Below are positions 1 through 64,000 of a stretch of DNA of 64,000 bases, in pieces (within the stretch, counting starts at the first letter, position 1; the number at the start of each line of letters is the position of its first letter). Source of the stretch: Polytrichum commune (Eukaryota; Streptophyta; Polytrichopsida; Polytrichales; Polytrichaceae); contig OX485804.1 of NCBI GenBank assembly GCA_950295325.1, forward strand, positions 13,640,001-13,704,000, in the 5' to 3' direction. The notes beneath the pieces were generated by a model. It worked only from the letters and a program-made list of their open reading frames with translations. It was not told the DNA's origin and searched no databases. Made by a program: the position numbers and the translations under genes.

Positions 1-1780
1 AAAGATGGTAGTTTCTCCAACTTGGCGGAAAATGTTTGGAAGTACCAATGAAAATAAATCTTAAAGAATCACGAAGTGAAAGGGGACTTTCAGCGGGATC
101 ATTGGAACAAGGGGTGAAGTGCTAACGTTTAAGTAGTGAAGAGACTTGGAAGACGAACCCTATTCCTCAAGTAACATTGTACTCGGGATGCAAGGATTAG
201 CCTATCAAAATGATATGAATAAAGTATAATATGGTGGATAGAATAGGCCATAATGACTGTAAAGTCAATTCAATTAAAGAAAGGGAAACCAAACAAAAGA
301 ATTACCAATAACCATACCAACTCAAAAAGAGAAGAAATCCAAACAAGAGAAGTGATGAGATGTACCGCAATTACACAAATAGAAACATCTAGCTCATTAA
401 CATTTGGAATAAAAACACATGAAGTCAAGGATTAGAGAATACCAAACTATTAAGGAATCGAAACCTCAAGGTAATCTGAACATAATGGATGAAGTCAAGT
501 TGGAAAGGACGGAAGCCATCAATCGAGAATAAGGGGTACAAAGAAAAGGATGCCCATGAAAAAGCGTCAAGTAGACCAAATCATGCTTCATCTTGTCTAT
601 ACCTTATGAACTAAGATATTGTCTCGCAACAACCTAATATAGATGAGGTGTAAACAAATAGGATAACACTCAAACCATGATGATAAAGAGATTGAAGTTG
701 TAACTAGGCATAATTGAAGTCGAATGTATGTATAGAGGTTTAGCCATTCAAACCATGAAAAGATGGGAATAATTTCATATGATGATTAGAGCTAGGAATG
801 AATTTACGTCCAAAAACTCTTAACCTTGACAATAAGATTTAGGGGAACATGAACTTAGAAATCTAGGACACTTACTCCTTGAGGAAATCATGAAAACTTG
901 AGAAAGGAATGTTATGCAAAAACTAAACATCAATGATAATTGCATATGACCACCTTCGTCAAAAAGAAAAATATATAGCATTCTAATTTTAGTAGGAGTA
1001 ATGTTTATGTAAGCCGGTCAGTAGCACCGTCTTAGGCTGAGGGTCAAAGGTGACCTCAACAAAACACTCAATAATATGGAGATGAAGCAATTAGCACAAA
1101 AACCGGAGTCCTGATTTAAGTACAATTTGTGCCACAACCTATGGCAGATGAGCATGAGTTGTCATTGCATCGACATTGATAGGAAAGAATTTTTGCAAGG
1201 TCCTAGTATGTGTTTTATGGTGTTCTAGGTCAATGTCCATTGCCTAATACACAACAGTGGGAAGGCCTACATGGGGTCCATGCTTGCCTCACATGTTTGT
1301 TAACATAGTTTGGGTTAACATAAGTTTAGGATCTAATAGTATATTTTTATGCATTTTTATGTTGGATACATACATGTCCATGTGCTTAGTTGCATATTGA
1401 CATGCCCATGACATGTGTTGTCTCTCATTTTTATCTTTGTATGAGCCCAAAATGAGTGCTCATATTTGTTTTATGTTTAGAATTCAATTAGAAGTGCATT
1501 TGGAGTGTTATTGAAACAATCAAAAGTATAAAAAGAGTGAGGCTTGGTGTGGTTTATGTTTTAGGCTTTAAGCCATTTTGTGTGGTTAAGTAGAAGCTTA
1601 ATGATATTAGGGAGTGTTGTGATTAAGTGAGTAGTGTTTGAGGAAGCAAGGGTAAGGTCCTTTGATTTAAATGTTTGAATTAGAACATGCTCTTGTTGGT
1701 TTAAAGGGTGAAGGTTAGTGGATAGGATAAGGTCCTACTAGGTAGGAGAATGTAAAGGGGTTTGTGGCCTTGGGTGCCCT

Positions 1781-1861
1781 CCCCTCCTCCTCCTCTCCCT
1801 TCCTCCTCCTCTCCTCTCTTCATTCTCTCTTCTCCTTCTCTCTCTCTCTCTCTCCTCTCTA
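1781..1861 (+). repeat. Polypyrimidine (CT/CCT)n tract
   Basis: About 80 bases of almost pure C and T, ending in an eight- to nine-unit CT run. It is a low-complexity tract and may be length-polymorphic. No gene start follows it. Confidence 0.9.
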
Positions 1862-2024
1862 GGATTTTGGAGCTGTTAGAGCTAAAAAAATAGTGTAATT
1901 AGGAAGGGGGTATTAGGTAAATTAGTGGAATTAAGTAGGAAGATTAGATAGGGGGCCTTGGGTAATTAGGGGAATTAGGTGGAGGATTAGTGGGGGGTTA
2001 GTTTGAAAGTTCTCGCATACTGTT

Positions 2025-2640
2025 ACAAGGTTGTTGGGTTACTACCGAAGCTCTGGCTTAATGTTGAGAGTGCTAGACTTACAGCCGAGGTCCTGGTTTA
2101 GGATTGAGGTTGCTGACTATGTTACCAAGGCTGTTGGACTTACAGCCGAGGTTCTGGTTCAATAGTGAGGTTGCTGACTCTGTTAACGAGGCTGCTGGGG
2201 TTGCTACTAAAGCTCTGGCTTAATGTTGAGACTGTTGGACTTACAGCCGAGGTTCTGGTTCAAGATTGAGGTTGCTGACTATGTTACCAAGGCTGCTGGA
2301 CTTACAGCCGAAACTCTAGCTTAGGATTGAGGTTGCTGACTCTGTTACCAAGGCTACGGACTTACAGCCGAGGTTCTGGTTCAATATTGAGGTTGCTGAC
2401 TCTGTTAACGAGGTTGTTGGGGTTGCTACCGAAGCTTTGGCTTAATGTTGAGACTGCTGGACTTACAACCGAGGTTCTGGTTCAAGATCGAGGTTGCTGA
2501 CTCTGTTAACAAGGCTGTTGGGGTTGCTACTGAAGCTCTGGCTTAATGTCGAGACTGCTGGACTTACAGCCGAAGCTCTGGCTTAATGTTGAGGCTGCTG
2601 GACTTACAACCGATGCTCTGGCATAATATTGGGGGTGTTG
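2025..2640 (+). repeat. Degenerate minisatellite array
   Basis: The phrases CTTACAGCCGAGGTTCTGG, GAGGTTGCTGACTCTGTTA and GGTTGCTACCGAAGCTCTGG recur many times in varying order, giving interleaved units of roughly 55 to 105 bases. Copies differ by scattered substitutions. No coding frame runs through the array. Confidence 0.85.
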
Positions 2641-5050
2641 ACTTTGCTAAGAGGTTGTTGGATTCACAGTTGGAGGTCCCAGCTACGGTAGTTGAGGCAC
2701 GGAGCTTACTTAGTGCTCGGCCTTGAGTGACTGGGATAGATGACTCGGGAAGTACCGTTATAATATAAAGGGGGAATCCCATGGGTTACATTAGACTCGA
2801 AAGAGTTAGTTACCTAGGTTAGCATTTCATATTAGTTTAGATGATTAGTTCATTAGCAAGCTAGGAGTACTTTAGGATTGTGATGATTGGGAAGAGCGTT
2901 TATTAACGCTTGTAAGATTATCGTGGAATGGATTGGTGTGCAATTATGGATGGGAAATGTCATGGGATCACACTAGTTTGGTCAAATGGAGTTGTGGAAA
3001 TATGAATGTGATACCCATTCCCTCACCCGGACTAGGACGCTTAAGGGTGGGAGGTTTGGCCTCACACTTTGCATGGACACAATTAAGTTGTGTATTTCTC
3101 TTATTCTCCTTGATTCCGGTTTTGCATATTATTGCTTTCTAAAATTTCAACATATATCCTTTATAATTATCAACATTTTTGTGTCACATTCCTTATAAAA
3201 AAATCATTTCACTCCCTTGCAATTTTAATTATTTATAGTAAAAATAGCCCTCTACATCGGTACATTTTAGATATTTCATTAGAAATTCCATTTTGATTCA
3301 ATTACATTGAGTGTAATGGCACTTTAAATGACTAAACTAACAAAATAATCAACACAAGCCCAAAATGATTCTTCTAAGTACCCAAACTCACCAATGTATC
3401 AGGATCATATGTGATTATAAGTTTTTTTGGAGGTTTTATGAAAAATCTAAGCATTTTGTATGTGATGCATTAAACAAAATCATGGAAATAATCCCTAGGG
3501 GTGGACTCTTCTTCGAAACCTAAATCTTTTGAACCTTCATTCATTTTTCATTAGGCTTAATCTCCACACTTATTGTTCATTATTGTTTTCTCAGTCATGT
3601 GTGATTCTGTCCTATATGACGATTTCTATCACTTTAATTTCATACCTACTTATACAGTGTTGAAGCTCTTTAGCTTTTGTGATAGTCTTTTTCTTTGGCA
3701 ATCGTCTTTTGTATCTTGGCAATAGTCTTTCAATGGATTATCATCTTATTAGGGTTAGTATCTTCTTCCTTCATTAAAGTAATCATTTAATGTCATCAAT
3801 CGTAATTCAAATTTCATTGCTCAAAAGATGAATTCCTTCTCTTATTTCCTTTTATCATTTTCCTATAAACTAAACTCATTCATGAATTATCACACATATA
3901 GCATCTCAAACTGCAATCTATGCACATATTAAAATAAACATATATATATATAGTATTCTTCACTAACACAAATCTCAATTAGCTTAATCTTTATCACGTT
4001 AGTGCATTAAGTATAATATTTCATGAAATTCATAATTTAGTCTCTAGGCTTAAGGACTATGGACTTGCATCCCCATCTATCAACAACCCTAATATTTTTA
4101 ATTTTTTAGTTTTTTCCCCTTTCTACATTGTAACTCATTGTATCGTTTATTATGAAGGCTACAATTTTTTCATTTATGCTAATCCTCTCAGTGTTCCACT
4201 CACTGTCATGCTAACTACCTTCTAATGTCCTCACCTCACACAAGCCATTGGTAGTCTCTCATGGCTATGGCCTTTCTCATGCTTTCATAGTCTAACTCCC
4301 TAACTAAGATCCATGGCTTCCTTTATTAGGAACTTGAGACTATTGCCTCATTTTCTCAATGTAAAGTTCACACCTGATTATTGCTAACATCTAAAAAATT
4401 TGTATCACTCTTCGTTGATTCATTTCTTCCATCACATCCTTTAACTTTAGATTTCCATAGACATTCTCTATTTCATTTATGATTTAGTCTTTCAATCACA
4501 TGTTTTATCACTAGCAGTTCTTTCACTTAAGTTACACTTTGATTGTCACAATATTTATTAAGAACATTCATGCATTCAAAATCAATTTCGTTCACTCATT
4601 TTGCTTTTGATATTTCAAGTAATTTAGTTCAACTATGCGGGTGATATTTTGATTATGCAACCACTTCAGTTTACTCTCGCCTCAACAATACCCCTTCTTA
4701 CTCACGTTAGTTTCTACGTGTTATAGAGAGTCCATCCCTTGGGGAATCTTCTCAAAATAGCAAGTACATTAATATATTAATGCAATTGATTACATGGCAA
4801 CATCAAGTGATTCATACATTACTAATTAGTGTTGGGTGCAAGGACAATAAAGTGGACGACTCTTGATCCATGCATAGGTTTAAGTGGATTTTATTCAAAT
4901 TATGTACTAACTTTGAATTTTGTTTAAATTATATGTAAAACATTTTGAAAGCATAATGATGTATGAATCCAAGTAATTTATGTTGACACAACTATCTCAT
5001 AAAAGTGTACATAATTTAGAAGACGGCGCAAGTGGTGTGCAAATGGTGAT

Positions 5051-5060
5051 ATTAAGAAAA
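5051..5060. repeat. Target-site duplication, left copy (ATTAAGAAAA)
   Basis: This 10-bp sequence is repeated perfectly, in the same orientation, at 19758-19767. It sits immediately outside the matching inverted termini. MULEs typically create 8- to 11-bp duplications. Confidence 0.9.
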
Positions 5061-5086
5061 CAGGAATGCTACGATGTGAGCGGTGG
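5061..5086 (+). repeat. MULE left terminal inverted repeat
   Basis: Pairs with the reverse complement of 19732-19757. The inner 19 positions match except for two bases (GCTACNNTGTGAGCGGTGG), and the outer seven match at only three positions (the first two bases and one other). A GTGAGCAG copy follows at 5095-5102. Confidence 0.88.
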
Positions 5087-5290
5087 CAAATCTCGTGAGC
5101 AGAAAATCGAAATTTAAAACTCCATTTAACGAAAGTTAGGACCCCTATGACCGTGGATTTTGCACATATTTCAAGTTTAATTTTGGAATTATGAGGCCGA
5201 TATTTATGGAGTGCCTAATTTTTAGGACCAAAAGTTTCTAAAAATTACCAACGAGGCCCTATGGCCGTGGGAAAATTCAGTGTGGTTGAG

Positions 5291-5830
5291 AAGATGGTGG
5301 ACCTATGGGAAGAGGCCTCGGATCCGAGGCCTCTTAGTTGTGGGTAGCTTATGCTTGAAAATCAAAATGTTATGTATATTTGAGTTGGCTACTTGTCTTT
5401 GCATTCGGCCATTTCTTGTATGTGTAGTGCATGAGGAGGACCTATAGGAAGAGGCCTCGGATCCGAGGCCTCTTAGTTGTGGGTAGCTTATGCTTGAAAA
5501 TCAAAATGTTATGTATATTTGAGTTGGCTACTTGTCTTTGCATTTGGCCATTTCTTGTATGTTCTAGCATGAGGCGGACCTATAGGAAGAGGCCTCGGAA
5601 CCGAGGCCTCTTAGTTGTGGGTAGGGTGTGCTTGAAAATCAAAATGTTATGTATATTTGAGTTGGCTACTTGTGTTTGCATTTGGCCATTTCTTGTATGT
5701 TCTAGCATGAGGAGGAGGTTTGGAAAGAGGCCTCGGATCCGAGGCCTCTTTTTTGTGGGTAGGATATGCTTGAGAAATCAAAATGTTATGTGTATTTGGT
5801 TTGGCTACTTGTCTTTAGATTGTCTACTAG
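5291..5830 (+). repeat. Four tandem ~138-bp units, each with a 26-bp palindrome
   Basis: Four units with a 138-139 bp period. Each centres on a palindrome with arms AAGAGGCC and core CCTCGGATCCGAGG, at 5310-5335, 5449-5474, 5587-5612 (centre mutated to AACC) and 5725-5750. The intervening DNA (GTTGTGGGTAG, ATCAAAATGTTATGT, TTGGCTACTTGT) is nearly identical between units. The array lies close to the left end of the transposon and downstream of the minus-strand gene. A 153-codon frame at 5431-5892 merely reads through the repeats. Confidence 0.93.
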
Positions 5831-5954
5831 TTGACGACCACAAAAGTGTAGTGTTATTTGAGAACAACGACAAGATGCATTCAACAAGATAATTGGAATA
5901 TTGAAAACCACACCACACTTTATAAATCCAAATACCAATCAATCAAACCAAAAA

Positions 5955-8900
5955 TCAATCAACAATGACGTTGTCACTACTAGATTCCCTACTTCCAAAG
6001 ATACTCCCCTCATGGCCGCCCTCATCTGAAGAGGAATCTAAGGTATGGCATTCATTATCCACCTCTGCAAGAACATCGAAGAAGTCTAAGGCACGGGGGT
6101 CATAACGTGGAGACGGGGTACTAGCTTTGCTAGGAGAAGGTTGTGCCGCTAGTACCATCGCCATATCATGGGCATAGATTGGCAAAGAGAATCCCTTGGT
6201 AGGCGTACCAAACACATCCGCTCCAAGGCCAAGTCTGAAAACAAGCATGAAAATTGTAAGAAAAAGGATGGAAAATGTAAAAGCTAAGTGGACAAGGAAA
6301 AGAAGCAACTTAGAAGGTCATCATACTCACTTACTGCGAGGACTTTGGCCTCGATCGCTTCAAGGCCGGTGGCCTCTTCTGCGTGCCTTGTGAAGCCTGC
6401 GTGGAAGCAACAACAATGGATGGAGCCTTCACCGCAGGCTTAACACTCTTAAGTGGCTTAAGGACACGGTTGAAGGTGTCCTCGTCCTCCTCAAGAGCAA
6501 CAATATGGCGCCCAAGCTGCTTGCATGTATGGATAGAAGTCCCTGTTGCGGAGGAAATGTTAGCAAAGGAAAAAAAAAAAAAAAAAAAAACTTAGAAATT
6601 GAAAACTTGGATATGATGGCAAGTGAAGTAGGACATACCAACGCCCGCATTAACGTCCACCACAACCTGTCCAATGTCCGTAGTGGCCATTATCAAGGAG
6701 GACATGAAAGAAATATCTTTCTCCCGGGGACCACGCCAAGCTTTGGAGCCGTCCATGAGAGGAGTTACAGTATAATTCATAATCGCATCATCCATATCGA
6801 GCTCAATGCCAAGAGCCTTGAGCTCATTGGCATCGCGAAGGCGGAATGACGAGTGCCGGGGCCGCTTATCAAGGTCGGATCCAATTGTTTTGGTGGCACG
6901 AACAAGTAAGACAACCTGGAAGAGGTTGGTGGTCTTGTCCACATGTTTAGGTGAATGAAGGCGAAGACGGTTGACTCCCAGCCACTCCTTAAAGATCGTG
7001 AACCCAAAAGCAGCGAAGTGGTCTTGAATGCTCTCCTTGAAATCACCATTGTCATCTGCATGAAAGAGGAGGAGAGCTCCATCGTCATGCAGGATCTCAT
7101 CCGCAAAATCGAAGAGCTCACCTAGAAAATCGGTATCCAATGCATTCCAGGAAGGTACACTATAGGAAGGATCGGAGACATTGGGTACAGGCAGGTTCTC
7201 CGGGATGTCGGCAATGACAAGATCAGCCATGCCCACATCTAACCTCGCAACGCCTAGAGCTCTCCGCGGATAGGAGGGTGGAAGAGAAAGAATGAAGTTG
7301 GAAACCTCCTGAAAATGATGACGTTGATGAAGGATAGAGGCATTCAAGATGCATTCTAAAACAACGGGAGGACGCCTAGAAGATGAAAGAATGGGCGGAG
7401 GAGGTGGCCTGGATAGAGTAGGAACTTCACTAAGAGATGGAGTAGATGCAACTGCCGCCTCAGGTGAAGCAGGGGGAGGGGGATCATCCTCCACAGTCTT
7501 GAGCTTCCTCGCGCGCTTCTTGAGTGATGATTCGTCTTGAGTTGCACGCTTCCTCCTCTTGGACTTCTGTGTGTTGGCCTCATCGACAGTCGCAACAACC
7601 TCATCCGCCTCCGGAAGTTGACTGTCAAGGAGAACAACCTCATCGCTTTGAGCAGGAGGCAGGGAAGGTTCTCCACCGGAGAGCCGAATCTTCAACTCCG
7701 CCTCCTCATCCGGTTGCCACGTCCTCTTACATTCCAAGTACCAACAACACTCGCGGAGATGCGGGAGGGAGAAGTTGCGCTTTTGAGCCGGGGAAAATAT
7801 GAAGGTAGGTGAAGAGGAATCAGACCATGCATCAAGAAACGGAGGGAGCTTCTTCAAAGCCTTCTTCTTGAAGAGCTCATGCTTGATGTACCTTGACAAC
7901 GAAGGAGTGAGGCCAATTAGCAACTTAGAAAACAAATGGTTTGAAATAAATGAGGTGAACACAAGATTTTCCAACTAACGTACCTACAGATTAAGCGCTT
8001 GACAATGTTGTTAGCGCCTTTGACATCCTTCCACCACGTCCCCTTTCCGTATATATCTGACCCTGAGAAGTGACCAATGAACGCCTTATCCCAGAGACAG
8101 ATTCGCCACTTCTCCAAGTAATCCGGCAATGAATCAACTTCCACGTCTCCGTCAAGCCCACCCAAGGCATTAAGTATATCGGGTAACTCCTTGACCGCGG
8201 CATCCTCTAGCTGTGGATAAATTCAAGGCCAAGATAAGAATTGGCACAAAAGGAAGAGTTGAAAGGTAAGGATGGATAAGGAGTATAGACGTACCCCTGC
8301 CCAAAACGTAGCTTTATTGAGCCAAGGTTTCAAGGTGTCCTCGCTTGCAGGACTTTTGGGAAACCGGATAGCTTCATGATTGAAACTTCCACTGTTCCAC
8401 CACTTTAACCAACGGACTTTATACTCTGGCTCCACTGCAACTGTGGCAATAAGTTGCAATTTCTCCAATGTCATCTCAATCTTTTGAGAATGGTGGGCGC
8501 TATAATGCCTAGTAATCTGAAACACTTGCAATAAAAAAAAAAACGAAGTAAATTTAAGAATATATTCTTAGAAAGTGCTGCAAAGAATGCTAGCAGTAAG
8601 CCCTCACTTGAGACCTCTCCCATAAGCACATTCAAATCAAATCTATTTCAACTAAAAACTAACCTCTTAGGCCCCCTTCAAACCTCTCTGGTTAGCACCC
8701 TAACCAGAAATTTCTCAAAATACAACCATACAAGCCCTCACAATAGCCCTCAACAATAAGCTAAATCAAATCGATTTCAACAAAATGAATACCTCTAAGC
8801 CCCCCTAAGCCCTCCCCCACAAGCACCTTAGCTAGAAAATGCGAAAAAAAACCATCCCAGCCCTCACGTTAGCCCTCACCTCAGACCAAATTGAAGCAAA

Positions 8901-11900
8901 AAAAAATAACATGAGAGGTCCCCAAAGTGGCTACCCTGGGGCTGTCGGATCCGATAGAGGCCCAGGGCCCTCCCTTTGGAGCTCTCCCACTAGCACCTTA
9001 ACCAGAAATTCAAAAATTAAAACCATACAAGCCCTCACATCAACCCTCATTCATAACCAAAATCAAATCAATTTCAACTAAAAACAAGCCTCTAAGCCCC
9101 CCTTCAAACCTCTCTCATTAGCCCCCTAACCAGAAATTCAAAAATTAAAACCATACAAGCCCTTACCTCAACCCTCATCCATAACCAAAATCAAATCAAT
9201 TTCAACAAATTCGAAGCCTCTAAGCGCCCCTTCAAAGCTCTCTCATTAGCCCCCCAACCTGAAATTTCACAAAATACAACCATACAAGCCCTCACAATAG
9301 CCCTCAACAATAAAGACCTTTCCCATAAGGACATTCAAATTTAATTCAACCAAAACGTACCTCCTCTAGGAACTGTTTTCCAAGGGCGGGGTTTGCGATT
9401 GATTATTGTTTGTTAAACTTGTGCCCAAGTTCCTCAGTCGTCTTCTTAATCACAGCATCCAATACCTCACCCAACTTGTTCCCAGATTGCTCCTCTGGAG
9501 GAACTTCCTCTTTGTAGATTTGGGTTGCCTCATCTACCGCATCGGCTATCTCTTGCTGAACATATATTCAAAATTGTAAGATCATGATTAAGAGTAATGA
9601 ATGCGAAGTAGAAGGTTGAGGAATTTGGAGTGACTTACATTGAAAATGAAGGATACCATAAGGTCTTGGGTCAGCGGGTACCAAAGGCTCTTGGGGCCTC
9701 TACTCTTGCACGCTTGGAATTGCTCCTCCGTCAATAATGGCTGGTAGTAGCTAAGATCATACGAATCGTATTTTTGAATGCGGTGTAGAGTGTGTACGAG
9801 GCTAGTTTTAACGTGAGCGGTCTGGTTAGCCCTATTGCGGTTGAGACAAATGCCATTAGATGCCAATAAAAAAATGAAAGAAAAAACGATTTGAAAAACT
9901 AACATACTTACTTGTTGATGTCGTGCATTGCGTTAAGGACATCCCCACGCCCACCCGTTGTGTTGAGGACAACACATTCTGGGCAACCATGCTTCTCATA
10001 CCAAAGTGCATCGTCCTTGTGATCTGATTCGATATACTCCTTCCACGCAAGCAAGCGGTGGTTACCATCATACACGAAGAACATACATCCACTAAGGCTC
10101 ATCAAGTCCTTATCCGCGCGTAGAAAAGACTTAAACTTATCATTTTCTGCAACCCAAAGCTCTTCCCATTCACGCCTGTCTTTCGCAAAAATGAATCGAT
10201 TATCTCCAGACTCATTTGTAGTAGACACGTACAAAGTGGCAGACCCAGTTCGGTATCCAAATTGAAATGCCGCCATGAACTTTGTAACGTCGCTGCGGAG
10301 GGTTGGGCGAACCAATGGCATGTGAATCAACCTGCAGAGGGGGATTCTCATAGAGGACTTTTCTACCGGTTGTATCCTCATCCCTCAACAACTGAGAAGC
10401 TATCTTTTTTTAAATTGTGGCGAATCCGATACTCCATTGCACGAACACCGACATCCGATTCTGCAGGTGAGACGCAGAGTGGCATCCCGGATGTATAGGG
10501 TTCGCTACTACCTGGTGTAAGCCCAATATTTTTAGCAAGTGACAACGGAGACCCTTGTTCCTTATGCTCCTCAACACTAAGGGATGACTTAGCACCATTG
10601 CGAACCCCAACATCCAAAGACTCTCCATCCCCCACCATCTCAATGATCTCCTGAGAAGCAATTAGTTACAAAGGTGAGGACCAGCCAAATGAACAAAATA
10701 TGCATAAGAATGACCACTTTAAAAGGTTCCGAAGTGGGAACCCATTTGACCTCTCCCAAAAGCAAAGTCAAATAATTTGCAACTAAAACAAACCTCTCAA
10801 GCCATCACTTCAGCCCGCTCCCACTAGCACACTAGTTAGAAAAAAAAAAAAAAAAACCATACCCGCCCTCACCCATAAGCAAAGGCAAATCAATTTCAAC
10901 CAAAGCAAACCTCTAAGCCCCCCTTCAAAGCTCTTCCACTAGCACCTTAACCAGAAATTCCAGAAAAAAAACCCATCCAAGCCCTCACATCTGCCCGAGC
11001 CCATAAGCTAAATCAAATCTATTTCAACAAAAAGAAAACCTCAAAGCCCCCCTAAGCCCTCTCCCACTAGCCCCCTAACCAGAAAATTCACGAAATAAAA
11101 CAAAACAAGCCCACACATCAGCCCTTTCTCAAAGCAAAATCAAATCAATTTCAACTAAAAACTAACCTCTTAGGCCCCCTTCAAACCTCTCTCATTAGCA
11201 CCCTAACCCGAGATTTCACAAAATACAACCCAAAAAGCCCTCACAATAGCCTTCAACCATAAGCAAAATCAAATCAAATTCAACAAACACCAAACTTCTA
11301 AGCCCCCTAAGCCCTCTCCTACAAGCACATTAGCTAGAAAATTTGGAAAAAAAACCATACAAGCCCTCACCTCAGCCCTCACCTGAGACCAAATTGAAAA
11401 TAAATAAATAAATTGAGAGGTCCCCAAGATGGCTTCCAATGGGCTGTCGGATCCGAAAGAGGCCTAGGGCCCTCCCTTTGGAGCTCTCCCACAAGCACCT
11501 TAGCTAGAAAATTCAGAATTTAAAACCATACAAGCCCTCACCTCAGCCCTCATCCATACCAAATTGAAGCAAAAAAAAATATCGTGAGAGGTCCCCAAGG
11601 TGGCCACCAATTGGCTGTCGGATCCGACAGAGCCCTGGTCCAGCAGTGCCTGGGAGTGATTCCAGGGACTGCCAAGGTTCAAACAGGCATAACGTCGTCA
11701 ATACTTGTCTGAATGAATCAAGTGAGGGGTCCATCGGCATCTACGTGAAGCGTAGATGAAGATGGAGTGGTTGGTTGTTCAAATCAGACATAATACAAGA
11801 AAGTTATGATGGTCTGAAGCTGCTGGGTCCCCAAGATGGCTTCCAATGGGCTGTCGGATCCGACAGAGGCCTAGGGCCTTCCCTTTGGAGCTCTCCCACA

Positions 11901-14696
11901 AGCACCTTAGCTTGAGAATTCAGAATTTAAAACCATACAAGCCCTCACCTCAGCCCTCACCTGAGACCAAATTGAAACAAAATAAATAAATTGAGAGGTC
12001 CCCAAGATGGCTTCCAATGGGCTGTCGGATCCGACAGAGGCCTAGGGCCCTCCCTTTGGAGCTCTCCCACTAGCACCTTAACCAGAAATTCAAAAATTGA
12101 AATCAAACAAGCCCTCACCTCAGCCCCCATCCATAACCAAAATCAAATCAATTTCAACTAAAAACAAGCCTGTAAGCCCCCCTTCAAACCTCTCTCATTA
12201 GCCCCCTAACCAGAAATTCAAACATTATACAACCATACAAGCCCTCACATCAGCCCGAGCCCATATGCAAAATCAAATTGATTTCAATAAAATGAATACA
12301 TCTAACCCCCCCTAACCCCTTCCCCACAAGCACCTTAGCTAGAAAATTTGAAAAAGAAAACATCCAAGCCCTCACATCAGCCCTCACCTCAGCCCAAATT
12401 GAAGCAAAAACAATATCTTGAGAGGTCCCCAAGGTGGCTACCCTGGGGCTGTCGGATCCGACAGAGGCCCAGGGCCCTCCCTTTGGAGCTCTCCCACTAG
12501 CACCTTAACCTGAAATTCAAAAATTAAAACCATACAAGCCCTCACCTCAACCCTCATTCATAACCAAAATCAAATCAATTTCAATAAAAAACAAGCCTCT
12601 AAGCCCCCCTTCAAACCTCTCTCATTAGCCCCCTAACCAGAAATTCAAACATTATACAACCATACAAGCCCTCACATCAGCCCGAGCCCATATGCAAAAT
12701 CAAATCGATTTCAATAAAATGAATACATCTAACCCCCCCTAAGCCCTTCCCCACAAGCACCTTAGCTAGAAAATTTGGAAAAAAAAAAACATCCCAGCCC
12801 CCACGTCAGCCCTCACCTCAGCCCAATTGAAGCAAAAAATATATATCTTGAGAGGTCCCCAAGGTGGCTACCCTGGGGCTGTCGGATCCGACAGAGGCCA
12901 GGGCCCTCCCTTTGGAGCTCTCCCACTAGCACCTTAACCTGAAATTCAAAAATTAAAACCATACAAGCCCTCACCTCAGCCCTCATCCGTAACCAAAATC
13001 AAATCAATTTCAACAAATTCGAAGCCTCTAAGCCACCCTTCAAAGCTCTCTCATTTGAACCCTAACTAGAAATCTCACAGAATACAACCATACAAGACCT
13101 TACATCAGCCCGAGCCCATAAGCACAATCAAATCTATTTCAACCAGATCTAACCTCTCAAGCCCCCCTTCAAAGCTCTCTCATTAGCAACTAACCAGAAA
13201 TTCCAGATAAAAAACCATACAAGCCCTCACATCAGCCCTCACCCATAAGCAAAATCAAATCTTCTTCAACCAGAACTAACCTCTCAAGCCCCCCTTCACA
13301 GCTCTTTCGTTTGAACCCTAACTAGAAATCTCACAAAATACAACCATACAAGCCCTCACATCAGCCTGAGCCCATGATCAAAATCAAATCTATTTCAACA
13401 AAAAGACAACCTCTAAGGCCCCCTAAGCCCTCTCCCACAAGCACATTAGCTAGAAATTTTAAAAAAAAACCCATGCCAGCCCTCACGTCAGCCCTCACCT
13501 CAACCCAAATTGAAGCAAAAAAAAAAAACTTGAGAGGTCCCCAAGGTGGCTACCCTTGGGCTGTCGGATCCGACAGAGGCCAAGGGCCCTCCCTTTGGAG
13601 CTCTACCACTTGCACCCTAAACAGAAAATTCATAAAATCTAACCATACTAGCCCTCACTTCAGCCCTGTCCGAAAGCAAAGTCAAATGGATTTCAACTAT
13701 AGCCAACCTCTAAGCCCCCCTTTGGAGCTCTCAAACTAGCACCCTAACCACATATCACATTCAAATCTTATTCAACCACATTATACCATTCTACTTAAAA
13801 ACAAAACAAAAAAACCTCTCAGACCTCACTTCAAACCGCTCTCAAAGGCACCCTCAAATTAAATTTATACCACATAATAAACATTTGCGAGGTTCTTTAG
13901 TGGGCTCTCCACGGTCTGTCGGATCCGACAAAGCCCCAGGGCACTCACTTCGGACCTCTGTAAGGAGGACCCCAAAATCGGCTCAAAAATTACCTCTTAT
14001 ACCTCACTTGAAAACTCTCACAGGACGACCCCCATATCATATTACCACAAAATGAATCTTTTAGACCTCACCTCAGACCTCTCCACTGGGCTACCACTGC
14101 CCTTCCCTCGAGTCTCTCCCCCTCTCCAACTCGTGGCTGCAACCCTGACCGCTGAGTGAAATCCTCGTATGCAGAGGAAAACCCTAGTTCTAAGATTTGT
14201 TGTAATGCGAAGAACGATGGTAGGTTAATGTTGCGGCAGTCTTGTTCCCTTCCCCTTCCGACGGTGTCATTGTGACCACCCTTTGGATGGTCAGTGCTTC
14301 GACAAGCCCGCACTTGCTGCCTTCGCTAGCTCACGATGACTACCCCTAATTTCTAGTGCATATATGTTTTCATCGACTTGAGGTTCATACCTGGGTCTCG
14401 CAAATTCTCGATAGATCATGTGATTTTGGGAACTCCACTTGTCTGGTCGTACCCACTCCAACTCCCTTCCTAGCAATGTCTTCACCACTCTGAGTCTGGC
14501 TTCTCCGTGTACGAGACCTTGACCGTGTGTGGTCTGGGGAGAATTCCAATGCCTTCACTGTGTTGTTTAAGTTATCATATGGTTGTTTTGGCTGTCTCAT
14601 CCTAGATGCCCTTATTTGCTTCCTGTTTGAGAAAAATGCCTTCCTCCTCCTCTTCGCCTTTGGTTTCACTAACTCTAGTGGCGAAGACCCTGTCAT
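5955..14696 (-). CDS. ParB-like / DNA methyltransferase-like fusion protein of the transposon
   Basis: Nine exons are proposed (minus strand): 14696-14391, 10650-9912, 9831-9639, 9555-9466 (tentative 3' edge), 8516-8295, 8210-7984, 7891-6639, 6542-6335 and 6234-5955. Every junction has GT-AG ends and phases agree. The sum closes in frame at about 1171 residues once two single-base homopolymer shifts in exon 2 are discounted (T7 at 10405-10411, G5 at 10339-10343). Order in the protein: a basic, nuclear-localisation-like start (KPKAKRRRK); a ParB/sulfiredoxin-like region (about 200-350) with FVYDGNHRLLAW; a charged linker; a permuted methyltransferase fold from about 750, with motif-IV position reading ADIPEN instead of DPPY; and motif I near residue 1009 reading VDVNAGVGTS, followed by CKQLGR and ALEEDED. 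It ends in an acidic tail. In bacteria such fusions methylate adenine or cytosine. Here DNA binding may persist without catalysis. The gene could be partly decayed. Confidence 0.75.
6335..7891 (-). other. Permuted DNA methyltransferase-like domain (two exons)
   Basis: The exon at 7891-6639 holds the catalytic half (ADLVIADIPEN ... ILHDDGALLLFHADD ... FGFTIFKEWLGVNRLRL ... TNLFQVVLLVRA). Its end carries GQVVVDVNAGVG, which splices in phase into 6542-6335 to give TSIHTCKQLGRHIVALEED. This order (catalytic half first, SAM-binding motif I last) is that of beta-class N4/N6 DNA methyltransferases such as CcrM, where motif I reads like D-x-FAGSGTT followed by A-x-x-LGR and E-x-D. The usual DPPY tetrad and the F of FxGxG are both replaced, so catalysis is doubtful. 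Confidence 0.75.
8583..9370 (+). repeat. Intronic satellite-like repeats, block 1
   Basis: Composed of the same phrases as the larger block at 10690-14060: AACCATACAAGCCCTCAC, AATCAAATCAATTTCAAC, CCTCTAAGCCCCCCTTC and CTCTCCCACTAGCACCTTA. One palindrome copy (variant, 8942-8957) lies here. The block falls inside a proposed intron of the ParB/methyltransferase-like gene and has no coding frame of its own. Confidence 0.85.
9912..10381 (-). other. ParB-like domain exon
   Basis: The frame reads IPLCRLIHMPLVRPTLRSD, then a long helical/charged stretch, then FVYDGNHRLLAWKEYI. This matches the ParB/sulfiredoxin pattern: an N-terminal specificity strand with a conserved R, then the G-x-x-R-x-x-A box. 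The 3' edge is a strong donor (AA followed by GTAAGTATG, minus strand) joining in phase to the exon at 9831. ParB family members bind CTP, or act as nucleases or sulfiredoxins. Which activity applies here cannot be read from sequence. Confidence 0.75.
10690..14060 (+). repeat. Intronic satellite-like repeats, block 2
   Basis: About 3.4 kb of diverged repeats filling the first intron (14390-10651) of the minus-strand gene. Units consist of GAGAGGTCCCCAAGGTGGCT, a 16-bp palindrome, GGGCCCTCCCTTTGGAGCTC and AT-rich spacers. Palindrome spacings of 171 (twice), 427 and 430 bp reveal higher-order units of about 428 bp. Short frames inside, such as 13374-13739, are repeat artefacts. Confidence 0.9.
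11444..13931. repeat. Cluster of 16-bp palindromes CTGTCGGATCCGACAG
   Basis: Perfect copies lie at 11615-11630, 11851-11866, 12022-12037, 12449-12464, 12879-12894 and 13561-13576. One-base or few-base variants lie at 11444-11459 and 13916-13931, with another outside this cluster at 8942-8957. The palindromic core TCGGATCCGA is shared with the 26-bp palindromes at 5310-5750. The palindromes are conserved while the spacers between them vary, which suggests a binding site, though recent amplification could also explain it. Confidence 0.85.
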
Positions 14697-15489
14697 GTAA
14701 CTGACCCGACTTCACAAATTCTACACTGCCCTCCTTTGTGAACATCTCCCTATCAATGTATGTGTCTCGCCTGGGTTACATCTACACTTATATTCCATCT
14801 CATAACCTCCTTCACATAATCTCGATGTATGGTGATTACAGTCTAGTTGCTATAAACATATACGGAATCATAAAAAGGAACACTTATAGAATGAACACCG
14901 ATGTTTAATAACATGTATTGAAATCATCCAGGAAAGATCTAAATTTAAGGAGCATCATGCTTTATAAAAATAATGGATGATAGTACACATGACAATACAT
15001 ATTTCAAACGAAACTAAATGAAATAAATAATCTGTATAGCCATAAATTGACGATCCTCTTCCAACTAAACTAACCTATTCTGGCTTAAAGGTGAATGCTC
15101 TACCCTTGCCCACTAATAAAGAAACACTTTCCTTTAGGGTGTCCCTTACATCCACTAAATGGTTCACGTGGTCTGGTGTATTAATAAATTCGCGAGTCGG
15201 CATCCAACCTCATTGTTTGGTTTTGATATATCTGGTTTGGATTGGCATATGATCATGACTAACTTAAGTAAATGCTGTAGTGCATTTTCAATTCTTATTC
15301 ACATTGCTATAATGAATCGGCTTATTATTCCCCTACTAATCCAAGTCCCCGCCGTCATTCACAGATCCCATCTTGCCATGGCCTTCTAATCACAACACTA
15401 TATACACCTCCCCACTTTGTGCTAATCCTTAAGTCCATTGCCCATTTGGCCACACCCTTCTGTGTACTCGCATTTACATTCCTTCTACA
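14697..15489. promoter_or_regulatory. Divergent promoter region of the transposon
   Basis: This 793-bp interval separates the ATG of the minus-strand ParB/methyltransferase-like gene (14694-14696) from the ATG of the plus-strand transposase (15490). No other gene is supported in it, so it presumably carries both promoters and 5' leaders. I could not single out a reliable TATA element. Confidence 0.45.
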
Positions 15490-18400
15490 ATGGCCACCAT
15501 CCGAGCACTGCACCATTCCATCCCCCTTATGATCCCTCTTGGAGATGATGGTCTAGCCAAAGTCGTGGAGTCGTTCCTTAGTCTGAGGTTTAGATTCCAC
15601 CCAGACTCAATTCATGTCGAGGAAGAGGTCTTTGATGACAACGGTGACTTGAGTCACACTGTCCTTCAGATGTCCTTTCGCATTGACGATGGTAGGGTTT
15701 GGTTCTTGCTCCCTCCAAAGTACAAGGCCATAGGCGTCACCGAGTCGGAGATGGCCACCACTACTGTGTTGCTAACACCAGGCGTGTCCCTCACCTCCAC
15801 CACGCAGGCTCCTCTTCTGGCAACGGTCAAAAAGGAGCCCGACATCCAAGAGGTTACCTTGCTCAGTGATGACTATGATGATGATGTGCCACCTGCCTCT
15901 GACTTTGCCTCACTTACCCCACCTCCATCGCAGGATCAACCCTTCATCAATCCTCTCAGGATTCCACACTCGCCTACTGTGAGTCAACCACCTACTTCCA
16001 GACCCCCAGTTCACCCAGGTGTCTCCATAGATCGTCCCAGTGTTGTCCAGCAATTGAAGTTGCTTGCAACCCTACCAGGGTCCAAGAACATCCTCAAGAG
16101 TATTGATTATGAATTTGTTAGGCATGAGAAGGTTGACTTCCTCCCATCTGTTTTTGACGGCGACGTCATCTTTGAGTTCCCTCCTCTGGGAGCTGATGCT
16201 CCCCATTCCCATGCTAGACTCATGTTCGGAATGGACAAGCGTTTCGACGGTCATGCTTGGTGTAGGACAAAGACGTCTAACATTACCAATGATCTCGGCT
16301 TGACCTTCCAGTTTTCATGTTGTGTTGGCCATCTCTGCTGTCATAACGAGGGATGTGATTATCTCAACCGCCCCAATCGAGCCACTGACGTCAACGAGAC
16401 CGAATGGGAAGGTTGTACCGCCTCACCCTTCACCGCAGATGCTGATCCCCCAGCTGAGTCATCTCTCGTTTGTAAGGTCTGTAAAACACCACCCTATTGT
16501 CTTGATACTTGCCAGGCTAAGATGTACTATGTTCTTGGCAGAGGTGACATGACCCGTGCATGCATCCATATGGGTCATCACCATCACCCCGTTTCGCAAG
16601 GTGTCTGTAGAGAGTCTAAGGTCAAAATTCATGATCTCATTGGTAGAGAGGTTGAAAGGACTCCCACCGCCACCAACTCTGCCATTGCATTGGCTGCAAG
16701 TAAAGAGTTCCTGGCCAAGTATCTTCTACGCACGGGATCTGATCCCAATAAAGTTATGGACCTGGAGTCCATGAAGTTTGTCATGGACAGGTACCAACAC
16801 CTCAGCACCCCGAGTATTCGAAACACTGTCACTTCCTTCAAGCGCATTGGGCGAGGGGGGATCATTGACAGCATCACCGGACTCAAAGGTCATAGCAGTT
16901 GGCCCTATGTGCAAGAAAACAAATTCCCAGGCCAAGGAAAGCTATTGGAGAAAGTCTATGTGTTCAAGATGTCTAAGGTGGGCCCTGGCTCTAGAGTTGA
17001 CATTGTCAGGAGAATGCAACCACACGGTGATTTGCAGGATGCTTGGGTCATGTTTGACCATGTCAAACGTGTCAAGGGGTGGACAACCATGGCTTGCCAT
17101 GTCTATGACTCGGCCTACTGCCGGGTTATGACTATTGCAGTATGTGATATGCAGTCTGAGGATGTCACGGCGCAAAGCCTTCTTTGGCATGGGCTCAATG
17201 AAGTTATGCTCAGACATGGCATTGCTAAAATTAACTTCAAAGGGTTCATGGCGGACAGTGCACAGGCCAATTGGAATGCAGTTAGGATTATCTATGGCAG
17301 CGGTGATCCCAAGGTTCCTATGGAGTCTCGCGAGAGGACATGTCTATTGCATTGGACAGTGTCTATGGAGCGCCACACTGCCACCCACATCAAGCCCGAC
17401 CTCCAACAACAACACAAGTTGTTATGCAAGCAGTACAAGGATGCCAAGACTCCCGAGCAGTCCGAGTCCCGTTATCTTGCCATCCGGGCATGGTGGCTTT
17501 CCTCTGGAGCTGCATCCGAGGAAGGAATCAAGGACCTTGATACATGGCTTGCATTCTGGCATTTTCGTTACCGTCAATGGGGTGGTTTCATGCAACTAGT
17601 GAGTACCCACCCACTTTCTATTTCACTTTTTGGTGTCAACTTTTTTTTTGGTTTTTTGGTGTCAGTTTTGGCTTTTAGCGTGTTTTTGTGCAAGGCGTAC
17701 TCACCACATTTTATTGACTTCTCTCAGAATTTCACAGATTCTGAGTTGGCAGAGACGCCATCTTGCAACCTCTCTGAGACAGTCCATAACAAATGGCTTC
17801 AGCAGTCTGGAAACCGTGGCTCTGATCTATATGTTGCGACCGTGGATGATTTTGTGAGGGCGTTCATGCAATGTACGAACTACTACGCCTACTTGAAGGG
17901 TGAACGGTCTGGCACTGGCCCAGGAAAAGAAGAACTCCGCCTTCGTGCTACACAACGATCCGGTGACGCCAAGAGAATTGTTGCAGCCCTCGAGCACATG
18001 CCTGGAGCAGAGCATTGGTGCACCCGCAAACCCCAACTCGAAGGAGAGGAGGTCTTTGGCACCACCAAGCGCAAACTTGATATGCCCCCTGGTTCTGAGC
18101 AGGATTCACATAGACCCGACAAGGTCAGCTTCTCTCATCCACGAGTGAGCACTAGGTCAACCAAGGCACACACTGATTCCGCCACACCATCAAACCTGCC
18201 CCTCACACAATCCCCCGAGAAATCGATTCCACAACGGGTCACCCACGTCAATAACATTCAGGAGACCCACTGCGATGTCTCCAAGTGGCACATTTCTAGA
18301 TTGCCCAAGACTTCCGCCAAGGCCTGCTTCGCCATGCAAGCTCGCACAAAGACCAAGTGCACCCAGAAGATCGTTCGGCATGGTAAAAGTACCCCAACTC

Positions 18401-19137
18401 CTACGTACACCGGCTACATGCGCGACTACAAGAAGAACAAGGAATTCTTGACACAGTTCTTCTTGTGCAACGACGACATTGAGAGATGTGTCAAAGGCAC
18501 TAGGAGGAAGTGGGTGCAGCACCGTCCGGATGTCCCGGACGTCTGGCCTGTCCTCACTGGGACAAACCTCACTCTCCAGGAGGTTCTGGCCCTTGAAGAA
18601 GGGGGATTCCAACTTCAGCAGCGTCAAGATGTGTCACCCATAAGACTCTTCGGCGACTCCTCCAATGTTGCTTCATCCATGGCCGAACTCCCTACCCCGG
18701 CCCAAGCCAATCAATACCCTACGCTGAGGTTTGGAAAAAAGATCCGGCGCAGTAACAACGGACCATGCGTCCAACAACGCAACAAGTGGGAGTCAGCCCT
18801 CAACGTCGACGGTCAAATCACCTCCGTCACAATGATACCTCACCCAGGGATCAGGTGCATCATTTTGTTCCAGTCCCGAAAGAAGGCTAAGGTTGAAGAG
18901 TACCGTATCACTATCAGCACCTTCCCGTCGTGCACGTGCCCGGATTTCGTGGAGATGTCAGCAAGAGCACTTGGGAAGCGGCGCCCTTGGGTGAACTGCA
19001 AGCACTTGTACTTCATCTTCCGTGTGACCTGCAACTTGGATCAATACCAAGACACTTTCATCCATGCTCCGAGCCTTAGTTTCAATGAAGTGAAGCACCT
19101 CCTCAAAAGTGGCATCATGAAGCATGTGGGACCTTAG
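15490..19137 (+). CDS. MULE transposase with GCM-like zinc region and SWIM finger
   Basis: An open frame of 1215 codons. A typical plant intron is embedded at 17599-17727 (CTA before GTGAGT, very T-rich, ending CTCTCAG). It is 129 nt, a multiple of three, so the spliced product is about 1172 residues. Order: an acidic/proline-rich start; a Cys/His-rich region around 277-373 (CCVGHLCCHNEGCDYL, CKVCKTPPYC, ACIHMGHHHHP) resembling the WRKY-GCM1 zinc fold; an RNase-H-like core with candidate acidic residues D523 (VMFDHVKR) and D589 (FMADSAQANWNAV), then CLLHW; and a C-terminal SWIM finger (CTC at 1148-1150, NCKH ending at 1172). WRKY-GCM1 plus MULE plus SWIM is a known transposase architecture. 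It should bind the terminal repeats and move the element. The third acidic residue was not pinned down. No stop or frameshift is seen, so it may be active. Confidence 0.85.
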   Translation: MATIRALHHSIPLMIPLGDDGLAKVVESFLSLRFRFHPDSIHVEEEVFDDNGDLSHTVLQMSFRIDDGRVWFLLPPKYKAIGVTESEMATTTVLLTPGVSLTSTTQAPLLATVKKEPDIQEVTLLSDDYDDDVPPASDFASLTPPPSQDQPFINPLRIPHSPTVSQPPTSRPPVHPGVSIDRPSVVQQLKLLATLPGSKNILKSIDYEFVRHEKVDFLPSVFDGDVIFEFPPLGADAPHSHARLMFGMDKRFDGHAWCRTKTSNITNDLGLTFQFSCCVGHLCCHNEGCDYLNRPNRATDVNETEWEGCTASPFTADADPPAESSLVCKVCKTPPYCLDTCQAKMYYVLGRGDMTRACIHMGHHHHPVSQGVCRESKVKIHDLIGREVERTPTATNSAIALAASKEFLAKYLLRTGSDPNKVMDLESMKFVMDRYQHLSTPSIRNTVTSFKRIGRGGIIDSITGLKGHSSWPYVQENKFPGQGKLLEKVYVFKMSKVGPGSRVDIVRRMQPHGDLQDAWVMFDHVKRVKGWTTMACHVYDSAYCRVMTIAVCDMQSEDVTAQSLLWHGLNEVMLRHGIAKINFKGFMADSAQANWNAVRIIYGSGDPKVPMESRERTCLLHWTVSMERHTATHIKPDLQQQHKLLCKQYKDAKTPEQSESRYLAIRAWWLSSGAASEEGIKDLDTWLAFWHFRYRQWGGFMQLVSTHPLSISLFGVNFFFGFLVSVLAFSVFLCKAYSPHFIDFSQNFTDSELAETPSCNLSETVHNKWLQQSGNRGSDLYVATVDDFVRAFMQCTNYYAYLKGERSGTGPGKEELRLRATQRSGDAKRIVAALEHMPGAEHWCTRKPQLEGEEVFGTTKRKLDMPPGSEQDSHRPDKVSFSHPRVSTRSTKAHTDSATPSNLPLTQSPEKSIPQRVTHVNNIQETHCDVSKWHISRLPKTSAKACFAMQARTKTKCTQKIVRHGKSTPTPTYTGYMRDYKKNKEFLTQFFLCNDDIERCVKGTRRKWVQHRPDVPDVWPVLTGTNLTLQEVLALEEGGFQLQQRQDVSPIRLFGDSSNVASSMAELPTPAQANQYPTLRFGKKIRRSNNGPCVQQRNKWESALNVDGQITSVTMIPHPGIRCIILFQSRKKAKVEEYRITISTFPSCTCPDFVEMSARALGKRRPWVNCKHLYFIFRVTCNLDQYQDTFIHAPSLSFNEVKHLLKSGIMKHVGP
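17599..17727 (+). other. In-frame intron in the transposase gene
   Basis: Donor GTGAGT at 17599, acceptor CTCTCAG ending at 17727, length 129 nt and no stop codon. The translation of this segment is hydrophobic and T-driven (FFFGFLVSVLAF), unlike the rest of the protein. Retention or splicing would give two isoforms differing by 43 residues. Confidence 0.75.
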
Positions 19138-19731
19138 CGTGGATAACTATAGGAGCTAGGCTGCCCCCCCCCTTATTTATAAGTTGTCGCTAAGTATTAT
19201 TGCGTTGAGTATACTATAGTATGAGTGCACGTTTTCCGAAAATATTGCTGATATATCAGACCTATCATTATCTACATGATGTGAATTGTATTCGTTTTTA
19301 AATATCTATAAAGGTTTCTAAATATTTATGGGTCTCTCCTTCCAACAATAGTTTTAGATGTTATTGAATGGTACGAGTTTTGCTACTTTGATTGAATGCT
19401 TGAATTTTTTGATTTAGAATTTTCTCTTACGTTGTGACCATAGCCTATGATTAACCGGCTCTCACCATAATATGGACAGTCAAAAGTTCCCTAGTTTAAG
19501 TAAATCATGTCAACTAGTCTCTCTGAAAGGTACCCTAAAACCAAGTCTTTGTCCTGAAAGCCCTCAAAATTTGCACGGAAATAGGTCCATCATTTTTACT
19601 AAAAAAAGAGGTCCCACAAATTTCTATTTATATTTTCTAAATTTGGAAATTTTATTACTATAATTGGAAAGCGTTGACTTTTTTCTGCTCACCGTGAGCA
19701 GATTTTCTACTCACCGCTCACCGCTCGCGTC

Positions 19732-19757
19732 CCACCGCTCACACGGTAGCGTCGTTG
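19732..19757 (-). repeat. MULE right terminal inverted repeat
   Basis: Reverse-complement partner of 5061-5086. Inside it, 19685-19731 holds further copies of GTGAGCGG/GTGAGCAG in both orientations, including a short inverted pair CTGCTCAC...GTGAGCAG at about 19685-19701 that could form a hairpin. Confidence 0.88.
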
Positions 19758-19767
19758 ATTAAGAAAA
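19758..19767. repeat. Target-site duplication, right copy
   Basis: Perfect direct copy of 5051-5060 (ATTAAGAAAA), lying directly outside the right inverted terminus. Confidence 0.9.
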
Positions 19768-20959
19768 TAACTTTCAAACATTTTTTTTCTAAAACACGAT
19801 AAAATTACATTGAGTTTATGATTTTCTACAAAAATATTTGACAATGACCTCGAGTTTACAATGAATGTAAGGAATATGAAAAACAATTAAGTTCAAACTA
19901 ATCAAAACCAAAATTAGACATTTGGTTTTGAGCACTGTCTTTTTAATGACAAGCTTCCACAATCTCAGCTTGGTATTTTATTGAGTACTTCATACATAAA
20001 TAAATGGTACCATGAACAAACAATCAATTTAAACAACATTTTGCTATTGTTTCTAGGTGTTTGACCTTAAAAACTATGGTTTTAGAATATCAAAGCACTT
20101 TGTTGGTCCACTTTACCATGTTTGTACCCAATTAAGGTTTATATGTGTTTTTTAAATAGTGAGATTATCTTTCTACTCCTTCCCTCCCTCCCCCTCTTGC
20201 AAAGCGGACATTGTCCAACATTTATCTCTCTTGTGTTTTGTTTATCCTTGGATAAATATCCTTATTGTTAAAAAGAATTATTTTTTGGAATATGTACATT
20301 GATACATGTAATCATGTTGCCTTTCCAAAAATATAGCCTCTTTTACCCATCCAAATTTTCTCGAAACAAAACTAAATCACCATTACTTCTAACATTTGTT
20401 TATTCGTCCATGTATTAAGAAGATAGTATTATATGCGTGTGTATTATTGGTGTTATGGTAATAAATATTTAAGATAGTGTGGGATGTCAATAAATTAGCA
20501 TGCGGCAAACTAATTGCACATATCAATGTAGTTGCCCAACATGGGATCAAAATGTAGGTGTCGGAATTGGGAACTCGCTAAATTAGGTTTTCTAGCTCAA
20601 TAGCTTGAGTCAGACTTGTGTTGATTCATTTCTCTTTGTTTTCTAGGATAATTGCACATAAAATTATCTTATTGTTATCAACCATTCCATTCTAATAATA
20701 TTTAGTGATAGTCCTTCACTTGAATCTCACTTGTCTTTCAAGTTGAGTTTACTCGCTGACAAACATTAGTAAGGTATAATTCTAGCACCCTACATGACAT
20801 ATTCCCAACCCCACCCAACGTGGTCATTCAAATGAATAATGTTATGCTTATCCTAGAACTTCCAAAATGATAGTTTAAGTGTTGACAAAAAACGATCTAG
20901 ACTGCAAATAAAAGCGATTTTCATTTGGTTAGAGCGTGGAAATTTACAACAAACCAATG

Positions 20960-21290
20960 TCTAAAATTATGTGTGCCAATGTTTGAATTCTGAATGACTT
21001 TCTCAACTATGAATGTGAGGCATATGTAAAGCAACTATTGACACCATCCCAATGCAAAATGCATCGATGTTCACCACATCTCAAATTATAGACATGTCGT
21101 CAAAATCAATAAGTAGCAAACTATCCCAATCCATAAAGATAAATATGATGTCACTCTTGCTTTTATAATGTAGTTGAACTTGAGGCACGCTTTGTGCTAG
21201 GAGTGTCCCCCTCTTCAACTGCATTAGAGATCGGTCTCTTTCCATGTAACAAAATGTAAATACCAAGGTAGATGGGTCTTAAATGATTGT
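20960..21290 (+). pseudogene. LINE 3'-end fragment, family A
   Basis: Aligns by eye with 27190-27420: both contain a TATGAATGTGAGGCATATGT-like stretch, ACACCATCCCAATGCAAAATG, CTCAAATTATAGAC and an ATAATGTAGTTGAA tail. In the better copy this encodes the C-terminus following the reverse transcriptase. Stops and indels break this copy. Confidence 0.55.
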
Positions 21291-21808
21291 TTTTTTTTCC
21301 AGTTAGCCCACTTCTCCTAGGATATGAACCACAAGATTAAGACAAGAGGATTACCACATCCAAATCCATATCATCGTCACCTTCCTCGTAATTTTGAAGC
21401 CCGTGAATATCTTATTCACCATCAAAGTGAACAACCTAGTGTTCATCAAATGATCACATACACTCCCCCCCCCCCCCCCCTTCAATCATGTTGAATATTA
21501 AACCTAGACGAGTTGTCGTATTCAAACACGTAGTCCAATCTTTCTTAACACATGTATTTTTGGTAATCATTCGTACAACCACACCTAATCACATGCCACT
21601 AAAACATAGGTGTCCGTTTACAGAAGGCAACCGAAAAAGGATTTTTAGATAGTCTCAAGTCTTCCTTCTAATTGGACCATCAAGTTAGCATTAGTCGCTA
21701 TCTCACGAAGGCTATCTCATTATGTTAATCTAGGAAAGTAGTCTTTGTAACACCATCTTAATGTAGGTACTTCTAGTCCCAAAAGCCTTTTGATTTTTTG
21801 GACTTCTA

Positions 21809-22400
21809 AGGGCCACTTCACACACAAGGTTGAAGGCCCATGACCATGGCAATGTAAGAGCTCTTATTGGTCGAAAGGGCAGAGACCGTCCAAGTTCACT
21901 TCACACTAAGAGGTGAAGGCCTTAAGGCCCAAAGAAAAGTTTGTGGATGGAAAGTCTACATGGAATCCTACATGACAAGTCGTGGATAAGGGTTCGTACT
22001 CTACCGGAATTTGCGTCAGGCCCATCTTCAAGAGGCAGGCCTAACGCAAATTCCATAAGCCCTTGATTTTTTAAAATATTTTTCCCAACATGATAGGTTT
22101 CAAGATAGATTGCAAGGCATATTCCAAAACACACAAAGACCACCAAATAATTCTATTAAATTGATAGAGTTTGAGACATATTATATTAAACCAACTCCTC
22201 CCCTCTTTTTCCGGCAACAAAATATGCAACGATCCCCCAACATGGTCCATTCTCATTTCACACTGTACTTGAGGGCCCGTGACTACATAAAACGGCTTTC
22301 CCAATGTTCACCCATGGTACGGCCTTCGGATGAGAGTCAAGGGTCCTCAGTGCTCACCATTACAAGCTCACGGCTCTTGGCTCATGTGTGAAATGGCCCT
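21809..22400. mobile_element. MITE/fold-back element, AGGGCCACTTCACACA family, copy 1
   Basis: The left end AGGGCCACTTCACACACA is matched in inverted orientation at the right end (AGGGCCATTTCACACATGAG read on the minus strand). Internal blocks such as AAGAGGCAGGCCTAACGCAA recur in the other copies. No coding capacity. A convincing target duplication was not found. Confidence 0.6.
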
Positions 22401-24984
22401 CAAACCAACATCATTCTTTCTATTGTTTCAATGTATAAATGGAGACAAATACCACCGCCATTACAGTGCAAAGAACACGCCTAACCCTAGACCGGGCACC
22501 TCGATGCTGGCAAGAACCTAAATTTGAAAGCATCTACAGAGAGACTCACCCTTGTGGGGCCACTAAAACATGTAATTAACTTAAACCACCGTCTTTGTAT
22601 AGTATGTTGGCACGTTGAGTGCATAACTTGGGGTGAGTTTCCATGTAGGCCCGCTATATTCTAGGAAATAGTGGGTCGGAGGCAATGTTCAAGTTTGAAG
22701 TATGCACGTGCATTTCAATGTGAATGGGCTTCAAAACAATCACACTTCACTCAAACTTTCAACTCTTTTGCAACACTTCACCCAAAAAAAACTTGTTGAT
22801 ATTGGTTGTTTTGTATCGACTATGAAAATAATATAATGTCTCACTAAATTGAAGAAGTACGTGCACTAAAACGAGGCACTAAAGTTATTTAGGTTCCCTA
22901 GATGCTGCACTTAATCATCGTCCAACTCCAAAGGCAAAGTCCTCTTGTTTTTGGTTGATTTCCAAGTGTTAGAAATTCTAGCCCAATCCATGTTTTCCTT
23001 CGGAAGACTGCATAACGACACTCGCATCAATGCATCCAATGTTTTAATTAACTTATGCGATCACTCTTCACTCAATTTTGATTGGAAAAGCCATGTTTGC
23101 ATATAGATGTGCTTGCCAAGCCGGAGTTGCAGTTAGTGTCAAGCCAAAATTGCACGAGTTATTGGAATTTGGAAGTGTCTACTAGAGTGCCAAGATTGGA
23201 GTCCAATTATGTTTCTATTTGCAAATTGCAACAACTGTATTTTGTGACAAGCAATTTTTGGAGAGGCCTTCACTGTGACTGGTGGAAACTTTGTAGGGCA
23301 CATTTTTGTGAACTGCACCCCCCCCCCCCCCCGACAAAAAAACTAAAAACCAAAAACCAAAAAAAAAAAACTTGCTTGACAGCCAAAATGCCATTTGACA
23401 TGTGTTGAAGACTTCAATATTGAACATTGGTTGGAGGTGTTCACATGTAGTTAAGGACAAGCCACCTTTTGGCAGGCTGCTAGAATGATGGGGTGTTGTG
23501 GATACATGCCGCTAGACTTTCATATGCCTTGCCAAAGAATCTTTAATCTACAGGAGTTGGTCAACAAAATATTCAGAAACCGTTTTAGGAGGAGGAGGAG
23601 GAGGTGGGCCTAGATTTGAGAAGATGGGAGTAGCTAGTTGGCACATACAAACCCTATCCCACCAAATTCCCTCTACATTTGGGCAGGTTTGTCCGTATTC
23701 ACACTAGAATATGATGGACGACCGACCTACATGGATACTTGCCCTTAGTACTCAATAGCATGTTAAGTTGTAGCCTCGCCTTAGCCAAATAAGTTTTGTC
23801 TTAACGTTCGGTGACTTGCTCAGTCATGATTCATTTTTAGAACCGAATTTAACAAAAAAAATGTCAAGTTAAGAACATGGCCTAGAAAGTACATCACATT
23901 ACTTACAACGTGCTCTTGCACCGAGGGGTCAAGAACACTTTTCAAGCATGATAATGTTTTTTTAGTTTTTTGTCGGGGCTTCTCCTTGCAAAATGAACAG
24001 TGCTCAACATGAGTATTGTTCACTCCACCACAATTAACATACATGTGGAGATTTATGGACTTAATTGCACTGGGAATCCCCTAGTTTAGCCTTTGCTCAA
24101 CAATGTTTTAAGTGACAAGTGGGAATTGTTGGGCCCTTGGGGGGGGGAGGGGACACATGTGCAATGAGTTGTTTGTAGTACTAGGTATGTGGGGCCAATA
24201 TGTGTGAAATTTGCTTGCAAGGCTCCCCCCTTTAGAAAGGGAGCCAATCTTAAAGGTTGTCTAATGATATGTATGTATCATTGTTGCACATGAATTGTCG
24301 AGAAGAAGTCTATGGGCGATGAAAGCAGCTTATGGCTTCTGGTGAGGCCACGTTGCATGTGCTTTCACGATCATTTTTTATTTTTTATTTTTTGAACCAC
24401 CGATGTAACCCTTATCTCCTCCGTTCATGCCACCACTCATCCACCGTGTTTAATATACTAGTTGCGAGGATATTCAAATATATACATATACTAAATTTAC
24501 CCACAAGGTCATCATACATAAAACATGCGTAAAATGTTCAAGGATTTATAACTATTACCATGAGATTTTACAATGACATATGTGCAAAAACTAATTGGGC
24601 GGTAAGAATGCTATTGAAAAATGTGATCCATCGGGTAGGACATTTATACCCAAAACACATACCAAAAGTTGCGCAAATGTCCACTTTCTAAAAACTTTAG
24701 AGCAGTGACTAGTGCTTCTTTAAGATGGAATGCTCAATACACAATGTGCTTGCGCCAAACCCGCCTCGAGTTTAGGGTTTAGCACAGTATCTTTGTCCCC
24801 TCTCTTGTTCTCTCTCTCTTGTTTCTCTAAAACCAAACCCAGAAAATGGGCCTCTCGTATAGGGGTTAATAATACATGAAACGAACCTAGATATCCACAA
24901 CACAATGGGATGTATATGAACATTTGCAGTGCTTGGTTGACCCAATTGGGACATTAAATTAGGTCATTGATGTCATTGGTAGCT

Positions 24985-25490
24985 TAGGGCCACTTCACAC
25001 ACGCGCCAAGAGCCGTGACCATGAAGTTATGAGAGCCCAAAAGAAAGTGTCCAAACACCGTCCCAAGACACCTCCAAAATCATGTCGTGCGGTCACGGGC
25101 CCTCAAGTGTAGTGTGAAGTTATATGTGACCGGGCCCTCAACCAAATGCCATTTCAATGAATTTCTATTCATACGGGTCCTCACACATGATAAAATAGAC
25201 TAAACCAACGGTTGTGAGCGTTCAGAGTGCCATGGTCTCGCAATGATTTTGTGTTAGGCCTACCTCCAAAGAGGTGATTTTCGAAAACAGTCCAAGTGAC
25301 CATGCAACATGATCCATTCTATGCCATGTAGGAATCCATGTAGACTTTGCTACGTCCATCTTGCATTCACATACTCCATTGGTCCGTCAAGCATAGTGTG
25401 AAGTGAACTTGGACCGGCTCCGCCTTTTCCACCAATGAGAGTGCCTGAAGTGTAATGGTCACGGGCTCTCAGTCTCGTGTGTGAAGTGGC
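24985..25490. mobile_element. MITE/fold-back element, same family, copy 2
   Basis: The left end GGGCCACTTCACACACG...AGAGCC.GTGACCATGAAG is mirrored at the right end (AGCCACTTCACACACGAG ... GAGAGCCCGTGACCAT on the minus strand). About 505 bp long and non-coding. It shares TCCAAAGAGG and related internal blocks with the copies at 21809 and 25670. Confidence 0.6.
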
Positions 25491-25669
25491 TTTAATGTGT
25501 TTCTTTCATGGCACCGACCTTACAGTGTGCTTCACAGTTATAAATATGCATGCACCTACTACTTAACATCAGGTGCAACCGGCCCTTCAATGGAGATGAA
25601 GCTCATTATTTTCCGAGAGAGTTCATGTCACTTATTGGTGCACGGTATGTCTTCATGACCGCTTTATGC

Positions 25670-26100
25670 TTAGTGCTTGAGGGCCCTTGACCCGTGATAT
25701 ACAAATTATGTGATTGGTTGAGAAGAAGGATAAGGTTCAAGTTCACTTTACATTGAATCTTAATGGATCTAAGAGTTTCGAGTGGATGCAAAAGTCTGCA
25801 TGGCATTTTGCATGGCATAAGGTGGATAGTGTTTTTATGGTCTGCCGTATATTGCGTTTGGCCCATCAAAAGGAGGCAGGTCTAACATACAACTAGGGGC
25901 CATGGCAAATAATTAGATTGTTGTTGGCTTGTAGAAATTTTATATTTCCATGGTGGGTCTTGGACTACAGACTGTTTTGAATTGTTTTTAAAATATGTTA
26001 CAGTCCCTCAATAAAGTCCATTCTCACTTGTAGGTAGCTTGAGGGCCCAATAATTGTGCAATCGGATTTTTATTTCTCATGATACGGTCTTTGGATGATT
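25670..26100. mobile_element. MITE/fold-back element, same family, diverged copy 3
   Basis: Contains GTTGAGAAGAAGGATAAGG, AGTCTGCATGGCATTTTGCA and AAAAGGAGGCAGGTCTAACA, which line up with copy 1 internal sequence. CTTGAGGGCCC phrases occur near both ends (25678 and 26040). The boundaries are uncertain. Confidence 0.45.
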
Positions 26101-26179
26101 TCCAAGGGAATGCCTCTAATGATCAAGTGCACCGCCTCGTTTACAATATGATGTAAAAGCTATGTACATTGCAATCTAC

Positions 26180-27400
26180 GGAAAAGTTTGAATAGATGGC
26201 AACACACTTCGTGAAGTAATGTCCAACATTGGTGTTGAACAAGGATGTCCCCTCTCCTCTCCCCCACACTATTTGGCTTGTACATCGATGAACTTGAAAA
26301 ATGTTTGGACAAGATCGACATAAATTCTATGTGTTTATTTAACATTGTGACAGTGGTTGCCATTCTTCTTTACATTGATGATGTTTTTTCTACTTTTTAA
26401 GTCAAGGGCATGCCTACAAAGACTCTTGAACAAGCTACATGAGTTTTGCACTTCTTCTAGTTTTGAAGTCAATATATTTGAAGACTAAAATCATGATGTT
26501 TGGCCGCAACAAAAGGAAATTAAGCCAATAGGCATTTTACCTAGACAAGGACCAAATTGAGATCACCCATGAATACAAAAACATTGGGATTGATTTTTAG
26601 TCACATGGATACTTTGAGCCATCTAGTAAAAGGTGAAGAAATGCATGTATGAAAGCATGGATGGACACTTTAAGGAAAATAATATTAATCGGAGTCACAT
26701 GTTGGGGACTCAAATTCCACCTATTCAAGGTTTTGGTGCTTCCAACTTTCACATATGGCATTGGAATTTGGGGAGGCGACTTGGAAAACTCCCATTGAAA
26801 GGTTTTCGAGAAGGGCATAAAGATGCATATGATGTCTCATGTCAAAGTGTGTCCTTTGACTACCTATCATATTTTGTTTGATGAATTTGGAGAACTTCCC
26901 ATATAATTATACACTCTCAAGCTTATTACAGGCTTTCAACAATGGCTTGCCCGCATACCCCCCTATTGGTAAATAAGTAAATCAACCTCGCTCTCCCAGG
27001 ACCTGGCCAAACACGGACTTAATACCTGAAACAAATCGACAACCATGTAGAAGACATCATGGGGTCTCTTTCATTGGGAAACCTATGTCAACCCAACCAC
27101 ATTAAAACAAGCATTTGATATATCAAGGAGGTTGTTCTTGCTGAAGAGTGGAACTCTTTCCATCTCTCACAGGAGAAACTAGATTACCTCCACCTCGAGG
27201 GTTTTGTTGAGTACATATGTGAATTGTATTTGAAGGAATCATTGGCACCACCAAAATGCAAGATCATTGTTGCCTATTGCACCTCAAACCATAGACTTGG
27301 CATTGACATTGGATGATGGAGCACTATCCCTATCTCTAGAGATATTAGACTATGCCATTTTTGTCCTATAATGTAATTGAAAATAGGCACATTTCATGTT
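26180..27400 (+). pseudogene. LINE reverse-transcriptase fragment, family A
   Basis: The reading, with frame changes, shows reverse-transcriptase motifs: GVEQGCPLS followed by FGLYIDELE (26230-26300), then LLYIDDV (26368-26388), the palm active site usually written F/YxDD. Downstream come TKIMMFGRNKRKL, ITHEYKNIGIDF, LPTFTYGIGIWGGDL and FDEFGELPI. Near 27200-27330 is EYICELYLKESLAPP followed by TSNHRLGIDIG, a typical LINE C-terminus. Multiple stops and indels make it a relic; the 5' half is missing. Confidence 0.8.
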
Positions 27401-28086
27401 GAAGTGTCATTGTATAACCCATTAGGGATAAATGTCGTCATTATTTGAGAATGTAGGTTTAGGGAACCTCGAGTATTTCTTTCAATTAGCCCATTAAGTT
27501 GACATTAACCTCTATCTCACAAAGGTCACTACATCTCCGCCACTCTAAAGAAGTACACTAAATATGATATTTAATGTCAGATGGTATTTAATGTCAGATG
27601 GTATTTTATGTCATTATGGTAACTTTTTGGATGCCTCTTCTTAAGAATAAGTGGACATATATTGTCATGGATGATGGACGAGTCCATCCATTGGCCAAAA
27701 CGCGACCTTCTCTTGTCGGCAACTTGTGATGAAATATTGTCATGGATGATTGAAATTTGGATGAAAAACAACTTGGTAAGTGACAGTAATCGCAACACCG
27801 TAAATCTTTAATCCCTCCAAAAGAGTACAAGGATTGACAAATAATGTTGGGTTAACACTTAGTGTCGATGACACTATACCGCAATTTGCAATTAGTATTG
27901 AGCGAGATAATTAGAATTGGTGACCCTAAATATCATATTTAGTATAGCTGGTTTGAAACCATCTTGATGTACTTTCGTTGACATTAACCTTTTCAACTTC
28001 CCGCACTTTTAACTCAATTTGATTTCATTCATTTTCATGCCAACATGGGTTTGAATTCCGGTACAAATATAGGGCCATATTTCACG

Positions 28087-28330
28087 GCCGGGGATTCGTG
28101 GCACTCAAGTAAAATCATCCGTGCGGATGAAAAAAACACAATAATCATCTAAATGGCTATTTTTGGGCAATTTGATTCCGTAAATAAAGTCAAAGGCCCC
28201 GAATTAGTCTAGTGATGTCACATTCGAATGAATCGGCCCTCAACCCCATAGGGGGGCTTTTTTTATTGGAGCCACTTCATCCACGATATCTTGGATGGAT
28301 GATTTTACTTGAGTGCCACGAATCCCCAGC
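28087..28330. mobile_element. 244-bp mini-element with 34-bp inverted repeats
   Basis: Inverted repeats 28087-28120 and 28297-28330 differ at one base (start GCYGGGGATTCGTGGCAC). They are flanked by an 11-bp direct repeat CATATTTCACG at 28076-28086 and 28331-28341. The interior is non-coding. The duplication length suggests a non-autonomous MULE-type MITE. Its ends differ from those of the 14.7-kb element, so it belongs to another family. Confidence 0.85.
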
Positions 28331-29094
28331 CATATTTCACGTGAACAAACATACATACACACATACATAAATACGGCAGCTTCTATTTTAATATGCTGCT
28401 ATTGCAATAATTTAACTGCTTTTGGTATTTTTGTAAGTAGTAGCTTGAGCCTATTTTTTGACAACAATGTTTTCAAGGCCCAAAATAGAGTCGGTGACAA
28501 TTGTGTGGAGCATTGTCTATTCTGATAGATGCTCACTACCTATTTCTTAAATGCTACAATATGATTCGAAATGCCAAAATATCTTGCTCACAACAATTTG
28601 GAACCAATCTAAATTCAAGTGGTGGGATGTTGGGCTAATAAAGGAAAGGAGTGCATTTTCAATGTTGTGGAATAGAAGTTGGCAAGGTTGAACGTGACAG
28701 TCAAGTGGTCAATTGCTTCATGTGCTTTGGCGTTGGCCTGTCGGCCTTCTGTCTCGAAGAAAAGAAAAAGATTGAACACAACACTTGAGCCTTGGGCTCA
28801 ATCGCATCCAATGTTGGCACCATGCGGTTTTTTACAGTTGGGTTTTTCATGGTTTTTTTTTTTTTTTTTTAATAAAAGAACCCAATCATCTGAGGTCCAA
28901 CAAATCCAGTTTTATTTGGTTTTATTGCAAATAAGTTGAGATTATAGGGCAGAGGGCCCCAATGTCCGCCAATGGTAGTGTCGCGTGCTCGAATGAAACC
29001 ATGGTTTTATTCACAAAAAAACCCCATTTTTTTTTTGCATTAAAACCAAAACCTAATGCATCGGCCGGAAAAAAAAGTTGGGTTTTTTCCACCC

Positions 29095-29440
29095 TTGATC
29101 AAATCTATGTTCGGCTGGGCCCCGCCCCTCCCACGCCTCCTTTATTGCCGGTCTTCCTGTTTGCACCTACGTGGGAACTCCTCCTCAAGGGGTAGGAATG
29201 TGACAATATCCGGTCAAAATTACAAATATTCAAGTTGACATCACGGTCATTATTCCCAAGTTGATTGATGGAGTTCCGTCACATGCCAAAGGAGCTTAAT
29301 GACTTAAGTGACCAGGTATCGTCACATTGGTCCCCAACGAGGAGGAGTTCCCATGCATGTGCAGGCAAGAAGACCCTGCAGTGAAGGAGGCATGGGAGGG
29401 GCAAGACCCAACCGAACACAAATGTGATTGAGCCCAAGGC
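29095..29440. mobile_element. hAT-like MITE, copy 1
   Basis: Long imperfect inverted repeats: CGGCTGGGCCCCGCCCCTCC near 29112 pairs with GGAGGGGCAAGACCCAACCG near 29395-29415. The centre ACAAATATTCAAGTTGACAT is shared with the copy at 36612-36942. Non-coding. Confidence 0.65.
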
Positions 29441-29559
29441 AACACTTGATACTTGGACTACTTACAACACAATTGATGGGCCTCCCGCCCCTCCCCTCCC
29501 ACGCCCCTCCCACACAATTGACTTGGGAATAATGAAACTAATGTCAACTTGAATTTTTT

Positions 29560-29700
29560 TAAATTGACTGGGTATTATCACATTGGTTCAGAACAAGGAA
29601 GAGTTCCCGCACATGTGCATGTAGGAAGATCAGACAATGAAGGAGGTGTGGGAGGGGTGGGGCTTAGCCGAATGAAGATGTGATCTAGCCAAGGCGTTTT
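29560..29700. mobile_element. hAT-like MITE, right-half fragment
   Basis: Only one end is present: GGGTATTATCACATTGGTTC, GAAGAGTTCCC and GAAGATGTGATCTAGCC match the right half of the copy at 36612-36942. Confidence 0.55.
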
Positions 29701-31388
29701 TGTTGAGCATGATAATACTACCCATTGATTAATAACAATTCGTTTAGTAGATTGAACGTAGTGCAGTTGAATAAGATAATATGGATGATCACCAAATCAA
29801 AGAGTGCTAAGAGATGCTAAGTATATGGCCTTGGTCCATTTGAATTAATGGGTTATGTTTCTCGGTCTCTAGTAACACCTACAATGGTTTCATGACAAAC
29901 TTTTGAAGGCACCTAACCTAAACACACTGCTCTTGAAAGCTTGATAAGGAGCTCATTTTTATATCGCCATCTTATGGACAAGGTAGAATGCCTCCCTTCA
30001 TTTCATTCAAATTGGGAATCAACATCACTCAAACATTCCTTAAATATCATAAAATGTCAAAAATGAGCTAGAACTCTCTACCAAACCACAAGTTTTTTTC
30101 TATAAACTTTAAGGTTAACTCTAAAGTCACACACATTTAACTCCCGAAAATATGTTGTTTAGTAGACATCATGTTTACACGTGGATCTAAGCCTATGCCC
30201 AAGGGTGCACTCTCTTTGTTTCTCTTTGCATCAACCCTTTTCGTAAGTCTAGTCTAGGAAAGGAAAGCCAAAAGGTAAACACCTTCAACACATTACAATC
30301 AATTATCCTCTATATTGTAGGCATGCCAACCCTTGGGTCTTTGCAATAATATACAGTTGACAAATTTGTTTGCCACTTGTATGGGTGCTCCACGTTTTAC
30401 GAGCTTAAACACTAAAATAACAAAGCGATGAAACTATTAGGTTGGCACATGCTAACTCAAGGACGTCACTCTCTCTTATATTAATGCATACACGTGTGTT
30501 CAAGACTTATTTATCAGGAGTTATTTACCTTGTAAAAAAGAATATAAGGTATGTTATTGTTCAAAATAAAGGTAAATGCTTGTATTTTAATACACCCTAT
30601 CAATAATTATAAATTTATGGGGAATCATTCAAAAATACCCTATTCTACTTATACTACCAAAGAAAATTGGAAAGAATATTGCAATTATTGAAACAACGCG
30701 CTGAAAATTTCCCTCCCGGCATGTAGGTAGAGAACATTAACTCCACATTGGGTACGTTGGTTTAGTAACGTTCAAGCCAACCAACCTACGAAGTCATCCA
30801 TCCAAGCTTTTTCAACATAAACTTACATCTTTTCATCCGCTAACACATACCCTACCCTAGATCCGTCACTCCTAGTGATTGTTTCCACATTATTTTACAT
30901 GTATCGACTAGATAAAAGAGGCCATTATATGTGATGGTGTTTTACATGTAAACATGTTTTATTATTTTTAAATCCCCTATATTATACGTACGTTTTTGAT
31001 AAAATTCATCCACATTCAACATATTGGACCCTATTTTTTTATCGCACATTGTTTCTATGATTTCTGCTAATGACCTCCCTAAGCATGCTAACAATGTATA
31101 TTCCACAAGTCACATCCAACTCCAACCACCAAGTCTTGGGCGGCAAAATTGATCTCAAATTTGCCCGGTCAAGGCCTCCCAAAGGAGACATTCGGTAACA
31201 TAATTGGTGGACAATGAATGTTTTGGAGTTGTATATGACGAGACAAGCATGTGATTTTCCCTATAAACTTCAACTAACAAATGCTAGAAGAATATACGAA
31301 GGGGCTAGCTAGGATTCATTATTGCGCTCGTTTGCGCCCCTCGCTAACAATGTGAACCCGATACAAACCCATCACCCATAAGGTATGA

Positions 31389-34221
31389 ATAGTTGAAATC
31401 TGCACACACCCACCAACCCCATCACATCCAACACAACTGACCACTCCCGTACACATAAAAAACAACCCAATAAAATACTCTATACACTCAATAATAGACC
31501 ACTGCATAAAACCAACTACAGATAAATACAAAATTATAAAAAACCAACATATATACCTATGTCAATGGGTACTACCCAATGGAACAATATATATCAAAAA
31601 CCTTCCACAAAGAGAATTATTCCCCTACAATCTCCCAAGAGTCATACAACACAACTCAAACTTAATACTCACATACTACACCAAAACACAACATAAAATA
31701 TACAAAAACATCATGAACGGAAATGACATGTTCACCCAAAACAAAGACCCCAAGCACGTCTCTCCTCCCCTAAACATCCCACTCGTGAAAATCTCAACAC
31801 ATGAATGTAACCCTGAAAAAGACATCAACACTAATACAAACAAAATCCAAATGCAAAATGATTATGCTCATATCTACGATGAAACAGGTAAACGCATTAT
31901 CACCATTCCACACAATAGACTTGTATGGCTATGGAACCAATACAATCGTACATTACATCAACCACACGACCTAATACCCCCTACTCAAACATTTGAAATC
32001 GAAATAACCTGGCTATATCAAACATACAAACACAAAATACCGAAAAATAATCCATTAAAAAACGCACACCATTCTATGCCCAAAACACTATTAGACTACA
32101 TCACAACATCCTTTGAAATCACACACTCTTATTTCTCATCCCCAGTCACATGCTCAACCCATCTAACAAAATTCTTCTCACCATTTCCTAGAGATAAAAT
32201 CTTCGGGTCCATCGGTAACGCATTCTCACACAAGTGGCAAGGAATAGGATACGCCCACCCACACAATGAAATTGAAGCCCAAAAAGCAATCCATTGGGCC
32301 AGACTAGCAGCGAAGCAAGATCCATACACCACCACCATACTTATCATCCCATACCCGAATTGGTACCAGAACTTTACACCACATTTAGGTCCCTTCCCAG
32401 ACACACATGTAATCACTCAAATACCAGTAGACACCACCAAATATGAAGAACCTACAAGACCACAAGAATCCAATGAGCCACGTGTAGAACCACTCACCAT
32501 AAGAATCCTATGCGTACATCACCAAAACAATAGTATCAGCAATATAGAACAAATGAACACAATAAGAAATATATGCAACAACCTGAACATATCCCGCACA
32601 ATCACCCAAATTGCCCCCCCTACCCCACAAAATCTAGAAGTCAACAAATGTAAAACATGGAATACCCTCACCTACCCAAATCCAAGCACACACCTACATA
32701 ATACAATCCCACAAATTCCCAACTATGAAAACGAAACACCACTCAAATTCCCCTCCAAATATTGCTTCTACACAGATGGATCCTTTAACCCCCCCAAAAA
32801 GATAGGAGATAGTTGGCGGAGAGAAGAAGTTGGATACGGTATATATAACCAAGAAAAAATTATCAAACTTGCACTACGACTACCAGGCCTACAAAACATA
32901 TTTCGAGCAGAACTAATGGCCATGCACCATATCCTTAAAATAATAATGAAATGACTTCCCAAATGAACCAGCACATATTTTCACAGACTGCCTTAACGGC
33001 CTATATGTAATCAAAACCCAAATAAAACACCCCACACTACACAATAACCACCCCGATAAAACTATCTTAGAAGAAATAGTGAACTTTCTTACACAGAGAA
33101 CCCAACCCACAACACTATACAAAGTAAGAGCACATGCAAACATCAAAGGTAACGAAGAAGCCGACACACTTGCTAAAAAAAGGACATCAAAAGAACACTA
33201 CAATGCCTCTCAACCATACGAATTTGGCCACTCAACGCCGTACTACCAAAGAGACACATGGCCATCAATGGGAACAACCCCAGACAAAGGACCCATTAGA
33301 TTCCTAGAAAAACATCTAGTAAAGTACAATATGAATATAAATTTAGAATTGATCCCTGTAAAATACCCCAACATAGATAAATGGATAGCCAATGATAAAA
33401 TAGATAATGAACTATCAAATAAATTTTGGACAAACAAAAACATAACTGACTCCCAAAAAACATGTCTTCTAAAAGACACGGTCAATACATGGGAAATGCC
33501 AGGAAACATTTGTTCTTCGGAAGAGAAGCTTTTCCATCAATTACATGCCCCATATGTGACTCAACAGACCCGGATACATGGCTGCATGTACTTCTAAAAT
33601 GCAAACAACACCACATTCATGCCCTCCGTACCAAAAGACACAATAAAACAATATGGGAATTAAGAAAACTTAAAGTGTCATCAAAAAAAGTCAAGATGTT
33701 ATATTCTCATGAATGCAGGAACATTCAATAATAAGCCCCCAGAAAACACGGTCCCTTCATGGATATTACAGTGTATATGTGGCCAACAAAGATGTCATTG
33801 CAATGCCATATTCAAACCAGATCTTCTATGTGTAAAAGGACTACCATATCAATCCTCACCCCCAATAGAACCTAATGACAACCTAACAATACAATTCATT
33901 GAATTTACATACTGTAACGATAGAATACATGATGAAACTATAAACCGTAAAATAGAAAAATATAAACCATTAATGGACAATATTGCCAACAAAGGTTGGA
34001 AGATAGACCCACTAATTGTCATCACTGCAGGCGCTAGGGCTGCCACACATATCCCCTCTATGGATAACATTGAAACAACATTTAAAACCCCTAAGCAGAG
34101 CATCAAGAACACATTTGAGGCAATTAATGTCATCGCTATACAATATGCTATGTCCATAATTATGCACAAAAGAAGGATAGAAAATAACGAGCCAATACCA
34201 CTTGACACACAACTACCTTAA
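31389..34221 (+). pseudogene. 5'-truncated LINE with RNase H domain, frameshifted
   Basis: The frame is open from 31389 to 32954, then shifts at the A-rich spot 32949-32951. It continues at 32950-33597, then 33462-33731, then 33709-34221. RNase H is recognisable: CFYTDGSF (Asp), FRAELMAM (Glu), then across the shift HIFTDCLNG (Asp), and KVRAHANIKGNEEADTLAKK. A zinc-binding CPICDSTDPDTWLHVLLKC follows, then a conserved LINE tail (IQFIEFTYCNDR, PLIVITAGARAATH, HKRRIENNEPI). The reverse transcriptase and endonuclease are absent. Upstream of RNase H, FGSIGNAFSHKWQGIGYAHP and ILIIPYPNWYQN look faintly like a DNA adenine methylase fold; I hold that loosely. Base use is strongly A/C-rich on this strand, unlike the neighbours. 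Confidence 0.82.
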
Positions 34222-34560
34222 GAACTCCCAAAACACCAACCAATCAATAAATAAAAGATATCACAATAAACTAATGGAAGGCTCATGACTCAACATCCAC
34301 CCCACAAAGTTATAACCTTTGCCCCTACAAGCATTACAACCGCACCAACACATGGCCAAACTTGGTCACCCCAGTTTCTACAGTGCCCACCCCGAGAGGG
34401 GTTAGTAATCCTGCACCACTGATATTATGTCTAGTGGACATAATATCAAGGGTGGGTCGAACGGGCATTTCAATCATGTTGATCCCATAAGGGGTCAGCG
34501 TTTCTTCTCTCTCTCTGAATAGTTGAACCCATCCCAAACTTGTCAAAAGACATGCGACCA
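34222..34560 (+). other. Probable LINE 3' untranslated region
   Basis: Non-coding sequence following the LINE stop, with two inverted repeats (CCCCGAGAGGGG near 34390 and the 12-bp hairpin at 34420). The exact 3' end of the element and any target duplication were not found. Confidence 0.45.
34420..34448 (+). other. Perfect 12-bp hairpin in the LINE 3' region
   Basis: TGATATTATGTC, loop TAGTG, then GACATAATATCA. LINE reverse transcriptases often recognise a 3' stem-loop of their own RNA, so this may have been the recognition structure. Confidence 0.7.
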
Positions 34561-36040
34561 TGAAGTTGGTGTATAAAAAACCGGTTGAGGAATATACACA
34601 TCACATAAATAACTAAGTTATTTGAAGAGTTAATTGAAAATCATGTAATGGCATCATTTATAGATTTATAGATGGTTTATTGTTCTTGTTTTGTTAAGAA
34701 ACATAATGAACATAGATTAAAATGTACATGATATATAATAAGTTCATAAAATCATAATTTTAATTGGATTGTAGCATAGTTGATTTTGAGTAAGTATAAA
34801 TCATTAAATATACGATTACCATGATTACACTATATGTAATTTGTTCATATCGTGCGTGAAAAATAAGTATTTTGAAAGGAAGGTATAAGTAATATGCATA
34901 TTCTTGGAGAATTCTGCAAAATGAAATAATATTCACAAAGAATATTGTGAATATTCTCTCATTGGATTTATAATTCCAAACAGTAGACTCGGAGCCATGT
35001 TGATAGTCGATTTTATACTTAATATGTAATGTAGTTGCCACATGGACAATTCACGTATCATCTTATTCGACTTAATCTATGTTGAAGTTTGTCAAATTTA
35101 AGCAACCAACAGCATATTCCTATACATCAAAAGTTGGTTGGCTACGCCCTTTTAACCTTTAAGGGAACAAGGGGTTCATTGCACGGCCTCTACATACACT
35201 TTTTACATGCCTCGTGGAGTCTTGAATATTTCTCATATTTTAAAGGTCGAAACTTTATTGAGTACAACATTCTTTTGTCAAGGAAGAAATAAAAGCAAAC
35301 TCTTATTTGCCAACAACAATCAAAGTATTAAGTATGTATATGCAACCAAGGGCGATATGTTGTGTATTTAAACCCGAATCGTCAATGATATTAAGGTATT
35401 CCATTAATTTGGAACATAACGTTACTCAACTAATGAGTTGTGTTCATGGGCCTCGTAATAGATTCAAGATTAAAGCCTCTAGATGCCGGAATCCTAGTGC
35501 TTCAAATTGAATTTGAAGTCATGGCAACTGAACACAACTCAACAACTAAGTAATGTTATGAACATGTACTTGAAGATTGAGTTCATTTTTTTATAGGCTC
35601 ACTTGTGACACAATTGGCTAAACATGGAAGTTTGTACATCATATACACATTTTCGTGGATGGAAAGACCCATCTTGGGCCTTGTGGATGCTTAGGGGTCA
35701 AACCTATATTCAACACTCATTCAATCCTCATGTCCCTACGTTTCTTTGGGCATTGACTTCAATGGTTGTGGATAAAGCATAAAAGGAGGACGACTCTGAT
35801 ATTGCCACCAACATGAATTATGGAGTTGCTTAATCTTCAAGTTGGTCTAAATGTACACTCAACCCTAAAACGAGCATCACAATAACTACACGCCCCCCCC
35901 CCCCCCAAATATTATTGACTCTTTCAAAGGTGAACATCTAAATGGGTGCAAACAAACCAACATGCACCTAAGTATCTCCCCCAAGGACAAAACCCATACG
36001 TGTCTAGTGCGTGGTTGGTGAGAATTATCTTTTTTTGTCA
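34561..36040. other. AT-rich DNA without a gene
   Basis: Nothing coding or repetitive was recognised apart from a homopolymer C run near 35893. Confidence 0.6.
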
Positions 36041-36044
36041 GATA

Positions 36045-36250
36045 CAATGTTCATGGAGATTATCGAACATAATCGGTTGAAATCCTAGTGTTTTCAAGTT
36101 CAGTTGCCAATCCAGTTATCCGTTGGCATTTTTCAATTGTCTATATTAAAATGGCATATATTCTATAAATATCTCTTCATGGTGGTTAAATGTTTGGAAG
36201 TCTCAAATTTCAACCAATTGTTTCTCAAAGTCAACCGGTTCATTTGTAAC
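36045..36250. repeat. Diverged fragment of the fold-back family at 55794-56480
   Basis: CATAATCGGTTGAAATCCTAG, ATATTCTATAAATATCTCT and TCAACCGGTTCATTTGTAAC match, with substitutions, the arm and inner part of the element at 55794-56480. Confidence 0.55.
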
Positions 36251-36611
36251 TAGCAACTGGCTCTCTATTGTGGCCCTTAAGAACTTAACCCTACAAGTTC
36301 CCATGGGATCCAAGTTAAGGCCGTGGGTTTAAGCTTTGTGGATGTTTATCTCAAGTTGAACCACCAAATCATGTGCTTAGTAAATACTTTGCTCATATTC
36401 ATATACATAGTCAAACAATACACATCATGAAATATGGACTTGCTTTTGTTTAAACATCCACAAATGTTGATATGGTCAGATACTGCAATTGCTGTATTTT
36501 GTAGCTCAAGTGTGGCCTCAAGTTTTCAATTAAGCTTACTTGAATATGTGTTGTGTTTTTTTTGGTACAAGGGTGTTCATAATTGCTTTGTATACTATGG
36601 ACCCTCAATCA

Positions 36612-36942
36612 GGCCCCGAGCTAGATCATATCTTCATTCGGCTGGGCCCCACCCCTCCCACGTCTCCTTTGCTGCTTCATCTTCTTGTCTGCACTTGTGT
36701 GGGAACTCTTATTCGTTGGGAACCAATGTGATAATACCCCATTGAAATTACAAATATTCAAGTTGACATCACTTTCATTATTCCCAAGTTAATTGATGGA
36801 GTTCTTTCACATGCCAAAGGAGCTTAATGGCTTAAGTGACTGGGTATTGTCATATTGGTTCCCAACAGGGAAGAGTTCCCACGCAAGTGTGGGCAGGAAG
36901 ACCGGGCAGTGAAGGAGGTGAAGATGTGATCTAGCCCTGGGC
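36612..36942. mobile_element. hAT-like MITE, copy 2 (331 bp)
   Basis: Inverted ends GGCCCCGAGCTAGATCA and GCCCAGGGCTAGATCA (minus strand) extend for about 100 bp with mismatches. Candidate 8-bp target duplications are CTCAATCA (36604-36611) and CTCAATAA (36943-36950), one mismatch, a size typical of hAT elements. Non-coding. About 330 bp, like the copy at 29095. Confidence 0.75.
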
Positions 36943-37617
36943 CTCAATAATCAACTATTCATTACATATAGTATCTTCAAAAGAATGATGATAAAGGGTT
37001 ATGGGTTCCAAATTGTTGTGGGTCAAGAGAAAACACATTGACCAAAGTAATCATGGTATGTCAAACTTAGAGTGGGCCATACGAAAAGGTGTGACAAGTT
37101 TATAATAGTAGTGTAACTAGAGACATTTATGAGCAACCTATGCACCTAGCTCGATGTAAGGTAGACAACCCTTATTCAATTGCTTTTTTGAATTGAAACA
37201 TGTATTTGAGTGGTATGTTGTTTAACGCAGCTCCAATAACATATACCCAAAATACACATGTTCGAAAGGGATTAGATTGCATGCTCAAAATACGACAACC
37301 ATTCTAGGCTCAACAATCAACATAAGTGTTGGGGGGGGGGGGTTATACAACCATCTAATGAGCATGAGAATCACTATGATAAAAGTAAGATCTTCATACG
37401 GGCTCCGAAAGTTGTGAGGAAAGTGGCTATGGTCTCAATTTGGATTGGCCAACTGTATCTTGTACTAAATCGCGTGTTCCATGTATCTAGGAGGATGGAC
37501 CCCCATCGAAATTGGCCATGTTTGCGTGTTTCATATCCTAGGACGAGTGGGCTACTCAGAAAAAAAAAAACCACTTAAGATCGAGCCCACCTTAAGTTAG
37601 GTGGAGAGCCTAGGTAC

Positions 37618-37770
37618 TACATTGATTATCCGATTATAGTATGTGTGGTATCGATTAATGAGACACACACTATTTTGCAAAATCTCAAAATTAGCGAGGA
37701 TTGAAATTTTGACCGAGTGACACTAAATTCATGGATACATGCTCATTTACCATATATTTTAAGATACTTA
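37618..37770. repeat. Fragment related to repeats at 40068 and 61590-61760
   Basis: Begins TACATTGATTATCC, close to the MITE end at 40068. It continues into GAGTGACACTAAATTCATGG, whose reverse complement recurs at about 61640-61670 with two mismatches. Boundaries are uncertain. Confidence 0.45.
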
Positions 37771-37821
37771 GTACGTGCTCTAAGATGTTTGTAGAGTGCA
37801 TATTTTGTTTTGCTGAGCTCG

Positions 37822-37862
37822 AAGAAGCTTCTTCTTCTCCTTCTTCTTCTTCTTCCTCTTTT
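37822..37862 (+). repeat. CTT-rich microsatellite in the PI4K leader
   Basis: TTCTTCTTCTCCTTCTTC and extensions. CT-rich tracts are common in plant 5' untranslated leaders. It lies about 520 bp before the proposed start codon. Confidence 0.8.
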
Positions 37863-38384
37863 CGATCGACGACATCATTCAATCATGAGGCATCTCCCCA
37901 CATTAAGAACCTGAAGAGAACTTGCATGGCATTGAGAGTTTCCAGCACTTTGACACTTTGGGCTCCCAAAACCCTAGATCTTTTGGTGCCATTACTTTCC
38001 ATATACGTGTATTGGAAGGGCGCATTGATTTCCCGTTTTGTCTCCGAAGGAAGGGAGGGAGAAAGGCTCCCGGGCATATGTCAGGCATGCCTCTTGCCTC
38101 CATTGTCGCCCTTTCTTCGTCGAGGGACTCGAGTCTCCGAGGGCACCTCCCTAGGGTTTCCTGCAGAGCTCCGGAGCTCCCGCTGGACGGACATTTCATC
38201 CGCGACTAGACAAAAAAATCTCTTCCCTCCGTGCGCTCATTGTCATCGTCATCACCAATATCACATGAGCGCGCTTCCGATGCAGCCGTGTATTTTAGGT
38301 TTAGAGCCACGGTGCAGGAGTGATTCGAACCAAGGTGGATCGCGGTGTAGAATAGAGCAACTGGTGATGAATTGTCAGGTCTAA
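37863..38384 (+). promoter_or_regulatory. Proposed 5' leader of PI4K-alpha
   Basis: Non-coding by my reading. A 217-codon frame (37731-38384) shares the reading frame of PI4K but ends in TAA directly before its ATG (TAAATG at 38382-38387), and its translation is low-complexity. If transcribed it adds upstream start codons that could reduce translation. Confidence 0.4.
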
Positions 38385-41300
38385 ATGTCGCGGAAAGGAG
38401 TGAGGATGAAGGCGCTGGTGGAGCTCTGCGATGTGCTGGCAGAGGATCCCACTCTGTCCACAGAAGGCGTGGGGTTATTATGGAGCCAGTGTCCCCCGAT
38501 TGAGCTTTTCTCCGAACGACATTCGAATCTCACAGCCCGCCACGTCAACGGGATTCTGGCCTCCGCGAGGTACCTGTCGCGAACCGAGCAACCGGAGAAT
38601 CGACAGGAGTTTTTGAATCTCATATTCGAGTTCATCAGCTCAGTTCCTAATATTTCAAGGAAGGACGGGTGGCCGGTATCGTTCACACCGGAAGCGTACG
38701 ACGTTTACTTCGTTGAGCTTCTAGGTTATGTATCCGAGGTGGCTAAGAAATGGCCAGCTGTCACAAGTGATATGAGCAATGTGTTCACGGATTTTATCTT
38801 AAGCATCACTGAGGAAAGAGATGAAGACAATGTGGAGCCTCTCATATGGGCTCGCCATGCTGCAATTAGATCACTACTCGTGGCGTTGGCGGGGAACTTT
38901 CCAGCTTTAGATGGCCCTGACGCAGAGAGTTTGGCGAAATGCTTACTACAACACTGGTTGTCACTGCCTCAACCTTCGGTAATGGAGTTATCAGGTCGGA
39001 GTGTGTCAGCTCAGAGTTCGCCTTTAGGGTTTTACTCGTCCTCTTCCAATGGTAACTCTAGGTCTATGAAGGATTTCAGGCTTGCGCAAGGATACATGAG
39101 CGATGGCGCTGCGGATTCCAGGATCCTAAGCTCTGCGGATGATAGCCCTCAGTACGAAGCCAACACTTTCTTCACTCCCGCTTCTACACCTTCTAGGGGA
39201 ACTCCCAGAAGAGAGTTTGATGGGATCGGGAACGGGAGTTTTTTACACATGAATGGCAATGGGAGCAGGGTAGTTAGTGGAGTTTACAGTGAAACTCGTG
39301 AAGCAAGTAGACAATCCCGACAGCTATTGAACTCTCTGGAAGCAGAATCTGTGGAGTCGCTAGAATGGCACGAAGTTGGGTTCAGATTGTTTGTACAATT
39401 ACTGGAGAAGGCTGAGTTGGATGAGGACTCTGTCGCCCAGTTAAGATCCATGGCAACAGGTCAACTTGGAGCGCTTCTACCTCTTTTGAAGGCATGCCAC
39501 TCACCTGGTATCTCTCTTCAGTTCTCAAGTTATATTGTTATTTTTATTGCGAGGGTTATATTCTCCACACATGAAATGAGTTTTGAGAAACAATTGAAGA
39601 CACTGGTGATAATTGAAGTGGATAAAGTCAGTCAGTGTGATCATTAACAGATATACATCCTCGAGGTCCATTACCTATAGTCTCGAAGTAATCACCCGGG
39701 AGAAATCTATCGAAAATAATTTAATTTACACCATCAATCAGCATGAAAGTGTAGTGAGCACTAATCTTGATAACTCATATAAAATGCCATCTTGGGTATC
39801 TCTCGTCAGTTCTCAAGTTTATTTACTATTTTCATGTGAGGGCTTTATTTCCCTCATATGAGATGAAGTTTGAGAGACTATATGAGGCATTGGTGAATAT
39901 TGAAGTTGATCGATTCAGCCATGTGATCATGAACAGATATACATCCTTGAAGTATATTATCTGCAGTCTCAAATGTAATCAAATGCACTTCTCAGCTTCT
40001 ATATGACAGAAAGTGCTATTAGCATTGGATTCAGCTGTTGTTTAACCTACTGAATTGCTAAGTGGTACACTGATTATCCCAATTAGTGTGTGTTACCATT
40101 CGGAGTTATGCACTGCTATAATTATTAAATGAGAATGGAATATTTTACCAAGCAAAATAATTTATGTTCTATAATATCTGAACAACCTATTGAACTTTCC
40201 TTAGTAAAGATTGAACTCCTGAATGAGACATTATTGTACTGTGTTACTCCAAATAGTAACACACACTAGTTGGGATAATCAGTGTAGTAACAATCGAATA
40301 AAGAAGTCATTGTAGGATTATCCAAAAATTACAACTAATTGACACTAGTTGGAAAGCAGCAAGGTTTCAAAATGCCAATGGTCTTTATTCCAGTAGGTTC
40401 AATATTAGGTTGGTGGAATACTTTGTTATGTTTGTGCATTATTTCAAGTATGCACTTCCAAATCTCTGTTCTTCTTGTGCCTATATGCACTTTAAATCCA
40501 GTCAAAGTGTGCTCATTTAAGTAAGTTTGTTCATATTTCTGGACGTATTGGATAAAAACCAAGTGGTTCTTTTCTTTCAAATGTCCTCCTGAATTCGAAA
40601 CTTGTTGTGACCTATTCTTTATGTCTTCTCAGAGAAGTTTGCCCCCCTTTTTTTTTTCTTCAATGGGGTTCCACTGCTCCGAAGGAGTTTAGATGAAAGT
40701 TTACCTCAAAATCTATTGGTCGCTGACTCTCACTGTTTTTAAGCAGCCTCAAAATTGTAAAACAGGGCTTCTGTTTTTTTGGAAGTTTTGAGGTCCTCAG
40801 GCTTAAAGTTGTTGTGCTGACTGGAATGTGCTGGGATCTGTGTTGTAAACCCTTCTACAGATTCGGAAAAGAGAGTGGCCCGTGGATGGGATGCCACTTT
40901 TGGCTAAAATGAATATGAAGCTGCAAATTTCACAAGCAGCAGCTGCTGTGACTACCCTGCTACTAAAAGCAGAATCACATGGGCGGCCTTCAAAGAGTCC
41001 TGTGGATGGTAGGGTGTTAAAAGGGCCTACACGGGAGACCCTATCTCTTCTAATGGATGTTGCAGATGCATGTATTGCATCCCCTTGGCGAAGATTGAGA
41101 TCTTGCGAATCACTGTTTGGAACTGTCCTTTCTGCTGTATCTGAGTTGGGTGCATTACAAGGGAAACAGACACTCAGGGTCATTCTTTTACGCATCAAAA
41201 CACTCGTGGTGTCTACTTGTGCACAAGTAAGCTTATATACATCTTATTTTCTTTATAGAGGATTGAATGTGCTTGAGGCGTTCGTTAAGTTTGAATTGGT

Positions 41301-44300
41301 GCCCACTAGGGATGGCAGCTCGACATAATAGAATTTTATAGGCCAAGAAAGCACAGACGTGCAGCTGTTGTATGCATTACAAGGAGAAGAATCTGTGAGA
41401 TGTTATGACCATGGAATTCATTAATCCAGTTTTGTTGCACTATTATACAATGTAAGACTCCTTTTGGATGATTTTGATGCATAATAGTTAATTTCAAAGA
41501 AAGCTGCCTTATCAAAAAGGTGTGTTTACTTGGAAGTTCAATGTTGCAGTTCAATGTATGAAAATCTTTTTGATTTCCAAAATTTCCTCAATTGCAATTT
41601 AAATATGTTGGACCAATCAAATGAAGGTTGACTGCAAGGCTCAGCTAGAGTGTCATTGAGTCTTATTCTATTTAAAAGGAGCTTGTAAGAAGTGCATTGA
41701 ATTTCAAAATGGTGTCATAGAGTCAGGCAATATTGATGAAATAGTCGTTTTGCAGGCTGACACCTTATCAACAAATCAGGGGCCAGTTTTTGTAAGCCTT
41801 TCCAAAGCAGCATGCAGGCTGATCGAAGTCAGTTGGAACTTAGACAGAGCTGCACTTGAGTCCTTTCTGTTGTCTCTGGCTGCATATGTTCGGGAGCGAC
41901 TTGAACAGGTAATGGACTTCTTATATAGTTTTTGTATGTAACAGATGTTTGTGCTGTCAAGTGGAGGTACGTTCAGCTTTAAATGAATTAAATTTGGAGA
42001 AATTTACTGACTGATTGGTCTGAACAGGATTATTTTGCATCTCTTTCAACATTATGTATAATATTTCTCCTTGTCTATTTGAGAACTATCTGAAGTATCC
42101 ATTCTTTGAGTTAAAGTGACTTTCTGAGTCTTGTATTGTCAATGTCCTTTCATTTGAATTGCCCTAAGTAAGATATGATGTTTTAAGTGGAAAAGCCATG
42201 AGTCTGTTGGGACTGTCTACGGTAAGCTTTGGTAAATTTTAGAATGAGTGTGAATGCCTGAAATTTATGACAATTCTATCCTCTTTGTGTCATTGTCATT
42301 ATACATATGTATGGATGAAAGGCCTCTGGGCTTTTTTGGAAGCATATGAGGTGTGCTGTATGTAGCAAACACTGTGTACATTAACATGGTGAAGGTTATT
42401 GCTTCTGGTTTCTTTCACAGGAGAAAAAGGAGAGGCATAGTGCGGTGGTGACACAGTTGAATGTGATACCCCTACTTGCAAACATTGCAGTGCTACTGAA
42501 TAAGGCAGAGGCTGTGGATTTGATTATGCCACTGTTTGTAGAGAGCTTGGAAGAGGGTGATGCTTCTGTTCCTAGTCTAGTTCGACTCAGGGTGGGTATT
42601 CTTTTTCAAGCTCATTTCTTGCTTTGGATTATTTGTGTCTGGACCTAATGATCTTGGCTGAACGTGGATGAACTGATGTCAGTATGGATTATTCATGGAA
42701 CAGGTACTTGAAGCAGTGGCGTGGATGGCATGCTTAGGTTGTGAGAAATCATACAGAGAGGTTGTGGTTCTGTTGACAACGGGTTATCTCAAGAAGCTGC
42801 ATGTGATGGGCTCCAGTGAAAACCGTGACCAGCCACCTGAAGCAAAAACTGAGCGCCTGGAGGTCTTTCTCCCTTCTTGTAACCCCCTAGATTTTCTTGA
42901 ACAACATTATGGAGTTAGCATCTCTCAATGTCATAGTTATGTTATGTGGTTGTACTTTTGAGTGTATGTTGTAGCTGCCAATTGTTATTTTAAGAACATG
43001 TTTGAGCTGCTAAATTGTGGCTCAATTTTCTCAAAAGTACACTGAAAGATTTTTATGTACAGACTTTGCCTGGAGCTTTTCTACACATTGCGCAAGGTTT
43101 GAAAGAACCAAATCTTCGGGCTGATTATCGGCAGCGACTTCTGGTGCTTTGCTCTGATGTGAGTCTGGTTGCTGAGTCCCAGAATGGCAGGTTTGTCACT
43201 ATATTGACCTTTACAATGTATTGACTTGAGAAAGTTTTGTAAGTTTGCCAAGTTAGGACCAGGAAATCCCCTGTACAATTTCAATCATATTATGCCCAAA
43301 AAATCAGTTGAAAATATCTTGTTAATCCATCTAAGAGCAGGGGCTTCTTGGATTTGAAGGATTGTGTCTTTTATAATGGATGTGGACTCAAGTGACAAAT
43401 AGGAGAAGTTATGACCATGTAGATAGCACATACTCGACTTACTGAATGCCTACCATGAACTGACTATTCCACTATGGTTGTCAGCTCACAGGTGTTAATT
43501 TATTCATAAATTGTTGTACATTGTTGTTGGCAGATATGGGGCTGATTTTCTTGGTCCTCTCCTTCCTGCTGTTGCTGAAATATGTTCCGACCTAGATCCA
43601 TTCCAGGATGTTGACCCTTTACTGCAGAAGTTGTTCCGAAATTTGTGGTTCTATATTGTTCTTTATGGATTAGCGCCTCCTATTCAAAAGTTCCAGCCAC
43701 CCGCTACATACTCCAGATCCTTCAGTACTGGTAGCAGAGGAAACCTGAATGTACTACAAACTGTTGCTGGTCCATATGTTTGGAATACAGAGTGGTCAGC
43801 TGCTGTCAACAGGCTCACTCAATGCACTCCTCCTCTTGTAAGTTTTTCTGCTATCAGCTGCTGGTTTATGCTGATTGATCTGTGCAGCTGGCTTCCTTAG
43901 GTTATGGCCATGCAGTAGTCCCTCTTGTCTTACCAAGGCGTTCTCATTTGCAGCTGGTGTTTGTTGATGCATGCTGTTTGTTATTTAACAGCTCGCCTTT
44001 CTGAAGCACTATTCTGACTAGTAGAAGATTTGACATTCATTACAAATAGTTGGTTTATTTTACATGCACGCTTGCCATATAACTACTTGATGAAACCTTC
44101 CAAATAGTAATCATTAAATGCTTTTGATATCATAGTCACTCTAATGCCACAGAACATAGTGAGACACCATACATTCTTTGGTTGTTGAATGTGACAAACA
44201 TATCTTCTGGATACATAATACCATCAATGTGTGGAAATCAATTAGGTTGTGACTTCAATAAAATGGCTCGAGGATGAAGTGGAATTGATTGCCCTGTACA

Positions 44301-47300
44301 ATCCTGGAGGTAAACAAGGAGGTGGTAATGAAAGGGCAGCTGCAGGTCAGCGCAACCTCCTGTCTGCCGCACTGGGTGGTTGGTTAAGTGTGGCATCACT
44401 TAGCAACATCTCAGGTACGGGTATCAGTGATTGTTGATCCTATGCTTTACGGAGGGCATTGTTACCAATTTCTTTACAAGTTGAAAATGTAGTTACCTGA
44501 ACGTCAATCGGAAGTATGGGACATGAGAGACTTTGTGGAGGCTCCTATACTGGGTTGACTAGTTGGAAACCTGGAGGGAGTCTTGTCGCGAGTTCTGTTT
44601 TTTTTTGGGGACTAGTTTCTCCAGACTATGTGGGAGACATGGGTGTTGTAAAATGCTTTGAGTAGTGATTTGTTGAAAGCTGCCCATTTTGACTTCGCCT
44701 CAAGTGAAGACTTGCTCAAGACAAAGTCAAAGCTCCATGATATATTTGACACATGTATCCTGTTTGAACTTGTTAGTTTCTTGAGCTTATTGTGATACTT
44801 AGCCCTCTTCAGTGGTAATATGCAGGTGTTAAGGCAACATTTCTTTTTGGTGTTGCATTTTTGGAGATCTTGCGTCTTGGCTACAATGGAGGTGTTGTGA
44901 ATAGGGGCAGTATACAAAAGGATCCAATCAGTCTCTTGACATGTGTATTCAAATACTTGGAGAGTCCAAACCTGCCCAACGATCTTCATCAGTGCCTTAT
45001 AGCTATAGTGCACCGTGCCTTTGATGCTTCTTTGACATGGCTGGTATGTACAGTGCATAAGTCAATGCGCATATCACTTAATGACACTGTATATTCACCA
45101 TCTTTGTTTCTGCATACATCTTGCAAGGGAGCATTCCCTTATCTGTGCCATTTGTGAGATTCTTTCAACTGCAATGTTCTGTAGTGAAAATTTCGAGTAA
45201 CCAACTATAGCTGGTTGTGAGTTCCCATTCTTTCAAGTTGTCATAGAGAGGTAGAATGCACTCTGTCTTCTTTAGTGAACTATAATTGAACGTGTCATGA
45301 CAGGCATTGTCGTATGTCTCCTTGTAGGAGAGGTACATTGCATTTTTCTTCTTCAGCGGTACTGAGAATCTTTGTATTTTGACAGAAAGAAAGAGTTGCA
45401 ACAAGCGGAAGGGAGATTTTGGACAAAGAGATAGTTCTTGCTGCTCATGCTTGCTTTCTTATCAAACTTGAAACTCATCGTGAGGAGGCAGTACGGGAAC
45501 TTGCTGCTAGTCTTCTAGGCCAGCTGCGAAATAGCTTCCCGCAAGTAAGTGTGTAACAATTGAAGTTATGAAAATGCACATATTCCATTTATCTCTGCCT
45601 TTCTTTCATTGACAAATAGTCAGGACTAGCAGAGTATTCAGGCCTGCCCTGCTGAGATTGGTCCATATGGGTTGCTTTTAATTTCCAGAGCCTGTGTGGT
45701 CCACAATACTACATACCAACGTTGTATTTGATGGTTCAGATACTCTGGAATGGTCAATGCTTGGAGGCACTTCTTCGCTTGTTATCTGAGCAGCCAGCAA
45801 CTTCGTCAGGAGATGGTCGGTCAAATCTTGCTTCTCGTTCTCAAGTGCACCAACAGGTGAAGGAGTGGCTGACTTATGCCCTGTTGCTTGCTCCATCTAC
45901 CACGCAAGGCCTCCTGCAGGTACAACTTATGCTCATCAAATCAATGAAATGTTGCTGTATAGTCAAATCAGCTGATTTTGTTGATTTTCAAGGGATGTAC
46001 CAACAAGTCAGCTGAAATTTTGTTTAATTTATGTTGAATTGAGTCAGCTGAATTTTGTGGCATAGCCCTCATGTCTTAACACATTTTTATTTGCTCACAT
46101 CAGAGAATATGTTTTTTTTTCCCTCACATTGTTTTTGTTTTAGATATCACAGTGTGAATATAAATTATAAATTATAGAGAACCTGCAAACAGAAGTGCTT
46201 ACAAGAATGCCTCCTGTTCATTACTCATCCTGGAGCCAATGAATCTCTTTGGTTTGCTGCTAATTGAGAAGAACTTTCCCCTCATTCCCCTTCTAGTGCA
46301 GTTATTCATCATTTGAGCTTGTGAGGAGTAAATTGGACAGGTTGAATGAAACACAGCTGTGGATGTCAGGCCTTATCAGGATAATATCTCTTGTTGGGTT
46401 GAGAAATTCCTACTCATACTCGGACCATTATGGTTCTTCAGGATTGATTTACTTTGTCCCTATATCTCAGCAAGAGTTGGTAGTTTTGAACAGGGCATAT
46501 CACTGAGTAGGTTGGTGGTCACTTGTTCAGGAATACTTTCGACGGGTGGGGACATGGCAAAGGGTGGCTCATTCAAGTGATATAATAGCTATGCTATCTG
46601 AGATTCGGATGGAGACAAGCAACTCCAATGCAGCAACTGTTCCTGCTTTAACTGCTGCTGCTGCTGCTGCTGCTGGAGGTGATATGGGTAGCATGGAGGT
46701 GCTATCAATTGGAATAACGAGTGCAAATGTGAAATCAAACTACATGGGAGAGATAGCAGGCATGAAACGGCTCTTTGGTGGAAGCCTAAACTTAACTGGT
46801 TTAACCCTCGGTAATGGTCCACAGCCTAGAGATGCATCAATGCAAGTGGACTGCCGGATTTCAAATGGCCTCAAACCCAAAAAAGGTTCTGGGTCCCTAG
46901 AGGGGCTTTTGATAGCTCGTTTTGTCCAACAGATTCAGCAGTTTGTGACAGATTCCCAGCTTGGCCACACCATTGATGGTGAAAAGTTTAGGGCAGCTTG
47001 CTTGCAAGCCTCTGCTTTACTCCTCTCTGAGATTGTAAGTACATCTTGTATACATCATCACTCTCTTTTCACTATCACTCTCATTATTAATTGCATTTTC
47101 AGGTGTGTTGCACTCTCTAGATTGGTGGTAATATTTTTGTTTACTGTTTTCCTATGATCAGGGAGCGAGTGCAAATGGGCTTCCTGAAGGTGCCTCTCAG
47201 CTTTTGCGGCTTTTGTGTTGGTGCCCTGCTCACATATTTACATCTGGAGTGATGGAGACAGGAGTCTTTGTATGGACATGGCTTCTAGCAGCAGCACCTC

Positions 47301-50300
47301 AGCTGGGATCACTTGTTCTTGCAGAGCTTGTAGATGCATGGCTATGGACTGTAGCCAGCAAACGAGGCCTGTTTGCAGCCGGTACAGACAACTCTGGTCC
47401 AGCCGCAGACTTGCGTCCCCAACTTGCAGCAGGGGTCCCTAGAGGTCCAACTTCCCACAATCCTGTGGAGGCTATTACAGCACATCGGATCTGGCTTGGT
47501 TTTCTCCTTGATCGATTTGAGGTTTGTGATAAGTCTGGAAGGAACCATATCTACTTGCTGTTCCTGGGAGAGGGGTGGAGGATATTCTAGTTGTACTCTA
47601 ATTATCCTCCTTATATTCTATGTGACTGTTTATATTTACTACCTTCGTATTCCTTGGAAAATTGTGCAGGTTGTGAGGCACGCAGGAAGTGATGAATTGC
47701 TATTAATGGTCCGCATGATGCAAGGATCAATGCAAGCACCATCACAGTTCTCATCTCATCCTGCAGCTGCTGGGACATTTTTCACTCTATTGTTTCTAGG
47801 CTTGAAATTATGCGATTGCCTTCTTCAAACTGGCCATCGGACTGGAACCTTTGGGGCGAACTTGCTCTGTGACCGAATCTACAGGTACCTGTAGTGGTTC
47901 AACCCTGTTGCAGTTTGGCAAGAAGGCATAGGTATCCTGGTCAATATAATCCTAAGGACAATCTATTGATGATGCTCCCCATGATATTATTGTTGGGTTT
48001 GATTCTCTTCTCCAAGAAGTTGATTATGAGAACAGCAGAATAATGTAAATCACTTAGTTCATTGGATTTTAGGTCAGGAATGGGTTGAGAATGGGTTTAG
48101 AAACAGAAGCTTGCAAATTTGGTACTCATAAGTAAACTGTTGGATGACATCAGAGCTGCATTTGCTTGGTTTTCGGTGGAGCCTGGGTGGTTTCAAACAG
48201 AAACACAGGGTCTAGCTCAATCTGAAGCACAAGCTGTATCTGCTTTTGCTCATTTTCTTTCACAGAGGACAATTGAGAATTCTGCTCGAGAGGAACCTCC
48301 ACCACATAGACGCCACTCCAGAAGTGGACCTTTGCCTCCTGCAAACAACACAACACAACCACAGGTGGTATTTCTGTTGTGAAGTGCTTGCTGTCTTCTC
48401 TTGCCTGATATTTATAATGATGTATTACCTTGGCACCAGATTGTTTCAGAAGGGGGCCTCTAGCTGCATAGCTGGAATTGATTTACTTTTTCAAAACCTC
48501 TCAAGGCACACATGTATGAACTTTTCAATCCATCACACACAAGGATGTAAGCTTTTAAGAATCACCTTACTGAGCTCAAATATGACTACTAGTCATTAAT
48601 ACCTCAACTAACCAGTAGTCATCTGTCAATGCTTGAATCAGTTGGATAATCATCCAGTTTGGGGAAAGGCAAATAGTGATTCAGCGGTGCGAGAGAGGAG
48701 GAGGCTTCTGCTGATTCTATGCCAGCATGAGGCAGACAGGCTGGAGACATGGGCCTATCCACTCAGGTATTCTTCATACTTTCTGTAGTGATTCGAGGAC
48801 TCCAAAGTGAATATGGTAAGTATTCATTCACTTCGGTGCAGTGAGAATGATGCTGTTTGTGTACTAATTTTTGTTGTAGATGTGGTCATATTAACATTGC
48901 ATAGTATGTATATATTCATCCAATTTTAGTATATCATAGTAGTCTATTGCATGCTCAATATGTTTGTTTCATCTCAATCTTACAGTGAATGGAATTTGAT
49001 AACAAACCGAAACATAATAGTCCTGGTGAAGTGGTGAAATACTTCTAGACATTTGGAAAATTGGTTAAGGACCAGATTGGTATTTTTAAAATGTAGAGAA
49101 TTATACAATATTGTGACTTTTCTAATGTAGATGCATTTGGTCAGGGTCAATTAATAGTTATTGGGAATATATTGTTGATCAGATACTAATGGAAGACAAA
49201 TGGTTGGCATGGACTATATTAAAAATTATGAGGGAAGTCTCATGATATCCATTTAACAAGAGACTCAGAATATTTTAATATCTCATTTTGGCCATTTTCC
49301 TTCTCACCCATTGTAGACTTGTAACTTATGAGGATATTTACAAACTAGAGAAGATTTACAACGAGGGATTCAACTTAATAGTCTTTCTAAACCCCACTAC
49401 CTTGGTTTTGTGATACTGAAAGTCTCAAGTTCTTGACCTCTGATCAATTCACAGGGATCACATGCAACTTCGATATAAGTCCAATTCTGAGCGATGGGGA
49501 GATCATGTGGCAACAGCATGGTCTATTGACCCATGCATTGCACTAGCGCTTGTAGCGAGGTTTCCTGGTGCTGTTTCTTTGAAGACTGAAGTTGCCTCAT
49601 TGGTCAAGGTCTGGTTGCTTCTTTCGTTCCACACCGCTCTACTGTAGGATTGTCAACTTTTTCTGTTTGGTCCAAACTTTTAGCCAGTATTTTCGTCAAA
49701 GTTGACATTGGACAGCGGTTGTATTTTTAATATTGCTTTGATGTCCATGGCATGCATAGGGCTACTTTCAGATTGTTGTCAAGTCTTTCTTTCCATTTCA
49801 TGGTTTTTGAGGAAGTTGATAAACATCATTATCCTGGAATCTTTGTGTTATCTGCGAGGAGTAGTGGGAAGTGTGTACTTATTTGGAGTTTCACGAACAA
49901 AGAGATTGTGGTTGAAGCAGTTTCTGGATACGGTTCAGACCTAATTCAGTCATTATTATATTAAGCTTCTACGTTAATCCTGGATCTATGCAGAAACATA
50001 TTTCAGACCTCACAAACATACCAGAGGCACTTGGGTATGTGGTAACACCTGCGGCTGTAGAAGAAGATTCTGAGTCTTTACAATGGCTTCCGCATTGGGC
50101 TCCCTGCTCCATCACTCGTGCTCTTGAGTTTTTGACTCCACCTTACAAGGGTCATCATCGAGTGATGGCTTATGTCCTCCGTGTAATGGAAACATATCCA
50201 CCTGAGCGAGTGACCTTCTTCATGCCCCAGCTTGTACAGGCCCTCCGCTATGATCACGGGGTAACACTTCTTACTGCCCTGTGGCTCTCAGATCCTCCAA

Positions 50301-53300
50301 GAGTAAAGTCTTGTATGTCCGGAATGAATTCTTCTCAGTTGATGAGTGAGGATTGTCACATAGTGGTTTCATGTGGTCACTGAATGTCTGAGCCTTCGCT
50401 CTTTCCCCAAGTACTTGGGCATGCTCTGGCTGCCTTTGGACTTAGTTAATTAATGGCAATCTTATCTAAATGTCTGGATGCTAGTGGAGGCCCAAACTTC
50501 TATTAGCACAATTTATCCTCAGGTATCTAGGGTGAGTATAAGTCTTAGGGAAGGATATGTTTCTGAATAATCATGAGGTCACATATTGCAGCAGAAGATC
50601 ATAAAATAATGCCCTTTTGGGATTTGCAAGGCCATATTCTTTCGTGTCTTGTGGAGGAGGTTTGCACTCTGGTTTCAATTGTCTGTTTCCCATGCATTGG
50701 ATAGTTATTAGCTTGCTCCTAGTGCCAATGAGAAGCTGGAGAGGTTTGACTAGATTACAGATGTGCACACAACCAATTTTTAAAGATAGCCCTGTGTTGA
50801 TCAAGTTTTAATCACCATGTTCTTGCTTGACATTATCATGATGGTCTTTGTTCAGGGGCTGGTAGAAGGGTACTTAATGGTTGCTGCTCAACGAAGCAAT
50901 CTATTTGCTCACATTTTAATTTGGCAACTTCAGGTAATTATCATCTGCAACATGAATTGAATCTTTCACGATTTCTGCCTACATACTAATGGAAAGAAGA
51001 CCTATTCCAGCTAAATTCAGATGGCTAGCTTTCATGGTGTGCACAATCTAGAACTTGAGTAACTTTATGGAGATTTACCTACACAAAGCAAGCTCCTCAA
51101 CCAGACTCCTCAATTGTTGGTTTCCATCTGTATGTCCTTGGTCAAGGACAAAGAGGAAGATACTATTTAGATGCCAGAGTTGGCACTTGTAAGCTCTCCA
51201 ATTTGAGGATCAGAGGTGCTTTTCACTTGAAATCAAAAGTCAAGAAAATAGTTGTGAATGAAGACTGAGCACATGATTTTGTGCTTCCGTTTGGGATGTT
51301 TCAGGATTGAGTCCCCTTCATTGGAAGTGAAGTTCTCCTTGATAAGATTCTGACCTTATTGGTAAATGCAGGGTGAGGAGGCCCCACCTGCAGAAGATGT
51401 GGGAAAGGAGAGTGTTAATATGAAGGTATTATGCATCTCTTGTTGACACTGATTTTTTTCAATGTTGGTGTCTTCGACTCTGGGCCCCTGTTAATGTAGA
51501 CAACATTGTGACATTGTGTATACATTTGTGGATGCAAACCATGTATGCCACTAAACATTCTAAGTAATGTGAGCATGGGTTTGGCCTTGCAGAACAATTT
51601 ATATGATATTGCTCCGAAAGTGAGGAAGCGGATCATTGATAGTTTCACCCCTGATGCTTTTACCTTATTTGATGAAGAATTTCGCTTCTTTGACAAAGTT
51701 ACCTCAATCTCTGGGGTTCTCTACCCGTTGCATAAAGACGCCCGTCGAGCAGGAATCCGCAGGTAGGAATCTTTTCCTTGTTATTTTATTTCCTTTCCAG
51801 ACAAATCTTGAGAGGATGCCAGATTGTTCAGAACAGTTCCATAAATTGAAACATCTTCAAAAGTACTTTTAGATGGACGATGAAAGAATGCACTCCATTC
51901 TACAGGGTCTCTGTGTGCCTTGGAATTGTTGCTAATGAAATGTGCTAAAAACATGCTGCTCTTCTAGACCTTAAATTGGTCATGGAGTTATGGATTACTG
52001 TCTATGCCAAAATGTAACATTAGCTAGTAAATTTGTCAACCTTGAAGATGTAACGGTCTCAGTAGGTTAATTTCTCCTTGTCAAGGTTGTGACCGTCTTT
52101 TCTCTAAGATTAACAAAATGCAGTCCTTGATTGGGATCTGATCATTAGATAGAAGCAGTTGTAAGTACAATCTAAACATCACCCACCCTACAGGGAGCTG
52201 GAGAAGATACATGTGGAGGGTGATCAGTTGTATTTGCCTACTGATCCAACTAAGCTGGTGAAGGGCATTGAGCTAGATAGTGGCATTCCCCTGCAATCAG
52301 CAGCCAAGGTTCCAATCATGATCACTTTTGATGTGGTGGACAAGGATGGGGATCCCAACGATCTGAAATTGCAGGCTTGCATATTTAAGGTTAGTAAGTG
52401 CTCGATGATCTTTGTGTTGGGCCTATTTTGCAATTTGCCTAGATCTGCTTGACCCGGTAAGGCATTTTGTACTGACGATCACGATGGATGGATCAAAAGT
52501 ATATGTTTGGGCTGATGTATATTCGTGGGGCATTGTGCAGGTAGGAGATGATTGTCGCCAAGATGTGCTGGCACTCCAGGTCATAGCTCTGTTGAAGGAT
52601 ATTTGGAAAGCAGTGGGCGTCAATCTCTACCTTTTTCCATATGGAGTACTTCCAACTGGTTACGGCAGGGGTATCATTGAGGTAAAGTGCCTTGTCTTTG
52701 GTATGTTCTTGTGATCCACAAGAAACTGGAACATATCAGCTGCATAAAAGTTGAACATGTGGCAAATCTCCAGCTTTAGATGCTTGTGGCATGGTACAAG
52801 TACCAATAGCAGAAAAAAAATGAAAAGTGTGCCTGTTTGGCACCGTGCACGAGTTTGACAAAGTTTGTCATGAGGTTTGTGTGGGGATTCTTGACAAGGC
52901 AATTCAATTACACACTAGGCCAAAACGAGAACCTTAGTGAAGTAGTCTGCAAAAATTAACGCTGATTGCTGTGGGTGCAGGTTGTGCCAAACTCCCGAAG
53001 TAGAAACCAAATGGGGGAGATGACAGATGGTGGTTTGTATGAGCTTTATCAACAAGAGTATGGCCCAGTGGGATCTGTTGGTTTTGAGACAGCCCGCGAC
53101 AATTTCATTGTTAGCAGTGCTGGTTATGCTGTTGCTAGCCTTGTGCTGCAACCTAAAGATCGACATAATGGCAACCTTCTCTTTGACAAGTGCTTTCCAT
53201 ACTCTTGCCTTCTCACATGACCGGTGGATGTTCATATATTGGGGATAAGTGTTTTGCTTGAGTTGTTGGTGACTCCTTCTGCATGGTTGTATTTGTGTTC

Positions 53301-53982
53301 TGCATAGAACATGTGCATCTTGTGTGTATCACACAAATTTGTTCTTGTTTCAGGCCTTGGCATACAAGCACACTGACATAAATTTGGGTTTCCATGTTGT
53401 TAACAGCGAGGGCAGGCTTGTACACATAGACTTTGGGTTCATACTAGAAACCTCTCCAGGAGGTAACATGCGCTTTGAGAATGCACAATTCAAGCTGAGT
53501 CACGAAATGACTCAGCTCCTTGATCCCTCGGGAGTCATGAAAAGTGAAACTTGGAACCGGTTTGTCAGGTATACATTCCTTCCCTGTTGTGGCCTGTGAT
53601 TTGAGTGACTGAATTAAGTTGGACAATGATAAGCATGTGCTCCTCACAATAGTAACACATGTACAGTTTCCTTTCTTTCATCAATTTACATAAATGCGAG
53701 TATTGGGCTTGGGTGGATGGCAGTTTGTGCGTGAAGGGTTACTTGGCGGCAAGGAATCATATGGATGGGATTGTGAACACAGTCCTTCTCATGGTAGACA
53801 GTGGGCTGCCATGTTTTAGTCGAGGTGACCCGATCGGCAACTTGCGGAAGCGTTTCCATCCCGAGATGAGTGAACGAGAGGCTGCCAATTTTATGATGAA
53901 GACGTGCGCAGATGCCTACAACAAATGGAGCACTGCTGGCTACGATCTGATCCAATACATCCAGCAGGGCATCGAGAGATAA
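38385..53982 (+). CDS. PI4KA: Phosphatidylinositol 4-kinase alpha (complete, 26 exons)
   Basis: Makes PI4P from phosphatidylinositol at the plasma membrane; the plant enzyme works in a membrane-anchored complex. Exons: 38385-39491, 40861-41226, 41756-41908, 42421-42591, 42704-42862, 43063-43190, 43534-43837, 44246-44414, 44826-45043, 45386-45544, 45740-45919, 46531-47034, 47162-47521, 47670-47884, 48154-48364, 48642-48766, 49455-49608, 49994-50260, 50856-50933, 51372-51425, 51593-51762, 52194-52389, 52541-52681, 52981-53189, 53407-53568, 53724-53982. They sum to 6219 nt, exactly 2072 codons plus stop, close to the roughly 2000 residues of plant orthologues. A long helical-repeat region is followed by the helical (PIK) domain around 1500-1660 (e.g. 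[19 protein letters not shown]). The lipid kinase domain is C-terminal: K1816 in IFKVGDD, catalytic loop KDRHNGN (D1923), HIDFGF (D1941). A second in-frame ATG lies at 38406. No lesion seen. Confidence 0.95.
39507..39978 (+). repeat. Diverged tandem duplication inside PI4K intron 1
   Basis: Copy A (about 39507-39702) and copy B (about 39790-39978) share GGTATCTCTC, CAGTTCTCAAGTT, GTGATCATnAACAGATATAC and AAGTAATCA/AATGTAATCA in the same order, with roughly a quarter of positions changed. The period is about 285 bp. Confidence 0.75.
40068..40284. mobile_element. TA-flanked MITE in PI4K intron 1
   Basis: Inverted ends of about 45 bp begin CACTGATTATCCCAA and are followed by TAGTGTGTGTTAC. A TA dinucleotide flanks both sides (40066-40067 and 40285-40286), as expected for Tc1/mariner-type insertion. 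217 bp, non-coding. Related pieces lie near 37618 and 61740. Confidence 0.75.
46649..46677 (+). repeat. GCT microsatellite encoding an alanine run in PI4K
   Basis: Seven GCT codons in a row plus neighbouring GCT/GGA codons give an alanine stretch in exon 12. The spot is probably variable in length and lies in a linker region, away from the kinase domain. Confidence 0.8.
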
Positions 53983-54453
53983 GTGAGGGAATCAGTTTCT
54001 CCTCCCCAATTTACAGTAGGAATCAGCTGGGATGCTAACATACATGATTTTTTTGTAGAGACGCCAATAAATCTGAACACCATTTCATGGTCCTCAGAAC
54101 TGTAGATATGCCATGTCTTTAGTTTACAGGTATCCACCAGTGGTAGCCCATTCATTGTATAACCCCTCCATTGTTCAACTGTACCATAGTCTGTGAGCAC
54201 ATTGATTCAAGGGTTGGAGAGAATTTCGTATATTGAGTTGTTTTTCTATGAGGCAGTTGCCTCAGTTGTCTTATTATTTGTATCAACATGGAGTGCTTCA
54301 AATCAAATGAATGTCATTTTCATGTGACTAAAATCATATTGATCGTCTTGATATCCATATCATGAGTTCTAGACATTGCCTATGGGTTTTGCTACAGTGT
54401 AAGCAAACACTTTTGTAAAGAGAAGTTAAATTGAGAGTTTCTGTGTCGATTGC

Positions 54454-54740
54454 AGTTGATGTATGCTCTATTCACCAGTCCATTGTAGAGACTTGGAGGT
54501 TGTAAAGGAGGAAGTCCGAAAAATGATGCTAAGGTAAGCTATCCTAACAGTCACTTATCACCTATATTTGAGAGGTGCGTGGTAAGGGGCAGATGTTAAA
54601 TCCTGTCTTTGCAGGGGCGGGTCTCCAGCTTGGATGAAGGCCAGGACCAGCTGCCTGCAAGCCTCAGGCCTTCTCCAGAAAACAGAACTCAACCAACCGA
54701 AAAACTATGTCCACATCTGCCCAACTTAAAGAAATGAATT
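54454..54740 (+). other. Possible orphan exon pair downstream of PI4K
   Basis: A segment ending DLEVVKEEVRKMMLR is followed by GTAAGCTATCC. After about 80 nt with a TCTTTGCAG acceptor comes GRVSSLDEGQDQLPASLRPS and a short tail to a stop. Splice signals and composition look exon-like, but I do not recognise the product. It lies about 470 nt after the PI4K stop, so it could be an alternative 3' part or a leftover of another gene. Confidence 0.25.
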
Positions 54741-55793
54741 GTACTTGCAATCTTGAATGGCCGTTTGACCACAAATCCCATATGGAGTGCATATTGAATG
54801 CCCAAAATCTAATGTATGTCCACTTTCATTCAATCAGAAATTTAGTGTACTCTTTGTCTAGTGGAAGTAGGACCGAGTCATCCATGTAGTGATCAACATT
54901 GGAGAGTTGGAAGCACATGGTAACCAAAGTCAAAGTGTCGCCTGTCGCTCAACATGCACCTTGACTCAGCAAGTGTACACAAAATAAGGTATGCTGCTCT
55001 ATTAAAGAGGACTCCAACTTGAGCAATTGTTGCTATTTATGTAATTTGGCACCTGGCATGAAATGTCTCGCTCAACTAGAGAAACCGAACAAACATCTGC
55101 TACGATTGTTTTAGATTTAATTTATCATTTCTGAATTTGTTATGATAGATTTCAAAAGGTCTCACTTTAGAATTGAACAACTCTTACCATAGAATCAAGT
55201 CTTGTCTATCTATTACCTCTAAGTTTATCTTCACACAATCATCATGTGTTTGGAAACCGACACCTAATGAGTTAAATACCCTCACCAAGTGTCCTATATC
55301 CGACACTCTAGTCAACCAATCATAGCAAAGAAATAGGAAGGAATAAGTTGTTTTTGAAAACACATTTACCTTGACATAATTGGATACAGTGTGGTCTTAT
55401 GATTGGTACTTGCCTCTCCTATTGTAAGTGCTTCCAAATTTCCTTCATGGGGATGGGGTCCACCTAACTCTGACACCACCCCTCCCTCATTAGTTCCTTG
55501 CATTGGGAGCTTTGGGAACCCTAAGACCTTATTTTGGGAATTTGTTCCCTAGAGCTCGAAGAGAAGGCCACCCCCTCAGTAATAGAACAACCGACCTTCT
55601 ATTGAACACTGGAGAAAATGTAATGGAGGGTGGCTTAGCTTGCAGGTGGGGATTTAGAGATAATGTCCATTTAAAGCTTGGATGTCCATCCATGCCTGTA
55701 CTAACAAGGGACGCAACCCTCAAGTAACTTAAATACAAACACTTTGCCAGCAAAGCTAGAGGGACAAATGCGAAGAATGGGAAACCAAAGCAG

Positions 55794-56480
55794 TGATCAG
55801 GAAGATTTTTGGGCATAATCGGTTGAGATAATCGGTTTACATGTTGACATCCTCCGGTTTTCCTTTATTTAATTAGGGTATATTCTAGAGATTCCTCTAA
55901 AATGATCAATAATTTTCCTGCAGTCTTGATGAACTTCAACCGGTTCTCCCCGATCATTGAACCAAAGTCCCAATGTACACTTGGAATCGGCAACACATGA
56001 GACATTATGATGTTGAAAACTGTAAGGTTTCCGAGTGTGCACCTTTCAAACCAAGACCAATAATACTAGGAGGGCAAATCTGGAGTAAATACAGACACTT
56101 TGGCCAGCGTGGGTGTTGCTGTAGAGGTAGAATCGGTAACCTAGAGTGACCAAGTCCACATCTTCCTTGATTATTAAGTTCTCGAGCTGGACTTGGCCAA
56201 CCACGATCCTTTTGAGGAAACCGCCTTCTTCTTCTTCTTCTTCCTCTCCACCATAGCCAATGATCGGGGAGAACTGACAGTTAGTTACAAATAAACCAGT
56301 TGAGTTTGAGAAATAACCAGTTGAAGTTCAAGACTGTAGGAAAATTACGAATCATTGTAGAGGGATTTATAGAATATACCCCAATTTAATAAAGGAAAAC
56401 CGGAGGATGTCAACATGTAACCGGTTGGACTTGCAAACACTAGGATCTCAACTGGTTATGCCTAAAAATCTCCCCGATCA
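55794..56480. mobile_element. Fold-back / MITE element of about 690 bp
   Basis: The left arm GTGATCAGGAAGATTTTTGG pairs with the right arm CCTAAAAATCTCCCCGATCAC, and inner sequence ACATGTTGACATCCTCCGGT and ATTTTCCTGCAGTCTTG also repeat inverted on the right. Arms of about 130-150 bp are imperfect. A diverged piece of the family is at 36045. No coding frame or clear target duplication was seen. Confidence 0.75.
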
Positions 56481-58760
56481 CTTACCATAGCCACCTTTCT
56501 ATCCTCTTGTTGGCTCTTGTTCACCACCTTGGCTCTCACGATCAACCGACTCCCATAACTTATAGGTTCTTGTTGATGGTCGCTCGTGGCTTTCGACGGT
56601 AGTGATGTTCCGGTGATGCTTGGGGTCATTGAGCGTTGATTTACTATTCTTTGGGCTTCCCCGGCATTCTTGGATGCTATGTGTGATTCCATTCCGCAAC
56701 GATGAACAAAGGGTATGTAACCGTTAGAAATATTGCTTGGTTTGATCATTTTGTGTGCAGCTTATGATGATTCTACCAAGAACTAGCAATTCGTTTGTTT
56801 CTTTGCTTGCTTTGTTTGTTTCTTTGAGACACGTGAATAGCCAGCCATTTGAAGTAGGTATTTGTCATGCAGAGAGGAGCGTAAATAGGAGCTAATCTAC
56901 TTCACTTGTAGGTTGCTTCCTGTTTACTTGCGCTCCTCTTTGTGGATCAAATTTTGTTGGTGGTTGTTTGTTGAAGAAACTAGGTTACTTTTCTTGTTGA
57001 GTTGGGCATACACTCAACAATTTCAGGAGCAATCAAGAACTTAGTTGTATATGTAGTGTGGGATTAAAATTGGTGTGCCATGTTGATTAGAGTGGTCTTC
57101 ATGATTTGTCATGTAGCAGTAAGTGTCTATGCCCTCTCTAGTTGCCACCCAGTGACTACAACACAATTACTATTGGTCGACGACAAATAGTGTGGGCCAC
57201 CCTAACTTAAGCATTTAGTATGGTGTTACAGAGTAGGGACTCGTGCAACTCACTTAATAGCATGGCTCATGAAGATAGGGAGGTTGACTTCACATGCGAT
57301 TTGACCACAACACCAGTGTGATGGGTATGTATTGTCCTTTCAACTTTTCCTTTTCAACACAGTCATGTGCTTGGATGATTCGTGTAGGAATTCATGTCCA
57401 CCTTCTTGTTGGCTTCAAATTATTGCCACATTTGCGAACTATTGAATGACTTGCAAGAAGAACAATATAGTGCTACGTGATAAAGTTCATGAGTGGCATG
57501 TGCAGTCATCAAGTATTGCGAGTGTTTAGGAGCAAACTAATTATGTGAGGAGAATGGTGATAAGACTGTAAGGACAGTTTTCACCTCACCAAGAGACTGG
57601 AGTGAGATCATGGGAGGCCATTATTGAAATTTGATTAAACCATGCGAGATAAAAATATAGGGTACTCTTAACTCATTAGAGCAAAAATTTATACAAATTT
57701 TGAAATTACTATACCTTGGATGAAATGACACATACAATATTATATCTAAAATAAGGTAGGTGAAAAGTATAGGTAGTCTTTTATTTTTATTAATGAATTA
57801 GGGTTTGTAATATTTGGAGGAACAAAGAATTTATTTGAGGTTAAATAAATATCTTTGGAGTGGATGTGAAATTGCCTCAATTGACTAAAAGTCATCGAAT
57901 CTAGATGTTGGCTATAGATGAACCTTTGAATTTATCAAAGGTTGACTTATTTGGCGTCAAAGGAAAGTCTCCTCGTGACAAATCTCACGTGAGGTGACCA
58001 ATGAGGTTTAGACCCCCCAACTTTTTATTTCCATTCCCATTATTTGTTATAACTTATAATATTATTTTCTATATTTTTGGTAAGGGCAACTTATAGGGGG
58101 ACTTAGAGCAAGGCATACTTAATAGGGTTTGAGGGGCCATGAAGAGGTTGATTGTTGAAGACTTGGGGAAGAATCAAGCTTGAGAGAGAAAAAAAAAAAA
58201 GGTTCCAACATGACCGAGCGCCACCAAGAAGATAGTAACTGGAAGCATTAACTCAGTGATGATTTGATCTTGTGTGCAAGCTTGGGGTGGTCACTGAGAG
58301 TTTCAAGATAGTGATGCAAGCATGTACTAGTCAATTTTATTTGCATATACTATTAATGTATTGTTGTCATTTTGTTATGGATTATCATCAATTTATGTCA
58401 AAACTCCAAGATTTTGATAGATGGTTTAGATGACAAACAACACAGAGTCTATAAAGTAATAGTACTAAGATCTAAGTAAATTTAGATAGAACAATCTCCA
58501 CAAAGTAATAATGTAGTAGGCTATGAATAAGCGCCCGACCTACTTGACTTGCAGTAATGATGTGGTACGTATTATGTCCCTACTACAACCAATTGCATGA
58601 TGAGATGTGTTCGTTAATGGAGAAAATGGTCATGCCATGACATGATGATGGATTTTGGACGATAATGTGCATCCTTGTCTCCAATCGGGAGTAGACATGT
58701 TAGCATAAATATCATGGGATGACCACTACGAGGCATCTGCAACTTGCCTTCTCTCAAATG
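56481..58760. other. DNA without a recognisable gene
   Basis: No frame over 100 codons. A poly-A stretch near 58190 and AT-rich sequence. Nothing I can assign. Confidence 0.6.
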
Positions 58761-58769
58761 GGCAAAGAA

Positions 58770-60330
58770 GAGGAATTATTGATATGGTAGTCTAAATTGT
58801 GAAGGATGAAGTCCTTGCAGCTGCAAACCACATATTAACTCCACACAACAAGATATTTAACACACTTCATAAGATCATTCAACACTGTATATTATGTCAC
58901 AAACATGTTTATCATATGAAGCAATATCTTATGCTCCCCAATCGACTATAGAGCATTAGAACTGGTCTAGAGGAATTTATAGAAACTAATCAACACATCA
59001 TTATATCCTTAAATTCAATATTTGATTTTGCTGAAGGTATTGTGTTGCATACAATAAAGCATTTCATGTGTGTTATACATGAAGGTGTAAATTATTATTT
59101 CTAGCTTTGGCTTTAATTTGTAGATAATTACGTGATCCTTCAAAATTCCTTCCCAATACAAAGTTCCTTTCAAACTATGATTCTATAATGTAGATTTCCT
59201 TGAAGGTATGTGGCAACCATTACATCATGGACAACTCCTTGCTATTGATGGAGTGTTCAAAAATATCGATTCAATTGATACCAAAGAAAAATTTATTGAA
59301 TGCAAAATAGTGTTTGCATCTCAAAAACAAATTGAATCTTGGTGTAGAATGTATCAAGGTCCAATAAGTTCATGGCAATTTAGAACTTAGATCAAGCTTG
59401 GCAAATTTATATCGTTGTGTATGAAAATTAAGGCATTAATCCAAGATTGTAGTAGGGACAATTGGATCCGTGCATCATTATGGCAAATGAATAATGACGA
59501 AGAGTTTCATGAGTTACTTGAAGAGCTCACTTGTATTTCTAATACATTGTGTTAACAATTCCAAATATTAGGTATAACAACCCTTGACCTTCAAAAGACT
59601 ATAGAGTTCAATCCAATCAATACAACAAAAGTGAAGTAAGACCAAAGGCATTGGTCTATCAATTGTTGGAACATATTTCTGCAAGAAATCCTTGCAAGGT
59701 ATGCTTACAAGCAGTTGGTTTGTAAAATGGAAGGAGAAGGTGTTGAGTTGAATTGTCTTACATTTCCCACATACAGTTGGATTCCTCAACGATCAAACAA
59801 GTATACAAAACAAATTGCTTCCGCTTGGAATTGGCTATGAAGGTTTTTAAAGTGGTCGACATTGATTATGAGGATTTAGCATATGCAAATCTCAAGAAAG
59901 AAGTGGGCATCTTACCAGGGTTGAGTCATCCATGACAAATGGCAATATATAGCGATGGAGAAGATGGAGAGAATCTTGGAGTTGTAAGCATGAAGGACAA
60001 TGATTTGCAACAATCAAATTTTGTTGTTAATGAAATCACGTTCCAAATTGTAATTGGAATGCTCTATCATCACAACATGAATGTTGCACATCGTGATTTG
60101 AAGCCTGAAAATATCCTTGTGAACTCCTTGAATGATCCCATATTGACTTCAATGGTGTATGTGAAAGCTAAATTGATTGGCTTTGGAGTCTCCAAAATTG
60201 AAGGAAAAAATGTTTATGAAGAGCCAATAAAATGGAATCTAGGTTCTATTGGGTTTAAGGTACTAGAGACATCTCTAAGATTTGTGCCAGGTGTTAAATC
60301 CTTGTCATTGCACGTGTCAGGAAAGTGAGG
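58770..60330 (+). pseudogene. Broken protein kinase copy
   Basis: The last part keeps kinase features: LELAMKVFKVV (VAIK-like lysine), LKKEVGILPGLSHP, then an in-frame TGA at 59933-59935, then MLYHHNMNVAHRDLKPENIL (subdomain VIb, intact HRD and N) and KLIGFGVSK, where DFG has become GFG. GTxxxxAPE is reduced to LGSIGFKVLE. Upstream, in other frames and with stops, are VKDEVLAAANHILTP, LEEFIETNQHIIISL and FASQKQIESWCRMYQGP, suggesting a helical N-terminal region. It is probably a dead relative of an expanded plant serine/threonine kinase family. The number of lesions rules out function. Confidence 0.8.
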
Positions 60331-61140
60331 CTACTTCACTTACTAAGTTACTGACCAAGAGGAAGGTAGGTGGGCAAACCATTGTTGAAACCCCACAGTG
60401 ACTTAACACTTAACTTCCCGAGCCTATGTAAGCGTTGTTTCGAGTGCATTCACTCAATATTGGTTGTGGAATTTTCATGAAGTTTTGAGGTTAAAATGGG
60501 ATTTATCCATAAGATCTTGAAACATGAGAGATGACCTATTTCAAGGGGGGAAATGGGCATGCATGACCCTTTTCTTTCTCAATTATAGCAAATGAAGGAA
60601 GTGATGTATAGGAAAATGTATAGACCTTTGACCAATCAAATTCACTTGGAAAATGAGCAGAATGTTTTTGTGATCCACTAGTTAGGAAACCTCAAAAGTT
60701 GAGCACCTCCACCATTCTCATGCCATAAATGTGCTAACCAGAATAGGTTAGCCACCTTGCAATTGGAGTATGTAAATTGTCTCATATTTCTAACCACATA
60801 TATGCAAATAATTCCTTAAAAACCAAAGAGTGTTGTAACATTAAACTAAACGGTGGATGTGAGCACAAAGGTCATTTATAAATGAACATAAACAATAATT
60901 TCACTTTTATCAAGATACAAATCTTTGATGTTCATGCAAAGTTTGTATTGAAGTGGCAGACATGGATTGGAATCATCACCCCTACATGAGCTCCCAACAC
61001 AACAAAAACATAAGCACTGCTCATTTTGACATTTTTTTTTTTGAACACATTCCAATCATCTTCAAATTGGATAGGTCATGAGTTTATGGGTTGATATCCA
61101 TGTTGGCTTGATGTTCATAGTAATTTGATTGCAGATTAAT
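60331..61140. other. DNA without a recognisable gene
   Basis: AT-rich and without coding or repeat signals that I can name. Confidence 0.55.
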
Positions 61141-61380
61141 GTAGGGAAGAAATCATCCATCAACTAGAAATGGGTTTCTTGAGAAGTTAGGGTTAAGAGC
61201 GTATAGCTCAATGGGTAGTTCTCCAAATTCGGCCCACAAACTATGATAGGTAGTCAAAGAACTCATATTAACGTGAGACATCACATGCATCTTCATGCCC
61301 TTCTCAAAAGCCTTCCAATGAAAACTTTTCAAGTCGCCTCCCCAGATTTCCGTGCCATATATGAAAGTTGGAAGCACCTA
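61141..61380 (-). pseudogene. LINE fragment, family A, opposite strand
   Basis: The minus-strand translation LPTFIYGTEIWGGDLKSFHW, FEKGMKMHVMSHVN and AEFGELPIELYAL matches residue for residue much of the plus-strand relic at 26730-26920 (LPTFTYGIGIWGGDL, FDEFGELPI). Only about 75 codons survive. Confidence 0.8.
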
Positions 61381-61589
61381 TAATGCATTGAGTATCTCAA
61401 TTAGTGAGGGTGGGCTAATAGTCAGCATGGGAAATTAGTGAAGGTGATACGAAATTTCGTTACGCTATGAAATTAGTGCCACCAAAAGATCTTCAAAGCA
61501 TTGTTCATCCTAGCATGATGCACTAAAAGTACTGGCACTTGGCACTATCCACTAACAAGCATGTGTTTCCATATAGATTTATCTCTCTA

Positions 61590-61760
61590 CAAACACCTAA
61601 GAGCACACACTCATTTTCTTGAGACCTATAGTAAAGGAGCACGTATCCATAAATTTAGTGTCACTCAATAAAATTTTCAGCCCTCAATAACTTTAAGATT
61701 TGACCAAATAGTGTGTGGTCTGGGAATTAGTACCACCCACACCAATTGGGATAACTAGTG
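61590..61760 (-). repeat. Dispersed repeat fragment related to 37618-37770
   Basis: GAGTGACACTAAATTTATGG on the minus strand recurs at about 37715 on the plus strand. The adjoining ACACCAATTGGGATAACTAG resembles the MITE end at 40270. Confidence 0.45.
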
Positions 61761-61769
61761 TAGTGAATA

Positions 61770-63080
61770 CATACTATTACTACCTAGGTCACAAATGAAA
61801 TTTATGCTTTTAGTATATTTATTTTCAATGTTATCTTTTTTAACATGCAAAAACATAACTAATTCAAATATGGTCCGATCATGTTGAAATTTTGGTTATA
61901 ACTTCAATATACATTTGCCTAGTTCTATAAAAATTTACTAACAATTTGCGATCCTTCAAGTAAACATAAATTACTCATATGAAGTGCTTTGACTTTCTAG
62001 AAATAGGCCCAGGCATGTAGGGGTCAATTTGCAAATATCACGCCCTTTTATTAGAAAGGGTGAAATGGGCATAAGCCTAATCACGCTAACCTCCTTAATG
62101 TCTCGCATGTGACATCAAGAAGGTATGTAATGTTAACATGAATGCATGATAATAGTGCAGCAAGTGACATTATCAAATGACACAAAGTCAACACTGCAAT
62201 AATGACAATGTGAGGCATGCAAGCACGCGGTTTGAATTCTTGGGTGGATTAATTTAATGTCACAACTTGTGATATACAGGAGGAAATTGTGGAAATTGTA
62301 GCAACAAGGAGGGAGATTTAATTGAGCACATCAATTGCCTAGGGTTTCAGGATAAGAGAGGGGGTGACAATACAGAGAGTGACATTACGGAGGCTAAGGT
62401 GCATGTCAAGTAGGTGCTCGATTTAATAATACAGGGTGTGCTTGCATTCTAAGGCTCATGAGGCATTGCCACATTCATCAAGATACAACTCAAGGAAAAT
62501 AAGAATATCAAGAACAAATCGTGATTTGTCTGAGAACAAGGTGAGATTATCACCCAAGTCAATGAACATGCCCTACTGTCGGGTATCTACCGAGACATCT
62601 AAACAAATATGATTGGAGATGGAGTACTGTCGCACAAAGCTATCCTTCAACTCAAACCCCACTTTATTCAATGGTTGGTGCCCTATGATTGATTATCCAT
62701 TGGTTCATTTACAGCTCAGGAGAGGAAACTGGGGAGGTGCTTCAACAGAAGAATATGGTGCTTGAGGGTTTCACAAGGGGCCAGGGAAAAATCACCTTAA
62801 CACTTCTGCACAGACACCTGACAATTCCTACAAAGGGAAAAGTCCCCCAAACGATGATGTTCAAGGAAACCCCGGTAGTATTTCCCAGACACAGCAGAAG
62901 CTACTTGACCATACTGAAGGCCCACTCGCAATGATACTGAAAGAAAGTATGAGCCCTCCCACAGTTTGACAAAGGAAGTCGATGCATCCAAAGCCATAGA
63001 ACCTGTGCTCATTGGCTCCCTCAAGACTGACAAAAAGAATTTTTACGTAACCCCATAAGTATTTGAAATCAAAATCTATA
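61770..63080. other. DNA without a supported gene
   Basis: An 81-codon frame at 62689-62934 has no recognisable features. Otherwise nothing was identified. Confidence 0.5.
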
Positions 63081-63110
63081 CGGATACTGCTCGAAGTTAA
63101 GGCATACCTA

Positions 63111-63547
63111 TCACTGCTGCTGGGCTGCAGAACGGTAGAGATTGTAAGCTACGACTACAGCAACACCAGCACCTACTACAGCCAAAACAGCTTTTGTATC
63201 CTGGGCCTCCCACTCGTCTATCCACCTTGGCCATTTGAATTTTGATTTCTTCTTCTCCTCATATGGTCGAAGGGGGGCCTCTTCCTCCTGTTCGTCTCCA
63301 CACATCTGGTGCAGGTCTCGTGATCCAATGCGTGGCAGAAGAACAGCAGATAGCTTTCTGCTCTTTGTGGGCTGAGACGCTACTCCATTCTGCTTGGCAT
63401 CCTTTGGTTGCTTCTGCTCGTTAGCATCACCACATGCACAATCTCCACATTCTCCTGGTTTTGGCCCTTCTACCCCCCCAGCATCTGCGATCCTTTTCTG
63501 CTGGATTTCTTTCTGTTCGTCTTCAGTGAACCCCATTTGGCCCCTGC
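63111..63547 (-). CDS. 3' exon of a gene for a small C-terminally anchored membrane protein
   Basis: The minus-strand frame gives MGFTEDEQKEIQQKRIADAG, a small Cys cluster (GECGDCACG), a basic/acidic middle (KKKSKFKWPRWIDEW) and one membrane segment near the end (AVLAVVGAGVAVVVAYNLY) followed by a short polar tail. That is the layout of a tail-anchored protein. An acceptor (CCATTGCAG) lies directly upstream of GGGCCAAATGGGG at 63547, so the frame continues upstream (G-Q before the Met) into exons beyond 63600 that I could not place. The Met at 63536 may be internal. I do not recognise the family. The intact frame, unusual composition and splice site make it a probable host gene. Confidence 0.65.
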
Positions 63548-64000
63548 AATGGAAATCCAGCCTTTAAAAGGTGTCCTAGATGCCAATGAGAATCAAGAGT
63601 TACCATAGTCATTTGAACACTGCAGGTAACAATTTCTGACAACATTTCATCTAGAACCTTAGGCATTATCAAGTACAGTTTTGCGAGCTATGCAAATGTT
63701 CAATACAACCAATTCAGAACATTGATTTGTAGTTCTACTGATACTATTCAAAATATTGTAACCAAGTGTTTTTTGCACATGAATAACAATGATACAAAAA
63801 AAACTGTTGAACAGCATTCATACACATATAGTAATCCCAGCTACGCTACCTGACAAGCTACCCAGACAAGGTTCTGGTCAATGCAAACCAGGACTCATCC
63901 TTGTAGCTATCTGAAGTTTATCACCAACGTGGAAGACATTAATGCACTCATGCTTGAAATAGTTTCAGTTCAGGTGTAGGATGAAGTCGGTAGCTCCATT

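Follow-up and report, generated by a model that had tools for sequence, protein, structure and literature searches.

A second gene with probable ParB-like and methyltransferase-like parts, and palindromic site arrays, in a DNA transposon family of Polytrichum commune

The stretch of 64,000 nucleotides of Polytrichum commune DNA analysed here (the window) contains one copy of a large DNA transposon family, which carries beside its transposase-like gene a second, spliced gene whose product probably combines a ParB-like domain with a permuted N6/N4 methyltransferase fold. The introns of this gene contain the symmetric site TCGG-N2-CCGA in tandem arrays, an observation that we report as new. We lean towards the view that the protein serves as an accessory factor for self-recognition or anti-silencing, VANC-like in its working with another architecture, and probably originating from a prokaryote-type ParB-methyltransferase fusion.

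The transposon and its two genes

The ends of the element (Table 1) were searched among 700 x 1200 start/end pairs, with a duplication of at least 8 bp and at least 15/26 matching bases of terminal repeat as criteria, and the sole pair returned was the element's own ends, plus their own one-base shift. The left end is the exact start of homology in two other copies, which have the same ends as the window element, each with its own 10-bp target-site duplication. The duplication measures 10 bp in all three copies tested, one being readable as 11, and about 9-11 bp are expected for a MULE. Terminal inverted repeats of 26 bp, as present in the window copy, are short for a MULE. The transposase-like gene probably consists of two exons, because its open frame is interrupted mid-gene in two other copies. 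At E<=10, neither the MULE nor the SWIM models of Pfam matched its ORF; CxxH and C-x-C...C-x-H patterns were noticed in it by eye only. Mutator-like is the best explanation for the class of this large family, resting on the 10-bp duplication and on a transposase-like ORF without Pfam match. The ORFs of at least 150 aa within the element correspond only to the two genes, to repeats or to other frames of the two genes, and no ParA-like gene was seen among them. For the host gene, an initial assignment to MED33 was rejected, since Pfam assigns it to PI4-kinase.

The second gene comprises nine in-phase exons inside the element (14696-5955, minus strand), and each of its eight introns is bounded by GT..AG and preserves the reading frame. 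This gene model had been proposed in the first-pass annotation and was borne out: the exons align in phase across three copies (window and two others), and in a 58%-identical copy all nine were matched in the same order. Even exon 1, then only tentative, can be retained, since both further full copies studied have it with unchanged length and donor. Across the splice 6639|6542, VVVDVNAGVG and TSIHTCKQLGRHIVALEEDEDTF come together in one motif I region. The window copy is broken by one frame break in exon 2, upstream of the ParB frame, and by the in-frame stop in exon 4, and in its present state is therefore unable to code for the complete protein; both positions are open in other copies. The best explanation of the spliced sequence is a predicted protein of ~1,200 residues with a basic N-terminus, a ParB-like domain, ~500 family-specific residues and a SAM-methyltransferase fold with non-canonical motif IV.

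Table 1. Positions of the transposon, its genes and its repeat arrays in the window.
Feature	Position	Strand	Description
Whole transposon	5061..19757	.	14,697 bp; duplication and terminal-repeat scan, ends common to other copies
Target-site duplication, left	5051..5060	.	ATTAAGAAAA, 10 bp
Target-site duplication, right	19758..19767	.	ATTAAGAAAA
Left terminal inverted repeat	5061..5086	+	26 bp, 20/26 match to right repeat
Right terminal inverted repeat	19732..19757	-	pairs with left repeat; ends shared in other copies
Transposase-like gene	15490..19137	+	divergent from ParB-methyltransferase gene
Exon 1	14391..14696	-	start codon, basic N-terminus (KPKAKRRRKAFFSNRKQ)
Intron 1	10651..14390	-	tandem arrays, 8 TCGGATCCGA sites (11447-13919), 6/8 as CTGTCGGATCCGACAG
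Exon 2	9912..10650	-	ParB-like domain: IPLCRLIHMPLVRPT ... VYDGNHRLLAW ... ECVVLNTTGGRGDVLNAMHDIN
Exon 3	9639..9831	-	after ParB-like exon
Exon 4	9361..9555	-	one in-frame stop in window copy
Intron 4	8517..9360	-	one TCGGATCCGA site (8945)
Exon 5	8295..8516	-	reading frame and alignment to other copies
Exon 6	7984..8210	-	reading frame and alignment to other copies
Exon 7	6639..7891	-	basic/Pro-rich linker, then predicted permuted methyltransferase domain; motif-IV position ADLVIADIPENL, motif I start VVVDVNAGVG
Exon 8	6335..6542	-	second half of methyltransferase motif I region (TSIHTCKQLGRHIVALEEDEDTF)
Exon 9	5955..6234	-	Ser-rich, acidic C-terminus; stop codon 5955-5957
3' tandem array	5299..5816	.	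138-bp units; 4 TCGGNNCCGA sites (5318, 5457, 5595, 5733), three within perfect palindrome AAGAGGCCTCGGATCCGAGGCCTCTT

The genome contains at least 150 matches to the ParB exon, at no fewer than 146 places, and protein searches gave 54 matches to the ParB exon and 30 to the methyltransferase exon. When the full-length protein was used as query nothing scored, and domain-sized queries did match, probably because the relatives are stored as single-exon pieces. A divergent transposase lies beside the gene in 7/9 copies with a ParB-like exon and context (window, c1, c2, d58, L057, L058 and L059), an arrangement that holds down to 38% exon 2 identity; the 20-kb stretches of L060 and d45 contain no transposase. 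The earlier claim that both parts belong to one gene of a DNA transposon is supported, since three copies each have a target-site duplication, terminal repeats and a transposase-like gene. Purifying selection acts on the ParB-like exon in the near subfamily, where median dN/dS was 0.176 at a median dS of 0.274 (366/435 pairs of 30 copies), the copies being the best-scoring 30 of 150, a choice that biases dN/dS downwards. The region of a 26-bp 3' palindrome is common to the window element and a 45% copy; independent conservation of the palindrome was rejected, because the surrounding ~580 bp show 94-96% identity, and the region is a shared or exchanged end.

Domains of the predicted protein

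The second half of the protein (exons 7-8) is predicted to be a permuted N6/N4 methyltransferase fold, as the first-pass annotation had proposed. The spliced sequence matched Pfam N6_N4_Mtase (PF01555) with E 1.5e-5 (25.5 bits, cut-off 26.7), DpnA (1.3e-4) and CcrM were the closest solved structures, and a match to phrog_498 (2.5e-7) spans nearly the whole domain. In hhalign the methyltransferase part scored 46.4 vs 20.9 for the best of 100 shuffles, and SAM motif I is placed after motif IV, i.e. in permuted order. The unspliced window exons gave no Pfam N6_N4_Mtase match, three unspliced homologues alone gave no methyltransferase in Pfam at E 0.1, and a profile of mostly unspliced homologues (alignment A2) hit six chains of unrelated proteins among solved structures, with a best E of 0.24, none of them a methyltransferase. 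Motif IV reads D-x-P-[E/D] in 26/31 homologue rows, and the canonical [DNS]PP[YFW] occurs in 0/31 of these rows and in 0/5 divergent genome sequences where the motif was found.

Exon 2 probably contains a ParB fold, a reading based on a motif, on the order of the domains and on profile statistics that are weak. GNHR is present in 30/33 rows of the ParB-like alignment, and each of the six divergent genome copies from which exon 2 was fetched has it too; in pairwise alignments it falls on the register of ParB box II (G-x-x-R) for only 9/16 proteins. The 16 proteins outscore 77 decoys (p 1.5e-4), as does the subset of 13/16 that matches Pfam ParB_N (p 5e-4). Profile comparison with ParB by hhalign gave a probability of 4%, and its shuffle control was passed only once a 53-residue insertion had been taken out (0/150, as against 9/150 with it); the global mode gave no signal. 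Weak matches to phrog_1033 ParB were obtained for 18/33 members (best E 0.038), and an unknown family matched 14/33 at similar strength. The profile searches that had been proposed for the spliced product gave the N6_N4_Mtase match, below its bit cut-off, and no significant ParB match among profiles, PDB, NCBIfam or Pfam. As to the horizontal acquisition suggested earlier, scans with the ParB-like alignment confirmed no relatives among 31 pattern matches in prokaryote genomes and 40 in IMG/VR, and tblastn against phages and plasmids gave no relative and three chance-level plasmid matches. PADLOC returned one stray match. A DndB/DGQHR affinity was seen in 2/33 members (best E 0.07-0.19).

Symmetric site arrays and known systems

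Tandem arrays of TCGG-N2-CCGA occur in the introns of the gene with at least one site per region in 6/7 representatives and at least three in 5/7, while none of the other patterns among 1,280 palindromic ones was found above 2/7 and a background of 68.7 kb contained none of the sites; the pattern was first noticed in the same data that were later used to test it. The site is carried by 30/30 near ParB loci, and CTGTCGGATCCGACAG was found at 374 places genome-wide (backward control 0). Its arms vary between representatives and stay nearly symmetric, its center is variable (AT, AC, AA, GC, GA, TC, CC, GG), and its eight bases with free center recur across arrays of otherwise different units. Window-type sites contain GATC, which is not general because the center varies. 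The introns of the ParB-methyltransferase gene and the 3' array are where the sites concentrate, as opposed to the terminal repeats and the transposase gene. L058 has no TCGG-N2-CCGA, its arrays carrying other palindromes, and in the two unit types that lack the site (128 bp in window-type arrays, 54 bp in L059) no inverted repeat beyond shuffles was detected. In window-type arrays the core is intact in 20/20 units, and 51/73 other columns are invariant as well; core conservation was therefore dropped as support, not being clearly above the rest of the unit.

A protein with symmetric site arrays resembles ParABS/parS, where ParB is combined with such arrays, and the half-site TGTTTC of one subfamily presumably resembles the parS half-site. 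However, site spacing and center differ, no ParA-like gene was seen and no HTH was recognised. The available sections on Arabidopsis VANDAL elements and their anti-silencing VANC proteins (PMC5735166) describe DNA transposons that carry additional genes next to the one for transposase. They mention no ParB-methyltransferase protein. In these elements a short, element-specific motif is arranged in tandem in introns and further non-coding parts, differs between families, and forms arrays that gain and lose units between copies. In all these respects our element is similar; however, the VANC21 motif YAGTATTAY is not palindromic, whereas here the site is palindromic, the protein is of the ParB-methyltransferase type and anti-silencing would be its presumed role. 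Fusions of ParB with N6/N4 methyltransferases on phages and prophages (PMC12704722) likewise have the ParB-like domain upstream of a permuted methyltransferase on mobile elements, the same domain order being found in L001, L002 and L003. In contrast to these, the transposon gene has nine exons, ~500 residues between the domains, a non-canonical motif IV and a eukaryotic transposon as host; the main text of that survey has no words beginning with 'plant'. Retrotransposons of dinoflagellates and charophytes, the latter also of streptophyte lineage, also bear a DNA-methyltransferase-type domain (PMC5890265), but these are retroelements with a host-derived C5 cytosine enzyme shown to be active. 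Fungal DNA transposons have a DNA-modification gene aboard as well (PMC12730594), but TET/JBP are dioxygenases acting on methylcytosine, a different enzyme family.

Possible function

Because the gene's own introns are filled with symmetric-site arrays, the element may mark or protect its own DNA, and of the roles suggested earlier, those that fit the palindrome arrays best are binding to DNA and escape from silencing. The protein, probably a dimer, would bind arrays on copies of its own subfamily as a self-recognition mark. Its methyltransferase-like part may act as DNA- or SAM-binding module, or in an altered DNA modification, rather than as ordinary N6/N4 methylase. Bound elements would stay accessible, be shielded from host silencing or be regulated by copy number, and the nearly symmetric arm changes would be consistent with a protein and its site coevolving between subfamilies. 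A more far-reaching version, which we regard as doubtful, is a parS-like eukaryotic system in which a nucleotide-switched clamp of ParB type, joined to a methyltransferase fold put to a new use, would load at the TCGG-N2-CCGA arrays in its own gene and spread along the element. Each subfamily would in this way mark its own copies and shield them from host silencing, and symmetric changes of the arms would be the route by which protein and site coevolve.

Self-recognition by this protein has to be weighed against other explanations. Exon 2 could encode a domain peculiar to the transposon, in which GNHR occurs by chance and which is joined to a degenerate methyltransferase, in line with the absent significant profile match and the weak hhalign scores. 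However, the register and rank tests, the weak phrog_1033 ParB matches in 18/33 members and the domain order of the phage fusions make this unlikely. It is quite unlikely, too, that the transposase or a host factor binds the arrays while the ParB-methyltransferase gene has another role or is captured cargo; the arrays do lie in non-coding transposon stretches, and MULEs are reported to capture genes, but place and exon order of the gene are kept even at 38-58% identity, selection in the near subfamily is purifying, and the sites concentrate outside the terminal repeats and the transposase gene.

An active N6-adenine or N4-cytosine methyltransferase that modifies element DNA at or near TCGG-N2-CCGA, with the ParB-like part for targeting, would explain the retained SAM-binding motif I, the closeness to DpnA and CcrM and the GATC within window-type sites. 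Nevertheless, we judge it distinctly improbable, given that canonical motif IV is missing from all 31 homologue rows and all five divergent genome sequences and that GATC is not general at a variable center. Finally, palindromes might arise as by-product of tandem-repeat growth, as hairpins or recombination hot spots without any binding protein. The element is rich in tandem repeats, palindromes can form cruciforms and the L058 arrays carry other palindromes, but the same eight bases with free center recur in arrays of unlike units, and the site-less units (128 bp and 54 bp) show no inverted repeats beyond shuffles, so that this explanation appears highly improbable.

To our knowledge, only a small number of plant systems encoded by transposons have been described that distinguish self from host DNA, with VANC as the model. 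If self-recognition by the ParB-methyltransferase protein is true, it would be another answer to the same problem, based on ParB and methyltransferase folds, and the range of the ParB fold would widen from mobile elements of prokaryotes to one of a eukaryote. Moreover, since the symmetric site can be read in several subfamilies of a single genome, the coevolution of a transposon protein and its target would become directly testable.

The element and its nine-exon gene

The ParB-methyltransferase gene, proposed in the first-pass annotation as spliced in phase, was confirmed as nine exons, with GT..AG at all introns and junctions that preserve the frame, and all nine could be aligned in both other full-length copies of the element. 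The window copy itself is damaged: exon 2 has one frame break before the ParB frame, and exon 4 is interrupted by one in-frame stop. Of the other full copies, one is readable from the start of exon 1 to the end of the gene apart from a single in-frame stop; two stops and two altered acceptor sites were found in the other.

Features of the element and its surroundings (window positions)
Feature	Position	Strand	Remark
Element	5061-19757		14,697 bp, bounded by two copies of ATTAAGAAAA
ParB-methyltransferase gene	14696-5955	minus	nine exons
Exon 1	14696-14391	minus	
Exon 2	10650-9912	minus	
Exon 3	9831-9639	minus	
Exon 4	9555-9361	minus	
Exon 5	8516-8295	minus	
Exon 6	8210-7984	minus	
Exon 7	7891-6639	minus	
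Exon 8	6542-6335	minus	
Exon 9	6234-5955	minus	
Transposase-like ORF	15490-19137		divergent from ParB-methyltransferase gene
Tandem repeat array	2071-2627		outside element, unrelated
ORF	31389-32954	plus	PCIF1 WW-domain-type match (2.3e-9), weak RNase H; may belong to a further mobile element that has a domain related to methyltransferases
Host PI4-kinase gene	about 40849-50383	plus	PI4K_N, PI3Ka; long introns

Terminal inverted repeats of 26 bp (20/26 matching) mark the ends of the element, which were the sole match among 700 x 1200 end pairs tested, besides their own one-base shift. Two further copies on contigs C5 and C3 (15,458 and 14,681 bp) start at the base equivalent to 5061, end at the equivalent of 19757 and have their own flanking duplications, CTTAGTACCC and ATCATAACTT, the latter readable as 11 bp, too. 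The duplication length of 10 bp fits the earlier assignment to the MULEs, but the transposase-like ORF matches no Pfam model; hence, the label Mutator-like rests on this length and on motifs regarded as Mutator-like. The open frame of this ORF is broken mid-way in both other full copies, as an intron would give. A divergently arranged transposase accompanies 7/9 gene copies fetched with their ParB-like exon (window, the full copies c1 and c2, the 58%-identical d58 and L057, and the more distant L058 and L059). The 20-kb stretches around d45a and L060 showed none, and the stretch with d45b does not extend to the DNA upstream of its gene.

In the genome (G000, 407.8 Mb, 64 contigs, of which C1-C7 measure 42-78 Mb), the ParB-like exon gave 150 scored matches from 1,078 candidates with identities from 100% down to 41%, corresponding to at least 146 places, as four copies appear split in two. 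Exons 2-4 are open in 18 of the 30 best copies (3/30 could not be judged), and in 5/18 open copies the mapped acceptor of exon 2 is CG instead of AG. Median dN/dS of this exon was 0.176 at a median dS of 0.274, calculated from the 366/435 non-independent pairs with dS > 0.02 and biased downwards, since the best 30 copies of a score-ranked list were used. In the remaining exons, the window copy differs from the two full copies at too few positions for any statement. ParB-like relatives of 37-40% identity (P0081-P0084) lie on contigs of 64-741 kb, which suggests that the family is present in other assembled genomes.

The methyltransferase and ParB-like halves

The permuted methyltransferase fold claimed earlier is supported by profile comparisons with the spliced product. 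The spliced METHYLTRANSFERASE half matched N6_N4_Mtase (PF01555; E 1.5e-5, 25.5 bits, slightly below the cut-off of 26.7), among solved structures DpnA (1.3e-4) and CcrM (2.9e-4), and phrog_498 (2.5e-7) over residues 11-232 of 242. An intron splits the motif I region, and the unspliced window exons gave no N6_N4_Mtase match. Against the fold stand three unspliced homologues, for which Pfam gave no methyltransferase, and the profile of alignment A2, which retrieved no methyltransferase from the solved structures; most A2 rows are without the C-terminal part that splicing adds. In hhalign, 24 plant rows, made up of the window sequence after splicing plus 23 homologues and excluding its unspliced row as well as 7 homologues that are truncated or frame-shifted, scored 46.4 against 11 phage/plasmid methyltransferases (probability 87%, 188 columns; maximum 20.9 in 100 column shuffles), pairing ADLVIADIPENL with ANLIVTDPPYNV and VVVDVNAGVGT with VLDPFGGSGS. 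At the motif-IV position, 26/31 rows have D-x-P-[E/D], the other five NIAE, DIFE, DISD, DISN and DIPK, and none the canonical [DNS]PP[YFW]; five sequences from divergent genomic copies show DLPE and DIPE twice each and DAPE once, and the motif was not found in the first-fetched L059 and L060 stretches. Because motif IV is non-canonical in all rows, ordinary N6/N4 catalysis is doubtful notwithstanding the kept motif I.

The ParB domain of the first-pass annotation found no significant match in Pfam, NCBIfam or PDB. The ParB-like phrog_1033 weakly matched 18/33 members (best 0.038), a family of no known function matched 14/33 about as well, and DndB models 2/33. Alignment-to-alignment comparison with 16 phage/plasmid proteins reached a probability of 4% (P 0.0097), the register being the one expected; 9/150 shuffles were equally good, 0/150 once a 53-residue insertion was removed, and the global mode gave no signal. 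The argument in favour comes from the box II register, on which GNHR was placed in 9/16 pairwise comparisons (one by eye), from the domain order of phage fusions, and from ranking: the 16 proteins outrank 77 decoy ORFs taken from their own loci (p 1.5e-4), the top score being one of the 16 and places two and three decoys. Pfam ParB_N (E<=0.01) confirmed 13/16, all except L009, L010 and L017; restricted to these, p was 5e-4, an optimistic value as the 13 are mutually related. Judged from sequence comparison, this half probably has a ParB fold.

Phage matches to the methyltransferase half in tblastn were weak (best E 6e-4). Among five inspected, Pfam identifies L001, L002 and L003 (E 0.04-0.6) as ParB-methyltransferase fusions, with the same domain order as in the transposon gene, whereas L004 is a methylase without ParB and L005 is unannotated.

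Palindromic sites within the element

TCGG-N2-CCGA, variable in its centre, occurs 13 times in the window, every time within the element (eight in intron 1, one in intron 4, four in the 3' array), and 0 times in 68.7 kb of background. Aligned units of intron 1 and the 3' array share the 10-bp core only. Besides the two 58%-identical copies (d58, L057), copies of 38-45% identity were fetched, namely d45 with its two gene copies d45a and d45b, L058, L059 and L060. Intron 1 tandem arrays lie just upstream of the ParB-like exon in the six fetched copies having it; for d45b, fetched with exons 5-8 only, the DNA upstream of exon 5 was tested. Among 1,280 patterns (256 half-sites with spacers 0-4) in seven representatives (window, d58, d45a, d45b, L058, L059, L060), TCGG-N2-CCGA had at least three sites in 5/7, a count from the very data in which the pattern was first spotted and in which d45a, d45b, L059 and L060 may not be independent of one another; at least one site was present in 6/7, L058 having none, and every other pattern reached three sites in at most 2/7. 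In L058 (4922-6100), the perfect palindromes CCTGTGCGTTAACGCACAGG and GTTTGGGTCGGCCGACCCAAAC replace it.

The arms differ among all seven array types (GCTG/CAGA, GGCC/GGCC, GTGG/CCAC, TGTT/AACA, GGTT/AACC, TGTC/GACA, TGTG/GACA), but within each type 3 or all 4 of the 4 positions can still pair. By a perfect-inverted-repeat measure, site-bearing units of window, d58, d45a, L057 and L059 exceed shuffles (0-3/100 as good); the L060 unit does not (60/100), because one arm position is mismatched.

All 30 near ParB loci, 3.4 kb each, contain at least one TCGG-N2-CCGA. The sequence CTGTCGGATCCGACAG has 374 genome places (backward control 0), and 46 of the first 50 lie within 10 kb of a listed ParB match; the other 4, at 36-44 kb from the nearest, fall in G000 C1:14070221-14078033, perhaps a decayed or non-autonomous copy. 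A 45%-identical copy (L055+L056 joined, 6076-8597) carries the 18-bp site TGTTTCGGGCCCGAAACA, whose half-site TGTTTC resembles bacterial parS; this likeness may be due to chance, and spacing and centre differ. In the same joined stretch (about 11499-12083), a window-type 3' end with terminal repeat, 94-96% identical, adjoins a gene only about 45% identical, either by exchange of ends between subfamilies or as an adjoining remnant.

A possible role in self-recognition

Sites that are symmetric, free in the centre and altered almost symmetrically in their arms are expected under selection by a DNA-binding protein of two-fold symmetry. Since the sites lie in the introns of the ParB-methyltransferase gene and in its 3' array, and two genes are recognised inside the element, the protein of this gene is the likeliest binder. 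The symmetric intron arrays favour the DNA-binding or silencing-escape role suggested before: by analogy with Arabidopsis VANC, the protein may recognise its own elements and keep them accessible. VANC of VANDAL transposons causes loss of methylation and binds motifs that are tandem repeats in introns of its own gene and of a sister gene, and also upstream of the transposase gene (PMC5735166); the likeness is a motif tandemly repeated in the element's own introns. A methylating role is less likely because of motif IV.

A survey of the ParB-CTPase fold describes ParB-N6/N4 fusions as common in phages, and words beginning with "plant" are absent from its main text (PMC12704722). Transposons with C5 methyltransferases (PMC5890265) or TET/JBP enzymes (PMC12730594) are known. 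No description of a ParB-methyltransferase transposon was found among the open-licence papers listed for ParB with transposons, methyltransferases or plants. The protein architecture and the symmetric site appear to be new, while the proposed transposon-encoded self-recognition or anti-silencing is of an already known kind.
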